Of a stretch of 61,039 nt of DNA, positions 1 to 61,039 are shown piece after piece. How positions within the stretch are numbered: position 1 is the first letter of the stretch; each line of letters starts with the position of its first letter. The notes under the pieces were generated by a model. It saw only the letters and a program-made list of their open reading frames with translations, did no database searches and had not been told where the DNA came from. This DNA comes from Candidatus Stahliibacteriota bacterium (GTDB lineage: Bacteria; Hydrothermota; Tepidihabitantia; SM23-42). The position numbers were made by a program, and so were the translations under genes. The stretch spans positions 1 to 61,039 of the forward strand of contig JAUVZL010000009.1 in the NCBI GenBank assembly GCA_030602565.1, written 5' to 3'.

Positions 1-1
1 T

Positions 2-331
2 ATTAAGCATGCGCCCCAGAAGAGTTTTCGTGCTTTGGCAGTGCATAGTCTTTTTACTTTAGTATTATTTGCCTTGGTTAATGCGTATCGGGACTATCAG
101 CGTGAGCAAGAGGAGGCGCTTGAGCATGATGTGGTAATGGGCATAAGGCGCTGGCGTGAGGAGAAGCGGAGTGCGGTTCGAAATAAGGCGATTGTTTTTG
201 TTGGTGAACGTTATGGTATTTTCTGGTTAGCCGAGATTATGGTATTATCTGGGGTAAGGGTAAAAGATATTCCCAAGGCGGCGGGGACACGGGAAGAGAT
301 CTTCCTTCGGTATAAATTAAAACCTAGATAA
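2..331 (+). CDS. Partial ORF, possible transposase C-terminus
   Basis: The frame is open from the left window edge, so only the last 109 residues are visible. The piece has a hydrophobic stretch (LFTLVLFALVNAYRDYQ) followed by a basic, Arg-rich region (GIRRWREEKRS) and a soluble end (RYGIFWLAE). A KSFRA...LF.L...LVNAYR pattern reminds me of the last helices of DDE transposases. About 90 bp downstream begins a sequence that recurs inverted at 39966-40130 and ends in a 19-bp repeat, which fits an insertion element. No catalytic residue lies in the visible part, so the family call is weak. Confidence 0.35.
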   Translation: MKHAPQKSFRALAVHSLFTLVLFALVNAYRDYQREQEEALEHDVVMGIRRWREEKRSAVRNKAIVFVGERYGIFWLAEIMVLSGVRVKDIPKAAGTREEIFLRYKLKPR

Positions 332-416
332 AAGAAAAAATAAATTTTAAGAAATATTAATCTTATTTTATATAATATTGTTCTATTCTACATTTATCGC
401 AATTTGTAATATGTAG

Positions 417-581
417 TAAATCAAATAATTCATTTTTGTCATCCTGGTTATAAGGTAGTATAGATCCCATTCCAATAAATACATCATCCATCTTTTTACT
501 CATAAACGCTACTTGGAGCACTAAATAAGTCAATCACCCAATATAAATCAACTCAAGCTCTGGCTTATATCGGAATTTCAG
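417..581. repeat. Dispersed repeat, inverted copy of 39966-40130
   Basis: About 165 bp match the reverse complement of 39966-40130 with roughly eight differences by eye. The right end is GCTTATATCGGAATTTCAG, the terminal inverted repeat of the 39966-40406 element. On the - strand this copy also keeps a 46-codon open frame (503 down to 363, starting MSKKMDDVFIG and containing CDKC), which the other copy interrupts with a stop. Both copies may derive from one mobile element whose body lies left of the window. Confidence 0.75.
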
Positions 582-600
582 TAAGTCCTAAATTTTAAGG

Positions 601-628
601 TTGACATCTTTGGCTATTTGACTATAAT
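601..628 (+). promoter_or_regulatory. Promoter of the fumarate reductase-like pair
   Basis: TTGACA at 601-606 and TATAAT at 623-628 are separated by 16 bp. The expected transcript has a leader of about 95 nt ending in AAAGGAGG just before the start at 729. Confidence 0.7.
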
Positions 629-728
629 AGACAGATTTTTCTGATTTACCAAAATCATAAGAATGTTCTATGCACTTCTGTTTTATTCAAATTTATCAAT
701 CATTGGAATAAAAGGAGGTTTTTGAGAA

Positions 729-1484
729 ATGCCTGAAAAAGATAATATAATGGATACAATTGCCGAATCCAATAAATCGGTTGTTACGGGGATCGACGAA
801 AAGGACATTGAACATTGGATCAAGATTTCCATCTTAGACAGAGAATACAAAGTTCCTGCCGGCCTTACGATAATGCAGGCTATGGAATTTGCAGGATACC
901 GTTTTATTCGGTCGTGCGGTTGTCGGGCAGGTTTTTGTGGTGCCTGCTCAACCGTCTACAGGATCGAAGGTGACTATCGTTTGAAAACGGCAATGGCTTG
1001 CCAGACAAGGATTGAAGATGGAATGTACCTTACACAGATACCGTTTACCCCGGCAGAGAGAGCGAATTATGACATAAATAAGCTTTCCCCGGGCATCGAG
1101 GCTTTGCTGACCAACTATCCTGAGATTCTTAGATGTTTGGGGTGTAATGCCTGCACAAAAGCATGCCCTCAAGATATTGATGTAATGGAGTATATTGCCG
1201 CAGGCAAACGGGGTGATGTTGGATTGATGGCTGAACTTTCCTTTGATTGTATTCAATGTGGTCTATGTGCCATACGTTGTCCAGCAGAACTTGCCCAGTA
1301 TAATTATGCTCAATTGGCAAGAAGATTGCACGGCAAATATCAAACTCCAGCTCCTGTTTATCTTGAAAACCGCGTGAAAGAGATAGAACATGGTAAATTT
1401 GAACAAGATTTTGATAAACTTCTTAAAGCCAGCGAAGAAGAATTGAGGAAAATGTATACATCACGCGATAAAGAGAAGGCGTAA
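729..1484 (+). CDS. Fumarate reductase/succinate dehydrogenase iron-sulfur subunit-like
   Basis: This 251-residue electron-transfer subunit should carry electrons to or from the flavoprotein encoded 11 nt downstream. A 2Fe-2S ferredoxin domain near residues 30-110 has the pattern CGCRAGFCGAC plus a later Cys. Two 4Fe-4S motifs follow, CLGCNACTKACP and CIQCGLCAIRCP. The full CxxCxxCxxxCP spacing in both is closer to HdrC or thiol:fumarate reductase TfrB than to classical SdhB, whose last clusters are 3Fe-4S/4Fe-4S. The CCG domains of TfrB are absent. No membrane-anchor gene is adjacent, so the enzyme is probably soluble. AAAAGGAGG precedes the start. Confidence 0.8.
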   Translation: MPEKDNIMDTIAESNKSVVTGIDEKDIEHWIKISILDREYKVPAGLTIMQAMEFAGYRFIRSCGCRAGFCGACSTVYRIEGDYRLKTAMACQTRIEDGMYLTQIPFTPAERANYDINKLSPGIEALLTNYPEILRCLGCNACTKACPQDIDVMEYIAAGKRGDVGLMAELSFDCIQCGLCAIRCPAELAQYNYAQLARRLHGKYQTPAPVYLENRVKEIEHGKFEQDFDKLLKASEEELRKMYTSRDKEKA

Positions 1485-1495
1485 AGGAGGCGAAA

Positions 1496-3151
1496 ATGGC
1501 TGAATTAAAATTTATCGGTGGCTATCCAGAGCATATGCGTAAATTCATCGATGTCGTGAATAAGACTAGACCAAAACGAAAGGATTATACACCAGAGGCG
1601 ATGACCATGCAGGAAAGAGATGAGGTTTTAAAGGTTCATCCGGATTATGCGCCAGGCGGCAAGCGTGCGATATCCATAGGACCAAATAAAGGTGATATGG
1701 CACCGCATGAATTGGCTGATTTGCTTGAGGCATATCCATTAATAGAAAGTAATGAAATAGATGTGACTAAGCCCGACTATGTTGTTGATCTACTCATAAT
1801 TGGCGGTGGTCTTGCCGGAACAACTGCAGCAATCTGGGCAAATGATAAAGGTGTTGCAAAAGATAAAATACTCCTTGTAAATAAATTGAGGCATGGAGAT
1901 TCAAATTCAATTATGGCACAAGGTGGAACACAGGCAGCAGACCGTGAAAATGATTCCCCAACGATACACTTTTTGGATGCAATGGGAGGTGGGCATTTTA
2001 CCAATAAGCCTGATGTCTTGAGAGCGCTTGTAGAGGATGCTCCTCTAATTATCAAGTGGCTCTGTGATTTAGGTGCGATGATCGATCGAGAGGATGATGG
2101 TAGTTTTGTAGAGAAGGCTGGTGGTGGTACATCACGCAGACGAATGCATGCATGCAAAGACTACACAGGACTTGAGGAATTAAGAGTGATCAGAGATGAA
2201 TTCAGAAATCGTGAAATTCCATACCTCGAGTACTTACCGGTCGTTGAATTTCTTACTGATGGCAATAGAGTTACTGGTGCGGTGCTATATAACCTTGAGA
2301 CCGGTGATTACAAGATTGTCCAGGCAAAGGCGACGATCCTGGCAACCGGTGGTTTTGGACGGCTCCATGTGAGGGGTTTTCCAACAACAAATCATTATGG
2401 TGCTACGTGCGACGGTGTAGTCCTTGCCTACCGGGTTGGTGCCAAACTTAGAGACACGGATACGGTCCAGTACCATCCGACTGGTGCGGCATACCCGCAG
2501 CAAATAATCGGTCTATTATTAACTGAGAAACTGAGGAGCATGGGTGCTCAGCCTGTGAATAAGGATGGTGAGGCATTTGTTTTTCCTCTTGAGCCGAGAG
2601 ATGTTGAAATGGCGAGTTTCATTCGTGAATGTTATGTAAATGAAAAAGGTATAATTACGCCGACTGGTATGCGTGGTGTATGGCTCGATACACCACTAAT
2701 CGAGGTCAAGAATGGAGAGGGCACAATAGAAAAATCATTTCCCGGAATGTACAGGATGTTCAATCGTTTTGATATTGATATAAGAAAAGATCCAGTATTA
2801 GTTTTCCCGACGCTTCACTATCAGAATGGTGGTGTAGAATCTGGCCCATGGGGCAAGACAAATATAGATAGCCTCTGGGTCGCGGGTGAAGTTTCAGGCG
2901 GCGTGCACGGTAAGAACCGTCTCATGGGTAACTCAACCCTTGACTGTCTTGTTTTTGGCCGAAGGTCAGGGATTTCAACCGCAGAATATCTAAAATCTAA
3001 CCCACCGCACGGCAAGTTGACGATCGACCACATGAATAACTATGTCAAGCTACTAAAAGAAGCTGGTGTTGATACAACGCGCAAGGCTCCGGTGCTATTG
3101 CCAGATTACCGTGGCAAGGCAGTACTCGCCCGCATGATCGATGTATTCTGA
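1496..3151 (+). CDS. Fumarate reductase/succinate dehydrogenase flavoprotein-like subunit
   Basis: 551 residues of the FrdA/SdhA/NadB family, which interconvert fumarate and succinate or related substrates at FAD. The FAD fold starts near residue 98 (IIGGGLAGTTAAIWA). The active-site landmarks HPTGAAYP and the R-rich GGTSRRRMHA segment are present, and the SdhA-like FAD contact appears as GEVSGGVHGKNRLMGNS. About 95 N-terminal residues precede the FAD fold, more than usual. The C-terminal helical domain of SdhA is mostly missing. GGAGG precedes the ATG. Partner of the upstream Fe-S gene; a strong terminator follows. Donor and direction of catalysis cannot be told. Confidence 0.8.
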   Translation: MAELKFIGGYPEHMRKFIDVVNKTRPKRKDYTPEAMTMQERDEVLKVHPDYAPGGKRAISIGPNKGDMAPHELADLLEAYPLIESNEIDVTKPDYVVDLLIIGGGLAGTTAAIWANDKGVAKDKILLVNKLRHGDSNSIMAQGGTQAADRENDSPTIHFLDAMGGGHFTNKPDVLRALVEDAPLIIKWLCDLGAMIDREDDGSFVEKAGGGTSRRRMHACKDYTGLEELRVIRDEFRNREIPYLEYLPVVEFLTDGNRVTGAVLYNLETGDYKIVQAKATILATGGFGRLHVRGFPTTNHYGATCDGVVLAYRVGAKLRDTDTVQYHPTGAAYPQQIIGLLLTEKLRSMGAQPVNKDGEAFVFPLEPRDVEMASFIRECYVNEKGIITPTGMRGVWLDTPLIEVKNGEGTIEKSFPGMYRMFNRFDIDIRKDPVLVFPTLHYQNGGVESGPWGKTNIDSLWVAGEVSGGVHGKNRLMGNSTLDCLVFGRRSGISTAEYLKSNPPHGKLTIDHMNNYVKLLKEAGVDTTRKAPVLLPDYRGKAVLARMIDVF

Positions 3152-3210
3152 CCGATGGCGGATAACAGATAACAGATTACAGATAGGCGATAACAGATTA
3201 ATAATGATTT

Positions 3211-3243
3211 CGGGGCACACATTAGTGTGCCCCGTTTTTTTTC
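3211..3243 (+). terminator. Rho-independent terminator after the fumarate reductase-like pair
   Basis: A perfect 10-bp stem (CGGGGCACAC, loop ATTA) runs straight into a run of T residues. It lies between convergent genes and could also slow transcription arriving on the - strand. Confidence 0.9.
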
Positions 3244-3274
3244 TTTATTAGCGATATCTGCAATCTGTTATCCG

Positions 3275-4858
3275 TCATCCGTTTAAGATTTTCTCGACTT
3301 CTTCCTTATCAACGTCCATCACGTAGGGGATACCAGAGATAGCAGCGGCTTCTTTTGTGAGACACGCGATATCATCGCGTGTGATGTGTTCGAGCGCGAA
3401 TTTTCGATTACCCGTCATTAACTGCTTGAGTCCCTGCGCGAGCCTTTCAATATATGTATATACACCTAATGCACCGGTTGGTACCTTGTCAAAGTCTTTG
3501 CCGAGTTCTTTCCGCAGTTTTGATGCAGTAACAAATATCTCTTCTCTTTTATTACCGAAGCGTTCGACAAATACAGGAACTTCTTCTTCCTCAATTTTCT
3601 TGCCGATAGTTTTGCCAACCATTGCAGCACATAGTGGCGCACGAGCCATTCCAACGATCTTTGTATATGGGGCACCGAGCGCAATGGCTTTGAAGATATG
3701 GTCTTCAAACGAGAAACCGCCAGCAAAGGCAAGATCAGCTACGTATTTACCTTTTTTCGCGAGCTTATCAGTATAGAAATAGGTGAGTGAGTGGATTTCA
3801 ACTGGTGGCATACCCCATTCATTCATCATGCGCCATGGACTCATCCCAGTACCACCACCAGCACCATCTACGGTTAAGAGATCGATTTTTGCTTCCGAGG
3901 CAAACTTCACTGCCCGTGCAAGGTCAGCCGGACGATAAGCACCAGTTTTCAGAAAGACATATTTCGCGCCTGCATTGCGTAATTCTTCAACTCTCTTAAG
4001 AAACGCTTCTTTTTCCACCATACCAATCCTCGAATGCCTTTCGAATTCGGTAAAAGATCGTCTCTCAAATGCCTTGATTACATCCGGGTCTAGCGGATCG
4101 GGTAATACGACATAGCCGCGTTTTCTCAAAGTCTGAGCTTTTTTAAGGTCTTTGACCTTTACTTCACCGCCAATATCTTTGGCTCCCTGACCCCATTTTA
4201 CCTCAACTGCTTCAACACCTAGTTTCTGGATTGCATATTCTTGCACGCCAAGTCTTGTGTCTTCGACATTGGCTTGTAGAATAATCATTCCAAAACCATC
4301 TCTTTGCCACTTCTGATAGGTGCTAATACGGTATTCCAGGTCTGGTGCTTTGAGAATTCTTCCATTCTTGATCACGCTTGTCATGTCCATCGCCACGACA
4401 TTCTCTCCGATCGTGAGCATGCATCCAGCTAATGCCGTGCCAATTGCTAATCCGTCCCAATTGCTCTTTGCTATATTGGTTGAACCCAAGCCCGGAACCA
4501 CCATTGGAAACCTGAGTTTTATCGCCTTTGCCGCGCCGATTTTCTGTTCTACACTTACGTTAGGAAAGATTGCCTTATCAGGGTCAGCTTCAATGCCAAT
4601 TGCTCCAACGGCTGTTCCCATTATGTTAAAATGGGAGTAGTCAACCGGATAATTTTTTTCAGAGGCTGCAGTGATGATACCAAATGGCTGTGGATAAATC
4701 ACTTCATGACCTCGATACGCAGACTTACCTATTTCACACATACCAATACATCCATCTACACATGTCGCACACATTCCGCTAAGCGGAACTATTGAGTCTT
4801 CGGTTCTATTTTTTGTTAATGTTGCAGCTGATGCATTTATTCTTGATAAAGATGACAT
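3275..4858 (-). CDS. GltB-like FMN-binding glutamate synthase-family protein
   Basis: 527 residues matching the FMN/synthase domain of archaeal-type glutamate synthase, without the glutaminase domain. An N-terminal cysteine cluster (CATCVDGCIGMC, near residues 29-40) probably binds an Fe-S centre. The FMN/phosphate-binding part reads DGAGGGTGMSP. Last gene of the run that starts with the 2Fe-2S protein at 9062. With no glutaminase gene nearby it may take ammonia or act on another substrate, fed by the NuoF-GltD fusion upstream. The family call is firm; the reaction is not. Confidence 0.75.
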   Translation of the reverse strand: MSSLSRINASAATLTKNRTEDSIVPLSGMCATCVDGCIGMCEIGKSAYRGHEVIYPQPFGIITAASEKNYPVDYSHFNIMGTAVGAIGIEADPDKAIFPNVSVEQKIGAAKAIKLRFPMVVPGLGSTNIAKSNWDGLAIGTALAGCMLTIGENVVAMDMTSVIKNGRILKAPDLEYRISTYQKWQRDGFGMIILQANVEDTRLGVQEYAIQKLGVEAVEVKWGQGAKDIGGEVKVKDLKKAQTLRKRGYVVLPDPLDPDVIKAFERRSFTEFERHSRIGMVEKEAFLKRVEELRNAGAKYVFLKTGAYRPADLARAVKFASEAKIDLLTVDGAGGGTGMSPWRMMNEWGMPPVEIHSLTYFYTDKLAKKGKYVADLAFAGGFSFEDHIFKAIALGAPYTKIVGMARAPLCAAMVGKTIGKKIEEEEVPVFVERFGNKREEIFVTASKLRKELGKDFDKVPTGALGVYTYIERLAQGLKQLMTGNRKFALEHITRDDIACLTKEAAAISGIPYVMDVDKEEVEKILNG

Positions 4859-4874
4859 TCTTATCTCCTTTCAA

Positions 4875-5588
4875 TTACGTTTCACGCTTTTTGCGTGTAG
4901 CGTCTGGCGTATTCGTTTTCTTCACACATGTACCACAGTCGCCTGTTGTTCCCATCCAACACTGATAATCGTCGTGCGTTTCGATGCATGTTGGTTCAAG
5001 TGTTAGACAAGCATTACACACATCAGTTGGTGCATCAGGTCCCTGGCATCTTAACTGGCAGGCTGGGCAGATATACATACAACCACCGCAGAGTCGACAC
5101 ACATCAGATTTGATATTAAATGGGGTCATAATTTTCTTCTTGTAACCCCTTTCAACAAAACCTATTGCACCGGATTGCATCTGTTCTTTACACATTCGAA
5201 CGCAGAGTCCACAGAGTATACAATCATCGTGCCGTATCGGGAAACGAACTTTTTTAACATTGTATTTTGATGCCAAATCCTGGATCGTCTTTGATGATGG
5301 ACATACTGACAAGAGGAGTTCAATCATCATCTTACGGGCATTGATTACCCTTTTGGTATTAGTTCTGACTTTGAGCCCTTGTTCAACTGGATATGTACAT
5401 GAACTCACAAGTTTGGCATTTTCGCCTTCGCCGATTTCAACCAAACAAAGTCGGCATCCACCATAAGAAGATAGTCCTTCATTATAGCATAGGGTTGGAA
5501 TATCAATGCCGTAAAATTTACATGCCTCTAAAATTGTTGAACCATGTTCGACCTGCACTTCCAGTCCGTTCAGTTTAAATGTTATCAT
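4875..5588 (-). CDS. HoxU/NuoG-type Fe-S electron-transfer subunit
   Basis: 237 residues. The N-terminal 2Fe-2S domain has Cys near residues 34, 45 and 48 (GGCRLC) and a later Cys. 4Fe-4S motifs follow at CILCGLCVRMC and CRLCGGCMYICP, and then an unusual Cys-rich tail (CQLRC, CNAC, CIET, CWMG, CGTC). It resembles the small diaphorase subunit of NAD-linked hydrogenases or the N-terminus of NuoG/HydA, cut before any catalytic domain. Its start overlaps the stop of the NuoF-GltD gene by ATGA, implying coupled translation and a shared complex. Confidence 0.8.
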   Translation of the reverse strand: MITFKLNGLEVQVEHGSTILEACKFYGIDIPTLCYNEGLSSYGGCRLCLVEIGEGENAKLVSSCTYPVEQGLKVRTNTKRVINARKMMIELLLSVCPSSKTIQDLASKYNVKKVRFPIRHDDCILCGLCVRMCKEQMQSGAIGFVERGYKKKIMTPFNIKSDVCRLCGGCMYICPACQLRCQGPDAPTDVCNACLTLEPTCIETHDDYQCWMGTTGDCGTCVKKTNTPDATRKKRET

Positions 5589-8500
5589 TTTGATTCCTTT
5601 TTGTCATCCAATTCCCTTATTTCTAAATCGCACCTTAAGCATCGTTTGGCTTCTCTTATAGCAGATTTCCTGTCCAAACCCAAATTAACTTCCTTAAAAT
5701 TCTTCCTGCGTTTAGCAGCAGGAAGTTGTTCTGTTTCCTGTCTTTGGCTTTCAAGAACTTCTTCGACTTTCAATTTCACGGGTTCCACGTAGATCGACGG
5801 TCTTGTAACCGAGTAGGTGAATTCGATTGGTTGTCCTTTTAGGTATTTGTCAATTGATTGTGCTACTTTTTTACCGTTAGCCATTGCTTCGATAACCGTG
5901 CTCGGTCCACGTATTGCGTCTCCGCCCGCAAAAACTCCCGGGATATTTGTTGATAAAGTCTCATGGTCAACCACGAATGTATTCCAGCCAGAGATATCAA
6001 ATTCATGCTTTTCTCCTAAGCATGAGATATCGGGTTGTTCGCTAATTGCCTGGATCAATGTGTCGAGTTCCAGGACGAACTCTGAACCCTTAATTGGAAT
6101 TGGTCGCCTGCGCCCGCTCTTATCTACATCACCAAGTTTCATTCTAATACACTCTATTCCAACTACTTTATTATCCTTTGTGATAACATTGATTGGTGCG
6201 GTCAAGAATTGAATATCAATACCTTCCTCAATCGCGCTATCAACCTCCTCTCTGTAGGCTGGCATTTCTGTTCGAGTTCTCCGATATATAATCATGACTT
6301 TTTCAACACCAGTTAAACGATTTGCCGTTCTTGCGGCATCTACTGCAGAATTCCCACCGCCAATAACACCGATTAGTTTTCCGACTTTCACCTTTTTACC
6401 AAGATGAAATTGAGTAAGAAATTCCATCGACGGAATAACTCCTTTTGCATCTTCATTTGGTATTGCCAGTTTTATACTCTTGTGTGCACCAATGGCAACA
6501 TATATGGCGTTGTAATTCTCGTCAAATAAGTCTTTTATAGTGAAATCACGCCCCAATTCTTTATTTGGTTCAATTGCTACGCCGGCATTTATAATCCGTG
6601 TAATGTCTTCCTCTAAGACAGTTCTTGGCAGACGGCATTCAGGAATACCAAGTCTAAGCATTCCACCTATCATCGGTTTTGCTTCGAAGATTGTAGGGGC
6701 GTAGCCCTTCTCTGCGAGGGAATATGCCGCCATTAGACCTGATGGTCCTGAGCCGATAATCGCTACTTTTTCACCGCTTAACTTTTTCTTTATTCGCTTT
6801 GTTTTTCTACCATTGCCATATTCAACTACGAATCTCTTAAGGGCACGGATTGAAATAGGATCTCCACCTTGGCCGGCGCGACATTTTAATTCACAAGGAT
6901 GATGACACACACGAGAACATACACCTAAAAGTGGATTATCTTTTAGGATAATATCATATGCTTTCTTAAATTCATTTCTGGCAATATAAGCGATGTATTG
7001 AGGAGCATCAGTGTCAATAGGGCATGTGTGTTGACAAGGGGAAGAGATTATCTCTTTACATACTGCTGCGGGACATTTTTTGTATTTAATATGTGCTATG
7101 TACTCGTCACGGAAATACCTCAGCGTACTCAATACGGGATTACCTGCCGACTGTCCGAGCCCGCACATCGATGCATCCCTTGTGGCAATAGCGAGTTCTT
7201 CAAGCAGTTCAAGGTCTTGCATGGTGCTTAGTCCCCGGGTGATTTTATCAAGAATCTCCCACATCCGTTGTGTTCCTTCGCGGCAGGAAAGGCACTTGCC
7301 ACACGACTCATCCCGTAAAAAGTTCATGAAGTACTTTGCTACATCAACAATACACGTGTCTTCGTCCATTACAATCATTCCACCTGAACCCATCATTGAG
7401 CCGGCTTGTTTCAAATTCTCGTAGTCAATAGGTAGGTCGAGCAATTTCTTGGGTATGCAACCTCCTGAAGGACCACCTGTTTGAACCGCTTTGAATGATT
7501 TGTGCTTGGGAATCCCGCCGCCGATTTCATAAACCACATCTTTGAGTGTGATACCCATGGGTACTTCAACGAGCCCTGTATTGTTTATTTTACCCACGAG
7601 TGAGAAAATCTTTGTACCTTTACTTCCTTCAGTTCCCATTGCTGAGAACCACTTAGCTCCTTTGAGTATGATTTGCGGGACGTTTGCCCATGTTTCTACG
7701 TTATTGATAGTTGTAGGTTTCTTGAAGAGCCCTTTTTGTACTGGATAAGGTGGTCGCTGTTTTGGCACACCCACTTTACCTTCAATGGCAGCTAATAATG
7801 ATGTTTCTTCGCCTGAGACAAAAGCACCGGCACCTTGCACAAGTTCAATTGAGAAATCAAATTCGGTTCCCAGAATACCCTTGCCAAGCAGACAATACTT
7901 CTCAGCTTGTTCAATGGCAATTCGGAGTCGCTTTAATGCCAACGGATACTCAGTACGAATATATATGTAACCTTTTTGTGCGCCTATTGCCTTTGCACCT
8001 ATAATCATTCCTTCAAGCACTGCATGTGGGTCTGCTTCTAAAACACTTCGGTCCATAAACGCACCAGGATCACCTTCATCAGCATTACAAACGACATATT
8101 TTACATCAGCCGGTGAGTTTCGACATCTTTCCCATTTTAGTCCAGTAGGAAATCCAGCACCACCACGGCCCCGCAGACCCGAGGCTTTGACCTCGTCTAT
8201 GATTTGTTCATGCCCCATTGTTGAGAGCGCTTTCTCAAGCGCCTGATAGCCGTCAAAAGCAATGTACTCCTCGATGTTCTCTGGGTCGATGCGGCCGCGG
8301 TTCTTCAAGACGATAAGCCGCTGGTGTTTGAAGAATCCGATGTCCATCAGTTTGGGTATTGGTTTTTCTTCTTCGGGCGGGATGTACATGAGATTTTGTA
8401 CGGGACGACCCTTTAAGAGGTGTTCTTTTACCAGGAGCGGAATATCATCGGTGGTTAGTCTCTGATAGAATATACCGTCAGGTTGAACAACGACAATTGG

Positions 8501-8665
8501 TCCGCGTTCACAGAAGCCGTTACAGCCAGTCGTAATGACTGCGACTTCATTTTGCAGTTTATGTTTGGCAATTTCCTTTTCCAGTACTTTTTTGATTTCA
8601 AATGAACCAGCTGCTACACATCCTGTTCCAGCACAAACTAATAAATGTGTTCGGTACTGCTTCAA
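5585..8665 (-). CDS. NuoF-GltD fusion, NAD(P)H-linked flavin/Fe-S oxidoreductase
   Basis: A 1026-residue fusion. Residues about 1-95 are a thioredoxin-like 2Fe-2S domain (CAGTGC, then CNGFC). The next 450 or so are NuoF/HydB: the NADH/FMN site GRGGAGFPTGLKW, an SLBB region and the 4Fe-4S motif CGKCLSCREGT. From about residue 540 comes a GltD/NfnB-type module: an Fe-S lead-in (CQHTCPID, CSRVCHHPCELKC), FAD GSGPSGLMAAYSLAEKG, and second nucleotide site GGGNSAVDAARTA. Having two dinucleotide sites suggests transhydrogenation or flavin-based bifurcation, as in the StnABC and NfnAB enzymes. It sits between a 2Fe-2S subunit and a HoxU-like subunit. Confidence 0.85.
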   Translation of the reverse strand: MKQYRTHLLVCAGTGCVAAGSFEIKKVLEKEIAKHKLQNEVAVITTGCNGFCERGPIVVVQPDGIFYQRLTTDDIPLLVKEHLLKGRPVQNLMYIPPEEEKPIPKLMDIGFFKHQRLIVLKNRGRIDPENIEEYIAFDGYQALEKALSTMGHEQIIDEVKASGLRGRGGAGFPTGLKWERCRNSPADVKYVVCNADEGDPGAFMDRSVLEADPHAVLEGMIIGAKAIGAQKGYIYIRTEYPLALKRLRIAIEQAEKYCLLGKGILGTEFDFSIELVQGAGAFVSGEETSLLAAIEGKVGVPKQRPPYPVQKGLFKKPTTINNVETWANVPQIILKGAKWFSAMGTEGSKGTKIFSLVGKINNTGLVEVPMGITLKDVVYEIGGGIPKHKSFKAVQTGGPSGGCIPKKLLDLPIDYENLKQAGSMMGSGGMIVMDEDTCIVDVAKYFMNFLRDESCGKCLSCREGTQRMWEILDKITRGLSTMQDLELLEELAIATRDASMCGLGQSAGNPVLSTLRYFRDEYIAHIKYKKCPAAVCKEIISSPCQHTCPIDTDAPQYIAYIARNEFKKAYDIILKDNPLLGVCSRVCHHPCELKCRAGQGGDPISIRALKRFVVEYGNGRKTKRIKKKLSGEKVAIIGSGPSGLMAAYSLAEKGYAPTIFEAKPMIGGMLRLGIPECRLPRTVLEEDITRIINAGVAIEPNKELGRDFTIKDLFDENYNAIYVAIGAHKSIKLAIPNEDAKGVIPSMEFLTQFHLGKKVKVGKLIGVIGGGNSAVDAARTANRLTGVEKVMIIYRRTRTEMPAYREEVDSAIEEGIDIQFLTAPINVITKDNKVVGIECIRMKLGDVDKSGRRRPIPIKGSEFVLELDTLIQAISEQPDISCLGEKHEFDISGWNTFVVDHETLSTNIPGVFAGGDAIRGPSTVIEAMANGKKVAQSIDKYLKGQPIEFTYSVTRPSIYVEPVKLKVEEVLESQRQETEQLPAAKRRKNFKEVNLGLDRKSAIREAKRCLRCDLEIRELDDKKESK

Positions 8666-8678
8666 TTTATTCTCCTAC

Positions 8679-9062
8679 TCAATACGTTCTTTCACTACCT
8701 ATAGCCAGGGCATACTCTTTGACAACAGTTCCTTTGAGTACGTGGTTCACCAGGATCTTCTTCATCTTGGCTGCGTCTAGGTCCACGTACTTCACAGGCG
8801 CTTTACCGGTTATTTCAACTGTTGCCATTGGTTCACGACTGCATAGTCCGGCACAGCCCGATGTTGTCACTATTACGTCCTTGATTTTCTTTTTCTCGAT
8901 TTCCTTCATTAAAGCGGTGAGGATTTCACGTGCACCAGCGGCAATACCGCATGTTCCCATGTGGACTGTAATTTTTGCCCTTGCTTTACCCTGCCTTAAA
9001 TTAGCTGTTCTTCTCGCCTTTTCTCTTATTTTTTCCAAATCCCCGATTTTTAGTTTTTTCAT
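8679..9062 (-). CDS. Thioredoxin-like 2Fe-2S ferredoxin
   Basis: 127 residues, a stand-alone relative of the C-terminal half of NuoE/HydC. The 2Fe-2S ligands are in HMGTCGIAAGA and SGCAGLCSREP, separated by about 40 residues. The helical half of NuoE is missing, and the N-terminus is a basic stretch instead. The gene ends 13 nt before the NuoF-GltD fusion and should supply an electron-entry or exit cluster to that complex. Confidence 0.8.
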   Translation of the reverse strand: MKKLKIGDLEKIREKARRTANLRQGKARAKITVHMGTCGIAAGAREILTALMKEIEKKKIKDVIVTTSGCAGLCSREPMATVEITGKAPVKYVDLDAAKMKKILVNHVLKGTVVKEYALAIGSERTY

Positions 9063-9084
9063 TTACTGCTCCTTTCTATTCAGC

Positions 9085-9122
9085 CACCCCCTCCCTCCCC
9101 CTTGAAGGGGGAGGGAGGGGTG
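9085..9122. repeat. GC-rich hairpin between Fe-S and HATPase genes
   Basis: CACCCCCTCCCTCCCCC pairs with GGGGGAGGGAGGGGTG across a 5-nt loop. There is no T run, so termination is uncertain. Weaker relatives of the CCTCCCTCC stem occur at 47412-47442 and 56199-56257, also between - strand genes. Confidence 0.7.
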
Positions 9123-9158
9123 GGGGTGCTAAAACGCAGATTTTTCTTTGATATTCAT

Positions 9159-9710
9159 TTAAGGCCTTGCTCCTATTCTTTTTAATTCTTTAATGATATT
9201 TTCCCTCAAGATATTCAAAACTTCTCCATTATTTATAGGTATATCTTTGATCTCTTTTTTAATGGTTCTCGTATCAAAAACAAAACCATGACTATTCTTG
9301 TGATGTTCATAAATGAAATCAACATCCATTCCTTTACCTGCAATTAAAGCAATAATTGTTTCTGTCATATTGCCGATTGGTTTTCGGTCAATATGGTCAT
9401 ATACGAATTTGGCAATGACTGTAGTGCCTTTTCCTTTTTGTGATTTTATTTGGAAAGTGCCATCTGCTTCTTTTGTTGCCTGTGCAAGCATAGAAAGACC
9501 CAAGCCGATTCTTCTTGTTTTTTTTGTAGTATAAAACGGGTCAAGTGCTTTGGCTATAGTATTTTTATCCATTCCTTTGCCATTATCTTTAATTTTCAGC
9601 ACGAGCATATTTTGTTTGACGTTTTCTTTGATAATAATTTCTATTTTCTTTGCTCCAGCATCAATAGAATTTTCAACAATATCGAGAATATGTAAAGAAA
9701 GATCCTGCAA
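9159..9710 (-). CDS. HATPase (histidine kinase-like ATP-binding) protein
   Basis: 183 residues from a TTG start, chosen because GGAG lies 11 nt upstream and the domain begins at once (QDLSLHILDIVENSIDAGA). The GHKL motifs are clear: the N box above, DNGKGM, and GLGLSML. There is no HisKA or sensor domain. Similar lone HATPase proteins sit beside HydA-like, DRTGG and PHP genes in many anaerobes and are thought to be regulatory. The reading frame extends upstream through the repeat cluster, but that part looks like noncoding hairpins. Confidence 0.75.
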   Translation of the reverse strand: MQDLSLHILDIVENSIDAGAKKIEIIIKENVKQNMLVLKIKDNGKGMDKNTIAKALDPFYTTKKTRRIGLGLSMLAQATKEADGTFQIKSQKGKGTTVIAKFVYDHIDRKPIGNMTETIIALIAGKGMDVDFIYEHHKNSHGFVFDTRTIKKEIKDIPINNGEVLNILRENIIKELKRIGARP

Positions 9711-9718
9711 AATATTTC

Positions 9719-9985
9719 TCACTCCGTTCGTAATATCGCAGTATCGCTGTGTTTCTCGATAAATCTCGAAACAGTCTCGCAGGAGACGCAGGATCGCTTT
9801 GCTCGCAGTATCATCCGCCTTTGGCGGATTCGCCAAAAAACATTATTAACGAACCCTGTTAAATAATAATTTCGATTATATGCCATACTTATTTCTGTTA
9901 CATTGTTTAATGAGGCGAGCCGAAGGCGATACTGCAAGTCCCGTAGGGACGATACTGTGAATGAAATGATGCTGCGATTACTGCA
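9719..9985. repeat. Cluster of small hairpins joined by CAGTATCG linkers
   Basis: This spacer repeats the octamer CAGTATCG or close variants on one strand or the other several times, alternating with short palindromes: GTCTC-GCAG-GAGAC (9774-9787), ATCCGCC-TTT-GGCGGAT (9813-9829) and GTCCC-GTA-GGGAC (9938-9950). It separates the PHP and HATPase genes and looks like a REP-type array. Confidence 0.6.
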
Positions 9986-9987
9986 TT

Positions 9988-10728
9988 TCATATGATTATT
10001 TTCCGTCCGTCTTCATTTTTTAGTGCCTTTCGAATTTCGTTCACAGTTGGTTCCTCAAGTAGAAATGATGTCGCTGCTTTGCCGATATTGTCTAGAAAAT
10101 GGGCATCAGATGAAAAAACGAGTGGAAATTTTTTAATTTCTGGAAATTTACGCAGGGCATCATTTCGGTTGCTATTTGGAGAGATTTCAAGTCCATCGAT
10201 TTCAAGATCTTCAGGGATAAACCCGAGTTGCCCGATAATGCTATAGCTCTCCCGGTCAATGTGAGAAGCTATTGCCAGTCCACCACAAGTATGAATTATT
10301 TTTACTATTTCTGTCAGGGTCAGTGTCGTTGCTCCGATCAGAAGTCGTTTGTTATATCCTTCGACTTCATCGAATTCATTGGCAACTATTTGCTCGCCAA
10401 ACAGTTCTTCTTTATTCTCCTCGGGTGTAAGGTTTGCATAAACAGTTTCTTGTAGATTTAAAACTTGGCTTGTTTCGTCAAAGAGCGCGATCACGTGAAC
10501 TTCCTCTACACTCGTAACCTCCATCCCAGCCAATACTGTCAGGTCATTCTTGCATGCGGCATTGATTGTAGCCTGTACATTCTCGGCAGAGTTGTGGTCA
10601 CATATTCCGATAATATCCAGCTTCCTTGCCATAGCCCTATTTACTATTCTTGTAGGTGACATCGTCAAATCGGCACACGGCGATAAACATGTATGGATGT
10701 GTAGATCTGCCAGATAACATCGCGGCAT
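9988..10728 (-). CDS. PHP-domain metal-dependent phosphoesterase
   Basis: 246 residues of the PHP family. Metal ligands are visible as DLHIHTCLSPCADL at the N-terminus, ICDHNSAEN near residue 42, GMEVTS near 68, ASHIDRES around 155 and FSSDAHFLDN around 205. Its start overlaps the stop of the DRTGG gene (TAATG). PHP proteins recur in this hydrogenase-like neighbourhood, but their substrate there is unknown to me. Confidence 0.8.
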   Translation of the reverse strand: MPRCYLADLHIHTCLSPCADLTMSPTRIVNRAMARKLDIIGICDHNSAENVQATINAACKNDLTVLAGMEVTSVEEVHVIALFDETSQVLNLQETVYANLTPEENKEELFGEQIVANEFDEVEGYNKRLLIGATTLTLTEIVKIIHTCGGLAIASHIDRESYSIIGQLGFIPEDLEIDGLEISPNSNRNDALRKFPEIKKFPLVFSSDAHFLDNIGKAATSFLLEEPTVNEIRKALKNEDGRKIII

Positions 10729-11087
10729 TAACGCATTCCAGATATGCCGGATTCATATAATCTACCTATCAACTCAAATGCCGGAAGATTGCTGGTGAGA
10801 ATGATGATATTTTCTGCCTTCGCTTTGTTAAGAGTTTCCTCTTCTGGCGTTCGACCGTTTACAATGATTATCCCGGCGAGTTCTTTTAGTTTGGCGACCG
10901 CGACGATATTTGGATGTCCTTGTAGTGTCACCCAGATATCACCCGCTTTAGTATTTGCCATAACATCACTAAGTAAGTCGCTCGCGTACCCACCTTCTAT
11001 TCCTCTACCTGACAGTTCCTGGCAACATACTACCTTCAGGTTACAGCTTTCAATAATATTCGAAATTTTGATATCTTTATTCTTCAT
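10728..11087 (-). CDS. DRTGG-domain protein
   Basis: 119 residues forming one DRTGG domain (pattern GGYASDLLSDVMANTKAGDIWVT in two parts, then GIIIVNGRTP and ENIIILTSN). The domain is known from phosphotransacetylase N-termini and CBS proteins and is thought to bind a ligand. Start and stop overlap its neighbours by 4-5 nt. A paralogue lies at 12800-13162, so the operon carries two, on either side of the H-cluster-domain gene. Confidence 0.75.
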   Translation of the reverse strand: MKNKDIKISNIIESCNLKVVCCQELSGRGIEGGYASDLLSDVMANTKAGDIWVTLQGHPNIVAVAKLKELAGIIIVNGRTPEEETLNKAKAENIIILTSNLPAFELIGRLYESGISGMR

Positions 11088-12358
11088 TTTTGCCCCTTGT
11101 CCGTTTTAATAAACAGACAATCATTGATTTTTGCCTCTCCACGAGCCACGTCTTCTGCAAACGTACGGCAGTCCGGTGCCCCACAAACACCGCAGTCTGT
11201 AGCGGGTAGTTTTTTTAGTATTTTTTCAGCAAGTTTCATTTTCTTGATTGCTTTTTCTCTATTTTTATCAAGCGGTGGGAATGGTTTAGGTTTTACTGAG
11301 GCCTCGAATGAAAAGAACTTCTGCTGATAGAGCTTTTCGACAAAATGATAATCAACTCTTTTTTTGCCGCCGAATGTCTTGATCAAACGGAGGACATTAC
11401 TTTTCGCTACAAATCTATTCTCAACAGTTAAAGGACCACCTATGCATCCATCAGGGCAAATTGAACATTCGAGGTATTCAATATTTTTTAGCTTTCCTGA
11501 TTCGACATCTTCGAGAATTCTAATAGTGTCGTAGACTCCGGATACTGATACTGAGTGGACGTACTTGAGTCCGCGTATTTCACCACCAGTGATTGTCCAA
11601 CCAATTCCAATACCGCTTACTCGGCTTTGGGTATCAAGAATATGATGTTTTTTTGGTTTTTTCAGTTTCATCATTACTTCGTTGTAAATCTCCTGAATCG
11701 ATAAGGCGCCATCCAGGTGTGATTTCTTCATGGTTTCGGGACGATTGATTGAGACCATTTTTGCAGCGCACGGCGTAATGTGTATGATACCTATATCATC
11801 TTGCTTCACATTGTATTTATTGGATATTTCCATGCGTAGGTTCTTTGCGGCAATCTCTCGCGGTGGTTCAATCGGTATGATGAGATTGCACAAACTAGGG
11901 AATAGGCGTTGAATAAGCCGTACAACTACCGGACAGGTAGAAGAGATCACTGGTTTTGGGCCTTTGTTTTCATCAAGATACTTTTCAATGGCTCGGCTCG
12001 TCATTTCGCACACCAGTGCTTCATCGTAGACAAGATCGAACCCTAGCTCTTTGAGCACCGAAAGTATTTCATTTGGCATAATGTGTTGTCCAAACTGTGA
12101 ATACAGAACTGGAGAAGGAAGCGCTACTTTGAATTGGAATCTGTTAAGATCAGCCGATGATGTGGTAAGGGGAACTACCGCGTCATGCTGACACACTCTG
12201 AGACATTCACCACAATCAATACACCGTTCTTTATTGATTACTGCCTTGCCGTTTTTTACTCGTATAGCTTTTGTTGGACAATCTCTCATGCACCTAACGC
12301 AACCAATGCATTTCTTTCTGTCAATTCTTATTGAGTGAAAAAACCCAGACTTAGCCAT
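11084..12358 (-). CDS. Iron-only hydrogenase-like Fe-S protein
   Basis: 424 residues. Two 4Fe-4S motifs at the N-terminus (CIGCVRCMRDCP, CIDCGECLRVC) precede a hydrogenase large-subunit domain at about 75-340 and a C-terminal CGVCGAPDC Fe-S domain. H-cluster motif L1 reads SSTCPVV, where catalytic enzymes have TSCCP: the cluster-binding Cys remains but the proton-transfer Cys is Thr. L2 is TPCAAKM, and L3 is CSICPDGCIGG. The four cluster cysteines are kept. With HATPase and DRTGG neighbours this fits the putative sensory or non-catalytic classes better than a main hydrogenase. No HydE, HydF or HydG gene is in the window. Confidence 0.8.
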   Translation of the reverse strand: MAKSGFFHSIRIDRKKCIGCVRCMRDCPTKAIRVKNGKAVINKERCIDCGECLRVCQHDAVVPLTTSSADLNRFQFKVALPSPVLYSQFGQHIMPNEILSVLKELGFDLVYDEALVCEMTSRAIEKYLDENKGPKPVISSTCPVVVRLIQRLFPSLCNLIIPIEPPREIAAKNLRMEISNKYNVKQDDIGIIHITPCAAKMVSINRPETMKKSHLDGALSIQEIYNEVMMKLKKPKKHHILDTQSRVSGIGIGWTITGGEIRGLKYVHSVSVSGVYDTIRILEDVESGKLKNIEYLECSICPDGCIGGPLTVENRFVAKSNVLRLIKTFGGKKRVDYHFVEKLYQQKFFSFEASVKPKPFPPLDKNREKAIKKMKLAEKILKKLPATDCGVCGAPDCRTFAEDVARGEAKINDCLFIKTDKGQK

Positions 12359-12363
12359 TTTTC

Positions 12364-12795
12364 CTATTTAACTTTAAAGGTTATCCTAAGTTTAGTGCCT
12401 TGTCCGATAGTTGAACGTATATTGAAACGATCCGCATTTTTTTTGATATTGGGTAAACCCATACCTGCTCCAAACCCCATTTCTCTCATTTCTTCTGTCG
12501 CTGTTGTGAATCCTGGTTTCATTGCCAGTTCAATATCTTCAATTCCTTGGCCTTTGTCTTGTATATGGAGTACTATCTTTTCAGGCGTAACAAGAAGTTT
12601 CATCGTGCCGCGTTGTCCGTACATTACAACGTTCATTTCTGCCTCATACGCAGTAATTGCAACCCTTCGTATGATGTCAGCATCAATGCCTATGTCCTTT
12701 AAGATATTTCGTATCTTGATTGATGGCTCACCTGCATTTATGAAGTCTCCACCTTTGATTTGGAAGATCTGTTCAAAAGCAGTCTTTTTATGCAT
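12364..12795 (-). CDS. Anti-sigma/RsbW-like HATPase
   Basis: 143 residues of a GHKL ATPase of the RsbW/SpoIIAB type. Motifs are ITAYEAEMNVVMYG (N box), DKGQGIEDIE (G1) and GFGAGMGLPNIKK (G2). No sensor or phosphorylatable-His domain. It sits 5 nt upstream of the hydrogenase-like gene and 4 nt after the DRTGG gene, and probably belongs to the same regulatory assembly. Confidence 0.8.
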   Translation of the reverse strand: MHKKTAFEQIFQIKGGDFINAGEPSIKIRNILKDIGIDADIIRRVAITAYEAEMNVVMYGQRGTMKLLVTPEKIVLHIQDKGQGIEDIELAMKPGFTTATEEMREMGFGAGMGLPNIKKNADRFNIRSTIGQGTKLRITFKVK

Positions 12796-12799
12796 TATA

Positions 12800-13162
12800 T
12801 TATTGCTTTATTGATTGTATTGTCACACCTTTTATGCCATTTGAGTACAGAATGCCGCACGATTCGAACATAGAAAAATTACTAACGAGTACTGCAATAT
12901 CACATTTCTTGCTCAATTCAATAGTCTCGGCAGTAGGTATTTTATCCCGGACAAAGATTATCGCACAAATACCAGCAATGTCACATGTTCTGATTACCTG
13001 TATATTGGTGAGGCCAGTCAGTAATAGTTTAGCAGGTCCGGAGAATCTCAGAACATCGCTCATAAGGTCTGAGGCTTTGGCTGATTTTACGTCAAGCTGG
13101 AGCTTGTGAGATCCATACAAGACTCGGCAGTTGAGTAATTCCTTTATTTTATCAAGGGTCAC
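12800..13162 (-). CDS. DRTGG-domain protein, second copy
   Basis: 120 residues, similar in layout to the protein at 10728-11087 (KASDLMSDVLRFSGPAKLLLTG, then ICAIIFVRDKIP and DIAVLVSNFSMFESCG). It starts with GTG overlapping the stop of the NuoE-like gene (GTGA), so translation is probably coupled. Function unknown beyond presumed ligand binding. Confidence 0.7.
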   Translation of the reverse strand: MTLDKIKELLNCRVLYGSHKLQLDVKSAKASDLMSDVLRFSGPAKLLLTGLTNIQVIRTCDIAGICAIIFVRDKIPTAETIELSKKCDIAVLVSNFSMFESCGILYSNGIKGVTIQSIKQ

Positions 13163-13722
13163 TTTGTCTTCTTGGCTTTTCTAGTGGTTTTTCTTGAAGT
13201 TTTTCTTTTTGTCGTTTTGCGTTTCTTAATCTTTTTCTCGGGTTTCCTTTTAGTTGTTTTCTTCTTGCGATATCGAGCGAGAATCGCGTCAACCTTCTGC
13301 GGTGTCGATTGTCCATGGTAATGATCGTCCACAACCACAATTGGTGCGAGTGCGCAGGCACCGAGACAGTTAACTGTTTCTAAGGTAAATTGGTCATCTT
13401 TTGTTGTGCAGCCAGGTTCGATGTCCAGTTTTGCCCGAATTCGGTCAAGAACAATTGGCGCACCGCGTACATGGCAGGCTGTTCCAGTACAAACAGTAAC
13501 GATATGCTTACCGCGTGGGGTTAAACTGAAGGCATGATAGAATGAGGCGACACCATATACATCAATTAATGGTACACACAGTTTTTCAGAAACTACTTCT
13601 ATGGCGTTAGGTGGTAACCAATTGTATTTAGCCTGGATATCCGTTAAAATGACAAGTAATTTTGATTTTTTTGCCTGATATCCTTTAATAATCTTGATGA
13701 CTTCTTTTGAGTTATATTTCAT
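13159..13722 (-). CDS. NuoE/HydC-like 2Fe-2S subunit with a basic tail
   Basis: 187 residues from the ATG preceded by AAGAAAGGAAC; a longer frame upstream lacks such support and would include the promoter. Residues about 1-150 are a complete NuoE-like protein with 2Fe-2S ligands CTGTAC and CLGACALAP. The last 35 or so residues are almost only Lys, Arg and Thr (RKKKTTKRKPEKK and onward), like a histone-tail segment, and are absent from normal NuoE. First gene of the redox operon. The tail could bind nucleic acid or an acidic partner, or be a neutral repeat expansion. Confidence 0.8.
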   Translation of the reverse strand: MKYNSKEVIKIIKGYQAKKSKLLVILTDIQAKYNWLPPNAIEVVSEKLCVPLIDVYGVASFYHAFSLTPRGKHIVTVCTGTACHVRGAPIVLDRIRAKLDIEPGCTTKDDQFTLETVNCLGACALAPIVVVDDHYHGQSTPQKVDAILARYRKKKTTKRKPEKKIKKRKTTKRKTSRKTTRKAKKTK

Positions 13723-13744
13723 CCGGTTCCTTTCTTGGTGGATT

Positions 13745-13772
13745 ATTATATACATTTTTAAGATTGAGTCAA
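13745..13772 (-). promoter_or_regulatory. Promoter of the NuoE-led redox operon
   Basis: On the - strand TTGACT (13772-13767) and TATAAT (13750-13745) are 16 bp apart. The leader is short and carries the ribosome binding site AAGAAAGGAAC. Confidence 0.75.
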
Positions 13773-13791
13773 CATCAAGATTGCTTTTCGC

Positions 13792-13812
13792 ACTATTGCA
13801 AAATGCAATAGT
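13792..13812. promoter_or_regulatory. Palindromic operator candidate upstream of the redox operon
   Basis: ACTATTGCA-AAA-TGCAATAGT is a perfect palindrome centred about 64 bp before the predicted transcription start, a usual activator position. Its core TATnGCAnnnTGCnATA recurs in the gdhA upstream region at 15359-15375. Confidence 0.55.
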
Positions 13813-13931
13813 TACCCCTGCCCCGTGGAATAATAGAATAGAAATTACAGCCAACTAAAAATATGGCTTCAACAATGAAGTTAATCTGTTTAAAGATACC
13901 GATCTTTTGTATTCTACGGGGTAAATAAGCA

Positions 13932-13960
13932 AAAGGGCTGGGTTATACACCCAGCCCTTT
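13932..13960 (-). terminator. Terminator after glutamate dehydrogenase
   Basis: AAAGGGCTGGGT pairs with ACCCAGCCCTTT over a 5-nt loop, 34 nt past the gdhA stop. Confidence 0.85.
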
Positions 13961-13993
13961 GTTCTCTTTGCACGTATGTGCATAGCAGGCTAT

Positions 13994-15277
13994 CTAATTC
14001 CTGCCAACTTTACCGAATAGTCTTACAGAGTCGGCTATTCGCTGAACAGCAAGTATGTATGCCGCGTTACGCGTATCTGTTTTGTTTCTATCTACAATAC
14101 GAACAACGTCCCAGAAAGATCTCTGCATCATTTTCCAACATCTATTTTTGACCTCTTTTTCTTCATAGAAAACTCTCTGGATATCCTGTATCCACTCAAG
14201 ATAAGATACTGTAACACCACCAGCATTGGCAAGAATATCTGGTATTATGAAGACATTATTATCAACCAGTATTTCATCGGCTTCGGTTGTTGTTGGACCA
14301 TTGGCTCCTTCACAGATTATCTTAGCTCTTATCTTATTGGCATTCTTATTATGAATCATACCTTCTAATGCACAGGGGAGTAGGATATCGCAGTTGAGCT
14401 CAATTAATTCGTCGTTAGTGATTGAATCATATTTTTTGAATCCCTTGACAGTCTTTGTTTTGCAGACGTATTTATCAAGCTCTGGTATCTTGATGCCATT
14501 TTTATAGAATATTCCGCCGTAAATATCAGTTATACCGACTATTTTACAGCCGTAATCATAAAGTAATCGGGCAATTGAGGAACCGACATTGCCGTATCCG
14601 ATAATGGCGACTCTTTTACCTTCAAGCGGGTATTCAAGATGCTTTGATGCCTCAAGTAGGGTATAGTACATCCCCAATCCTGTAGCGCCTGACCTGCCTT
14701 TTGAACCACCAATGCATAATGGTTTACCAGTAACGACTGCGGGCTCGAAATGGCCCACATGCCGACTGTATGCATCACATATCCATGCCATTGTTTGAGC
14801 ATTGGTATTTATATCAGGTGCTAGTATGTCCTTTTGCGGTCCGATTATATCTTTGATCGCATAGGTGTATTCCTTAGTAAGTTTTTCAAGTTCATTCTCA
14901 GACATATTTGGAGGATCACAGATTACTGCACCCTTAGCACCGCCCAGTGGCAAATCCAACACCGCAGTCTTCCAAGTCATCCAGGCTGCTAATGCCTTAC
15001 ATTCAGTTAATGATGCATCCTGACTATATCGTATGCCCCCTTTTCCAGGACCTCTTATTGTAGAGTGCTGCACCCGAAACCCGGTGAATGTTGCAATCTT
15101 CCCATTGTCTTTGGTGATTGTCATATGAACGGTGAGTTCCTTTTCTGGATATTTGAGACGATTATAGATCCATGGTTCTAAGTCGAGCACATTTGCAGCC
15201 CTTTCATATTGAAGTGTTGCTTCAATAAAAGGGTCGTATTTTTTTTGATTGATTTTGTTATCGTTAATTTTTACCAT
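13994..15277 (-). CDS. gdhA: Glutamate dehydrogenase
   Basis: 427 residues interconverting glutamate and 2-oxoglutarate plus ammonia with NAD(P)H. Diagnostic segments are KGGIRYSQD, the catalytic-lysine region LPLGGAKGAVICDP, the Rossmann motif GYGNVGSSIA and the late NAGGVTVSYLEW. The ATG at 15277 is chosen over one four codons earlier because GGAGGT lies between them at proper spacing. It is a single-gene unit with its own terminator, preceded by a sigma-54-type promoter and twin palindromes next to an NtrC-family regulator gene, so nitrogen or amino-acid control is likely. Confidence 0.9.
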   Translation of the reverse strand: MVKINDNKINQKKYDPFIEATLQYERAANVLDLEPWIYNRLKYPEKELTVHMTITKDNGKIATFTGFRVQHSTIRGPGKGGIRYSQDASLTECKALAAWMTWKTAVLDLPLGGAKGAVICDPPNMSENELEKLTKEYTYAIKDIIGPQKDILAPDINTNAQTMAWICDAYSRHVGHFEPAVVTGKPLCIGGSKGRSGATGLGMYYTLLEASKHLEYPLEGKRVAIIGYGNVGSSIARLLYDYGCKIVGITDIYGGIFYKNGIKIPELDKYVCKTKTVKGFKKYDSITNDELIELNCDILLPCALEGMIHNKNANKIRAKIICEGANGPTTTEADEILVDNNVFIIPDILANAGGVTVSYLEWIQDIQRVFYEEKEVKNRCWKMMQRSFWDVVRIVDRNKTDTRNAAYILAVQRIADSVRLFGKVGRN

Positions 15278-15304
15278 ATTAACCTCCATATGAATAGTTA
15301 ACAG

Positions 15305-15319
15305 GCAAAATTCGTGCCA
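15305..15319 (-). promoter_or_regulatory. Sigma-54 promoter of gdhA
   Basis: The - strand reads TGGCACGAATTTTGC, with the -24 GG and -12 GC exactly 12 nt apart. It lies about 28 nt before the gdhA start, leaving room for a short leader with GGAGG. Confidence 0.8.
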
Positions 15320-15358
15320 GAATTATGTTTTGAAATTTAGAGGATTTTTATTTATGAG

Positions 15359-15396
15359 TATAGCATTTTGCAATAATTCATATCAAAATGCTATAG
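15359..15396. promoter_or_regulatory. Twin palindromic activator sites upstream of gdhA
   Basis: TATAGCATTTTGCAATA (15359-15375) fits TATnGCAnnnTGCnATA. A second site with about two mismatches is centred 20 bp away, two helical turns. The outer parts form 12-bp inverted arms (TATAGCATTTTG and CAAAATGCTATA). They lie 50-70 bp upstream of the sigma-54 promoter, as expected for an enhancer-binding protein, although termination of the upstream gene by this stem cannot be excluded. Confidence 0.6.
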
Positions 15397-15416
15397 TGCG
15401 ATTAGCTTATTATGAT

Positions 15417-16781
15417 CTATTCTATTGACTTTAGTTTTCTGAGGAGTGAAGTGAAGTGTATTCCAAGTATTTTTGCTGCTTTTGATTTATTACCTCCGGT
15501 ATATCTTAGAACTTCTTTGATGTATTTTTTTTCTAATTCGCTTAGGCTTATGAATTCTTGTTTATCAACTCTTTCTTTTAAAACAGGTAACCTTGTTTCG
15601 ACCTTCGGTGACCTTATTTCCAAAGGCAGATGTTTAAGTAGAATTTCTTCTGATTGGTTCAATGCCATTATTCTTTCAATAACATTTTTTAATTCACGAA
15701 CATTGCCTGGCCAATCATATGCCAACAAAACCTTGGCTGCCTCTTCAGATATCCCCTTGAAATCTCTGTGCAACTCTTGGTTGAAATTATGAATAAAAAT
15801 GAGGGCAAGAGGAATAATGTCTTCTTTCCTTTGTTTTAAAGGAGGGATTGTTATGGGTACAACATTCAACCTGTAGAACAAATCTTCTCTAAAATTCCCC
15901 TTTTCTATTTCTTTTTTTAAGTCTTTGTTGGTTGCGGTAATGATTCTGACATCGATTTTTATTTGATCTGTACCACCCAATCTTGCAAAGGATTGTTCTT
16001 CCAATACCTTAAGGACTTTAGCCTGAAGGGGTAATGGCATATCAGCAATTTCATCCAAAAAAATGGTTCCGTGGTCAGCTTTTTCAAAAAGACCGATTTT
16101 CCGACGTCGGGCGTCAGTAAATGCACCAGGTTCATAACCAAGGAGTTCACTTTCTAGAAGGTTATCAGGTATTGCAGCACAGTTGATTTCTATGAACTGT
16201 CCATTGACCCTTGGACTATTGTAATGGATTGCCCGCGCAAGAATTCCTTTACCCACGCCACTCTTTCCTGTTATTAGAACTGCAGTTTTCCCTAAAGATG
16301 CAACCCTACGGGCAGTTTCCAATGCATCTGCCATCTTTTTATTCTTTGCTGTTATTTTGTCGAAATAGTATTTCCCCTTTTCTGTTTCAACTGTTTCTAT
16401 GATCCTGATTTTCAATGATTGAAGTTCAAGAGCACGTGCCACACCTGTTTTTAAATCGCTGATTTTAAATGGTTTGAGTAAGTAATCATAAGCGCCAAGT
16501 TTCATTGACAGGATTGCCTTTTCTATTATTTCATAGGCAGTTATCATTATGACCGCGGTATTTGCAGCTGTTTCTTTTATTCTCTTAAGGACCTCTATAC
16601 CATCAATACCTGGAAGCATTAAATCGACAAGCACCAGATTGGGGCGATGTTTTCTGAAAATCTCTAAACCAGTTTCTCCTGAATCAGCGAGGAGTATTTC
16701 ATAGCCAACTTTTTCAAGTACCCTTTTTAGATTATTTAAGGTTAGAACCTCATCATCAATAATTAAAATAGACGCGGCCAT
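15417..16781 (-). CDS. NtrC-family sigma-54 response regulator
   Basis: 454 residues. The receiver domain occupies about 1-120, with phospho-Asp in LVDLMLPG and the switch Lys in YDYLLKPF. The AAA+ domain is at about 140-375: Walker A GKSGVGKG, the sigma-54 contact loop GAFTDA and Walker B FLDEIADM. A Fis-type helix-turn-helix ends the protein (GGNKSKAAKILGIHFTSLLRKL). Start and stop overlap with the sensor kinase (TAATG), so the two form one two-component operon. The nearest sigma-54 promoter is that of gdhA just downstream, a likely target. Confidence 0.9.
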   Translation of the reverse strand: MAASILIIDDEVLTLNNLKRVLEKVGYEILLADSGETGLEIFRKHRPNLVLVDLMLPGIDGIEVLKRIKETAANTAVIMITAYEIIEKAILSMKLGAYDYLLKPFKISDLKTGVARALELQSLKIRIIETVETEKGKYYFDKITAKNKKMADALETARRVASLGKTAVLITGKSGVGKGILARAIHYNSPRVNGQFIEINCAAIPDNLLESELLGYEPGAFTDARRRKIGLFEKADHGTIFLDEIADMPLPLQAKVLKVLEEQSFARLGGTDQIKIDVRIITATNKDLKKEIEKGNFREDLFYRLNVVPITIPPLKQRKEDIIPLALIFIHNFNQELHRDFKGISEEAAKVLLAYDWPGNVRELKNVIERIMALNQSEEILLKHLPLEIRSPKVETRLPVLKERVDKQEFISLSELEKKYIKEVLRYTGGNKSKAAKILGIHFTSLLRKLKSIE

Positions 16782-18991
16782 TATTCGATGACCTCAGATT
16801 GAATCTTAGCCTCTTGCCTGATCGGCAACCGTATTATCACTTCAGTGCCTTTATTGATTTCACTCCGTATACTGATTTCACCACTGTGGTTTTTCACATA
16901 GCTATAACTTATGCTGAGTCCAAGACCGGTTCCCTCGCCCTTTTTTGTCGTGAAAAATGGTTCAAAGACTCTTTTTATATCACTTCGAGATATTCCCATG
17001 CCTGTATCAATAATGCGTATTTCTACTAATCCTTCGAATTTAACTTTGCTTGTTATTATTGTGAGTGTTCCACCATCAGGCATTGCCTGGGCAGCATTAA
17101 TAAAGATATTAATTAAGACCTGCCTTATCTGATTGACATCTGCAGTAACCTGGGGGACTGCATCAGATAGGGTCTTATTGATTTCGATTTTTCTGAAAAT
17201 TGGTTGATGATGTAAAAATGAAAGCGTTTCTGATATTAATTTGTTCAGACTTATTTTTGTAAATTTAGGCGGTGTTGGCCGGGCGAAATTTAATAATCCT
17301 CTAACTGTTTCAGAAATCCTGTAGGCGTTATCAAGAACCTCTTTGGCTCTGGTTTTCTTTTCCACATCTTCCTCTTCTTCAAGGAGAAGTTCAATATACG
17401 ATGTAATCCCTAATAATGGATTATTTATTTCATGAGCAGCACCCAATGCTAATTGACTCAAGGCAGAGAGTTTTTCATAATCTGCCATCTGTGCGTGAAA
17501 CTGTTCTTGTTCGGTAATGTCATTAATGAGGAGCGTAGCGCCGACTATCTCTTCACCATCTCTAATTGGAAATCCGGCAATGCTGAATATTATCGTTTGT
17601 GCAGCCAACTTGGCTGCAACTCTCTTGAGGCGAAATGGTTTTTCTTCCAAAAGGATCTTTTCGATAGAGCCTTTGATTTCTTTTGCTTCCAGGATTGGAA
17701 ATACTGTGTAAAGATTCAAAAGCATCTTGATACTCTTTTTGTGAGTGAAGTGGTGTGCGAAATCATTGCAGTATGTTATTGCCTTTGATTTATCAACGGC
17801 AATGAGGCCGCTTGAAATACTATTAATGATGTTCTTGATGTATTCTTCAGATACGCGAAGTTGTGCGCTCAGAGTTTCGCATTCGTGCAGTCGATTCCGT
17901 AGTTCTTTGTTGATGGTGTTGATCGTGTTCTTTTTCTTGCTGAGGTCATCAAGGGTATCTTTTAAGTTGCGCGTGAGGTTCTTAAGGACCTGTGTTACTC
18001 GTCGCGAGAACAGTACCGAAGAAAGCAGCAAAAAGCAGCCAAATATGAGAAACGTTGTGAATAAGACATTCCTGAGTTTCGTTGCCGGAGCTCGAGCCTC
18101 TTCTACGTCCATTTCAGAAACGAGATACCAGTTAAGGTTATCGAATTTTCTGAAAGCGCATAAGACTTCTTTGCCCCGGTAGTCAAGATGCGTGATTATC
18201 CCACGCTCGCCAGTATGGGGGTTCTTCTCATTTTTGAAGTGTCCATACTCTTTCAGTACCTCGCCGCCGAGCCTTGATGGTGACAGGAAGAGACCCCGTT
18301 CATCAACGAGAAATACCTCGCTCGTCTCACCAATACGCAAGTCGACTATCAAATCGTAGAATGTCTTAAGAGATAGAGAAGCGAAGATCACTCCGATTAT
18401 CTTATTGTTTTGGTTAACGAAGGGAGATGACATCAACATTGCTGTCGTATCCAGGATTTCCGAGTAAAATATACCACTGTTGCAAAACTGTCCTTGGAAA
18501 GCTCTCTTGAAGTAACCTGTATGTGCAATGTTTGCCTCTAATCCATTGGTGGAAAACACAACGTCGCCCTGAAGATCAACCACTGCAATGAATTCATACC
18601 AGGGGTTTTCTATAATGAAGCTATTGAAAAACGATTTCTTCGTCTGTAAATCTGTGAGCAGTGCTATGTCCAACTTAGCGATCGACAAGAGATCTTGTTT
18701 TCTCTCATCTAGAAATGATTTCACTATTTTTACGTTCATGTCGACCGAATACTCTAAACCGCGCATCACCTGATTTTCAAAGTGTGTACTTATTTCGACG
18801 TTTATAACATAGAAGAGTATGAAAAATGGTACCAAGAAAAGGATAAGCGTGATGATAGTATTCCTCAACCAGAGTCCCTTGTAGTAGTCGCGGTACATTT
18901 CATTCCCACAATGAGCGCAGTGGGTGATGTCCTTTTTGTTCTTGTACCCGCATTTCTCACATATAGTTATGTCTGAAAGCTTTTCACTCAT
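16781..18991 (-). CDS. Membrane sensor histidine kinase with N-terminal zinc ribbon
   Basis: 736 residues. A zinc ribbon (CEKCGYKNKKDITHCAHC) at about 10-28 precedes the first membrane helix near 47-67. A Cache-like periplasmic sensor fills about 70-300, and a second helix lies near 305-330. A coiled coil and PAS domain (VDKSKAITYCND) follow, then HisKA with phospho-His in GAAHEINNPLLG and a HATPase domain (NAAQAMPDGG, DTGMGIS, GTGLGLS). A cytoplasmic zinc ribbon ahead of the sensor is unusual and might sense redox state or metal. Cognate of the NtrC-type regulator encoded next. Confidence 0.88.
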   Translation of the reverse strand: MSEKLSDITICEKCGYKNKKDITHCAHCGNEMYRDYYKGLWLRNTIITLILFLVPFFILFYVINVEISTHFENQVMRGLEYSVDMNVKIVKSFLDERKQDLLSIAKLDIALLTDLQTKKSFFNSFIIENPWYEFIAVVDLQGDVVFSTNGLEANIAHTGYFKRAFQGQFCNSGIFYSEILDTTAMLMSSPFVNQNNKIIGVIFASLSLKTFYDLIVDLRIGETSEVFLVDERGLFLSPSRLGGEVLKEYGHFKNEKNPHTGERGIITHLDYRGKEVLCAFRKFDNLNWYLVSEMDVEEARAPATKLRNVLFTTFLIFGCFLLLSSVLFSRRVTQVLKNLTRNLKDTLDDLSKKKNTINTINKELRNRLHECETLSAQLRVSEEYIKNIINSISSGLIAVDKSKAITYCNDFAHHFTHKKSIKMLLNLYTVFPILEAKEIKGSIEKILLEEKPFRLKRVAAKLAAQTIIFSIAGFPIRDGEEIVGATLLINDITEQEQFHAQMADYEKLSALSQLALGAAHEINNPLLGITSYIELLLEEEEDVEKKTRAKEVLDNAYRISETVRGLLNFARPTPPKFTKISLNKLISETLSFLHHQPIFRKIEINKTLSDAVPQVTADVNQIRQVLINIFINAAQAMPDGGTLTIITSKVKFEGLVEIRIIDTGMGISRSDIKRVFEPFFTTKKGEGTGLGLSISYSYVKNHSGEISIRSEINKGTEVIIRLPIRQEAKIQSEVIE

Positions 18992-19038
18992 ATAAGGGTT
19001 CTATAAGGGTTACACGTCTGTTGCTGACATGGTACAAT

Positions 19039-19989
19039 TCATTCTTCCAACAACTTCAATTTTGCGCGTGCATTTTCAAGATAGCGTTTAACATCCTTAT
19101 AATCAGAACAGACCTTAGTAACCAGGTTCCATTCGACGATCGCTTCTTCTAAATGGTCATTTACGTAATTTTCAATGCCTTTCAAATAGTGTTCTTCGCA
19201 GTATTGCTTGTCTTTTTTTGACAACGGCTTGACCGGGGTAGGTTTTGGTTCTTTCTTTATGACGGTTTTCTCGACAATAACTGGTTGTTTAACGAGCAGC
19301 GTGTCAACAACCGTAACCGTTTTTGTTATTACCGGTGGTCGAAAATTAAATCCAATAAGCACTTTGATCGTATCCGTGAAGAAAACCATGGCGTTTATAA
19401 AATCTCTGAATTCGATGCCGAGTCCGACATCCAAGTTATGCTGACTGACCCCTGCATAGGCTTTTAAGCAGAAGTCTCCGACCGGTTGTATGATGCCGAT
19501 TACTCCGTATGGTGTTAGACTCTGGTTACGTATTGAGTCTTCAAGTTCAACGCCTGCCATGAACTGTTTCCATGTATAGGATATGCCTGCCCTTAGTATC
19601 TTGCCACGATTAAGTATATTGGAATAAGTAATGCCAAGTGAGAGTCTATTCCTGTACCAGACCCCCAGGTCAAGTAAGCCGTCGGTATTGTCGTAAATCT
19701 TAATGATTCCAGCATTGAGTCCTATAGAGATCGGTATTTTTCGTACATGGTAGCTTATACTTGCCCAATTTTTTTGCTCAATACCTTCATCTCTATTCGA
19801 GAAGCCAAGACCGCAATCAGAAAAACGTGCAGAACAGTTGAAAATAGCGATTTCTCCGATATCCTTGGGTTCAATAAATACTTGATAATTACCGCGAAAT
19901 GCAGTGAATGCAGCATTGGACAGAGTATAATAGCTAATGGGCGTTGCTACGCTGTTCAGGCTAAATCCTATGATAAAAAGGATTAACAA
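19039..19989 (-). CDS. Probable beta-barrel envelope protein with C-terminal TPR-like helices
   Basis: 316 residues from a TTG start 5 nt after the pepA stop. A hydrophobic signal-like start is followed by about 200 residues of alternating strands with Gly and aromatic residues (LGVWYRNRLSLGITYS, LRAGISYTWKQFMAGVEL), typical of outer-membrane barrels. A Val/Lys/Pro-rich linker (VVDTLLVKQPVIVEKTV) leads to a helical tail (HYLKGIENYVNDHLEEAIVEW) resembling one TPR. I do not recognise a specific family. Encoded in the same direction as the two-component genes downstream of it, so it may be co-transcribed with pepA. Confidence 0.6.
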   Translation of the reverse strand: MLILFIIGFSLNSVATPISYYTLSNAAFTAFRGNYQVFIEPKDIGEIAIFNCSARFSDCGLGFSNRDEGIEQKNWASISYHVRKIPISIGLNAGIIKIYDNTDGLLDLGVWYRNRLSLGITYSNILNRGKILRAGISYTWKQFMAGVELEDSIRNQSLTPYGVIGIIQPVGDFCLKAYAGVSQHNLDVGLGIEFRDFINAMVFFTDTIKVLIGFNFRPPVITKTVTVVDTLLVKQPVIVEKTVIKKEPKPTPVKPLSKKDKQYCEEHYLKGIENYVNDHLEEAIVEWNLVTKVCSDYKDVKRYLENARAKLKLLEE

Positions 19990-19994
19990 GGCTA

Positions 19995-21488
19995 TTAGAG
20001 TTTCTGGACAAGTTCAAAAAGAGTTCTGACGCCGTATCCAGTCCCGCCTTTTGGGGTATAGAAGCTTTCCTTTTCACTTATTTCTTTGCCCGCCATGTCA
20101 ATATGGACCCACTGTGCTTTGTCGACAAACTTTTTTAGGAATAAACCTGCGGTAATAGCCGAGGCTCCTCGACCGCCTGAGTTTTTAACGTCAGCGATAT
20201 CGCTTTTGATTTGCTTTTTATATTCGTCAAATAAGGGAAGTTGCCACATCTTCTCACCGGTTTTCTCTGCACAGCAGAGCAGCAGATCGATCAGCCTTTG
20301 GTCATTACCCATGACTGCTGCCGCGATGTTGCCGAGCGCAACCACACAACCCCCAGTCAATGTTGCGATATCGATTATTGTTCTGGCTTTTTTCTGCTCA
20401 GCATAACAGATAGCATCGGCTAAAGTCATTCTACCTTCTGCGTCTGTAGAGACTATTTCAATGCTCTTTTTGTTCATTGCCGTAACAACATCGCCCGGTC
20501 TTGATGCGGTGCCCGACGGCATATTTTCTACGGCTGGGATAATAGTCATTAGATTTACCCTGGTTTTTGCCTTGGCTAATGCAAGGGTGGCGCCAATCAC
20601 CGCCGCACCACCTGACATATCGCCTTTCATGAGGCTCATACCAGCAGGAGATTTCAAAGAGATACCACCTGAATCAAATGTCACAGTTTTACCGATGAGA
20701 CAGGTCAGAGGTTTACGCGCGTTCTTATATCTAAGGACAATGAACGCGGGTTTGTTATTGCTACCTCTTGCAACTGACATCAGCGCACCCATTTTTAATG
20801 TTTCGAGGTCTTTTTTCTTTAAGGCTCGATATTGAATGATTTTGTTTAAACCCAGAGTCTTTATCGCCTTTTTCAATTTGAGTTCAAGCTTCTCTGGTGT
20901 CAGGTTATTACCAGGTTCATTGATAAAATCACGGGCAATATTCTGCGCCTGTGCAAGGATCGTGCCGGTTTCTGCGCCTTTCTTGAACTTGGAGATTTTT
21001 CTGCGGTCCATTTCAACGATTGAAAGATGGATAATCGGTTTCTTGTGTGACTTTTTATATTTCTTAAATTCATACAATGCCAGCAAAGAACCTTCGGTTA
21101 ATGCCTGCGCCGCCAGCTTTGGTTCAATACCGCCAATGCCTGCGCCGTGGACAATCGTACCAACTTTTCTGGCACCTGCTTTGCGTGCCCGTTTAATCGC
21201 TGCACCTGCTGCCTTTCTTATCTGTTCAACGTTAAGATCGTTAGCCTTACCCAAACCTACGATTAGAACCTTGTCGGCTTTGATTTTTCCAAAAGTATGG
21301 ACGATAACGGTTTCCCCGAGTTTGCCAGATAGTTCACCTTTTCTAATGAGTTTTGAAATTATCCCGCTGAGAGCTTTATCCATTGTACTGGTAGCGCCAC
21401 CAGGCGTGCGCACCCCTTCAAACAGATTTATTATGATAATGTCACCAGTAAAGTCGGTGATCTCTTGATTAGTAATATTAATTTTCAT
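19995..21488 (-). CDS. pepA: Leucyl aminopeptidase (M17)
   Basis: 497 residues of the cytosolic M17 family, which remove N-terminal residues with two metal ions. The C-terminal catalytic domain has GGISLKSPAGM, MKGDMSGGAA, the signature STDAEGRMTLADA and DIATLTGGCVVALG. The start at MKINITNQEI is preferred because the promoter's -10 box lies 7 nt upstream, which rules out the longer frame. No ribosome binding site is visible, consistent with a leaderless message. Divergent from the aminotransferase gene. Confidence 0.9.
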   Translation of the reverse strand: MKINITNQEITDFTGDIIIINLFEGVRTPGGATSTMDKALSGIISKLIRKGELSGKLGETVIVHTFGKIKADKVLIVGLGKANDLNVEQIRKAAGAAIKRARKAGARKVGTIVHGAGIGGIEPKLAAQALTEGSLLALYEFKKYKKSHKKPIIHLSIVEMDRRKISKFKKGAETGTILAQAQNIARDFINEPGNNLTPEKLELKLKKAIKTLGLNKIIQYRALKKKDLETLKMGALMSVARGSNNKPAFIVLRYKNARKPLTCLIGKTVTFDSGGISLKSPAGMSLMKGDMSGGAAVIGATLALAKAKTRVNLMTIIPAVENMPSGTASRPGDVVTAMNKKSIEIVSTDAEGRMTLADAICYAEQKKARTIIDIATLTGGCVVALGNIAAAVMGNDQRLIDLLLCCAEKTGEKMWQLPLFDEYKKQIKSDIADVKNSGGRGASAITAGLFLKKFVDKAQWVHIDMAGKEISEKESFYTPKGGTGYGVRTLFELVQKL

Positions 21489-21495
21489 GAGCTTA

Positions 21496-21523
21496 AGTAT
21501 ATGCTTAAATGGACAAAAGTCAA
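21496..21523 (-). promoter_or_regulatory. Leaderless promoter of pepA
   Basis: TTGACT (21523-21518), 16-bp spacer, TATACT (21501-21496), then 7 nt to the ATG. Confidence 0.75.
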
Positions 21524-21570
21524 GCGTACACAGCACGCTTTAATGGGAAGTTCATGGGACTCCCCTTATA

Positions 21571-21598
21571 TTGACTTTCATAGTTAGATATATATAAT
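21571..21598 (+). promoter_or_regulatory. Leaderless promoter of the aminotransferase gene
   Basis: TTGACT at 21571-21576, 16-bp spacer, TATAAT at 21593-21598, then 5 nt to ATG. Confidence 0.8.
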
Positions 21599-21603
21599 TC
21601 TGC

Positions 21604-22800
21604 ATGGCTGAAATGAAATTATCCAAAAGAGCAGAGCAGATGCCATATTCGGCAATTCGTAAGCTGGTTCCTTATGCCGATGAGGCAAAGAAAAAAGGCA
21701 AACATGTATTTCATCTGAACATCGGACAGCCGGATATTAAAACTCCTATTGAGATATTTGAATCGATTGCTGGTTTTCATGAAGATGTCCTCAGCTATGG
21801 TCCTTCAGGTGGGTTGCTTGATCTTAGGGTGGCAGTCGTTGATTACCATAGGAATCTGGGTTTTGACATTGACATAGATAATGTGTGGATTACTACTGGA
21901 GGGAGTGAAGCAATTATTTTCGCGATGATGACAGTTGCTGACCCGGGCGACGAGATAATTGTCTTTGAACCGTTCTACACAAATTACAATGGCTTTGCCG
22001 TAATGTCGCAGTTGGAGCTCGTTCCCATCACGACCAAAGTCGAAGATGGCTTCCGCGTGCCATCTAAGGAAGTCATTGAGGCTAAGATTACTGCCAAAAC
22101 AAAGGCGATACTCATAAACACGCCAAACAACCCAACTGGAACAGTGCTCACTGAGGAAGAGATGTTCATAATAAACAGCCTCTGCAAGAAGTACAATTTG
22201 TATCTCCTTTCGGATGAAGTTTACCGGGAATTTGTCTACGATGGTAAGTCCCAGATAAGTGCACTTTCTATGCCTGAGATCAAGGACCGTGTCATTGTTA
22301 TGGATTCCATTTCCAAGCGGTTTTCAGCATGCGGCGCACGTGTTGGTACGATAATAAGTCATAATAAAACGATTATGGACCGGCTTCTGAAATTCGGACA
22401 GGCGCGGCTTTGTCCGCCAACCCTTGAACAGATTGGCGCGATAGCCGCGTACAAAAATATCGATAAATACATACGACCAATGATTAAGGAATACGAGATG
22501 CGACGGAATTTGTTATTCGAAGGGCTGGATACAGTCCAGGGGGTCTATGCACATAAGCCAGAAGGTGCTTTTTACAGTGTGTTGAGGTTGTCAGTAAAAG
22601 ATGCAGATAGATTTTGCAGATGGCTCTTGACCGACTTTGCTTACAAGAACAAGACGGTGATGCTCGCTCCGGCCAATGGTTTCTACTCGTCTTTTGACAA
22701 GGGCGTTAGTGAAGTGCGCGTTGCTTACGTCTTAAAGAGTGAGGATCTCAAGGAAGCAGTTGAAGTCTTAGCCGCTGCTCTTCAAGCTTATAAGGATTAA
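21604..22800 (+). CDS. Class I aminotransferase, aspartate aminotransferase-like
   Basis: 398 residues, PLP-dependent fold type I. Landmarks are NIGQPDIKTP near the N-terminus, TTGGSEAI, NTPNNPTGTVL, LSDEVYREFVYDG and the PLP-lysine segment SISKRFSACGARVG. It could transaminate aspartate, aromatic or branched-chain substrates; specificity is not readable. The start is the ATG 5 nt after TATAAT, so the mRNA is probably leaderless. First gene of a + strand run that continues with an acyltransferase 11 nt downstream. Confidence 0.88.
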   Translation: MAEMKLSKRAEQMPYSAIRKLVPYADEAKKKGKHVFHLNIGQPDIKTPIEIFESIAGFHEDVLSYGPSGGLLDLRVAVVDYHRNLGFDIDIDNVWITTGGSEAIIFAMMTVADPGDEIIVFEPFYTNYNGFAVMSQLELVPITTKVEDGFRVPSKEVIEAKITAKTKAILINTPNNPTGTVLTEEEMFIINSLCKKYNLYLLSDEVYREFVYDGKSQISALSMPEIKDRVIVMDSISKRFSACGARVGTIISHNKTIMDRLLKFGQARLCPPTLEQIGAIAAYKNIDKYIRPMIKEYEMRRNLLFEGLDTVQGVYAHKPEGAFYSVLRLSVKDADRFCRWLLTDFAYKNKTVMLAPANGFYSSFDKGVSEVRVAYVLKSEDLKEAVEVLAAALQAYKD

Positions 22801-22811
22801 ACACCTGGTAC

Positions 22812-23681
22812 ATGAATCCGGTTGCGCAGCTGCAAAAAATTGGCGTGGGACTGGCGCACGTTATGCCCGTGAAACTTGCGGATAAGATTGCAACTGGTAT
22901 AGGATTTCTGTACTGTTGTTTTTTTAAAACAAAGCGGCGTTACATTGAACGTAACCTGGAGCATATTTTTTCAAATGAGCGTATTGATTCAAAACGGTTG
23001 AATTTTTTTTCAAAGAAAACATTTACGAATTTTGCTCTTACCATGACGGATTTTTTTCGACTTGCCTTTATGTCAAAGCATGACATCGTTGAAAGTGCCG
23101 AGTGCATCGGCTATGAAAACGTGGAAGAAGCGCTTGTTCAGGGTAGGGGTTGTATTTTGATTAGCCTCCATCTTGGGAATTGGGATTATGGCGGTGCATA
23201 TTTGGCAGCCCGCGGTATACCGATGACCGCGTTAGTCGAAGTAACGGATGATGAGATGTTTGATCTGTACACAAAACACCGAGAGCGTACAGGTATGAAG
23301 ACCTATCCAGTTACTCGGGCTGGTTATGCATTCCTTGACATAATCAAAAACAATCGGGTTCTTGCCATACTTGCGGATCGCGATATCATGAAAAACGGTA
23401 TTTCTGTACGATTTTTTTCAGGGAAAAGAAATATCCCGAAGGGTTTGGCAGAAATGATCATCAGGAAGAAGTTGCCAGTAGTCTTCGCATATATGGTTCT
23501 TAATGCGACACACAAACGAGCACGGTATCTCGGAGTGATTGAATCACCCGTTGTCTTTGACGGTGATGCTGATGCATTCAATAGGCTTATGGTTAGCAAA
23601 TTCGAGAAGTTCATAAGAAAATATCCTGACCAATGGTTTGTTTTCCATCCAGAATGGATAGAAGAAGGGGCAGATGCCTAA
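22812..23681 (+). CDS. Lysophospholipid/lipid A-type acyltransferase (LpxL/HtrB family)
   Basis: 289 residues of the LpxL/HtrB family, which transfer acyl chains to lipid A or related lipids at the inner membrane. The catalytic HxxxxD motif appears in [11 protein letters not shown] near residue 118, and the downstream block [16 protein letters not shown] fits the family. The N-terminus ([16 protein letters not shown]) is hydrophobic. It suggests lipid A or a similar glycolipid, supporting a diderm cell. Its stop overlaps the first ATG of the dUTPase frame by 8 nt. Confidence 0.8.
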
Positions 23682-23772
23682 AAATACTAAATACCTAAAA
23701 TCCAAAATGCCTAAAAAACCAAAATGCCTAAAATCCAAAATGCCTAAAAATACTAAATACCTAAAATCCAAA
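23674..23772 (+). repeat. 33-bp tandem repeat, three units, in frame with dut
   Basis: Three units beginning ATGCCTAAAA and ending AAATCCAAA; the first and third are nearly identical and the middle one differs at a few bases. The unit length is a multiple of three, keeping the dUTPase frame open. Confidence 0.85.
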
Positions 23773-24207
23773 ATGCCTAAAATTGAAGTGAAGATAACAG
23801 GGAAGTTCATACCGAGGTACCAGAGTGAGCAGGCGGCAGGTTGTGATCTTTATGCCGATGTTGACGATACAATCGTTCTTGAACCGGGGAAATACTGTAT
23901 TGTGCCGACCGGTGTTAGGATTGAATTGCCGCAAGGCTATGAAGCACAGGTTAGACCACGCAGTGGCATGGCAATGAGGCATGGGATCGGTATTTTGAAT
24001 GCACCAGGGACGATTGATGCTGATTATCGCGGTGAAGTAAAGGTTATACTTTTCAACCTCGGGCAAGAGCCTTTCTGCATAAAATCTGGTGACCGCATTG
24101 CGCAATTGGTTCTCAACCGCGTTGTACAGGCTGAATTTATATTGGTCGACCAGCTGAAAGAGACAAAACGCGGCAGTGGTGGATTCGGTCATACTGGAAC
24201 GCAATGA
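23674..24207 (+). CDS. dut: dUTP diphosphatase with a repetitive N-terminal extension
   Basis: dUTPase hydrolyses dUTP to dUMP. All trimeric-dUTPase motifs are present: [29 protein letters not shown] and GSGGFGHTG. The conserved protein starts at [12 protein letters not shown] (23773; 144 residues, normal size). The frame begins 33 codons earlier with three tandem 11-residue units of the form MPKxxKxLKSK. An AAGGGG ribosome binding site precedes the first ATG, while none precedes 23773, so the Lys-rich extension may be translated. The 33-bp units resemble low-complexity spacer repeats elsewhere in the window. Confidence 0.9.
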
Positions 24208-24238
24208 AGCAAGCCCCTCTTAAGATTATGGTGATGGA

Positions 24239-25357
24239 GTGAAGATACTAATAGTTGCTGATGATTTTTATCCCCATACGGGCGGTGTTCCTGAACATAT
24301 GTTGCATCTTTGGCAGTCTTTGAGGAATATGGGGCATGATGCGAAGATTATGGCACCTTCTTTTGGCAAAAATGATCCATATGTCGATGAAAACATCACA
24401 AGACTGGGCAGGGGGATATTGTTCCCAAAGAACAAGTCATTTTCTATCCTCAACCTTGGTTTAACAATACCGTGGAAATTAAGGCGTTTCCTGGACCGTG
24501 AGGATTTTGATATTGTCCATATCCATGGCCCTTTGGGTCCGGTTCTACCTTATTATGTGCTGAAGTATTCCAATGCAAAGAACTTTGTCACATTTCATGC
24601 GGCATACAAGGATAGTTTTGGATATCTGCTTTGGGAACCAGTTTTGGAACAGTATTTCAGGAAGATAAGTGGTCTCATTGCAGTTTCTGAAGTAGCCCGT
24701 GATTCTGTTTCAAAATACTTTCCAAGTAAGTATCGCATAATCCCCAATGGTATTGATACTAACCGGTTCAGACCAGATATCGAATCAATAGGGTACTTAG
24801 AGAAATTTTCGCCAAAAATATTGTTTGTCGGAAGGTTTGAACCAAGAAAAGGGTTGAAGTATCTTTTTCAGGCTTTTCCAATGGTTCTTAGGGAATTCCC
24901 AAGTGCCAAACTTATTGTTGTTGGCTCCGGTGTTCTTGAACGCTATTATCGCCGTTATGTTGACGAACATATCAAAGAGCACGTCATATTTGCTGGTTAT
25001 GTGAGCCCTGATGATTTGCCAAAGTACTACGCATCATGCGATATCTTTTGTTCACCGGCTACAGGTGGGGAGAGCTTTGGTATTGTCTTACTTGAGGCGA
25101 TGTCTTCAGGTAAACCGATAGTTGCTTTTGATAACCCGGGGTACAAAACTGTGATGCAAGATGGTGTACAAGGTCTTTTCTGTAAAACATGTGATGTGGA
25201 GTCTTTGGCAGAAAAGGTCATCAGTTTGCTTAAGGACAAGAAGCGGATGAAAAAAATGGGGGCTAGAGGTCGGAAAAAGGCATTAACCTATGATTGGCAG
25301 ATTATTACGAAAAGAATCCTGGATTTCTATGCCGAAGTGTTACACACAGGATATTAA
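24239..25357 (+). CDS. Glycosyltransferase family 4 (GT-B)
   Basis: 372 residues of a GT4 hexosyl- or mannosyltransferase. The N-terminal fold opens with VADDFYPHTGGVPEHM and the donor domain has PNGIDTNRFRP, VGRFEPRKGLKYL, FAGYVSPDDLPKYY and the catalytic block GESFGIVLLEAMSSGKPIVA. It starts with GTG; the ATG a few bases upstream is out of frame. Followed 2 nt later by an MFS transporter and then a polysaccharide deacetylase, suggesting assembly of a surface glycolipid or glycan. Confidence 0.85.
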   Translation: MKILIVADDFYPHTGGVPEHMLHLWQSLRNMGHDAKIMAPSFGKNDPYVDENITRLGRGILFPKNKSFSILNLGLTIPWKLRRFLDREDFDIVHIHGPLGPVLPYYVLKYSNAKNFVTFHAAYKDSFGYLLWEPVLEQYFRKISGLIAVSEVARDSVSKYFPSKYRIIPNGIDTNRFRPDIESIGYLEKFSPKILFVGRFEPRKGLKYLFQAFPMVLREFPSAKLIVVGSGVLERYYRRYVDEHIKEHVIFAGYVSPDDLPKYYASCDIFCSPATGGESFGIVLLEAMSSGKPIVAFDNPGYKTVMQDGVQGLFCKTCDVESLAEKVISLLKDKKRMKKMGARGRKKALTYDWQIITKRILDFYAEVLHTGY

Positions 25358-25359
25358 AC

Positions 25360-26631
25360 ATGTGGCAAGCCCTGAAGAATAAGAACTTCTCGATATTTGT
25401 ACTGTCACAGACGGTGAGCCAGTTCGGTGATAAGTTGAATTATATTGCACTTATTGGCATTATCGGTCTTTACCCTGGGAGCGTATCGTTTTTATTGTCG
25501 CAATTGATTATCGCAATCACCTTGCCCGTGATTATTTTCGGCCCTATTGCTGGTGTTTTGATCGACAGATGGAACAAGAAAAAGGTTATGGTAATCTGTG
25601 ATGCTTTGAGAATGCTTTGTGCAATTATGATTCCAATAGTATTCATTAGCACACATAGTATATATCCAGTTTTTGCCGTGGTCTTTTTTATGTTTCTTTT
25701 AACCCTCTTCTTTAATACTGCAAGGAATTCCATAATACCAAACCTTGTACCTAAAGATGGTATTTTGAAAGCCAATTCGCTCGTGAATTTTGTGGGCAGG
25801 GGAGCTACTTTTCTCGGTATGCTGATCGGTGGATTGATTGTTGACTGGCATATGTGGTACAAACTCATTGGGTTGGCTGGTTGGACTGTTGCTTTTATAC
25901 TTGATGCTGTTACCTTTGGCGCTTCAGCTTTCATGCTTTATTTAGTTAAGGTTAAGCTAACCAAGCCGCCAAAGCGCGAAAAACACTTGGAAGCCAGGGG
26001 GGTTTTTCTCCTTGTACGCAAAGGTTTATTAGGGATCTGGCATGATCTGAAACACGCCTTGCAGATGATACCCAAGAAGAAAGATCTCGGTTTTGCCATG
26101 TCATCGATTGTGCTGATGATAATCGGTACTTGTGTTATTTATGTGCTTGTCATACCGACTATCCAACAGGATATGGGTTGGGGCACCAGCGGTGTTGGGA
26201 TCCTTGCCTCAGCTGGAGCGATCGGGTTGCTCGCCGGTGCTTTTTTAATTGGCGTTATGGGTCACCGCTTTGACCTTAAGGATTTAATGTTATTCTGTTT
26301 TATTTTGATCGGTGGTGGTCTGGTTCTTTTTCCTTTTATCACGCATCATTTGATGTTTGCCGGGATAATCTTCGTTGCTGGACTCGCCATATCCCCGATA
26401 TTCATTGGTCAGGATACATTGATTCATCGGAGTGCAGATGAGCTAGTGCGGGGTAGGATGTTTTCTATTCGGGATTGGATTTACCATTGTTTGATTGCTG
26501 TGGGATCTTTATTCATTGGTTCTCTGACTACGTTCGTAAGAAAAGATGCTATCTTTATTGTTTCCGGGATATCCTTGGTCGTTCTGGCAATCGTTGGTTG
26601 GTTAGTTTTGGCTCGTGGTAAATCCCGTTAG
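25360..26631 (+). CDS. MFS transporter
   Basis: 423 residues with about 12 hydrophobic segments and the MFS loop 2-3 motif as GVLIDRWNKKKVMV. The ATG at 25360, just after the glycosyltransferase stop, is preferred to a longer frame inside that gene. The layout resembles the efflux/lysophospholipid-transporter (LplT-like) branch, which would fit the neighbouring LpxL-type and glycosyltransferase genes, but the substrate is not readable. Confidence 0.8.
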   Translation: MWQALKNKNFSIFVLSQTVSQFGDKLNYIALIGIIGLYPGSVSFLLSQLIIAITLPVIIFGPIAGVLIDRWNKKKVMVICDALRMLCAIMIPIVFISTHSIYPVFAVVFFMFLLTLFFNTARNSIIPNLVPKDGILKANSLVNFVGRGATFLGMLIGGLIVDWHMWYKLIGLAGWTVAFILDAVTFGASAFMLYLVKVKLTKPPKREKHLEARGVFLLVRKGLLGIWHDLKHALQMIPKKKDLGFAMSSIVLMIIGTCVIYVLVIPTIQQDMGWGTSGVGILASAGAIGLLAGAFLIGVMGHRFDLKDLMLFCFILIGGGLVLFPFITHHLMFAGIIFVAGLAISPIFIGQDTLIHRSADELVRGRMFSIRDWIYHCLIAVGSLFIGSLTTFVRKDAIFIVSGISLVVLAIVGWLVLARGKSR

Positions 26632-26667
26632 AAATTCAAAGAAAACATTGGCATCTACGCTCGGCAA

Positions 26668-27405
26668 ATGGCGAGGTTTTCTAACCGGATGAAAGCTCTA
26701 CAGTTCCACAGGATAACTCCTAAATTCCAATTCTGCGGAACCTGGAACACGCCAGAGCAGTTTGCGCGTTTTTTGGAATCAATTTTGGATAAAGGGGTAG
26801 ACATTATTCTCCCCGGACATAAAGATGATGGTGTTGTTATAGCCTTTGATGATGGTGAGGATACTATATATGACTACGCATTTCCAATTCTCAAGAGATA
26901 CAGTGTTAAAGCTGTTGTTTTTCTTATTGTCAATTACATTGGTCAGGATAATTTATGGGATATTAGTATTACGGGTAAACGTATCCAGCATCTATCCTGG
27001 AATAAGATATACGAGATGAAAGATTGGGGTATTGAATTCGGTTCACACACTATGAACCATCGGAATCTTGCAAGGATGAGTGAACAGGAAGTTGAATACG
27101 AAGTATTTGAATCCAGGAGAATTTTACAGCAGGAACTTGGTGAATGTACGAGCATATCTTACCCATTTAACAGAGTAAACCCGATAGTTGTTAGAGCAGT
27201 TAGCAAAGCAGGTTATGAGTTCGGTTTTGGCGGCGATGGTCGTAATGACTTGCTGCTAAAAAAAGAAGGCGTTTACATCACGGATACGCCAAGGAGTTTT
27301 GAAACAAAGGTTCTCGAAAAACCCGATTTTATCTATCGTTATGACCGCATAAAACAGAAGGTCATTAACTACTTCACCATTGCGACTATGCTCGCTAAAA
27401 GATAG
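26668..27405 (+). CDS. Polysaccharide deacetylase-family protein
   Basis: 245 residues of the NodB fold, removing acetyl or related groups from glycans. The metal and catalytic motifs are AFDDGEDTIYDYA (the usual TFDDG) and GSHTMNHRNL, followed by SYPFN. No signal peptide is evident, so it may act in the cytoplasm on lipid-linked precursors. The start could also be the ATG seven codons later. Near the glycosyltransferase and transporter it probably belongs to the same surface-glycan group. Confidence 0.75.
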   Translation: MARFSNRMKALQFHRITPKFQFCGTWNTPEQFARFLESILDKGVDIILPGHKDDGVVIAFDDGEDTIYDYAFPILKRYSVKAVVFLIVNYIGQDNLWDISITGKRIQHLSWNKIYEMKDWGIEFGSHTMNHRNLARMSEQEVEYEVFESRRILQQELGECTSISYPFNRVNPIVVRAVSKAGYEFGFGGDGRNDLLLKKEGVYITDTPRSFETKVLEKPDFIYRYDRIKQKVINYFTIATMLAKR

Positions 27406-27426
27406 AAGATGGGTGAGAGGAATAAA

Positions 27427-27740
27427 ATTTTAGATTTAAGATTCTTGATTTAAAATTTAATATAATGCTGTCAATCATTGACATGTACTTATTTAGGTAT
27501 ATGATATAAATATCGACAAGATGACAAAGACAGAGATGAAAAAACGCACAAAGCAATTTGCATTGGATGTAATTAGGCTTGTTGATCGGTTCCCGCATGC
27601 TCGCGCAGCAAATATCATTGGTCAACAGCTTATAAAGGCAGCTACATCGAATGAGTTAATCGCTATCTTCACAAAGACACTAAAAACTGCAAGGAAAAGG
27701 AAATGAAATCTAAAATCTTAAATCTAGAATCTTAAATTCT
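27427..27740. repeat. Imperfect inverted AT-rich repeats flanking a decayed gene
   Basis: TTTTAGATTTAAGATTC near 27428 and the roughly reverse-complementary run AATCTAAAATCTTAAATC near 27705-27738 bracket the small four-helix-bundle remnant. Similar degenerate runs occur in dut and near 45290. Confidence 0.5.
27521..27706 (+). pseudogene. Four-helix-bundle (S23-type) protein remnant with internal deletion
   Basis: 61 residues. The N-terminal 40 (KKRTKQFALDVIRLVDRFP... IGQQLIKAATS) match the start of four-helix-bundle/23S rRNA intervening-sequence proteins. The final 20 (NELIAIFTKTLKTARKRK) match their C-terminus. Some 60 residues covering helices 2-3 are gone, and the junction is in frame. 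TTGACA-N16-TATGAT lies upstream, so it may still be transcribed. Flanked by inverted AT-rich repeats. Confidence 0.65.
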
Positions 27741-27741
27741 C

Positions 27742-28923
27742 ATGTCTTTCGTCAGTCACTTAGAGTGTTCAAAATGCGGCAATAAGCTGGAGGCGGATAG
27801 ACGTTGGAATCTCTGTTCGTTTTGTGGTAAACCTTTAATTGTTCTCTATGATCTGAAAAAGGTCCGTAAAGCAGTCAAGCGCGAGGATATAGCCGGACGC
27901 GCACCAAACCTGTGGCGTTACAAGGAATTGCTCCCCCTGCAGAATAGCAAGAACATCCTTTCGTTCGATGAAGGATTCACGCCATTGCTCCATGCCCAAA
28001 GCCTCGGTGAAGTTTTGGATTTTGATAATCTCTATATCAAGGACGAAAGCCAGAATCCAACCGGTTCATTCAAGGACCGCGGCATGTCGGTTGCGGTATC
28101 CCGGGCACGTGAATTCGGGATACAAGAACTCGTTGTGCCGTCAGCTGGTAACGCCGCGGTGTCTATGAGCGCGTATGCCGCGCTGGGTGGTTTGAAAGCC
28201 TTTGTCTATATGCCCAAGGATGTACCCAAGACTTTTGTCGTTGAATGCATAGCCAGAGGGGCTCAGGTAAAACTTGTGGAGGGTTATATTACTCACTGCG
28301 GTCAGCAGGCAGCTCATGATGTAGCACAATATGGCAGGTTTGATATGTCAACGCTCAAAGAACCATATCGCATAGAGGGCAAGAAAACCATGGGTTTTGA
28401 GCTGGCTGAACAACTTGGCTGGAACTTACCTGATGTTGTCATCTACCCGACCGGAGGCGGCACTGGTCTTATCGGCATGTGGAAGGCATTTGAAGAACTC
28501 AAGAATCTTGGTTGGATAAAGTCGAAGTTGCCGCGTATGGTATCGGTTCAAGCAAAGGGGTGTGCACCGATCGTGACCGCATTCAATGAAGGGAAAGATA
28601 CCGCCACCCCGTGGCGTGACGCAGAAACCATTGCCGATGGTTTGCGCGTACCGGCAGGGATCGGTGATTTTTTGATTCTACGTACACTAAAGGAAAGTAA
28701 GGGTACTGCAATCGCGGTAACTGATGATGCAATGATGGAAGCGATAATGCAGATCGGGCGCACCGAGGGTATTTTCTGTTGCCCTGAAGGAGCAGCAACC
28801 CTCGTTGCCTTCAAGCACCTGCGCCAGCAGGATTGGATCCGGGAGAGTGAAACTGTGGTATTATTCAATACTGCAAGCGGGTTGAAATACGCCCACTTAT
28901 GGGCAAAGGATTTGCGGTTTTAA
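27742..28923 (+). CDS. thrC: Threonine synthase
   Basis: 393 residues converting O-phosphohomoserine to threonine with PLP. A zinc ribbon at the N-terminus (CSKCGNKLEADRRWNLCSFC) is typical of one ThrC branch. The PLP lysine lies in NPTGSFKDRGMSVAVS, and the phosphate-binding glycine loop in YPTGGGTGLIG. Length is normal. Appears monocistronic; no clear ribosome binding site precedes the ATG, and the AT-rich repeat abuts it. Confidence 0.88.
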   Translation: MSFVSHLECSKCGNKLEADRRWNLCSFCGKPLIVLYDLKKVRKAVKREDIAGRAPNLWRYKELLPLQNSKNILSFDEGFTPLLHAQSLGEVLDFDNLYIKDESQNPTGSFKDRGMSVAVSRAREFGIQELVVPSAGNAAVSMSAYAALGGLKAFVYMPKDVPKTFVVECIARGAQVKLVEGYITHCGQQAAHDVAQYGRFDMSTLKEPYRIEGKKTMGFELAEQLGWNLPDVVIYPTGGGTGLIGMWKAFEELKNLGWIKSKLPRMVSVQAKGCAPIVTAFNEGKDTATPWRDAETIADGLRVPAGIGDFLILRTLKESKGTAIAVTDDAMMEAIMQIGRTEGIFCCPEGAATLVAFKHLRQQDWIRESETVVLFNTASGLKYAHLWAKDLRF

Positions 28924-29280
28924 GAATAACTGTTTAGTCTAAAGAAATCAAAATCTTACATCAGATTAAACGGCTCATTAATGTTACAGACAGCAGATTA
29001 AATTGTCGTTACCCAATTTATTTGGTAATTAAAATCGAAGCCTGATAAATCACCTGTCTGCCTCAGGCAGAAGCAACTACAGTTAGGTAAGTTGCAAGCA
29101 TAAAAAGGACGTAAAATGGCTTTAAAATTTAAATGTCAAAATTGTGATACAGACTGGAGGCAAAAATAAATAAAGAAATTGGAAGTTTGAAGAGTAAAAC
29201 GGATGAGATGAAAGAGATATTTAAGAAGAAAAGCGATTCAGGATAGCTAAGTATTTTTGCAAAGAGATATTTTTAATTAA
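28924..29280. other. Decayed spacer with a zinc-ribbon-like fragment
   Basis: Nothing full-length is visible. At 29116-29169 a 17-codon frame reads MALKFKCQNCDTDWRQK, the start of a Cys-pair protein cut short. In another frame just after it come codons for KEIGSLKSKTDEMKEIFKKK, a helix-like stretch. Together they look like the debris of one or two small genes. Confidence 0.4.
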
Positions 29281-30087
29281 TTAGAAGTAAGATGATTTTA
29301 TCGTATTGAGTATCAATTTTTTGTCGAAAAGCTTTAACTCATTTTTGTTTTCTAAAAATCGCTCAACATCTCTTTTCACTTTCTTAAAATCGATTTTTTC
29401 AATTTTTGTACAGAGGAAATCCTTGAAATTATTTTTGTTAATTCTCACGACACTTTTTTCAGTCTGTTTAATGGCATTATTCAATAATAAATAGTTTGGC
29501 TCATTTCTTTTACTTAGATACCAGATAAGATCATAAAAATCTCTCCCTTTTGTGTATCTTCTGTAGAAACAAGCGTGAAGTTTTAAAGCATAAAGTGATG
29601 GCAAATCAAAATGAGTTACAGTGAAAATATAGGTTTTATTAATTAATGAAACTTGTGTAGTCCAGCCCTTTGGTGGATTAGTGTCAATCTCAAGACGAAT
29701 GAAAATTTTTTGTGATTTAATCGGCGATAGGCTTAATTCATGTAATATGGTTTTAAATCTCAGATCAATAGTTTGAACAATTTTTGAGTCTTTCTTTTTA
29801 ATGTCCAATTTAAACCCGTAGTTTTTAAACTCTCTATATAAATCTGCAGAAATCTTGTTGAATGTATAATTCTTTTTTTCGATGAGTGAAAAATCCAGGT
29901 CTTCAGAAAACCTTTTCAAATCGTAAAGAAATCTTAGTGCGGTTCCACCAACAAAACTCAAATTCCTAAAATATCCTTTGTTATAAATGATTCTTAAAAT
30001 CAAGACCTGTAAAAATTCTCTCAAATAGTTGATTTTTTCCTCATTTGATTTTCTGCTCTGCAATAATTTTTCAATAATATCCATCAT
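29281..30087 (-). CDS. AbiEii-type nucleotidyltransferase toxin
   Basis: 268 residues of the AbiEii/AbiGii family, the toxin of type IV-type toxin-antitoxin pairs linked to abortive phage defence. The nucleotidyltransferase core appears as FVGGTALRFLYD followed by FSEDLDFSL. Lower region residues (DLPSLYALKLHACFYRRYTKGRDFYDLIWYL in two parts) match the family's KxxRxxxRDxxDL segment. Encoded 2 nt after the AbiEi gene. More AT-rich than the flanking metabolic genes, consistent with acquisition by transfer. Confidence 0.85.
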   Translation of the reverse strand: MMDIIEKLLQSRKSNEEKINYLREFLQVLILRIIYNKGYFRNLSFVGGTALRFLYDLKRFSEDLDFSLIEKKNYTFNKISADLYREFKNYGFKLDIKKKDSKIVQTIDLRFKTILHELSLSPIKSQKIFIRLEIDTNPPKGWTTQVSLINKTYIFTVTHFDLPSLYALKLHACFYRRYTKGRDFYDLIWYLSKRNEPNYLLLNNAIKQTEKSVVRINKNNFKDFLCTKIEKIDFKKVKRDVERFLENKNELKLFDKKLILNTIKSSYF

Positions 30088-30089
30088 AA

Positions 30090-30719
30090 TTACACCTCTT
30101 TAATGAATTTAACTAATAATTTAATGGTATTCATGAATCTGTGATTCTTAAAGATTTTCGCGTACTTAATCATCTTTTTAACACTTAGAGATTCAATATT
30201 TTGTAGGCGCAGGGATTCGAAGATTTCTTTATCTTTGTTGCCGAATAGAGAGCGATTTAGATAGATGAAGTCAACCAGCGCCTTTTCTGGCTCGGCAATA
30301 AAATAATTTAAGCGATTTTCATCCTGCAACATTCTATAACCAGTAAAACATGTGATTTTGACATGTTGATAAATAAACCTACCAAATTTATTTTCGAACG
30401 TCATGGTTTTCTTTGGAGAGACAGAAGTTATGTCAGCAACTCGTTCAGGAATCAGGTCATAAAATCCAAGTGCATATTCTGTGCTTATATATGAAGGTTC
30501 GTATAATTGATTTGCCAGAAACGTGCGGGATAGTGTGATTTTGCGGTCAATTTCATTTAAGATATACAATCCTTTCTTTAATTTAATTACCAGTCCCTTT
30601 TTTTGCCATTTAGTTAGCTGATTTCTTAATACCTGCCTATTTTCTTCCAGACTGTTAAGATGACTGGTAGAAAATAGAGGAAAACCAATTACTTTCTTTT
30701 TAAACTCCAAAAATTTCAT
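30090..30719 (-). CDS. AbiEi-type antitoxin/transcriptional regulator
   Basis: 209 residues of the AbiEi family, which repress the operon and block the toxin. The N-terminal winged helix (RQVLRNQLTKWQKKGLVIKLKKGLYIL) is followed by the family pattern YISTEYALGFYDLIPE and the late AEPEKALVDFIYLNR. Promoter TTGACA-N16-TATAAT (30784-30757, - strand) is embedded in alternating TA runs. First gene of the pair. Confidence 0.8.
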   Translation of the reverse strand: MKFLEFKKKVIGFPLFSTSHLNSLEENRQVLRNQLTKWQKKGLVIKLKKGLYILNEIDRKITLSRTFLANQLYEPSYISTEYALGFYDLIPERVADITSVSPKKTMTFENKFGRFIYQHVKITCFTGYRMLQDENRLNYFIAEPEKALVDFIYLNRSLFGNKDKEIFESLRLQNIESLSVKKMIKYAKIFKNHRFMNTIKLLVKFIKEV

Positions 30720-30756
30720 TTCTCTAAATAATCATTTTTTGTTATTTATAGAAATA

Positions 30757-30784
30757 ATTATATATATATATTTTATCTTGTCAA
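30757..30784 (-). promoter_or_regulatory. Promoter of the AbiE pair
   Basis: TTGACA (30784-30779) and TATAAT (30762-30757) with a 16-bp spacer made mostly of alternating T and A; about 30 nt of AT-rich leader follow. Confidence 0.7.
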
Positions 30785-30857
30785 GTGTAAATTAAAACTG
30801 CGCCAGCTGATAAAATTAAAAGAAGTCTTGATTTTTAATTTTCTACAATATATAATA

Positions 30858-30989
30858 GTGCATGAATTGGAATCTACAATTGAGGATTTAACCAAGGGCT
30901 ATCTGTCTGCTGCAAAAACCAAAAAGCTTTTGTCATTTGGCAGGTATAGGCCACCTGACATTATTGCCAAAATAGCAAAATACGAATAG
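30858..30989 (+). CDS. Possible small ORF, 43 residues
   Basis: GTG-started frame reading MHELESTIEDL, then YLSAAKTKKLLSFGRY and PPDIIAKIAKYE. It lies directly behind TTGATT-N17-TATAAT (30828-30856). The residue mix looks protein-like (helix then basic segment), but I recognise no family. The GTG is 2 nt past the -10 box, upstream of the expected transcription start, which argues against it. It may be a remnant linked to the AbiE island. Confidence 0.3.
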   Translation: MHELESTIEDLTKGYLSAAKTKKLLSFGRYRPPDIIAKIAKYE

Positions 30990-31027
30990 TTAGATAGGTT
31001 GGTCCAAACCACGTATTTCTTGATACA

Positions 31028-31055
31028 TTGACAAAGGTTGTGATTACTCTATAAT
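31028..31055 (+). promoter_or_regulatory. Promoter of the cation efflux gene
   Basis: TTGACA at 31028-31033, 16-bp spacer, TATAAT at 31050-31055. The ATG is 11 nt further, giving a leader of about 5 nt and no ribosome binding site. Confidence 0.75.
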
Positions 31056-31066
31056 GTGATTCAAGA

Positions 31067-32002
31067 ATGGGAACCAAAATCACTGACAAATTAATTTCTT
31101 TGTTTCATCTTGATAAGGGTGATAAGAGAAAAAACTGTGGGTATTTTGTTGGTGGTTTAAGCATCATAGTCAACCTCCTCATTTCGGCGGTCAAGCTCTT
31201 CTTCGGTATAATCGTGAATAGCATAGCACTCGTCGCCGATGCAGTTCATTCCTTATCAGATGTTGCATCTTCATTCGTCGTCATTGTTGGCTTCAAAATT
31301 TCAGCCAAGCCGCCTGATGAAAAACATCCTTTTGGACACGGTAGGGCAGAGAGGATTGTTGCCGTCGTTATTGCCTGCATGTTGATAGTTGTTGGCATTG
31401 AGTTTTTCATGAGCGGCATTAAGAGGTTTAGAAACCCCGTGCCGGTCGAATCCAGCTGGTTGATTATTGTCATTCTTGCGATCACGATTATTGCGAAGAT
31501 ATTGCTGTCAGTTATCTCCTATGATGTCGGCAAGCAAGTTAATTCTGCGGCTTTGAAAGCAGACGCCTGGCATCATGGTACTGATGCGATTTCAACTGTC
31601 CTCGTTATCATTGGTTTCGTTCTATACAGGTTTGGATTCTATCGCATTGATGGTCTTCTTGGTATTATTATCGCCCTATTCATTGCATACACTGGTATTA
31701 TGATGATCTTTGAGTCAGGTAGTATGCTCCTTGGAGAAGCACCATCAGATGATCTCATTAGTGATATCAGGGAAACAGCGATATGCTGTGAAGATGTTAA
31801 TGATGTACACCACATTCATGTCCATGATTACGGCGGAAAACTCGAAATCACAGTCCATATCCGTTTGTGCCGCACTATTCATCTCGATGAAGTGCACCGG
31901 ATAGTATCGTTAGTTGAGTTGGCGATCAAAGAAAGAATCAAAGGTGCTGAGGTGACTGTGCACCCTGAACCCATTGAGGAAAATAATGAAGATTGTGGAT
32001 GA
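31067..32002 (+). CDS. Cation diffusion facilitator (metal efflux)
   Basis: 311 residues of the CDF family, exporting Zn2+, Fe2+, Mn2+ or similar ions in exchange for protons. Six hydrophobic segments occupy about 25-225. Metal-site helices show VADAVHSLSDVASS and KADAWHHGTDAIS. The cytoplasmic C-terminal domain is His-rich (VNDVHHIHVHDYGGKLEI). No metal regulator gene is adjacent. Its end overlaps the start of the acetyltransferase frame by 17 nt. Confidence 0.88.
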   Translation: MGTKITDKLISLFHLDKGDKRKNCGYFVGGLSIIVNLLISAVKLFFGIIVNSIALVADAVHSLSDVASSFVVIVGFKISAKPPDEKHPFGHGRAERIVAVVIACMLIVVGIEFFMSGIKRFRNPVPVESSWLIIVILAITIIAKILLSVISYDVGKQVNSAALKADAWHHGTDAISTVLVIIGFVLYRFGFYRIDGLLGIIIALFIAYTGIMMIFESGSMLLGEAPSDDLISDIRETAICCEDVNDVHHIHVHDYGGKLEITVHIRLCRTIHLDEVHRIVSLVELAIKERIKGAEVTVHPEPIEENNEDCG

Positions 32003-32445
32003 TGAAGGAACAGACATCAGAATCCGTATTTTTTGTATTGAAGACTATGATAAGCTGATTGCTTTGTGGCAAGATGCAGGGCTTCCGTATAAGCCTAATG
32101 GTCGGGACCGACGGGATTACATAGAACGCGAGTTGAAGAGCTCGGCAGGTATTTTTTTGGTGGCAGAAAAGAATGAAGAGTTGATCGGTTCTATATTTGG
32201 TACTCATGATGGCAGAAAGGGTTGGATAAACAGGCTTGCAGTAGCACCTGCGTATCTTAAAACAGGGATTGCTGCTAAGCTGGTTAAAGAGGTGGAAAAT
32301 CGCCTTTTTGATATGGGGATTGGTATCATCGCCGGCCTGATCAAAGATTGGAACACAGGGTTCATTGGCAGCATTTCTAAGGATGGGTTACAAGCGTCAC
32401 GATGACATTGTATATCTTTCAAAGAGAAAAAATCCTGATGTCTGA
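31986..32445 (+). pseudogene. GNAT acetyltransferase with a frameshift near its 3' end
   Basis: A GNAT-fold frame runs to 32405 with the acetyl-CoA region LIGSIFGTHDGRKGWINRLAVAPAYLKTGIAAKL (two stretches). After NTGFIG the sequence stops matching the family in frame. The +1 frame continues as AAFLRMGYKRHDDIVYLSKR and stops at 32445, which is the expected GNAT ending (FLxxxGY). One inserted or missing base near 32360-32375 explains this. It could be a real mutation or an assembly error; otherwise the gene is intact. Confidence 0.75.
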
Positions 32446-32476
32446 GCGTACGATATATCGTTGATATGGAGGTCGT

Positions 32477-33193
32477 ATGAAGAGGATCGGTATTGTCGGT
32501 GGATTGGGTCCTGAGGCAACAGCTGACTACTATCGGATAATCAATGAGCTTTATCAAAGAAAAACCAGAGGCGCTTATCCTGAAGTTATTATCTATAGCG
32601 TAAACATGAAGGATTTCCCCTGTGCGGTCACGACCGACAGTACTGAAAATACTGTAGCTTGGTTGGCTGAAGCCGTCCAGGCACTATATCGCGCCGGGGC
32701 TGATTTTGCACTCATTGCATCTAATACACCACATATTGTTTTTGACAATTTGCAGGCACGTTCACCCATACCCATGCTCAGCATTGTTAAAGCAACATGC
32801 CAGGTTGCCAGGCACGCTGGTCTGCATAAGGTGGCGCTTTTGGGTACGAAAACAACGATGAGCGCAGATTTTTATCAACGTGTCTTTACCAAGGCAGGCA
32901 TTGATATTATTACCCCTGAAGAATCTGAAAAGGAATATATTCATAATAAGCTGATGAATGAGATAATGCATAATAAAATCTTGAAGGAGACAAAACAAGG
33001 TCTGCTTGTGATCATCAAGCGTATGATCGCTGAAGAATCTATACAGGGAGTCATCCTTGGTTGTACCGAGCTCCCTCTCATTTTACCCAAAGATGAATTT
33101 GGTATCCCTTTTCTTAACACGACAAGGATCCACGCGGCAAGTGCCGTGGAGTACAGTCTGGACAAAGCGCAGAGCGTAGGGCGTGAAGCATAA
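32477..33193 (+). CDS. Aspartate/glutamate racemase-family protein
   Basis: 238 residues of the Asp/Glu racemase family, which use two thiols for proton transfer. The second catalytic motif is intact (VILGCTELPLIL). The first, usually CNT, reads IASNTPH, with Ser for Cys. That pattern occurs in L-specific or one-base members, so racemisation of D/L-Asp is uncertain. TGGAGGTCGT precedes the ATG, a good ribosome binding site. Cell-wall or D-amino-acid metabolism is the likely role. Confidence 0.8.
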   Translation: MKRIGIVGGLGPEATADYYRIINELYQRKTRGAYPEVIIYSVNMKDFPCAVTTDSTENTVAWLAEAVQALYRAGADFALIASNTPHIVFDNLQARSPIPMLSIVKATCQVARHAGLHKVALLGTKTTMSADFYQRVFTKAGIDIITPEESEKEYIHNKLMNEIMHNKILKETKQGLLVIIKRMIAEESIQGVILGCTELPLILPKDEFGIPFLNTTRIHAASAVEYSLDKAQSVGREA

Positions 33194-33258
33194 CGCGCCA
33201 AATACTTAATTACCAAATAACTCAATAACTCGCTTTGCCAAATAACTCAGTTACTTAA

Positions 33259-33377
33259 TCAGGCTGTTGAAAAAGTCATTTTTCACTGGAGTAGAGCATT
33301 TATGCTCGTGAAAACTGATGAAATTTCATTGCTTTTGACGGGGCTAAAGCCCCTACTCTACTAAATCAACAGCCTGA
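33259..33377. mobile_element. MITE-like element with 12-bp terminal inverted repeats
   Basis: 119 bp bounded by TCAGGCTGTTGA and TCAACAGCCTGA. The inside has further small palindromes (GAGCATTTATGCTC, GGGGCTAAAGCCCC) and no gene. The ends resemble those of several DDE-transposase insertion sequences. It sits in a spacer of degenerate CAAATAACTCA repeats between the racemase and thiamine genes. Confidence 0.65.
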
Positions 33378-33405
33378 ATAACTCAATGACTGTATCTATT
33401 CCCCA

Positions 33406-33433
33406 TTGACATAAAAACTTATTTAGTTATAAT
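33406..33433 (+). promoter_or_regulatory. Leaderless promoter of the thiamine phosphate synthase gene
   Basis: TTGACA at 33406-33411, 16-bp spacer, TATAAT at 33428-33433, then 5 nt to the GTG start. No TPP riboswitch fits in this gap. Confidence 0.8.
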
Positions 33434-33438
33434 TTATT

Positions 33439-34449
33439 GTGAACTGGGAGCGTATTGCGGATGTAAATTTGAACCGCTTTAATGAATCCCTGAAGTTCAT
33501 AGAGGATATAATAAGATTTTCCCTTGAGAACAAAGTTCTTCTACTTCAGATAAGAAAAATTAGAAACGAGTTTTTGAAAACCAAAAAGGTTATTTCACTG
33601 GCTGATATAATCAATTTCCGTCAAAGCTCTCGGGATCTTGGTCGAACTGCAAAATTTGATATTCAAGCAAAAAAAACATCCAAAGATTTAGTAATCGCTA
33701 ATTTAACCCGGGCAAAAGAGTCGGCTAGGATTATAGAAGAGGTTTTTAAATCGATAGATTTGAAGACAAGTAGTAAAATGAAGGAGATAAGGTTTCAACT
33801 ATATGACTTGGAAAAGTTTGTTATCGAATCTCTGAAAAGAATTTTTAATCCCAGAATCAATGCGGTCATAGATGAAAAATATTTATTAAGGTACCGGATT
33901 AAAAATATGATAAATATTCTTGAAAATAATGGTGTAACAATGATCCAACTCCGCATAAAGACACTATCAGATAGGAAATTCTACAACTATGCTGTAAGGA
34001 TTAAGAAGTCTCTTAAAAAAAAGGAGATAAAATTCATCATTAATAATCGATTGGATATTGCTCGTGCTGTCAGTGCAGATGGTGTTCATTTAGGTCAGGA
34101 AGATATGCCTATAGATGTGGCACGGCGCGCATTAGGGGATGGCAGTATTATTGGTGCATCAGCTCACAACCTTGCCGAAGCAAGGAAGGCTGAAAAAGAT
34201 GGTGCTGACTATATTGGAGTAGGTTCGATATTCGCAACCAAGACAAAACCCGATGCAAAAACCTGCGGGCTCCAAAGGTTGAGGGCTATATGCAAGGCGG
34301 CTACCATTCCAGTCGTTGGTATCGGTGGGATTACGGCGGATAATTACAAGAGCGTTCGCAAAGCAGGAGCTTCAGGGATTGCTGTTTCTTCTTTTCTTTT
34401 CGAAGGAAACTTGAAGAATAACTTGCATTCATTGACAGGGGATAAATAA
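33439..34449 (+). CDS. thiE: Thiamine phosphate synthase with N-terminal ThiD2-like domain
   Basis: 336 residues. The C-terminal half (about 140-330) is ThiE, joining HMP-PP and thiazole phosphate: FIINNRLDIARAVSADGVHLGQEDM, IIGASAHN, DYIGVGSIFATKTKPDA and VGIGGITADN. The first 130 residues are a helical domain (NRFNESLKFIEDIIRF ... NLTRAKESARIIEEV) known fused to ThiE in several phyla and named ThiD2. GTG start 5 nt after the -10 box. No other thiamine gene is nearby. Confidence 0.85.
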   Translation: MNWERIADVNLNRFNESLKFIEDIIRFSLENKVLLLQIRKIRNEFLKTKKVISLADIINFRQSSRDLGRTAKFDIQAKKTSKDLVIANLTRAKESARIIEEVFKSIDLKTSSKMKEIRFQLYDLEKFVIESLKRIFNPRINAVIDEKYLLRYRIKNMINILENNGVTMIQLRIKTLSDRKFYNYAVRIKKSLKKKEIKFIINNRLDIARAVSADGVHLGQEDMPIDVARRALGDGSIIGASAHNLAEARKAEKDGADYIGVGSIFATKTKPDAKTCGLQRLRAICKAATIPVVGIGGITADNYKSVRKAGASGIAVSSFLFEGNLKNNLHSLTGDK

Positions 34450-34471
34450 TGAATATAATAAAAAACACTAT

Positions 34472-34585
34472 GTGTTTGGAAAAGCCAAGCGTTCCACCCA
34501 CGAAATGGCAAAAAAGCGCCGAGATTTCAGAATTGCCGAAAAATATGAAGCGGAACAGGGCATGAGATGGCAGAAGAAGGCATGA
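34472..34585 (+). CDS. Possible small basic protein, 37 residues
   Basis: GTG-started frame MFGKAKRSTHEMAKKRR followed by DFRIAEKYEAEQGMRWQKKA and stop. The balanced Lys/Arg/Glu composition looks coding, and it lies between thiE and the hibernation factor in the same direction. No ribosome binding site is clear and I recognise no family. Confidence 0.3.
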   Translation: MFGKAKRSTHEMAKKRRDFRIAEKYEAEQGMRWQKKA

Positions 34586-34620
34586 GCATTCTCAAACCAT
34601 CTGTTTTTTAAGGAGGTTTT

Positions 34621-34938
34621 ATGGAGTTGAAAATCGCGGCAAGGAATTTTCACCTTAACGATGCTTTAGAGAAGTATGCTAAAAAGAAGGTGGAGAAGCT
34701 GGAACGATTTTCTCATCACATAATAGACGGTGATCTGATATTAGAAAAAGACAAAGCCCGTAGTATCGTTGAGTTGAATTTGTCAGTGAAACACTCGGTG
34801 ATTACAAGTAAAGTCAAGAACCATGATATATATCTCGGCATAAATGAAGTATTCAAGAAAATTGAGCGACAGCTAATAAAGTACGAGGAGAAATTCAGGG
34901 AAAGAAAGCGCATTGCGCAAAAAACAAAACGCAAATGA
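34621..34938 (+). CDS. hpf: Ribosome hibernation promoting factor (HPF/YfiA family)
   Basis: 105 residues, the short form. It binds the 30S decoding region during stasis. The fold shows MELKIAARNFHLNDALEKYA, KKKVEKLERF, IVELNLSV and DIYLGINEVFKKIERQL. The long C-terminal dimerisation domain is absent. AAGGAGGTTTT precedes the ATG. Its stop overlaps the HPr kinase start (ATGA), an association also seen in other bacteria. Confidence 0.88.
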   Translation: MELKIAARNFHLNDALEKYAKKKVEKLERFSHHIIDGDLILEKDKARSIVELNLSVKHSVITSKVKNHDIYLGINEVFKKIERQLIKYEEKFRERKRIAQKTKRK

Positions 34939-35915
34939 GTTTCGTAACTGTTGAAACATTGTTCAAAGATAAAAAAGAGGAGTTCTCACTTGAGATTGTT
35001 GTTGGCGAGAGCTATCTAAGGGATAAGAAGATTTCGACATACGATATTTTTCGACCCGGTCTCGCACTCGCCGGATACACAGGATATTTTTTAAGTGAGC
35101 GCATTATTATTATCGGCAAAACCGAGGTATCTTATCTCAAAACCCTAACCAAGGAGCTCCGGAATCAACGCGTCGCAGCGATCATGAAATTGGGAACCCC
35201 ATGCGTCATTGTTGCAAAAAAATTGAGCATCGATGAGAAATTCATTGACGAAGCGAAACGCAGGAAAATTCCTATCTTGCGGACACCCATGTCGACGACC
35301 CCTTTTATTCATAAACTTTCAACCTATCTGGCGTACAAGCTGGCACCAACAAAATTCATTCAGGGCACCCTCGTCGATATCTACGGCGTCGGTGTTTTGT
35401 TTGTGGGGAAACCAGGGACTGGTAAGAGTGAGTGCGCTCTGGATTTGGTTGAGCGTGGACATCGTTTTGTTGTGGATGATCTTGTCAAAATCGTACAGAG
35501 AGGTGATATTCTTGTTGGGTCTGGTGCCGAAAAGAGCGCTCAGCTCAAACACCACATCGAAGTAAGAGGTGTTGGACTAGTCGACATCTACAGGATCTTT
35601 GGCGTGAAGTCGGTAAGGTCGCACAAGCGTATAGAAATTGTCATGGAACTCGTCCTTTGGGATGAGACGAAAGGTGATTTTGAACGCGTCGGCATCCAGG
35701 GGAAGAACAAGAAGATATTGGGTATTGAGATACCGCGCATCGTAATTCCCCTCACGCCCGGGAAGAACGTTTCGGTAATTGCCGAAGTCGTTGCAATGAA
35801 TTATCTGCTAAAACTCAGAGGTGTTCATCCGGCTAAAGAATACAACGAGGAGTTGAAAAGAATCCTTGCACAAATGGAAGCACCAACTTCACACTACGAC
35901 GAGGAGATAGAATAA
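34935..35915 (+). CDS. hprK: HPr kinase/phosphorylase
   Basis: 326 residues. This bifunctional enzyme phosphorylates and dephosphorylates Ser46 of HPr. The catalytic half carries the P-loop GKPGTGKSECALDL, the following HRFVVDD, and the signature EVRGVGLVDIYRIFG. Full length. It overlaps hpf and is 6 nt from an EIIA gene, forming a PTS-type regulatory unit; HPr and enzyme I are not in the window. Confidence 0.92.
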   Translation: MSFVTVETLFKDKKEEFSLEIVVGESYLRDKKISTYDIFRPGLALAGYTGYFLSERIIIIGKTEVSYLKTLTKELRNQRVAAIMKLGTPCVIVAKKLSIDEKFIDEAKRRKIPILRTPMSTTPFIHKLSTYLAYKLAPTKFIQGTLVDIYGVGVLFVGKPGTGKSECALDLVERGHRFVVDDLVKIVQRGDILVGSGAEKSAQLKHHIEVRGVGLVDIYRIFGVKSVRSHKRIEIVMELVLWDETKGDFERVGIQGKNKKILGIEIPRIVIPLTPGKNVSVIAEVVAMNYLLKLRGVHPAKEYNEELKRILAQMEAPTSHYDEEIE

Positions 35916-35921
35916 CCAGAT

Positions 35922-36314
35922 ATGATTAGAGGTATTATTATCGGTCACGGGGAATTCGCCAAGGCGATACTCAAGACCGCTGAGCAGATAGTTGGTGAGC
36001 AACCAGAGGTTGAAGTTATTTCTAATAAGGGGTTTTCCTGTGCTGGTATGACGGAGAAAATCAACGAAGTAATAAGCAAGGGCGATTACAAAAGCACGAT
36101 TATGTTTCTTGATCTGCCAGGCGGCAGTTGTACGATCAGTTGCTACAGTCTATTGAAATACACAAAGGATCTTAAAATCATAAGTGGGGTCAACCTTCCC
36201 ATGTTGATTGAGTTTTTCATGTTGAGGAACAAACATTCAGCTGATGACCTTGTTTGTATTTTAGCAAAAAAGGGAAGGGAAAATATAATTCAATTGAAGT
36301 GCAAAAATGAATAA
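35922..36314 (+). CDS. PTS mannose-type EIIA domain protein
   Basis: 130 residues of the EIIA-Man fold. The phosphorylated His lies in IIIGHGEFAKAI at the N-terminus; later VMFLDLPGGSCTIS (from MFLDLPGG) and SGVNLPMLIEF match family blocks. No EIIB, EIIC or EIID genes follow, so the protein is more likely regulatory than part of sugar uptake. Overlaps the acyl-CoA ligase start by 8 nt. Confidence 0.82.
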   Translation: MIRGIIIGHGEFAKAILKTAEQIVGEQPEVEVISNKGFSCAGMTEKINEVISKGDYKSTIMFLDLPGGSCTISCYSLLKYTKDLKIISGVNLPMLIEFFMLRNKHSADDLVCILAKKGRENIIQLKCKNE

Positions 36315-37953
36315 GAAAACGAGGACATTAGGCGAGGTTTTTGAATTTGCGGTGGAAAAATTCCCTGACCGACTGGCTTTGAAAAAAGGTGACACCGAGT
36401 ACACGTATACTCAGCTCAAAAAGAGGGTCGTTTATCTCAAGAACCACTTATTGAAGCTGGGTTTGAAAAAGGGTGACAAGTTTGCAGTTTTTGGTGAGAA
36501 CCGGCCAGAATGGGCAATCGGTTATCTGGCAATTGTCAGGGCAGGTTTGGTCGTTGTGCCGGTTGATCGTATGCTTTCCCAAGCAGAAATTCTTCATATC
36601 CTGCGTAATAGCGAAGCAAAGGGGGTTATTGCTTCTGAGAACTATATAGACAAGATCGAAGATGTCAAACCAGAACTCAGTGATTTCAAACACGTTATTC
36701 TAATGGATACAATAAAAGATATGGAAGTAGCAAAAGAGGTGCCGGTTGGCGACATTGACCCTGACTCGCTGGCCGTACTCATTTTCACATCAGGGACAAC
36801 TGGTACTTCAAAAGCAGTCATGTTGAGTCACAATAATATCATAAGTAACCTCGAATGCGTTGACAAGATAATCGAGATTAACGAAAAGGATACCCTTGTG
36901 TCGATCATCCCTATGCACCACACTTTTGAAAGCACGGCTGGTTTTATACTGCCACTTTTTAAGGGAGCTGCTATTTACTACCCGGCGAGTCTGAAGCCGA
37001 AAGACCTTGTGGCAACCATGAAAGAAGCGAATGTATCATGCCTCATTGCAGTACCACTGCTTTTCGAGAAATTTCTTGCCGCGGTTCACAGAAAGGTTGA
37101 TGCGGCTTCGATCCCTAAAAAGATAATGTTCAATGCCATTAGCAGTATCGGTTCAGTCTTCAAATTTTTGCGCAAACCGCTCTTTGCCAAAGTTAGGTAT
37201 GAGATGGGCTTGGGAAATCTGCGTGTTGCCTGTGCTGGAGGCGCGGCACTTACTGAGAAGGTAGCGCGGGGCCTAAAGCTCTTCGCAATCCCGATTATCC
37301 AGGGTTATGGTTTGACTGAGACCGCGCCGGCTATCTCGGTAAGCCCCTTGGAAAAACCCAAAATAGCCTCAGTCGGTATTGTCCTTCCTAGCATCGAAGT
37401 GAAAATCCATAAGCCTGAGAAGGATGGTATTGGTGAGATAATCGTACGTGGACCTAATATAATGCTTGGATACTACAAGAACCAAGCAGCAACTGATGAG
37501 GTCATTAAGGACGGGTGGTTATACACCGGTGATTTAGGTCATCTTGATGAGGACGGTTATCTCTATATCAGCGGTAGGAAGAAAAGCCTTATTGTTACTC
37601 AAAGCGGCAAGAATATTTATCCTGAGGAGCTGGAAGAGAAACTAATAAAGAGCCAATGGGTGAAAGAGGTGCTCGTGGTACCGAGGATTGATGCAAAGAC
37701 CAAGAAAGAGTCGGTATGTGCGCTGATATTCCCTGATTACGAATTGCTCGAAGAATACAGTATTTCAAGCGAAACAACACTCAAAAAAGAGGATGTCGAG
37801 GTGATATTCAAGGATGTGGTACGCGAGGTCAATGCAGAGTTGCCTGCTTACAAAAAGATTACCCAGTTTGAAGTTAGGGAAGAGGAATTCCCGAAAACTA
37901 CCACTCAAAAGATAAAAAGACACATGTTCTTGGAAAGAGGGATAAAGGTATAG
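36307..37953 (+). CDS. Long-chain acyl-CoA ligase (AMP-forming)
   Basis: 548 residues of the ANL superfamily, activating a carboxylic acid through an acyl-AMP. Motifs are FTSGTTGTSKAVMLSH (P-loop), QGYGLTETAPAIS, the YTGDLGHLDEDGYLYISGR block and the C-terminal lysine TTQKIKRHMF. The lid region has an insertion (residues about 485-515) as in long-chain FadD-like proteins. Substrate length not readable. Last gene of the hpf-hprK-EIIA group by overlap. Confidence 0.85.
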   Translation: MNKKTRTLGEVFEFAVEKFPDRLALKKGDTEYTYTQLKKRVVYLKNHLLKLGLKKGDKFAVFGENRPEWAIGYLAIVRAGLVVVPVDRMLSQAEILHILRNSEAKGVIASENYIDKIEDVKPELSDFKHVILMDTIKDMEVAKEVPVGDIDPDSLAVLIFTSGTTGTSKAVMLSHNNIISNLECVDKIIEINEKDTLVSIIPMHHTFESTAGFILPLFKGAAIYYPASLKPKDLVATMKEANVSCLIAVPLLFEKFLAAVHRKVDAASIPKKIMFNAISSIGSVFKFLRKPLFAKVRYEMGLGNLRVACAGGAALTEKVARGLKLFAIPIIQGYGLTETAPAISVSPLEKPKIASVGIVLPSIEVKIHKPEKDGIGEIIVRGPNIMLGYYKNQAATDEVIKDGWLYTGDLGHLDEDGYLYISGRKKSLIVTQSGKNIYPEELEEKLIKSQWVKEVLVVPRIDAKTKKESVCALIFPDYELLEEYSISSETTLKKEDVEVIFKDVVREVNAELPAYKKITQFEVREEEFPKTTTQKIKRHMFLERGIKV

Positions 37954-38117
37954 AAAAAGATAGAAGATTGGTTTGGGTTTAGATGTTTGAAAAATGATGG
38001 ATTCACACAGATGGCAGCAGATGCAGATAGAATTTTTGTCAAATTAGATCCGTCTACATCTTAATTTGCCGATAGGCAAATCCGTTTCCATCTATTTTTC
38101 CGAAGGAAAAAGGGGGT

Positions 38118-38375
38118 ATGATGGAGAAACTAATCGGTACGATAACCCATTATTTTGGGAAGATTAGTGTTGCCGTTCTCAAGGTTGATGACGATGAAGT
38201 AAAGGTCGGCGATACAATCCACATAAAAGGCAAATATACTGATTTTAGCCAGACAATCGATTCCATGCAGGTCGAGCACGAGAAGATCGAAAAAGCCAAA
38301 AAAGGCGATGAAGTTGGGTTAAAAGTAGATAATCCAGTGCACGAACACGACGAAGTATACAAGGTGACTGAATAG
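38118..38375 (+). CDS. Stand-alone EF-Tu domain II-like protein
   Basis: 85 residues forming only the beta-barrel of translation GTPases (GTITHYFGKISVAVLKV, VGDTIHIKGKYTDF, GDEVGLKV). Proteins annotated as elongation-factor-like of this size occur in archaea and various bacteria; their job is unknown to me. GGGGGT lies 7 nt before the ATG pair. Monocistronic. Confidence 0.7.
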   Translation: MMEKLIGTITHYFGKISVAVLKVDDDEVKVGDTIHIKGKYTDFSQTIDSMQVEHEKIEKAKKGDEVGLKVDNPVHEHDEVYKVTE

Positions 38376-38702
38376 ATACTGGATAGAGTGTCGGAGTAAC
38401 GGGGTATGGGAGTATCGGACTAGAGAGAGTGGGCACTAAGAAGTAGGGACTAGGCAGTAAGAATAGAACTAAAGAAACTAAAAAGACCAAACCAACGTTA
38501 TTAACGATCCAACGCTCTAAACGCTTTAAATTCCATCCCGCACTTTTGGTAAAAGTGCGTGGATCTCTTCTAATTCGCTTCGACATTTGACCTGCCAGCG
38601 TTTGTTGAATTTTACGACATTTGACCTGCCAGCGTTTGTTGAATTTTACGGCTTAAAAGCAATGATATTTCGTGACATTTCTATCCTACGAACCATAATT
38701 AA
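38376..38702. repeat. Spacer with a perfect 34-bp tandem duplication
   Basis: The 34-bp unit starting CGACATTTGACCTGCCAGCG occurs twice head-to-tail at 38581-38614 and 38615-38648. Before it stands a perfect 9-bp hairpin (CGCACTTTT-GGT-AAAAGTGCG, 38539-38559) without a T run. The rest is degenerate purine-rich sequence; no gene is visible. Confidence 0.8.
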
Positions 38703-39554
38703 TTATATATGTTGATTTTTATTATTCGTGCTGTTTATTCTTAAAAACCAGCGATAAATCCATTCCCGGGCGAATTTTCGATTTCCGCAAAAGATAAATT
38801 GGATTTCTGGAAAACTGACAGCCAGGTCTGATAATATATCTGCAACATAAGATGTCTTGTAATGCTTGACCTTTTTTGGGTTCATAAAGTCACTGTAAGG
38901 TGATTCAAATACTACTGCTTTAAAAGGATAGGTTGAGAGTTCTTGTAGAGTTGCTTTCAGGACATCGTATGTGCCGATTTCGTGCAGCATATTATCCAAT
39001 GTTTTTCTTTCGGCAATGGCAATTATTTTTCCCTGTTTTATTAATGCGTAATCACCAACAGGTAGATTTTCTCTTTTTGTTTGTGCATAACCAAATTTAT
39101 ATGGATAGCGTTCCCTCTTATCAATGATTATTTCACACCATGAGCCTTCTTTTACTTTGGGAATATATGCTCCGGGTCTTCTGACTTTTGCTGATGACTG
39201 GGTAATCCAGAAGATCTGGTCATAGAATTTACCGGGTTTTGTCTTGTATTCCTTTTTTAGAAAGATAAACCAGCACCTTTTTTTTGTTTTTCGATTCAGA
39301 ATGATATTTAGTCTTTTTCCATATTTAACAGTTTTTACAATCGGTATATCCTCAATCGGTTTTTCTTTAGGTAGTTCAAATTTATTACATCGTTCTTCTA
39401 ATAAGCAGTAAATCTTTTTTCCTGGTCCAGGCCATCTTTCCTGAACACTGAGGACTAAGAAATCGTCAGGTTTTTCTTCAAGATAAAGGCGAAAAGGAAA
39501 TTTGTCACTTTCTTGTTTATGCAAAAGCCAACGCAGAGTTTGATTATCTGCCAT
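38703..39554 (-). CDS. ERCC4-type nuclease domain protein
   Basis: 283 residues from the ATG that overlaps the end of the cupin gene by 11 nt; a longer frame would lie inside that gene. The C-terminal half has the XPF/ERCC4 nuclease core: IIIDKRERYP, LPVGDYALI and the catalytic ERKTLDNML. The N-terminal 140 residues are basic and aromatic-rich and have no family I know. No helicase or HhH domain is fused. A repair or structure-specific endonuclease is the likely role. Confidence 0.75.
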   Translation of the reverse strand: MADNQTLRWLLHKQESDKFPFRLYLEEKPDDFLVLSVQERWPGPGKKIYCLLEERCNKFELPKEKPIEDIPIVKTVKYGKRLNIILNRKTKKRCWFIFLKKEYKTKPGKFYDQIFWITQSSAKVRRPGAYIPKVKEGSWCEIIIDKRERYPYKFGYAQTKRENLPVGDYALIKQGKIIAIAERKTLDNMLHEIGTYDVLKATLQELSTYPFKAVVFESPYSDFMNPKKVKHYKTSYVADILSDLAVSFPEIQFIFCGNRKFAREWIYRWFLRINSTNNKNQHI

Positions 39555-39915
39555 CTTTAAGTATAGTCTCGGTTTCAGGTGTCCATGCCGGGTCAACAAT
39601 ACATAAGAATTCAAGATTCTCTTCACCGGTATTTTCTATGAATTGAACTGCATCTGGGGGAATGTATACTGTATCGTTTTTTTCAACCAATTTTTTCTCA
39701 TTATCAATATACATTGTACCAGTACCTTTTATTATATAATAGACTTCACTGTTTTTTAGTTTATGTGGTAATGTTTTTTCTCCAGGTTTAACCATTGTCC
39801 AGGCAAGACTGTAGTTAATATTTATTTTTTCTTTTCCTGGATTCAGTATTTCGCGCAAATGAGAATTATCACCAGCAATAAATTCAAGACAATCCTTTAA
39901 ATGCTTAATATACAT
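39544..39915 (-). CDS. Cupin-domain protein
   Basis: 123 residues, single cupin barrel. The metal-binding pattern is weak: GEKTLPHKLKNSEVYYIIKGTG has His and Glu of motif 1, and DTVYIPPDAVQFIENTG is motif 2 without its usual His. Resembles sugar-isomerase or mannose-6-phosphate isomerase type II cupins, but function is open. The ATG is 5 nt behind TACAAT, so the message is probably leaderless. Confidence 0.75.
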   Translation of the reverse strand: MYIKHLKDCLEFIAGDNSHLREILNPGKEKININYSLAWTMVKPGEKTLPHKLKNSEVYYIIKGTGTMYIDNEKKLVEKNDTVYIPPDAVQFIENTGEENLEFLCIVDPAWTPETETILKDGR

Positions 39916-39920
39916 GGATT

Positions 39921-39948
39921 ATTGTAACTGAATGATTAGAAAAATCAA
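39921..39948 (-). promoter_or_regulatory. Leaderless promoter of the cupin-ERCC4 pair
   Basis: TTGATT (39948-39943), 16-bp spacer, TACAAT (39926-39921), 5 nt to ATG. Confidence 0.7.
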
Positions 39949-39965
39949 GTGTCTATAGAAGAGAA

Positions 39966-40406
39966 CTGAAATTCCGATATAAGCCAGAGTTTGAGTTGAT
40001 TTATATTGGGTGATTGACTTATTTAGTGCTCCAAATAGCGTTTATGAGTAAAAAAATGGATGATGTATCAATTTGAATGGGATCTATACTACCTTATAAC
40101 CAGGATGACAAAAATGAGTTGTTTGATTTACCCCGTTGGAAAGCCTTGCCCTTCAGGGCGGGGATGGTAAAGAAAAAGAGAATCATTTTCTCAAAAAATG
40201 CCTCACCATAAACCCCGTTAGATAATACACACGTTCAAATTAATTAGTAAAAATAACACACTATCACACGATCGAAGAGCATAAGCATATTTGAAGTTCA
40301 GTATCTAACGGGGTCAACCCCCTATCTTAATTATAATACCCGATCATAAAAAGATAAGAAATTTCAAGAAAAATTATGATTAAAAACGCTTATATCGGAA
40401 TTTCAG
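39966..40406. mobile_element. 441-bp element with 19-bp terminal inverted repeats
   Basis: Ends are CTGAAATTCCGATATAAGC (39966-39984) and its exact reverse complement (40388-40406). The first 165 bp match 417-581 in reverse. The inside has a GCCCTTCAGGGC hairpin like those at IS200/IS605 right ends and a nested pair CCCCGTTAGATA/TATCTAACGGGG (40213-40224 and 40302-40313). No intact gene, so non-autonomous. Confidence 0.75.
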
Positions 40407-40565
40407 AGTCACGATATTTCGAGAGAAAAGCATTTTATTTCTTAATTCGAAGTTCTTATATTCAAAAATAGTTTATAACTGCGTCTCGGCATACCTGGTT
40501 TTGTTGATAAATGTAACTTTTTATATCCCATATAGAGAATTCCGAATGTGCTATAGGAAAAGGTT

Positions 40566-40659
40566 TGGCGGAGGCGTGTAGGAATCGAACCTACCGTCCT
40601 CCTTTCGAAGGACATCTGGATTTGAAGTCCAGCAAGCACACCAGCACTTATCCACCTCC
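40566..40659 (-). tRNA. selC: tRNA-Sec (anticodon UCA)
   Basis: 94-nt tRNA. The acceptor stem starts GGAGGTG and ends CGCCTCC, followed by G and encoded CCA. The D arm has a long 6-bp stem (AAGTGC/GTGCTT, two wobble pairs). The anticodon arm CTGGA-CTTCAAA-TCCAG carries TCA (40623-40625 on the + strand as TGA). A long variable arm and the T arm GTAGG-TTCGATT-CCTAC follow. The eighth acceptor pair, normally closed in bacterial tRNA-Sec, is G-A. It belongs with selA and selB 5-8 kb away. Confidence 0.93.
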
Positions 40660-41214
40660 GCAAAATTCGTTTAAATCTTTGATTTAATTACGAATTTTAG
40701 CGCCCCGAGCTTGTCGAGGGGCCTCATCAAAGTTTAGCGTCCTCGTTCTGCCAAGAACGGGGCTTCATCAAAAATCAGCGTCTTCCAATTTCACCCAAAT
40801 TTCATATTTGGTCGAGAAATCGAGAATCTCGAATCCATTATTATGGATGAGCGGCCGAGCATTTTATTACAAATACCTGTATAATTGTATATGAAAAAGA
40901 GGGTAAGTCAAATGGTAATTTTTTATTTAGAGAACCAATAATATGCTGATATTTTTTGCAAGAAAATACAGGTTTGACAAAACAAGTAATCAGGGTGATC
41001 ATAGGGATACTATATACCATGGCGAGTAGCTTGTGAATGACGATACGAGTAGAGTAGTTTCTGATTTCGAGGGCTGATCCCACATGCACCAAAAATATGT
41101 TGTACATCGAGAGTGAGGTATAGCACTATTCTTCTACGGCGAGTGGAGCTATCTACTCCCTAACTTTTGCAGTTATTTTACACTGATGCAAAAGGGATAT
41201 ACATACGGTATGGA
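40660..41214. other. Spacer upstream of tRNA-Sec with two short hairpin units
   Basis: Two roughly 40-bp units begin GCGCCCCGAGCTTGTCGAGG and GCGTCCTCGTTCTGCCAAG; each folds (CCCCGA/TCGAGGGG and CGTTCT/AGAACG) and ends near CATCAAA. No convincing gene is visible between here and 41214; one open frame at 40841-41107 has no coding character. Confidence 0.5.
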
Positions 41215-41502
41215 TTATGAAGATTTTACCAATTTCTTATAGTATTTTGTCCGTGTCATTGGACAATCATTGAGTAGATTGAAGTCTTTGTAAGATAGTT
41301 TAAGATCTCGTGCGATATATTTGCTTTTATCTTGATGCATGATTCTTGGATGATCGTTAGGTATTTTTACTTTTGCTACTGTTGTATCTCCTATTACAAT
41401 ATACCCTTTCCAATGTTTTCCACCTTTGTTGATTCTCACCGGTTTTGCTTTGGTAAGAATTGTTTTCCTGATATCACTTTCTTTATAGTCTTTTATTTTC
41501 AC
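41215..41502 (-). CDS. Hypothetical protein, third gene of unknown operon
   Basis: 95 residues, strongly basic, GTG start lying 20 nt inside the end of the preceding gene. Visible segments include GGKHWKGYIVIGDTTVAKVKIP and DHPRIMHQDKSKYIARDLKL. The His-Lys-rich sequence recalls small RNA-binding toxins such as HicA only in general character; no motif supports that. Always translated with its overlapping neighbour if real. Confidence 0.6.
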   Translation of the reverse strand: MKIKDYKESDIRKTILTKAKPVRINKGGKHWKGYIVIGDTTVAKVKIPNDHPRIMHQDKSKYIARDLKLSYKDFNLLNDCPMTRTKYYKKLVKSS

Positions 41503-41941
41503 TGGATATATTGATGTAATTCTTCAATATGGATTTCCATTTTTTGGGGAATGTCCCTAAATTTTCGTCTTCAATACTCAATAGATCTTTAAACAAGTCC
41601 GTTAATTCTTCGTTTAATTCTCTTAAAACATCAAATTCGTCATCTCCAAAACTATATAACTCTAATTCCTCAATATCACCAATCACATCACCACTCGATC
41701 TTTTTATGATTTTCACGTTTATCGGTTTTTTTAATGTATAATTAAAATTTATCAATTTATAAATTTGCGTATATTTGATATCTTGAATACCTCCGCATTC
41801 TAATAAACCATTGACTGTCATATTTGTTTGTGTCCATCGTGAAAAGCGTAAGATATCACTTTCTACTGATATCCAATTGGGTTTTACAAAAACAAATTCT
41901 TGCTCAGTAGCACTGGATTTCCATTCGACTCCTATGCTCAT
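41483..41941 (-). CDS. Hypothetical protein, second gene of unknown operon
   Basis: 152 residues with a beta-rich N-terminal half (GVEWKSSATEQEFVFVKPNW) and an acidic helical C-terminal half (DVLRELNEELTDLFKDLLSIED). The start is 2 nt after the first gene's stop. No family recognised. The acidic protein next to a basic protein of 95 residues is a layout seen in toxin-antitoxin and immunity pairs, but that is only suggestive. Confidence 0.6.
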   Translation of the reverse strand: MSIGVEWKSSATEQEFVFVKPNWISVESDILRFSRWTQTNMTVNGLLECGGIQDIKYTQIYKLINFNYTLKKPINVKIIKRSSGDVIGDIEELELYSFGDDEFDVLRELNEELTDLFKDLLSIEDENLGTFPKKWKSILKNYINISSENKRL

Positions 41942-41943
41942 TT

Positions 41944-42294
41944 TTATTTCCCTTTGAATGGTTTAACAGTTGTCTCATATTCTTTAATTCTATCTTCCAA
42001 CCAATTCTTTAAAAGACGAGCGGTTCTTATATCAATCGATATTCCACATTCAATTTCACGCACGATTCCTTTTTTCCCTGTTACTTTCTTCGGTTTACCC
42101 AAACCTCCTTTTTCGTTGATATTGTATAAGATTGACTGAGGGGTTACATTTCGATCGATAAAAAATTCACAATAAATGTTCCCGTTTGGTGTTATTCCCC
42201 CATAGGCTCCATCAACATGATAAGTGCGATATGATGGTGTTTTAATATAGTGAATTAAAATCTCCTCTGGTAAATCTCTTTTGGTTGTAGCCAT
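41944..42294 (-). CDS. Hypothetical protein, first gene of unknown operon
   Basis: 116 residues starting MATTKRDLPEEI, chosen because GGAGG lies 8 nt before this ATG. Segments GGITPNGNIYCEFFIDRNVTP and IECGISIDIRTARLLKNWLEDRI are well formed. It resembles small uncharacterised proteins with an N-terminal beta domain plus a helix; I recall similar ones near phage-defence genes but cannot name a family. TTGACT-N16-TATAAT lies upstream. Confidence 0.65.
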   Translation of the reverse strand: MATTKRDLPEEILIHYIKTPSYRTYHVDGAYGGITPNGNIYCEFFIDRNVTPQSILYNINEKGGLGKPKKVTGKKGIVREIECGISIDIRTARLLKNWLEDRIKEYETTVKPFKGK

Positions 42295-42320
42295 TTTCAT
42301 TCCTCCAGTTTTTCTGATCA

Positions 42321-42348
42321 ATTATAATCACGATATCTGAAGAGTCAA
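42321..42348 (-). promoter_or_regulatory. Promoter of the unknown three-gene operon
   Basis: TTGACT (42348-42343), 16-bp spacer, TATAAT (42326-42321), then a short leader with CTGGAGGA. Confidence 0.75.
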
Positions 42349-42565
42349 TAGTGTTGTGTTTTTGTGCGTACCCTTACTGGTAGGCACTCCACTAGAGAAA
42401 CAATAGGATTGGTATTGAAATTTTCTGCAGCTCCGATTAAGCGAAGCAACCGTCAATGCCACTCCTGTTCTTTTCTGTGCCATATTGTATAATAGAATTG
42501 AGTAAGATATTGTGCTTTAAAGGCTTCTGCAATTAACTCACTTATCAACATGACAACATGTTGAC

Positions 42566-42591
42566 ATTCTAACATGTTAACATGTTAGAAT
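42566..42591. promoter_or_regulatory. Perfect 26-bp palindrome built on AACATGTT
   Basis: Half-site ATTCTAACATGTT followed by its exact reverse complement. Another AACATGTT lies 12 bp to the left (42555-42562), making three copies of the octamer. Too AT-rich and loop-free for a terminator; an operator or a replication/partition site is more likely. Confidence 0.6.
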
Positions 42592-42890
42592 GGGATTAAA
42601 TTTCATTATGGCATAATAGTGAAGCGGAGAAGGGGGATACGGAGTTGGGAGAGGGGATGTAGATTTGACGTCTTTTCTTGGAAAGAAAAGGGGGTTTGAT
42701 TTCGGTTGCTTTTACATTGTAGTTGCCGATTCATCGGGCTTGTCTGATAAAGCTGTCCTGCCTGTCCCGAGTATATCGAGGGGAACGCAGTTGAAGGATC
42801 AGACGACTACATTATTATAAGTGATGTGAGGAATGTATTTTCACCTATGAAAATTGTCAGTATAATGTGCTTCTCGACTCGTTTCACTCG

Positions 42891-42992
42891 CTCGAAGGAT
42901 AAGGGTGAGTACGGATTCACTCGAAGGATAAGGGTGAGTGCTCGGATTCACTCGAAGGATAAGGGTGAGTGCTCGGATTCGCTCGAAGGATA
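42891..42992. repeat. 31-bp tandem repeat, about three and a half units
   Basis: Units begin CTCGAAGGATAAGGGTGAGT and end CTCGGATTCA; the first unit is 2 bp shorter. CACTC and GAGTG inside each unit can pair. No spacer diversity, so not CRISPR. The 42295-43154 gap otherwise holds no gene. Confidence 0.85.
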
Positions 42993-43154
42993 ATTCGTTT
43001 TCTTGAAATTGCCGCGCCTATTTGTACAGAGCTTCCGCTACACAAAAAGGCGGACATCTCATTATACTCGATATTTTCAACAGGCGCAATGACCCCGTAC
43101 AACTTCATTTTACGGGGCAGGCATGCTCAGGAAGGGGAGTGAAGTAATGAACTA

Positions 43155-43937
43155 TTATTGCAGTTGACCTTTTATTACTTCGTATTCGTCTTCATAGTAA
43201 GGCAGATCAGTGCCGCCGACTTTATTTATTTGCCTATTCGCATTTGCAATACGATCTTTGGCAGGTGGGTGAGAGGCGAGTAATTGTTCAAAGGCATTAG
43301 GTGGTTTCCCTTCCATTGCTTTAAACTTCTGGAAGACCTGGATCATGCCTTTTGGGTTATAACCGGCTTTTTTTGAGTACAGTACTCCAAGGTTATCAGC
43401 CTCGTATTCATTTTCCCTACCGTATCCCTGCATAATAAGACCAGCAGCTGCATCGACCATTTGCCGAGCTGTTTTACCCATTTTTGGACCGAGGGCTACT
43501 TCCATGACAATAACATAGCCGTACATCGCCTGGAGTCGTTTGATCGAGTGCCTGGCAACAACATGCCCGACTTCATGGGCAAGCACCGCAGATAGCTGCG
43601 CTTCGTTGTCGAAAACCTTTAACAGACCAGAATAAATGTAAATAAATCCACCCGGGCATGCAAAGGCATTTATTTCATCGTTATCAAGTACTTTGAATTT
43701 ATACTTGAGGTTCTTGCGGTCACAGACCTTGGCAATTTTCTGTCCTACTTTGTTAACATAGTTCTGTACAGTGGTATTATTGAGTACTTTTTCAGATTTT
43801 TCAACATCAGCAGCTACTTCTTTTCCTATTTGGACTTCAGAGTCAGTAGGGATAAGGATGAGGCTTTTCTTACCACCGGGTCCCGTAGTTGCACAACTGA
43901 TTATTAAAAATATGAGTGCTAATATAAATTTTTTCAT
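43155..43937 (-). CDS. M48-family metalloprotease lipoprotein
   Basis: 260 residues. The N-terminus is a lipoprotein signal with lipobox LIISC near residue 15. The gluzincin motif is LAHEVGHVVARHS, and the third ligand Glu lies in ENEYEADNLGVLYSKKAGYNP. Periplasmic quality control of envelope proteins (BepA/LoiP-like) is the likely role. The ATG is 5 nt behind TATAAT. The promoter is back-to-back with that of the divergent phosphodiesterase gene. Confidence 0.88.
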   Translation of the reverse strand: MKKFILALIFLIISCATTGPGGKKSLILIPTDSEVQIGKEVAADVEKSEKVLNNTTVQNYVNKVGQKIAKVCDRKNLKYKFKVLDNDEINAFACPGGFIYIYSGLLKVFDNEAQLSAVLAHEVGHVVARHSIKRLQAMYGYVIVMEVALGPKMGKTARQMVDAAAGLIMQGYGRENEYEADNLGVLYSKKAGYNPKGMIQVFQKFKAMEGKPPNAFEQLLASHPPAKDRIANANRQINKVGGTDLPYYEDEYEVIKGQLQ

Positions 43938-43942
43938 AATTG

Positions 43943-43970
43943 ATTATATTTAGCTATTTAAGAAAATCAA
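43943..43970 (-). promoter_or_regulatory. Leaderless promoter of the M48 protease gene
   Basis: TTGATT (43970-43965), 16-bp spacer, TATAAT (43948-43943), 5 nt to ATG. Confidence 0.8.
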
Positions 43971-43979
43971 CATGCATGT

Positions 43980-44007
43980 TTGACAATTTTGCGGATATAG
44001 ATATAAT
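43980..44007 (+). promoter_or_regulatory. Leaderless promoter of the phosphodiesterase gene
   Basis: TTGACA at 43980-43985, 16-bp spacer, TATAAT at 44002-44007, 5 nt to ATG. The -35 boxes of the two divergent promoters are only 9 bp apart. Confidence 0.8.
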
Positions 44008-44012
44008 TCACA

Positions 44013-45197
44013 ATGACACAAAAGGACATAAGCAATATTATGTACAAGCCTAACTATAAAGACGGAAGTATTGTAAATTTAATGAGTTCGGTTTTGAAGA
44101 CCTATGGTGCCAAGTCCACATATGAGTCATTAAAAATTTTAAGACCTGATGAATTACGTAAATCTAAGAATGTTGTTTTAATTGTCATTGATGGGTTGGG
44201 TTATGAATATTTAACTGAATACGGAAAAAATACTGTTTTTGATAATTATCTCAGGGGTAAAATAACTTCTGTTTTTCCTGCTACTACGGCTACTGCCATT
44301 ACAACGTTTGTCACTGGCGTTGCACCACAACAGCATGCTATTACAGGGTGGTATGTATATTTAAAAGAATTAGGTTCGGTTTCTACAATACTACCATTTA
44401 CTCCGAGGTACGGGGGTTTGTCCTTTAGTCAGATAAAGATAAATCCTAAATTGATATTCAATCAAAAGTCAGTGTTTGAAAAAATAAAAGTCAATTCATA
44501 TTATATTATTCATAAAGATTTTTTGGGATCTGATTACACTGTAGCTTTATCCGGACAAGCAAAGAGCAGACCGTTTAATAGCCTCACAGATTTTTTCAGA
44601 CAGATAAGGCGTGTACTTTTGTCAACAAAAAGTAAGAAGTATGTTTATGCTTATTTGCACAAATTAGATGCGTTATGTCATAAATATGGAACAAAAAGTG
44701 CTGAGGTTCTCGCATATTTCAGAGATCTTAATAAACAACTCATTCCATTTTTAAAATCAATCAAAGGTACTGATACTACAGTGATTATTACTGCTGATCA
44801 TGGTCTAATTGACACAACCAAATCTCGAATAATCAAACTAAAAGAGCATCCTGAATTTGTTGATACTCTCATACTGCCATTATGTGGTGATACAAGAATT
44901 GGGTATTGTTATGTTCATCCATCAAAGATAAAAAATTTTAGAGAATATGTGAATAGGATTTTTAAGAATTGTTGTGAATTGTATAGGGGAGAGGAATTGA
45001 TCAGGAAAAAATATTTCGGTTTATTTGAACCTAATGAAAATCTATTTAGCAGGGTCGGTGATTATATTTTAGTTATGAAGGAAAATTATATAATTAGAGA
45101 TTTTGTTTTGGGCGAAGATGAATATTTTCCTATAGGAAATCATGGGGGAGTTAGTAAAGAAGAGATGTTTGTTCCGCTGATTGTGATCAAGACGTAA
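44013..45197 (+). CDS. Type I phosphodiesterase/alkaline phosphatase-superfamily protein
   Basis: 394 residues of the nucleotide pyrophosphatase/PDE branch. Metal ligands and nucleophile are visible: LIVIDGLGYEYL, the nucleophilic Thr in FPATTATAITTFVTG, ITADHGLID and GNHGG near the end. No signal peptide, so it may act in the cytoplasm, unlike many relatives. More AT-rich than neighbours. Monocistronic behind a leaderless promoter. Confidence 0.82.
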   Translation: MTQKDISNIMYKPNYKDGSIVNLMSSVLKTYGAKSTYESLKILRPDELRKSKNVVLIVIDGLGYEYLTEYGKNTVFDNYLRGKITSVFPATTATAITTFVTGVAPQQHAITGWYVYLKELGSVSTILPFTPRYGGLSFSQIKINPKLIFNQKSVFEKIKVNSYYIIHKDFLGSDYTVALSGQAKSRPFNSLTDFFRQIRRVLLSTKSKKYVYAYLHKLDALCHKYGTKSAEVLAYFRDLNKQLIPFLKSIKGTDTTVIITADHGLIDTTKSRIIKLKEHPEFVDTLILPLCGDTRIGYCYVHPSKIKNFREYVNRIFKNCCELYRGEELIRKKYFGLFEPNENLFSRVGDYILVMKENYIIRDFVLGEDEYFPIGNHGGVSKEEMFVPLIVIKT

Positions 45198-45408
45198 AGT
45201 CATTGAGTTAATATTTTTTTTCGTTTAATTCGTTAATACCGATAATTTCGTTTTATTCCGATTTCTTATTTCTCGTCTCTTGGAATTTGGAACTTGTTTC
45301 TTGGATCTTGGTTTTTGTTTTGGTTTTGGATTTTGTCCTGCCCTGTGAAATGCGGAGCATATTTCACTGGGGTCATTTGGAATTTAAACCTTGCTTTAGC
45401 AAGGTTTA
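45198..45408. terminator. Low-complexity spacer with a terminator-like stem after selB
   Basis: AAACCTTGC-TTTA-GCAAGGTTT (45386-45407) is a perfect 9-bp stem directly past the selB stop on the - strand. The spacer also has a GTGAAAT/ATTTCAC stem near 45345-45367 and a degenerate TTGGAACTTG/TTGGATCTTGG run. Confidence 0.65.
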
Positions 45409-47331
45409 CTATCGGTATTTCTGCCCGAGGACCCTTACATCGCCTCGTTTGATAGTGATATTATGTGTGTCAAAGTAAATTAATAATGGTAAGACATATT
45501 TTCGGCTGGCACCGAGCATATCTCTGAACTGCGAAATCCTTATTTCTTTATTTTTTTTCAGGTACTCAATCAAATTCTCTTTGGCTTCAGCAACGTGCTT
45601 ATTATGAAATACAATCGATTCACCTACAGAAATAAGGATACCAGAGTCTATCATATATCGGTGGGCTTTCTTAATGGTTTTTTCATCGCCGAACCTTCGT
45701 TCTATTATTTCATTATAGCCTGGTGGTTTGTATTCAGCATCCAAATATAGTCTCTCGATTTTTCTGATCGCTGCATCCAGTTTTTTATCAAGGGTCACCT
45801 TGAAGTCGAATAGGCTTATCTTATTGTCGTCACTGATTTTTACGCTTTTCTGGTCAGACATCTTGTCAAGGGTGTAATTAATAAGGCTCTTGTCCATTGC
45901 TTTGCTAATGCTCTGCAGGAGTTCGAGTTTGCTCATGCCAATACTCGTTGGATTATGCTTGTGATATGCCTCGAGCTTACTCGCAATCATCGCCTTGAGT
46001 TTATCGAGGCTGGTCTGCAAATAGTACAGCCCTCTTGTTTTATCGAGCAAGAGCGCTCTGCTTTCGCTAATTAGTTTTTCGACTATCGTCTTGACTTCCC
46101 CAGGTGGCATATTTAGGTCATAGGCAATCTCATCTATTTTCTGCGGTACTTCGAAATTAGCAAGCAAATTTTCTTCAACCATTACCACAGTATCGCCAGT
46201 CTCGACTTTTTGGAGATGTTCGATTAGTTTTTCGTCAAAACCTTTGGCTTTGGTTGCTTTTGGGTCAATGATCGAACCGCCACCGATTGTTGTCTGTGGT
46301 GAATAGGTCCTTATAACATATCGATCACCTACATCACTCACCGCTGGTTTTTCAAGTCTGAACTGCGCCATCGCTTTGTCACCTGGTTGGAGTGTTTTTT
46401 TATCAAGGAGTACAATCCTGCCCAGAATTTCCTTGGTCTCTAAATGGATACGCAGGCGCGTAAGATTTCTCAAGGGTTTTTCCGCTGATCTGAGCAGATA
46501 CAATGAAGCATTCAGGAAATTAGATGGCTCATAAAATCCTGGTAGGGCAATGATATCGCCTCTTTTTATTTCGTCTTTTTCTACACCAACCAGATTTACT
46601 GCAGCTCGAAAACCAGTACTAACTTCATTGGTTTTTTCATTATGCACCTGGATACCCCTTACCTTCACTTTTTTCTTATAGGGGAGAAGCTCCAGCGTGT
46701 CACCGACCTTTATTTTTCCGGAAAGGACCGTACCTGCGACGACCGTACCAAAACCTTTGATTGTGAAACATCGGTCAATCGGCAGTCTGAAGATACCACG
46801 ATCTTTTTTTGCCTGTGTTTGGGCAATGAGTTCATCGAGTATTTTTTTAAGATTATCAATACCTTCACCAGTCGTGTTTGATACGGCGACTATCGGCGCA
46901 TTTTCAAGGAACGAACCAATCATCAATTTCTTGGTGTCTTCAATGACGAGGTGCAGCATATCTTCCTCAACCAGATCTTTTTTCGTAATAACGATTACGC
47001 CTTTCTTGATCTCCAGGAGTTTCAGGACTTCAAGGTGTTCGATGGTCTGCGGCATAATTCCATCGTCAGCAGCAATGACAAACATGACAAAGTCGATGGT
47101 GCTTGCGCCGGCGACCATGTGGCGCACGAATTTTTCATGACCAGGAACGTCGATGATTGTTACATCTTTGCCCAAAAAAGCAAAACCAAGGTCTGTGGTC
47201 ATGCCTCTTTCTTTTTCTTCTTTTAGTCGGTCTGGGTCATAGCCGGTCAAGGCTTTGATCAAAGCGCTCTTGCCGTGGTCAATATGACCTGCCGTGCCGA
47301 CAACGATGTGGCGCTTATCCATGTTGTCCAT
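45409..47331 (-). CDS. selB: Selenocysteine-specific elongation factor SelB
   Basis: 640 residues, normal length. It brings Sec-tRNA to UGA codons marked by a SECIS hairpin. The GTPase domain starts with GTAGHIDHGKSALIKALTG, then DVPGHEKFVRHM and the SelB-type guanine motif TKKDLVEED. EF-Tu-like domains II-III follow and four winged helices for SECIS binding fill about 390-640. The start could be the second Met (MDKRHIVVG). Works with SelA and tRNA-Sec in this window. Confidence 0.93.
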   Translation of the reverse strand: MDNMDKRHIVVGTAGHIDHGKSALIKALTGYDPDRLKEEKERGMTTDLGFAFLGKDVTIIDVPGHEKFVRHMVAGASTIDFVMFVIAADDGIMPQTIEHLEVLKLLEIKKGVIVITKKDLVEEDMLHLVIEDTKKLMIGSFLENAPIVAVSNTTGEGIDNLKKILDELIAQTQAKKDRGIFRLPIDRCFTIKGFGTVVAGTVLSGKIKVGDTLELLPYKKKVKVRGIQVHNEKTNEVSTGFRAAVNLVGVEKDEIKRGDIIALPGFYEPSNFLNASLYLLRSAEKPLRNLTRLRIHLETKEILGRIVLLDKKTLQPGDKAMAQFRLEKPAVSDVGDRYVIRTYSPQTTIGGGSIIDPKATKAKGFDEKLIEHLQKVETGDTVVMVEENLLANFEVPQKIDEIAYDLNMPPGEVKTIVEKLISESRALLLDKTRGLYYLQTSLDKLKAMIASKLEAYHKHNPTSIGMSKLELLQSISKAMDKSLINYTLDKMSDQKSVKISDDNKISLFDFKVTLDKKLDAAIRKIERLYLDAEYKPPGYNEIIERRFGDEKTIKKAHRYMIDSGILISVGESIVFHNKHVAEAKENLIEYLKKNKEIRISQFRDMLGASRKYVLPLLIYFDTHNITIKRGDVRVLGQKYR

Positions 47332-47411
47332 GACAAATCTTTATGACACCCCCACCCACTGAAACAATACTGAAATGATATTCAACACAAGGTTCAGGGC
47401 AGGCTTTATCC

Positions 47412-47442
47412 TCCCCCTCTCTGTGGTGGAGGAAGAGGGGGA
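47412..47442. repeat. Pyrimidine/purine hairpin between selA and selB
   Basis: TCCCCCTCT pairs with AGAGGGGGA. Related in sequence to the stems at 9085-9122 and 56199-56257. The rest of the 250-bp gap shows no gene. Confidence 0.5.
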
Positions 47443-47577
47443 ATTTCCGAAACTGGCTTATTGCATTTGATATTAGAGATTTGAATTTGTTTATGTCTCA
47501 CATCGAGTGTTCGACACGAGACGGAAATTAGGATTTCGTATTTAGAATTTACCCTGTCCGGTATCAGTGGTAACTGT

Positions 47578-48978
47578 CTATATTGCTTTAAAAACATCTT
47601 TGAATGCGTTGATGATATATTGTTCTTCTTTTCGTAGTACGGTGCGGAAGTCAAGGAGAATCACACCTTCTGATACTCTGCCATAGATAGGTATATCACA
47701 CGTCCGCAATGCACGGGCAAGGTCCTGTACCGCCATGATTCTTGGTTTTACCGCTACGACAAAGGTCGGGAGTTGTTCGGTACTGAGTGAACCACCACCG
47801 ATTTCTGATACGTCTTTTTGCACTGATATTTCAAGTTGTTCCCTGAACTGCTTCTTGAGTTTTCCAGCGCATCTGGAAGCTTGGCGTTTGATGTCTTTAG
47901 TAGGTTTTAGAAGAATGCTCATGACGCCGTGATTTTTGAGGAAGGTTTCTTCTTTGTGCAAGAACAGTTGCAGCGTTGCTTCCAAAGCTTCATTTGCGAG
48001 TTTATCACACCGCAGTGCCCGGGTTAGCGGGTTCTTTTTTATTTTGTTGATGATTTGTTCTTTCCCAATGATAATACCGCACTGAGGACCACCAATGAGT
48101 TTATCGCCACTAAAACAGATGACATCAGCACCAGTTTTAACGCTGTCCTGCACAGTTGGTTCTTTTGGCAGACTGTGTTTGGAAAGGTCAATTAATGCGC
48201 CGCTCCCCAGATCGTCTATTACCGGCAAATTGTACTTCTTGCCGAGCTCAACGAGTTCGACAAGTGAGACCTCTTTAGTAAACCCAATTATCCGATAATT
48301 TGATTGGTGTACGCGCAGCAGTGCACCGGTATTTTCATTGATTGCGTCCTCGTAGTTCTCAAGATGCGTGCGGTTTGTGGTTCCGACTTCGTGCAATATT
48401 GCCCCGCTTTGTTCCATGATTTCTGGAATTCTAAAAGCCCCGCCAATTTCAATGAGTTGCCCTCGCGAGACAATGACTTCTTTGTTTTTGGCTAATGCAT
48501 TCAAGATTAAGAGTGTAGCACCTGCATTATTATTAACGATTATCCCTGCCTCAGCACCAGTTATCAAACTCAATAGCTGACTGATTTTTCTGTACCTGTC
48601 TGCCCGTCTTCCTTCTTCGTCAATTTGAAGTTGAGAGTATCCAAGTGAGGCATTGTGTAGGATATCAGCGATTCCATGACTGAATGGTGCGCGTCCGAGC
48701 CCGGTGTGGAGTACGATACCGAGTGCATTGACCGCGCGTCGGAAATATGGTCTCACCAGGTCTTTGAACTCGCACAGTATGCTATTTTCGAGAAAGTCCA
48801 AATCATAGTCTTCGCCAGCAAGTATCCGCTCTCTGAATTCGTCAATTTTATATCGTATTATCGCGGTGACATAACGTTGCTCTAATTGTTCAAGGAATTT
48901 CTGGAGCTCAGGCCACTGAAGTATTTTGTCAACCGCAGGTATGTTACGTAATATATCTTGCTTTTTCTTTTCTTCCAC
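47578..48978 (-). CDS. selA: L-seryl-tRNA(Sec) selenium transferase
   Basis: 466 residues. It converts Ser-tRNA(Sec) to selenocysteyl-tRNA using selenophosphate and PLP. Recognised by NALGIVLHTGLGRAPFS, NNNAGATLLIL, the PLP-lysine segment CFSGDKLIGGPQCG and RCDK. GTG start 5 nt after the -10 box. selD was not found in the window. Confidence 0.93.
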   Translation of the reverse strand: MEEKKKQDILRNIPAVDKILQWPELQKFLEQLEQRYVTAIIRYKIDEFRERILAGEDYDLDFLENSILCEFKDLVRPYFRRAVNALGIVLHTGLGRAPFSHGIADILHNASLGYSQLQIDEEGRRADRYRKISQLLSLITGAEAGIIVNNNAGATLLILNALAKNKEVIVSRGQLIEIGGAFRIPEIMEQSGAILHEVGTTNRTHLENYEDAINENTGALLRVHQSNYRIIGFTKEVSLVELVELGKKYNLPVIDDLGSGALIDLSKHSLPKEPTVQDSVKTGADVICFSGDKLIGGPQCGIIIGKEQIINKIKKNPLTRALRCDKLANEALEATLQLFLHKEETFLKNHGVMSILLKPTKDIKRQASRCAGKLKKQFREQLEISVQKDVSEIGGGSLSTEQLPTFVVAVKPRIMAVQDLARALRTCDIPIYGRVSEGVILLDFRTVLRKEEQYIINAFKDVFKAI

Positions 48979-48983
48979 AAAGA

Positions 48984-49012
48984 ATTATAAATGAAAAGTC
49001 AGGGAATGTCAA
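48984..49012 (-). promoter_or_regulatory. Leaderless promoter of selA
   Basis: TTGACA (49012-49007), 17-bp spacer, TATAAT (48989-48984), 5 nt to the GTG start. Confidence 0.75.
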
Positions 49013-49023
49013 GTATATTACGA

Positions 49024-49749
49024 CTATCTGAGTGAAACCGCTGCTCCGATTGCACCTATGAATTGCGGATGCTCGGGCACTATGACATCTTCGTATATTC
49101 GTTTCAATGCTTTCACAAGACCAGGATTGAGTGCGCCACCACCGCAGAAGAGTATCGGTTCCTCAATGCCAATCTGGGCGCCGAGGTTGACAATTCTGCG
49201 CATGAGCGAATCACATACTCCAGCAACTATGTCCCTGGGTTCTTTTCCTTCAGCTGTGAGACTGAGAATCTCAGATTCTGCCATTACTACGCAGAGAGAA
49301 TCAATAGTCTCCGGACTCGTTGACTGAAGCGCGAGCGTACCGAATTCTTTTAGGGTAAGGTTCAGAGCCTGGGCGATCTTCTCAACGAAATTGCCCGTTC
49401 CAGCAGCACATCTATCATTCATCACAAAACGGTCAACCCTGCCATCACGGACTTTTATTATCTTGCTGTCCTGACCACCGACATCAATGATTGTGCGGAT
49501 CAACGGGTTTGCCGCGAATGCACCTCTGCCAAACGCAGATATTTCTGTTATGACGTGGTCTGCATCTGACACTAGATTGCGACCATAACCAGTTGCCGCA
49601 ATTTTATCGAAATCACCGAGTTTCTTTTTGATTTCTGCAATGGCGATTTTGGGCTTGTAAGCAGTATTGACCACATACTCTTTTTTCACTCCATTGTCGA
49701 AAAGAACACCTTTGGTATAACAGGAGCCAACATCTAATCCCAGTACCAT
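49024..49749 (-). CDS. HgdC/BadF-type ATPase, activator of a 2-hydroxyacyl-CoA dehydratase-like enzyme
   Basis: 241 residues of the ASKHA family. These homodimers hold one 4Fe-4S cluster and push a low-potential electron into partner Fe-S proteins at the cost of ATP. Motifs are GLDVGSCYTKGVLFD, the phosphate loop IDVGGQDSKII, the cluster-ligand region MNDRCAAGTGNFVE and FCGGGALNPGLV. Last gene of the seven-gene operon; it overlaps the preceding methyltransferase gene by 16 nt. The partners should be the two HgdA/HgdB-like proteins. Confidence 0.9.
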   Translation of the reverse strand: MVLGLDVGSCYTKGVLFDNGVKKEYVVNTAYKPKIAIAEIKKKLGDFDKIAATGYGRNLVSDADHVITEISAFGRGAFAANPLIRTIIDVGGQDSKIIKVRDGRVDRFVMNDRCAAGTGNFVEKIAQALNLTLKEFGTLALQSTSPETIDSLCVVMAESEILSLTAEGKEPRDIVAGVCDSLMRRIVNLGAQIGIEEPILFCGGGALNPGLVKALKRIYEDVIVPEHPQFIGAIGAAVSLR

Positions 49750-50783
49750 GCTATTTCCTTTGAAGAATTAATAAATGCTTTGACATTTTCAATGGGTGTT
49801 CGGATGGGAACTTCACAGCCAGTAGAGGGGATATATCCTTTTGAAGAAACCATACCTTTTCGGACCATTTCTTTTGCCTCTTTTTCTATTTCACTGGGCG
49901 AAGAGAACGCGATCTTCGATGTGTCAAAATTACCAACAATACGCATTTTCTTTGATAACTTGTCCAGAGCCAGAGATATGTCTACTTTGTCCAAACTGAT
50001 GAGGTCTGCACCAGTGTTTGGTAGAAGCTCAAGAATCGGTTCTGTTTCACCACAAATATGGAGGATGATGTCGAGATCATAGCGGTGGAGAAAATCAATG
50101 AGCTTTCGCTCGTAAGGAAGTGCAAATTCCTCATATGCCTTGGGGCTGATTACACTCGATGATGCGAGCGGGTCGACAATAATCGGAAGACCTCCTGCAT
50201 TTATTATATGATAGCAGAATTCAATTGCTGCCTGGAGACAAATCTTCATGATGTCATGAACCAAGTCTGGGTGCCTTATTGTTTGAATCAAGAACGTATT
50301 AGGAACTGACAGCATCATGCCTGTGGTAAATGGCGCTGGAACATAAGCAAGGAGCGGTATTTTGTCTCCTACTGTAGCATAAGCATATTCAAGAGCCTCA
50401 AGATATACCGGGAGTCGTTTGTCGTTTTTAGGATCAGGGATGTCTATGCTCGAAAGAGATCTTTTTGTTAGTGCAGGTGTCTTGAGCACAGGGAGGTCAT
50501 CATCCGGATAGTCAAAATCAGATCCCATAGCTTCAGCTATGATGCCGACTTCCGAGAAAAAAGAAAGAGCATCATGCCGATACTCTTCAAGTGCGATGAT
50601 TTGCGCTTGAGCCATTGCTTTACCATCTGTATAGTATTTGCTTAAGGGTATCCTGGCAATATGCGCAGCATGAGATGTAATAAGGGGGATGATATTACAC
50701 CTATCTGGGTTTTCGTCGATTAATAGCAAGCCAAAACGTTCTCTTGGCGTGAGGATTTCGCGCTTACTATTTCCTTCGTTCAT
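49734..50783 (-). CDS. UroD/MtaA-family corrinoid methyltransferase, second copy
   Basis: 349 residues from the ATG that follows GAGGT and overlaps the preceding gene by 17 nt. UroD fold without decarboxylase signature. The zinc-thiol site of MtaA/MtbA-type methyltransferases is present: DIILHICGETEP and STGCEVP (His-x-Cys ... Cys). PAPFTTGMML and DPLASSSVISP resemble the other copy's FTLASFLTG and DPVASATVISP. One copy probably loads methyl groups onto the corrinoid protein and the other takes them off. Confidence 0.85.
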   Translation of the reverse strand: MNEGNSKREILTPRERFGLLLIDENPDRCNIIPLITSHAAHIARIPLSKYYTDGKAMAQAQIIALEEYRHDALSFFSEVGIIAEAMGSDFDYPDDDLPVLKTPALTKRSLSSIDIPDPKNDKRLPVYLEALEYAYATVGDKIPLLAYVPAPFTTGMMLSVPNTFLIQTIRHPDLVHDIMKICLQAAIEFCYHIINAGGLPIIVDPLASSSVISPKAYEEFALPYERKLIDFLHRYDLDIILHICGETEPILELLPNTGADLISLDKVDISLALDKLSKKMRIVGNFDTSKIAFSSPSEIEKEAKEMVRKGMVSSKGYIPSTGCEVPIRTPIENVKAFINSSKEIAWYWD

Positions 50784-52170
50784 GCAGGACCTCAGCAAAA
50801 GCCTGTAATCTTGTTTTGATCTGTTCGGTGATACCAAAAGGCGCGGGAACGTCAATAGCGAGTACTGGTTTATCTTTGAGCAATCGCTCCATTAATTTTG
50901 TCTCCATTGCGCAGTGAGAACCGCCCAACATGTTGGTAATCAAGATACCCTCAATCTTGCCTGTCCTCATTGCTTTATTTATTGAACTAATACGTTGTGC
51001 CGTGGAACCAATCAGTGACGCTTGCATAAAGGACTGAGCTAGTGCACGGAATGGTTCTATTTGCTCATCGATTTCAACGAGTGCTTGATTGATCACATAT
51101 TCAGTATCTACAACCCGTAAACCAATGCGTTCGACATAGTCCAGCAAATATGGATCTGCGGTTGGATTTACCCAGGCAATGGGTATTGCATCTTCCGAGA
51201 TGATGCCTATGTTTTTCTTGGTGCGTTCGACAATGGTTTCATAGATCATCTCGAGAATGCGAATCCACTCATCCATATCTGCATACCCGTAGAGATTACC
51301 AAATTCAATTGTCATCAATTCAAGTGCCGGAAATGGTGCGTTTCCCGCTTGGTATGTTGTTCGCTTGATTTTCTCAACGAGTGTCCGTACTTGGTTTGCT
51401 TTTTTTATACTCACCATGAGCAGGTTCTGATCATCGATACCGGTTATTTCGACCATTTTCTGCCATACTTTCTCGTATTCTTTGATTAGGTATTCTTCAA
51501 AACGCCGTGGGTACTCAAATCCGTTTTTCGTTTTTACGAGTGAGTCCATGGATACATGTTTAGCTGGGGAACGTCTCAGCGGTACTTCAAGCCACATAAA
51601 ATCATATCCTAAGTGCTCGATGGATTGCATGATGCATGAATAATCATCACATGTCGCACCAGTTGAGGCAAAGATATAGTCTGGTTTCGGGAAATAAGCT
51701 TTTTTGACAAAAGCAGCAAGTGCAGCCCGGGAAAAACAAGCTGCTTCAGGCGCGCCCAATTCAGAAGCCAAATCAAGCAACACGGTCGATTCATTGAAAA
51801 AAGGTGTCCACCAGATGCACTCGGGATAGAATGGTATGCAGTCTGGAAATGCCATCACAATAATCGATACTGTCCCAAGGTCACCCATTGTTGCAACAAT
51901 CTTCTTGCCACTTTGCCGTGCTCTGAACAGTCTTTCTGATTCATTGAAAACAAACCCCCACATCCTTAATGCCGCGAGAGAATTATCGAATCTAAGACGT
52001 CTAAGCTCACGCGTTCCATAAACCATGAATGTTGCTGGCGGCTGCAGGTAAAGTCCCCAATCATGGTTATTATAATACACAAATTTTTTGATAGTTTTAT
52101 TATCGATGTTCTTGAATCGCACACTCCACTCATCCATGGTTATTTTCTTGGGCTTAGGGTCTTTGTACAT
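50767..52170 (-). CDS. 2-hydroxyacyl-CoA dehydratase-family protein, larger subunit
   Basis: 467 residues related to HgdA/HgdB, benzoyl-CoA reductase subunits and double-cubane-cluster proteins. Candidate cluster ligands are in PECIWWTP, AACFSRAAL, TGATCDDYSC and GGSHCAMETK; the last, with LITNMLGG, matches the family's C-terminal Cys motif. It is larger than the second subunit and has an extra N-terminal 60 residues. Expected to accept electrons from the ASKHA activator. No CoA-transferase or acyl-CoA gene is nearby, so the substrate need not be a CoA ester. Confidence 0.8.
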   Translation of the reverse strand: MYKDPKPKKITMDEWSVRFKNIDNKTIKKFVYYNNHDWGLYLQPPATFMVYGTRELRRLRFDNSLAALRMWGFVFNESERLFRARQSGKKIVATMGDLGTVSIIVMAFPDCIPFYPECIWWTPFFNESTVLLDLASELGAPEAACFSRAALAAFVKKAYFPKPDYIFASTGATCDDYSCIMQSIEHLGYDFMWLEVPLRRSPAKHVSMDSLVKTKNGFEYPRRFEEYLIKEYEKVWQKMVEITGIDDQNLLMVSIKKANQVRTLVEKIKRTTYQAGNAPFPALELMTIEFGNLYGYADMDEWIRILEMIYETIVERTKKNIGIISEDAIPIAWVNPTADPYLLDYVERIGLRVVDTEYVINQALVEIDEQIEPFRALAQSFMQASLIGSTAQRISSINKAMRTGKIEGILITNMLGGSHCAMETKLMERLLKDKPVLAIDVPAPFGITEQIKTRLQAFAEVLHERRK

Positions 52171-52197
52171 ATACCGGTCCGTGATTGGTTGGTATGG

Positions 52198-53205
52198 TCA
52201 TGGAGCCAACATTTCGCCAAAAGCAGTAATTCGTGTTTTCAATTGACTGATTTTCTGAAAGGAATAGTCAGTTCGAATCCGCAAGAGGGGTAACCTGAAT
52301 CTTTCTTCCATCTTTTTAAGTTCAAACTCATATGAGTCACAGTAGTCAAGGGTGAACCCGATTATGCCATCACATATTCGCTTTTTGATTTGTCCTGCTA
52401 CGTGATCATAGAAAACCCTATTAGGCCTTCTGTATATACATGGCGGTTGATTATAGTACGCTTCTTTTATGCCTGATAGATTCTTCTCTGAGATGGAGAT
52501 ATTTAAGAACCTTGAAAGCCCGCATACAAAGTCACCAACAATACTTAAATCGTCTTCTAATAATCGAAGAAAATCACCACTTTCATATGATACTTCGCTG
52601 CCGATAAGATAAACTCTGGGTTTGCTCGAAGGTTTTTCAGAAAAGGTTGTTGGAATATTCACTTCGCCTTTATAATAGTACTGTGCTGCCGTATGGAAGT
52701 CAGACGTTAATAGGGTGGTGGGTCTTGACATTCTCTTTGCATCGAGTTCGCGCATGATTCGGCGTACTGTTTCCCATGATTCAATTTCCCGTACAAGTCT
52801 TTCGGTTATTTTTTCTCCAGATAGATATTCAAGTTGTTTTACCAACCAGTCTATTTCGTTAGAAAAAATTTGCCGATTATCCGTTCTTGGCATATGCATC
52901 AGATATACAGGTATTCTTGTGTGTTCGCCAAGGATATCAAACATTCTTCGCGACATATCACATCCTGTGGTACCAACGAGCGCCGCGAACTTAGATTTGT
53001 TTTCTATGACATAGGCGATATTCGCCCGTACTAGCGGACACGCATCAATCCTTGCATATCGGGTACCCTGTTGCATGAGCGCGTAATCACCATGTAATAA
53101 ACAATAGGGTTTACATCCTGTGCTAGAAAGGATTTCTATTGGGATATGAGGACAGGTGTAGCCGATTAGCCTTGTATCCGGAATATCTGATGGATTTAAT
53201 TCCAT
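52198..53205 (-). CDS. 2-hydroxyacyl-CoA dehydratase-family protein, smaller subunit (HgdB-like)
   Basis: 335 residues. The family pattern is clear: GYTCPHIPIEIL, the Cys in DACPLVRAN, GTTGCDMSRRM, then RVYLIGSEV and a late Cys motif in FTLDYCDSYEFE. The three N-terminal Cys positions fit ligands of a 4Fe-4S or double-cubane cluster. The start overlaps the RACo stop by 10 nt, and the larger subunit follows 27 nt later. It probably forms a heterodimer with it. Confidence 0.83.
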   Translation of the reverse strand: MELNPSDIPDTRLIGYTCPHIPIEILSSTGCKPYCLLHGDYALMQQGTRYARIDACPLVRANIAYVIENKSKFAALVGTTGCDMSRRMFDILGEHTRIPVYLMHMPRTDNRQIFSNEIDWLVKQLEYLSGEKITERLVREIESWETVRRIMRELDAKRMSRPTTLLTSDFHTAAQYYYKGEVNIPTTFSEKPSSKPRVYLIGSEVSYESGDFLRLLEDDLSIVGDFVCGLSRFLNISISEKNLSGIKEAYYNQPPCIYRRPNRVFYDHVAGQIKKRICDGIIGFTLDYCDSYEFELKKMEERFRLPLLRIRTDYSFQKISQLKTRITAFGEMLAP

Positions 53206-54626
53206 GGTGCCAGTTTAAGTGATGCTACGAATACTTCCTGGAAATTAGGTTGAGCTGCAAGATCAATGTGTATGCTATGTTCACGTATTGTTTCAACCTG
53301 ATGGAATATATTATTGTTCTTGATCGCCATTACTGCGCCCTGGAGTGGCAAGTCCTTGTTGAACGATACCTTTTTAGTACCTTTTGGTATTAAGCCGATT
53401 TTTACCAATGCATTGACATCCAGTCTTGAACCGAACTCACCGGTAATGACCACTTCATCAATATTTTTCGGTGCAGTTTTTGCGTGATGGAGCAGTATCT
53501 TAATTCCGCTGTGTATTGCGCCAATTGCAAGTTGTAGTTTGCGTATATCATTTTGGCTTATGCATATCCGGGAGGAGATCGGCACAGCATATTTGAGCCT
53601 GCCATTGTCTTTGAGTATGCTGCGTTCAAGGAGGATGCTGAGCAGATCGATTAAACCAGAAGCGCAGAGACCAATCGGTGTCTTGTTATCGATCGTATGA
53701 AATCTGAGTGCACCTTTAGCGTATGAAACCCGGTCAATAGCACCGGGAAGAGCCAGGCTGCCACAAGTGACACCGATACCCTCAAAAGCAGGACCTGCGG
53801 CAGTTGAAGCTGCATAGATATTCTTACCGCGTATCAAAACGACTTCACCATTTGTTCCAAGGTCAATGTACAGACTATTCTTACCGCTCTTGTGCATTCG
53901 GCTTTGCAGTATTCCAGAGATTGTATCGCCACCGACAAAACCACCAATAATCGGGAAGACGTAGCGCGGAGGGTTCTTCAGGAAGATACCTTTGTTTAGA
54001 TTGCTCGTAAATGGATACTGCGCAAAGCCATTGACTGGTTCATGAAGATAAAATGAGAGCATCACCGGGTTGCCCACAATAATTGTGATTGCAGGTTTTT
54101 GTATGCCCAAGCAGTTTTTCAGTTGCTTGAGGCTCGAGTACAGCAGTTTGCTCAGGATATCATATTTGCCGTCAATCGAAGCGCCAACTCTTGTAAGGAC
54201 ATCGCCACCAATGCTGTTTTGGAGGTTATATACGCTGGATATCTTCTCGGCGCTGCCGGTTTTCAGATTTACAGCTGCTCCTTTGATCACGGTTGTACCG
54301 ATATCGAGAGCCAATCCGTAATTGGCATTTAGCCTGGTGAATTTCACTTTTTTAAGACGCGGGATATCAATCGTCATATCGTGAGTGATTTTGTGCTGAC
54401 AGGCAAGACGGTAACCTTGCTTGAGTGCGCTTTGTGGGATAAATAAGGTCTCGCGTTCAGCCGGAGGTTTTTGGGGAGTGATGATTCTTACGCGGCATGA
54501 ACCGCATCTACCTTTACCACCGCAGGTGGCAATGATCGGGATGCCATTTTTAGCAAGACAGTCAATAAGTTTGGTGGATTTTTTTACCTTGAAAGTGCCG
54601 TGTTTTTTAATTGTCAGTATATTCAT
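53196..54626 (-). CDS. RACo-type reductive activator of corrinoid proteins
   Basis: 476 residues from the MNILTIKK start, 20 nt inside the preceding gene. The N-terminal 2Fe-2S ferredoxin (CGGKGRCGSCRV, then ACQH) is followed by a long ASKHA ATPase domain: LALDIGTTVIKGAAV, LYIDLGTNGEVVL and VVITGEFGSRLD. RACo proteins use ATP to drive reduction of inactive Co(II) corrinoid to Co(I). Its presence strongly supports a corrinoid methyl-transfer role for the operon. Confidence 0.9.
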   Translation of the reverse strand: MNILTIKKHGTFKVKKSTKLIDCLAKNGIPIIATCGGKGRCGSCRVRIITPQKPPAERETLFIPQSALKQGYRLACQHKITHDMTIDIPRLKKVKFTRLNANYGLALDIGTTVIKGAAVNLKTGSAEKISSVYNLQNSIGGDVLTRVGASIDGKYDILSKLLYSSLKQLKNCLGIQKPAITIIVGNPVMLSFYLHEPVNGFAQYPFTSNLNKGIFLKNPPRYVFPIIGGFVGGDTISGILQSRMHKSGKNSLYIDLGTNGEVVLIRGKNIYAASTAAGPAFEGIGVTCGSLALPGAIDRVSYAKGALRFHTIDNKTPIGLCASGLIDLLSILLERSILKDNGRLKYAVPISSRICISQNDIRKLQLAIGAIHSGIKILLHHAKTAPKNIDEVVITGEFGSRLDVNALVKIGLIPKGTKKVSFNKDLPLQGAVMAIKNNNIFHQVETIREHSIHIDLAAQPNFQEVFVASLKLAPWN

Positions 54627-55524
54627 GTGCCCACCCAATCATTGCTTTTATATTGTCAGGATTCGTTTCAACCGGCACATCACAAGAAGTCGACAAAATA
54701 AGACGAGGTTCCTGTAACGCTCTTTCCATTTCTGTTCTTATATCAGCTGGGGAACCGCGCAATATCGTGGATGTTGATACGCCACCCATTTTCAGGGTTG
54801 TCGATTTTATGGTTATGTCTTCAATACTAAGAATATCGGTTCCAAGTGTATCAAGCATGGGGATGAGTGGTGCTGTGTCGCCGCAGATGTGTATGCCTGA
54901 CAAAGCACCTTTTTTTCTTATCATGGAAAGGAGTATTTTGAGAGGTTCATAAGCAAAATCTCTAAAGACTACAGGTGATATCACTGTTGCTGAGGCAACC
55001 GGGTCACCGATGAATATATTCGCACCCACTTCAAGTAACCGTTCAAGATACTTGGTTTGAAAATCAAGAGCTTGTTCGATGACCGCCTTTGCATGCGTTG
55101 GATCCTTAAGGAGCATCTTGAGAAAATCTTGCATCCCAGTAAGAAAAGAAGCGAGTGTGAAAGGACCCTTGATCGATACAAAAAGCGGAACTTTAATTTT
55201 CTCCATAAGAATTTGCGCCGCCTTGATGATTTCGTTAGTTCTGTCAAACCCTTGTATTGACCTGGGACCGAGTAATGTGGAGTAGGGCGTAAAGCGAACT
55301 GGACAGCCGAGAGCTTGTGCTTCGATATATGCGTCCAAGAAGAGAAGGACCATGTCATATTGATAGCAGTTATACCCATGGGTAAGGACCTGCGCGATCT
55401 TTTCACCATCAATCGCGACGTCAGAGAATTTCACGTTCGCTATATGTGCACAGTGGTCAACACAGACAATCGGGAAAATTGCAAAATGGCTGTCTTTGTT
55501 GATGACCGGGGTTATTCTATCCAA
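54607..55524 (-). CDS. UroD/MtaA-family corrinoid methyltransferase, first copy
   Basis: 305 residues with a TTG start overlapping the corrinoid gene stop by 8 nt. The MtaA-type zinc site is seen as GIHICGDTAPL and STSCDVPVET. FTLASFLTG and FIGDPVASATVISP are family blocks. Shorter than the paralogue at 49734 by some 40 residues. Likely transfers a methyl group between a substrate or thiol and the corrinoid protein encoded just upstream. Confidence 0.87.
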   Translation of the reverse strand: MDRITPVINKDSHFAIFPIVCVDHCAHIANVKFSDVAIDGEKIAQVLTHGYNCYQYDMVLLFLDAYIEAQALGCPVRFTPYSTLLGPRSIQGFDRTNEIIKAAQILMEKIKVPLFVSIKGPFTLASFLTGMQDFLKMLLKDPTHAKAVIEQALDFQTKYLERLLEVGANIFIGDPVASATVISPVVFRDFAYEPLKILLSMIRKKGALSGIHICGDTAPLIPMLDTLGTDILSIEDITIKSTTLKMGGVSTSTILRGSPADIRTEMERALQEPRLILSTSCDVPVETNPDNIKAMIGWAHEYTDN

Positions 55525-56149
55525 TGGTGATTTTTTTGATGAGTTTTACTGCTTGCATGGCGTCCTCAGCATAGCCGTCAGCTCCGATTCTGTTGGCGAA
55601 TTCCTCGTTTACTGGAGCGCCACCGACAATGACTTTTATGTTCCTACGCATCTTTTTCTTTATGAGTTCTTTAATGACTTCTTCCATATGGACGAGTGTT
55701 GTGGTCATTAGACTCGACATTGCGAGGACCGCAGGTTTTTCTATGGTCACGGCTTTGATGAAGCGTTCAGTTGATACATCTTTACCGAGGTCCATGATAT
55801 CATATCCTGAAGCCTCGATAAGTACTTTTACGATGTTCTTGCCTATATCATGGATATCGCCTTTGACAACACCGATGATCACCTTTGTTTTTTTCTCAGT
55901 CGATTGTGATTTAATCAATGGGCTTACGATATTGAATCCGGCATAGAATGCTTCTGAGGCAAGGAGTACTTCTGGCACATAGTATTCCTTTCGGGTAAAG
56001 AGTTCACCCACTTCTTTCATGCCTGGAATCAAACAGTTATTGAGGATATCCTGCGGAGCCAGTCCTTGTTTGAGTGCTGTATTTACTAGTTGAGCGGTCT
56101 TCACGTCATCCATTTCGATGACGGCTTTTCTTATCTCATCGAGTTTCAA
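55517..56149 (-). CDS. Methyltransferase cognate corrinoid protein
   Basis: 210 residues from a TTG behind GGGAG, the usual family size; longer starts are possible. The N-terminal helical cap (residues 1-85) is followed by a B12 domain with the cobalt-ligand motif GDIHDIGKNIV, then SSLMTTTLVHM and IVGGAPVNEEFANRIGADGYAEDA. Carries the methyl group on cobalt between the UroD-type methyltransferases. First gene of the overlapping seven-gene operon. Confidence 0.93.
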   Translation of the reverse strand: MKLDEIRKAVIEMDDVKTAQLVNTALKQGLAPQDILNNCLIPGMKEVGELFTRKEYYVPEVLLASEAFYAGFNIVSPLIKSQSTEKKTKVIIGVVKGDIHDIGKNIVKVLIEASGYDIMDLGKDVSTERFIKAVTIEKPAVLAMSSLMTTTLVHMEEVIKELIKKKMRRNIKVIVGGAPVNEEFANRIGADGYAEDAMQAVKLIKKITIG

Positions 56150-56198
56150 ATTTACTCCCTGCATTTGCAACAATGATAATCGAATTGCATAGTTACGT

Positions 56199-56257
56199 TA
56201 TCCTCCCTCCTTTGCTCTCTGAAATAGAAGAGAACGGCAATAGAAGGAGGGAGGATA
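56199..56257. repeat. Long-arm hairpin between corrinoid and SAM methyltransferase genes
   Basis: TATCCTCCCTCCTT pairs with AAGGAGGGAGGATA across a 31-nt loop. It may terminate or process the upstream message. Related stems occur at 9085 and 47412. Confidence 0.65.
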
Positions 56258-56267
56258 AATTGTGATT

Positions 56268-57062
56268 TTATTTCTGTACAATAAAGAATCCACGTCCGAC
56301 TTTGTGTTCGTTTGCTGCCTTACGCCAGATCGTCACAAGATTAGATGCGAAATCAAAGAGGTCCTGTCCGAAGTTCTCCATTATTGTCGGTTTTAATTTG
56401 ACGTGTACTGTATCGTAATATTCATCAAAGCACTTTGCATAAGCTTCTGTTTGGTCCTGCGCATCGAGTATTTTGAATCCATTATTCTTCAGCAATTCCT
56501 GATAACCCTGGAACGTTTCCATATATGGAAATGACATTGTGTCATAGAGGGGGCTGAGTTCTGCTTCAGTGATTTCACCCGTTATGATCCAGTCAGTGAA
56601 GCCCATTTTACCACCAGGTTTTAGCACACGGTATGCTTCTTTAATCAACTTGTCTTTGTCAGTAACATAACACCATGCTTCTTGAGCCCACACTATATCA
56701 AAGGATTCATCTTCATACGGAAGGTCCATTACATTGCCTTCATGAAATTCAATCTTATCAGCAAGCCCTGCTCTCTTAGTTCTTTCACGCGCCTTTTCTA
56801 TCATGGTTTTGGTCATATCAACGCCTTTTACTGTGACACCATATTTTTGTACTATCTGGCGGGCAGGTGCACCGAGTGCACTACAAAGGTCGAGTACAGT
56901 CATACCTTTATTCAGCCTCAGTGCTTTGGCCAATGCATCAGTGGCTTCTGCTGCTCCTGAGTGTATCTGCTCGCTCATTACTGCTTCCCAAAGTAAGCCA
57001 CCAGGACCGTCATAAACTTCCATTACCTCTTTTTCAGCATACGGTTTCTTAAATTGTCCCAT
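56268..57062 (-). CDS. SAM-dependent methyltransferase, sarcosine/dimethylglycine-type
   Basis: 264 residues, class I Rossmann methyltransferase. The SAM site reads VLDLCSALGAPARQI, GVDMTKTM and EGNVMDLPYEDESFDIV; the WAQEAWCYVTDK and GFTDWIITG blocks resemble glycine betaine-forming (sarcosine/dimethylglycine) and related N-methyltransferases. It sits between the ABC/outer-membrane genes and the corrinoid operon, with a leader copied from the outer-membrane gene. Whether it makes a methylated solute or works on the imported compound is unknown. Confidence 0.82.
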   Translation of the reverse strand: MGQFKKPYAEKEVMEVYDGPGGLLWEAVMSEQIHSGAAEATDALAKALRLNKGMTVLDLCSALGAPARQIVQKYGVTVKGVDMTKTMIEKARERTKRAGLADKIEFHEGNVMDLPYEDESFDIVWAQEAWCYVTDKDKLIKEAYRVLKPGGKMGFTDWIITGEITEAELSPLYDTMSFPYMETFQGYQELLKNNGFKILDAQDQTEAYAKCFDEYYDTVHVKLKPTIMENFGQDLFDFASNLVTIWRKAANEHKVGRGFFIVQK

Positions 57063-57180
57063 ATTTCCTCCTTTCTCTTTCTACGAAAGAGTCGATTACC
57101 CCATAAGTTTGACAACTTACGGGGCAAGCAATGATATTATTGTGATTATCCCGATTTTTCATATTAGATAATATATCGGT
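57063..57180 (-). promoter_or_regulatory. Conserved leader with hairpin before the SAM methyltransferase
   Basis: On the - strand GACTCTTTCGTAGAAAGAG folds into a 7-bp stem (57091-57075) and is followed at once by AAAGGAGG and the ATG. Upstream sequence AATAATATCA and AAAATCG matches the leader at 58205-58275. This copy has an inserted CCCCATAAGTT/AACTTACGGGG stem (57099-57124). Confidence 0.7.
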
Positions 57181-57313
57181 AAATCGAGGATCCCGCCAAG
57201 CGGGACAGAGATATTCTGTTGCTTCATTGGTTTTATGCGTAGGTTTTGTTTTCAGAATTCACCTCCTTTTTATTATTTGTCTATATATTTATAGTATTAC
57301 AGGCAAAACAGAG

Positions 57314-57345
57314 GCCATGGTGTCTGCCGAAACAGACACCATGGC
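57314..57345 (-). terminator. Terminator after the outer-membrane protein gene
   Basis: Perfect 13-bp stem GCCATGGTGTCTG with a 6-nt loop, 16 nt after the stop, followed on the - strand by CTCTGTTTT. Confidence 0.8.
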
Positions 57346-57361
57346 TGATTATACTTACCCA

Positions 57362-58204
57362 TTAGAATTTCACAACGTACCAGACATCAAAACCGATTTT
57401 CCACGGGAAATTACTGCCGCCCTGGTTCACCATTTCAAGCGGATAAGTGAATTTCGGTCTCAAACTCAGGCCCTTTGCAGGTGTTGCTACGAGACCCGGA
57501 ATGATATTCAGACGACGCTGTTGCGTATTGTCAAGTGAAGTCCCGGTCGAGTCTTTTGCCTGCATGGTTTCCATAAAGCTGAAGTTCAAGAATGCTTTGA
57601 TTTGCTTATTGAACACGTAGTCTATTTTGAAGATGGCTTCGATTTGATCGCCGACATCAATATCCGCGTCATTTTTCATATTATACCAATAACCGGCTTT
57701 CAAATGGAAGATGACAGGAACCATTTTGTACATAAATAATGCGCCAACCGCAATATCTAAGGTGCGGTCGTCAAGCGAAATATCGAGGTCTTTACTTGAT
57801 GTCGGAATACGTACTGCTGCGGTACCGGTAAAGAATGGTTGATCTTTCCCTCCGATGAACTGATAACGTGTTTTTACCCACATATCCTGTAAACCCATCG
57901 AGCTTAAAGTATCCCTACTCTTATACATGACAGGGACATGAACCATGAGTTCCCATTTGTCTATTGGTGCATAGCCAAGCATGAAATGTCCACTCATAAC
58001 ATCAGTTTGGCTTGCACTGGGAAGGTCGGTCCATTCTTCATTTGCCCAGCTCCATGATCTGGTCGTTGTGGAATAACCAAATCCACCCATGAAGATACCT
58101 GCACCAGCAGGTATTGCCTTGGCTCCACGCCATAGCAGTGGCGTAGCATTAGCTATGTTCACGATAAGTAACAATGCAAAGATCAGGCAGGTTATTTTTT
58201 TCAT
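57362..58204 (-). CDS. Outer-membrane beta-barrel protein, transporter-like
   Basis: 280 residues. A clear signal peptide (MKKITCLIFALLLIVNIANA) is followed by alternating beta strands (GAGIFMGGFGYSTTTRSW, WELMVHVPVMY, TRYQFIGG) and a terminal Phe (DVWYVVKF), typical of outer-membrane barrels. Resembles the transporter/phenol-degradation MetA-like barrels by style only. With the ABC importer genes upstream it may be the outer gate for the same solute. Shares its leader with the SAM methyltransferase gene. Confidence 0.75.
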   Translation of the reverse strand: MKKITCLIFALLLIVNIANATPLLWRGAKAIPAGAGIFMGGFGYSTTTRSWSWANEEWTDLPSASQTDVMSGHFMLGYAPIDKWELMVHVPVMYKSRDTLSSMGLQDMWVKTRYQFIGGKDQPFFTGTAAVRIPTSSKDLDISLDDRTLDIAVGALFMYKMVPVIFHLKAGYWYNMKNDADIDVGDQIEAIFKIDYVFNKQIKAFLNFSFMETMQAKDSTGTSLDNTQQRRLNIIPGLVATPAKGLSLRPKFTYPLEMVNQGGSNFPWKIGFDVWYVVKF

Positions 58205-58310
58205 TTTTTCCTCCTTACTCTTTCTTCGAAAGAGTCGATTACAGTGATATTATTATGATTACAGCGATTTTTATGTTTCCACTTTACTGTTTCTACGAAA
58301 GAGTTGATTA
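58205..58310 (-). promoter_or_regulatory. Duplicated leader hairpins before the outer-membrane gene
   Basis: ACTCTTTC-GAA-GAAAGAGT (58235-58217, - strand) lies just before AAGGAGG and the ATG. A further copy of the hairpin motif (TTTCTACGAAAGAG on the + strand) is at 58290-58303. The upstream AATAATATCA and AAAATCG parts match the 57063-57180 leader. No gene lies between here and 58412. Confidence 0.7.
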
Positions 58311-58412
58311 AAACGGTCATCTTCTGATTACATAGATATTGATTATTTTGCTCCCCTCTTGCGTGGGGCAAAGATTCATATCCTATGAAGCGGTATATTT
58401 TTGATTCTAAGT

Positions 58413-59201
58413 TTATAAAGCACCTCGTTGGTTATTCGTATTTGTGATTAGGATTTTTTCCAGAACTTCTCGTATCTTTATATGTAATTTTAAAAAACCC
58501 TGGGAGCGGCGGTCGCGCGGTCTCGCCAGGTCAACCTTGATTTCGTCATTAATACAACCAGGCCGGTCGCGCATAATAAGGATGCGACTTGCCAAGAATA
58601 TCGCTTCGTCGATATTATGTGTAACAAAAACCACGGTTTTCCTTTCTTTTTGCCACACTGCTAAAAGTTTAGCTTGCAGACGATGTCTTGTCCTTTCATC
58701 AAGTGCCCCAAAGGGTTCGTCGAGCAATAACAGTTTAGGGTTGTGTGCCAGAGCTCTTGCTATGGCTACTCTTTGTTGCATGCCTCCTGATAGCTCATAA
58801 GGGAGTGCTTTTTCAAAACCAGTAAGACCAACAAGGTTGATGAACTTCCGTGCCTCCAGATAACGTGTTTTCTTTGGGATTTTTTTCATTTCGAGACTGA
58901 AACATACATTATCAATGACATTACACCATGGAAAGAGTGAATACTGCTGGAAGACAAGCGTCGCTTCACGGTTCAGACCTTGTATGACCGTATCGGCAAG
59001 GATGATATCACCCTCACTCGGTTGTTCAAGACCAGCGATGAGTCTAAGCAGGGTTGTTTTACCACACCCGGTAGGTCCGACAATACAGAGAAATTCGCCA
59101 TCTTGACAATCAAAAGATAGGTCAGAAAGAGCGATGACTTCTTCTTTTCGTTCACCGAGAAAGGTTTTTCCGATATTATTGATTCTGAGAAATGACATCA
59201 T
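58413..59201 (-). CDS. ABC transporter ATP-binding protein (nitrate/sulfonate/taurine class)
   Basis: 262 residues from the ATG that overlaps the permease stop and follows AAAGGAG. Walker A GPTGCGKTTLLR, Q loop QQYSLFPW, signature LSGGMQQRVAIARAL and Walker B LLLLDEPFGALD are intact. Closest in style to SsuB/TauB/NrtD. Drives import of the ligand bound by the protein encoded two genes upstream. Confidence 0.9.
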   Translation of the reverse strand: MMSFLRINNIGKTFLGERKEEVIALSDLSFDCQDGEFLCIVGPTGCGKTTLLRLIAGLEQPSEGDIILADTVIQGLNREATLVFQQYSLFPWCNVIDNVCFSLEMKKIPKKTRYLEARKFINLVGLTGFEKALPYELSGGMQQRVAIARALAHNPKLLLLDEPFGALDERTRHRLQAKLLAVWQKERKTVVFVTHNIDEAIFLASRILIMRDRPGCINDEIKVDLARPRDRRSQGFLKLHIKIREVLEKILITNTNNQRGAL

Positions 59202-60016
59202 CGCTCCTTTGCCTGCCATATTGATGTTCGATCGGCAAGTACTTTCACCCCATAACTCAGGAGGGCACCGACCGCACCGATCAGAATCATACTGGCGATG
59301 AGGATATCCATCTCTGCGAGTTCATATGAGAATATGATGAGATATCCGATGCCAGCATCACTACCAGGCAGCATTTCAGCGGCAATGATTACCATCCATG
59401 AAATACCGAGGCCTACTCTCAATCCAGTGAGGATTGATGGCAACGAAGATGGGAAAATCACTTTTTTGAACAGTTTTTTCTGATCTGCTCCGAGGAGTAA
59501 TGCGGATTCAATGTAGAGATGTTTGACAGATTTGACACCGTGTACAGTATTCAGAAAAATCGGAAAGAATCCACCGTAGAAAATGACGTACAGCATACCA
59601 AGCTGGATTTGACCAAAAATACTCGTGGTATAGTGTGCACCAAACATATCCGCGATAGTATAGGTTTTGAAGATAGCCATAGCAAATGGGATCCAGGCAA
59701 TGGGGCATAAAGGTCGTAATAATTCGATAATCGGGCTGAACAGCCTATGGAAAAGGAGGTATCTACCGACCAAAAGGCCCAGCGGAATCCCAATAACTGC
59801 TGCTAAAATAAACCCGAGAACAACCCTTGAGGCGCTTACAATTATGTGGCGTACAAAGCTCCCTGTGTTGAGAAGGTCGGTAAATGGATGTACCAGACGG
59901 CTGATTACATCACCGACTCTCGGTAAAAGCGCAGGGTTATTTGCCTGTATGGCAAAGAATTCCCACACCGCGATAATAATAATTGGAATCACGAGACCGA
60001 GTAAGATAGATCTCAA
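59198..60016 (-). CDS. ABC transporter permease (nitrate/sulfonate/taurine class)
   Basis: 272 residues with a TTG start, 7 nt after the binding-protein stop. Six hydrophobic segments and the BPD-transport coupling loop ESALLLGADQKKLFKKVIFPSSLP are present, as in SsuC/TauC. Partner of the adjacent ATPase. Confidence 0.9.
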   Translation of the reverse strand: MRSILLGLVIPIIIIAVWEFFAIQANNPALLPRVGDVISRLVHPFTDLLNTGSFVRHIIVSASRVVLGFILAAVIGIPLGLLVGRYLLFHRLFSPIIELLRPLCPIAWIPFAMAIFKTYTIADMFGAHYTTSIFGQIQLGMLYVIFYGGFFPIFLNTVHGVKSVKHLYIESALLLGADQKKLFKKVIFPSSLPSILTGLRVGLGISWMVIIAAEMLPGSDAGIGYLIIFSYELAEMDILIASMILIGAVGALLSYGVKVLADRTSIWQAKER

Positions 60017-60023
60017 TATCTTG

Positions 60024-61037
60024 CTAATACCACTTCTCCAGTTTTAGTTCTTCGGCGGCTTTTTCAAGGGCGCTGAAGTCATACAGGATATCTTCGACCT
60101 CTTTATCTTTTTTGTCTTTTAACTTGTCATTCAATTTACCCAGGCCGTTCATTTCGTCAATCCAGACTTGCATTGTTTTTTTCCAGTAATCAGTAGGATT
60201 TGTTATGTATCCAGATGTTGGTATTGATTTTTCTTCTACTTCAATAGAGGTTCCAATCCATTTGGATGCGTCCTCAATAGCTACTTCTGGATCTTCATTC
60301 ATATAGTTTGTAGCCAGGATGATCAACTTAAGAAATTCTTTGATCACTTCTTTTTTCTCAATCATTGCCTGGTCAGTAGCGCCAATACAACAACATGGAT
60401 GGTCTTTCCAAATACCAGGTGGTAATTCATTAAGATCAGCCACACATTTACCTACCCCTTTGGTTTCAGCAATTGCACACCAGGGATTATTCGATACATA
60501 ACCGTCAATAATATTGTTCTGAAGTCCGGGGACTAAGTTCTTCTCGCCTTTCATGTGAACCATAAGAATGTCTTTTGTTCTATCAGATTTATCACTTGTG
60601 TAGGTTAGTCCTTCTTCGACAAGCGCTCTTTCAAAGATTAATTTAGCAATAGCAACCGGGTTTTTGAATCCGATTCTAATCGGTTCTTTAAATTTCTTTA
60701 CCCATTTAACGAATTCTCCCCATGATTCTACCGGGTTATCAGGTTGGAGAACAAGCATGTCACCTTTTGTATGTAGGGGTGCGATAATCTTCATGGGTGA
60801 ACCTTTGTCAGTGAAAAAGGCAACTGCTGCAACACCGCCAAAACCGACTTCAAAATGTCCTTGCGCCATTAACGTCGGCATTTTAGAACCGCCGCCTGAC
60901 AGGTATAGTTCTACATCAGCGATTTTTTTGTCTCCTTTCATCAATTCATAATGTTTCTTTGCTTCAGCCTCTTTCAAGTATACATTGCAGTCTTCTTTTG
61001 TCCTTTCGTGTTCAAGGCAAGCAACATAGAGCGCAGT
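60024..61037 (-). CDS. ABC substrate-binding protein, NrtA/SsuA-like, 5' end beyond the window
   Basis: The frame is open to the right edge, so the N-terminus and signal are missing. The visible 337 residues have the NMT1/SsuA fold: VELYLSGGGSKMPTLMAQGHFEVGFGG split over two strands, PIRIGFKNPVAIAKL and IDGYVSNNPWCAIAE. A CCC run (DHPCCCIGA) and the early CLEHERTKEDC are unusual and could bind metal or cofactor. The ligand is not readable; a methylated or sulfur/nitrogen compound for the nearby operon is a guess. Confidence 0.82.
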   Translation of the reverse strand, partial: TALYVACLEHERTKEDCNVYLKEAEAKKHYELMKGDKKIADVELYLSGGGSKMPTLMAQGHFEVGFGGVAAVAFFTDKGSPMKIIAPLHTKGDMLVLQPDNPVESWGEFVKWVKKFKEPIRIGFKNPVAIAKLIFERALVEEGLTYTSDKSDRTKDILMVHMKGEKNLVPGLQNNIIDGYVSNNPWCAIAETKGVGKCVADLNELPPGIWKDHPCCCIGATDQAMIEKKEVIKEFLKLIILATNYMNEDPEVAIEDASKWIGTSIEVEEKSIPTSGYITNPTDYWKKTMQVWIDEMNGLGKLNDKLKDKKDKEVEDILYDFSALEKAAEELKLEKWY

Positions 61038-61039
61038 TT

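Follow-up and report, generated by a model that had tools for sequence, protein, structure and literature searches.

The contig analysed here carries, on one strand, a compact operon to which we give about an even chance of serving selenium-linked methyl-chalcogen processing, in which selenide (or sulfide) would be freed from methylated compounds for selenoprotein synthesis. This reading draws on gene content, gene order, ligand residues, the co-occurrence of HGDA with SAMMT and the linkage to sel genes, from which we infer the substrate and the order of reactions. The window (61,039 nucleotides) is the whole of contig JAUVZL010000009.1 (assembly GCA_030602565.1) and comes from an uncultured WOR-3 (Stahlbacteria) bacterium. 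Features are as follows:

40566..40659, minus strand: tRNA-Sec (selC) (ARAGORN; Rfam RF01852, 77 bits)
45409..47331, minus strand: selB, selenocysteine-specific elongation factor (SelB winged-helix and EF-Tu domains)
47578..48978, minus strand: selA, selenocysteine synthase, directly downstream of the operon (PF03841, 470 bits; TIGR00474, 544 bits)
49024..49749, minus strand: ACTV, predicted ASKHA ATPase activator of HGDA/HGDB, acyl-CoA dehydratase activase type (BcrAD_BadFG / TIGR00241)
49734..50855, minus strand: UROD2, MtaA-like UroD methyltransferase (URO-D; HxC...C zinc ligands)
50767..52170, minus strand: HGDA, HgdA/BzdO-like subunit with an N-terminal extension (HGD-D, 112 bits)
52198..53205, minus strand: HGDB, HgdB/BzdN-like subunit (HGD-D, 181 bits)
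53196..54638, minus strand: RACO, corrinoid reductive activase with [2Fe-2S] and ASKHA domains (Fer2, Raco_middle, RACo_C_ter)
54607..55524, minus strand: UROD1, MtaA-like UroD methyltransferase (Pfam URO-D; HxC...C zinc ligands)
55517..56173, minus strand: CORR, methyltransferase cognate corrinoid protein (Pfam B12-binding, B12-binding_2; GDIHDIGKN cobalamin motif)
56268..57062, minus strand: SAMMT, class I SAM methyltransferase (Methyltransf_11)
57362..58204, minus strand: predicted outer-membrane beta-barrel (no family; AF2 model closest to FapF and the COG4313 channel 4rl8)
58413..59219, minus strand: ABC importer ATPase (best NCBIfam model SaoA, 254 bits, cut-off 360)
59198..60016, minus strand: ABC importer permease (BPD_transp_1)
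60024..61037, minus strand: NMT1-like substrate-binding protein, truncated at its N-terminus by the contig end (NMT1_2)

The run of seven genes described in the first-pass annotation was recovered in full, with all seven ORFs on the minus strand between 49024 and 56173 and each protein matching the family named for it in Pfam/NCBIfam. By ORF ends, ACTV/UROD2 overlap by 16 nt, HGDB/RACO by 10 nt and UROD1/CORR by 8 nt, and HGDA and HGDB are separated by a 27-nt gap; UROD2 and RACO have probable internal ATG starts (about 50783 and 54626), which give overlaps of 17 and 20 nt. Upstream of CORR lie SAMMT (94-nt gap) and then the predicted beta-barrel, the ABC ATPase, the permease and the NMT1-like binding protein. 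The importer, outer-membrane protein and SAM methyltransferase previously placed upstream are there, but the last of these is a core gene that always accompanies HGDA and is not merely upstream. The earlier outline of a pathway that demethylates and reduces a compound had overlooked selA, selB and tRNA-Sec just downstream, and these set its context as selenium metabolism. tRNA-Sec was the sole result of Rfam and tRNA scans, and no selenoprotein is encoded within the operon.

The operon is present in 38 of the 147 genomes of its phylum (WOR-3). The order SAMMT-CORR-UROD1-RACO-HGDB-HGDA-UROD2-ACTV is shared by most of the 35 WOR-3 regions retrieved and by three genomes of a second phylum, and the arrangement is not a product of chance, because more than 30 genomes, with proteins 25-83% identical, show the same order. 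L033 and L034 (98.9% identical DNA) were taken as the same organism and counted once, which ruled them out as two independent minimal clusters. About 14 loci of the second phylum carry SAMMT-HGDB-HGDA-ACTV without a corrinoid protein or UroD alongside; since the HgdA/B module usually lacks such neighbours there, the joining of the corrinoid and HgdA/B halves is not universal. The idea that the two halves form one unit is thus upheld by conservation in WOR-3 but is not general in the second phylum. On checking WOR-3, HgdA/B genes were found neither beside methyltransferases in this assembly alone nor always with CoA ligases.

SAMMT is an obligate partner of HGDA and part of the core. It occurs in 38/38 HGDA-positive and 0/109 HGDA-negative WOR-3 genomes (147), and in the second phylum in 18/18 HGDA-positive versus 1/374 HGDA-negative genomes (392 searched). 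The importer adjoins the operon in only a few relatives, and the beta-barrel was seen with the importer in four other genomes.

Linkage to selenium genes was assessed across the same genomes. selA scored over the cut-off in 35/38 HGDA-positive versus 24/109 HGDA-negative WOR-3 genomes and, within the taxonomic class, in 35/38 versus 12/27 (p=4e-5, relatedness ignored). All 38 HGDA-positive genomes have selA and/or selD, and in 22 of the 38 HGDA has one of these genes no more than 12 kb away, against a chance expectation of about 2% per genome. Parallel losses were seen within genera: G100 lacks HGDA, selA and an over-cut-off selD, all of which G098 and G099 have, and G119 lacks HGDA, selA and selD, while G120 has HGDA and selD. 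selA is common in the second phylum, occurring in 16/18 HGDA-positive genomes versus 14/20 sampled, a difference that is not significant (p=0.24). The operon is not needed for selenoprotein synthesis, because several selA-positive genomes are without it, and sel genes could be neighbours for reasons besides a shared pathway.

The corrinoid half resembles known type 1 mlp clusters, which were proposed for methyl-selenide salvage and often include a double-cubane protein; from the same work, Mlp2 of C. ljungdahlii transfers methyl groups between cobalamin and selenide (Kountz & Balskus 2023, PMC10418091). Common to both are a corrinoid protein, two MtaA-like UroDs and a RACE protein in a compact arrangement on one strand, often with a double-cubane protein, a reductase and sel genes, in anaerobes with the selenium trait. 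UROD1 is 29.9% identical over 204 positions and UROD2 26.7% identical to MtaA (4ay7), both above the 25% identity to a characterised SCMT used to define the two UroDs of type 1 mlp clusters, and the corrinoid and Ram/RACE proteins are co-directional within 2 kb in the window. The His-Cys-Cys zinc ligands that also belong to the definition are carried by both proteins; they are invariant in UROD1 (32/32), and in UROD2 the His and first Cys are kept in 36/36 sequences and the last Cys in 35/36, plus one gap. Such ligands are associated with S/Se substrates (PMC10418091), and because both UroD proteins keep them, the methylamine and methoxy substrates suggested earlier for testing are not favoured. 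Of the 38 HGDA genomes, 37 have a UROD2 orthologue at E<1e-100, and the HGDA-negative WOR-3 genomes have none at that level. UROD1 is missing from some relatives, and a single UroD is found in one lineage (G081/G091) and in G109.

The operon differs from type 1 mlp clusters in that its reductase is the two-subunit HGDA/HGDB rather than a single DCCP, in its obligate SAM methyltransferase, which is not described for mlp clusters, and in that some relatives do without RACo and one UroD. SdmABC of Methanococcus, whose sdm genes serve dimethylselenide use (PMC11097638), likewise combines a corrinoid protein with methyltransferases for methylated selenium; unlike the present system it is archaeal, and neither a reductase nor a SAM methyltransferase is described there.

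HGDB carries six Cys (18/56/82/228/256/289), all kept in 32/37 WOR-3-type sequences, whose spacing (38/26/146/28/33) is nearly that of the [8Fe-9S] ligands of BzdN (37/27/163/30/34). HGDA carries C145/C174/C420, all kept in 25/27 aligned members from two phyla, with a spacing (29/246) close to that of the aqua-[4Fe-4S] ligands of BzdO (33/252). The six-Cys and three-Cys subunits of class I benzoyl-CoA reductases (BzdNO/MbdON; 8s02, 9g87) are therefore matched at the sequence level, the clusters themselves being predicted from the residues. In contrast to BzdNO/MbdON, there are no CoA-pathway genes here, HGDA has an N-terminal extension, a single activator gene stands in place of BzdP/BzdQ, and scores are far below the family cut-offs (HGDB against the BzdN and BcrC models, 31.5 with a cut-off of 453.8 and 20.8 with a cut-off of 421.15; HGDA is not listed for either). 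DCCP/DCCP-R (6eno, 7yzm; NF040772) is closest to HGDA by Foldseek, where the AF2 model of HGDA matches DCCP, HadBC and BzdNO, and closest to HGDB by sequence, and shares the ASKHA activator gene and the six-Cys set of HGDB. Unlike DCCP, the system has two different subunits, HGDA has only three ligand Cys, and the NF040772 double_cubane model gives 139.8 bits for HGDB and 45.6 bits for HGDA, short of the equivalog cut-off of 350. ACTV scores 233.8 bits to TIGR00241 (cut-off 125.4), and its Cys114 and Cys153 are invariant.

Three further ideas about these subunits were rejected. Cys118 of HGDA, a candidate fourth ligand, was invariant in the first alignment and is not so in the second phylum. 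A universal double cubane was set aside, as most HGDB proteins of the second phylum retain just three of the six Cys. HGDA was considered as a selenoprotein when an 'internal' TGA turned up in each of five relatives, and the idea was dropped because on alignment every TGA is a natural C-terminal stop. The three-Cys HGDB of the second phylum often lies beside a canonical DCCP, with imperfect complementarity.

Under the methyl-chalcogen reading, the importer may take up a methylated selenium or sulfur compound, and SAMMT would act with the ATP-driven HGDA/HGDB reductase as one obligate unit. ATP hydrolysis by ACTV would drive electrons into the double-cubane cluster of HGDB and from there to an open [4Fe-4S] site of HGDA, at which a chalcogen compound would be reduced or reductively cleaved. 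The UroDs, with zinc on His-Cys-Cys, would move methyl groups from selenol/thiol compounds to the corrinoid protein and then to a thiol, with RACo, where present, restoring Co(I), and the freed selenide would enter selenocysteine synthesis through SelD. A SAM methyltransferase would add methyls and fits awkwardly into a demethylation pathway.

It is possible, though we hold it only tentatively, that the core is an undescribed two-enzyme unit, in which a Cys-bearing SAMMT (Cys60, which lies in the SAM-binding motif, and Cys131 are both invariant) and an ATP-driven benzoyl-CoA-reductase-like heterodimer would act on a selenium compound. One example would be conversion of a selenoether into a selenonium by methylation, followed by reductive cleavage of the product. 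The B12 genes would then be an accessory for methyl recovery, and the unit would work without RACo.

An unlikely alternative is that HGDA/HGDB/ACTV form an ATP-driven reductive activase that makes Co(I) of the corrinoid protein as RACo does. The RACo family (PF14574) is absent genome-wide from 11/38 HGDA-positive genomes, including MAGs that consist of a single contig and are an estimated 93-97% complete, and the 11 retain CORR (whose cobalamin-motif His is kept in 37/37 aligned sequences), a UroD and HGDA/HGDB. The converse was not clearly seen, G115 being the only RACo-positive HGDA-negative genome of the class and its cluster being cut by a contig end; MetH as a RACo user was ruled out by the lack of a Met_synt_B12 domain in the genome. 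Against this, 27/38 genomes keep both systems, and the reductase has work without corrinoid or UroD proteins, because the second-phylum loci carry its module with neither alongside. Simple replacement of RACo by HGDA/B, favoured at first, was weakened by the same loci.

Handling of metalloids or organometals (arsenic, tellurium, mercury, organo-selenium) in the manner of the SAO system, in which SAMMT would use its cysteines to methylate a metalloid and the other proteins would recycle or detoxify it, is rather improbable. SAMMT, with its two invariant Cys, matches arsenite methyltransferase models (90 bits, below cut-off), but scores higher to sarcosine/dimethylglycine and phosphoethanolamine N-methyltransferases, and its Cys positions probably differ from the ArsM pattern. 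The selenocysteine-assisted organometallic (SAO) system shares the selenium context and supplies the best model for the ABC ATPase, SaoA, but the score is below cut-off, no other Sao protein was found among the proteins scanned, and no arsenic genes were seen nearby.

Catabolic methylotrophy, with imported methoxy, methylamine or methylthio compounds demethylated for carbon and energy and the product reduced, is quite improbable. It accords with the ABC importer and barrel upstream and with the best NCBIfam models for CORR (MtgC/MtbC-like, all below cut-offs), but the importer is seldom adjacent in relatives, the zinc ligands are of S/Se type, and the association with sel genes is tight. No tetrahydrofolate methylase, whose absence within 20 kb is part of the type 1 mlp definition, was found when the main ORFs towards selA were scanned, and on the other side the contig ends 5 kb past the cluster. 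It is highly improbable that HGDA/HGDB is a classical fermentation enzyme for amino acids or aromatics, either an (R)-2-hydroxyacyl-CoA dehydratase or a benzoyl-CoA reductase, as the first-pass annotation had held for hydroxyacyl-CoA dehydration: HGDA and HGDB have the fold and Cys pattern of HadBC and BzdNO and an AMP-binding gene of the CoA-ligase family is found some 11 kb off (36307-37953, other strand), which qualifies the earlier statement that no CoA partner is nearby, but scores are far below the HadC (44.7 bits, cut-off 700), BzdN and BcrC equivalog cut-offs, the conserved partners are the SAM methyltransferase and sel genes, and no CoA-transferase, hydratase or ligase was recognised among recurring neighbours.

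DCCP-type double-cubane proteins have no known physiological substrate, and among double-cubane enzymes only benzoyl-CoA reductase has a defined role (PMC11971306). In this conserved operon a double-cubane-type heterodimer is linked with a SAM methyltransferase, B12-dependent methyl transfer and selenocysteine genes, which narrows the search to methyl-chalcogen chemistry and provides a small set of genes open to testing. Relatives without RACo amount to a natural experiment on corrinoid-protein reactivation, and the methyl-chalcogen reading, if true, would add a further route of selenium recovery in uncultured phyla.

The seven genes proposed by the first-pass annotation were all recovered on the minus strand, with families and spacing as claimed, by ORF calling and family profiles. 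Its interpretation, a single pathway that demethylates a compound and reduces it or its product, was partly supported and is redirected here to selenium, whose genes that account lacked. The features, within a 2.74-Mb assembly of 104 contigs, were as follows.

49024-56173, minus strand: CORR (corrinoid protein), UROD1 (MtaA-like UroD), RACO (RACo), HGDB and HGDA (HGD-D pair), UROD2 (MtaA-like UroD) and ACTV (ASKHA activator), 5' to 3'
56268-57062: SAMMT (class I SAM methyltransferase), first gene of the group, 94 bases upstream of CORR
Beyond SAMMT: predicted outer-membrane barrel, AF2 model nearest FapF and the COG4313 channel
Beyond the barrel: ABC importer, truncated at the contig end
Downstream of ACTV, same direction: selA and selB
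Downstream, past selA/selB: tRNA-Sec

The barrel and importer (57362-61037; ATPase best match SaoA) form a candidate substrate importer; they adjoin the operon in G075, G082 and G072 and lie on its opposite side in G120. An AMP-binding (CoA-ligase family) enzyme at 36307-37953, on the other strand about 11 kb from the selA end of the operon, did not recur among operon neighbours, as far as seen. NuoEFG/NfnB-like proteins and a [FeFe]-hydrogenase-like protein (PF02906, Complex1_51K) at 3275-13854 possibly constitute an electron-bifurcating hydrogenase complex.

HGDA relatives were found in 38 of the 147 genomes of the WOR-3 phylum; named relatives are MAGs whose deposits assign them to candidate division WOR-3 or to Stahlbacteria. 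Gene order was compared in regions fetched around 35 of these 38 (two from one organism), in which SAMMT-CORR-UROD1-RACO-HGDB-HGDA-UROD2-ACTV was present, complete or with single members missing, at protein identities of about 25-83%. SAMMT orthologues occurred in exactly the 38 HGDA-positive genomes, in some outside the cluster, and UROD2 orthologues (E<1e-100) in 37 of them and in no other genome of the phylum; in G105, the one genome without UROD2, the match to HGDA is shortened. RACo-family proteins were absent genome-wide from 11/38, including the single-contig MAGs G086, G087 and G088, and UROD1 was also absent from G109 and one lineage (G081/G091). Since the genomes are MAGs, single absences may reflect assembly loss, which does not readily account for the lack of RACo from an intact local gene order in several members of a single genus. 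Several WOR-3 loci (L039, L040, L041, L052) carry a second HGD-D and activase pair upstream of SAMMT, 23-24% identical to HGDB; the genome of the window has no such pair and encodes just two HGD-D proteins. Six relatives (L040, L043, L044, L046, L048, L051) encode near the cluster a small protein, about 100 aa long, whose Cys motifs resemble those of ferredoxin-thioredoxin reductase.

In WOR-3, selA scored over cut-off in 35/38 HGDA-positive versus 24/109 other genomes (35/38 versus 12/27 within the taxonomic class), with p-values that are optimistic because the genomes are related. No HGDA-positive genome lacked both selA and selD, and by coordinates one or the other lay within 12 kb of HGDA in 22/38 (about 2% expected per genome). 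The layout varies, with selA and selB downstream in the window's family and selD upstream in others. Two within-genus parallel losses (G100; G119) agree in direction with the selenium linkage. The selD of the window's genome (G000:C55:16851-17753), like most of the phylum, contains one in-frame TGA, consistent with SelD being itself a selenoprotein.

The cluster was also found at locus L081 of G147, a MAG deposited as Planctomycetia. HGDA, full or split, occurred in 18/392 genomes of that phylum, and SAMMT in all 18 plus one more (p about 4e-30, 392 genomes). The selA contrast there was not significant (16/18 versus 14/20 sampled), selA being common; selD, selA or selB nevertheless adjoins the cluster in G434, G431 and G426. 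The complete eight-gene order was present in G147, G271 and G316. Most remaining loci hold only SAMMT, HGDB, HGDA and ACTV, frequently with a canonical double-cubane cluster protein (DCCP; above the NF040772 cut-off), and G147 has both kinds; some loci stop at contig ends, and corrinoid genes missing nearby may still be elsewhere in the genome. SAMMT plus the reductase is therefore the most conserved unit, the B12 part being optional outside WOR-3. Paralogous SAMMT-(DCCP)-HGDB-HGDA-ACTV clusters without adjacent corrinoid/UroD genes were seen at L131 and L157-L170, some beside selD, selA and selB.

UROD1 and UROD2 are 29.9% and 26.7% identical to MtaA and keep in sequence the His-Cys-Cys zinc site, which Kountz & Balskus associate with substrates containing sulfur or selenium; in their study, Clostridium ljungdahlii Mlp2 methylates selenide with methylcobalamin as methyl donor. 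SAMMT has two invariant Cys, one within the SAM-binding motif and one within AWCYV, and its nearest named models (sarcosine/dimethylglycine, arsenite and phosphoethanolamine methyltransferases) are distant or gave scores well under their cut-offs. SAMMT might act by methylating a chalcogen, either to detoxify or to activate it; its role is the weakest point of the interpretation.

Convincing matches of the HGDA AF2 model (pLDDT 77, pTM 0.84; cluster-ligand loops poorly modelled) were confined to DCCP, HadBC and BzdNO. BzdN binds [8Fe-9S] by Cys36/73/100/263/293/327 and BzdO an aqua-[4Fe-4S] by Cys95/128/380 (PMC11971306). HGDB likewise has six Cys, at a spacing close to that of BzdN (38/26/146/28/33, versus 37/27/163/30/34 in BzdN), all kept in 32/37 sequences, with three left in most second-phylum proteins; HGDA has three (29/246, versus 33/252 in BzdO), which almost every member in either phylum retains. 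By this resemblance in ligands and fold, ACTV would pass electrons to a double cubane in HGDB and thence to an open cluster in HGDA, the route taken in class I benzoyl-CoA reductase. Membership in named families is not claimed, because scores were far below all their cut-offs.

The corrinoid half of the operon fits the definition of a type 1 mlp cluster where testable. Salvage of methyl-selenide has already been proposed as the function of such systems, which are often accompanied by a double-cubane protein, and an HGD-D subunit with activase was listed as selenium-gene associated in 2015. Nitrogenase-like MarHDK reductases accompany non-selenium clusters (Kountz & Balskus); by our analogy, a selenium version may use HGDA/HGDB/ACTV as its reductase. 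In two phyla this reductase is strictly paired with SAMMT, a well-replicated and unexplained fact.
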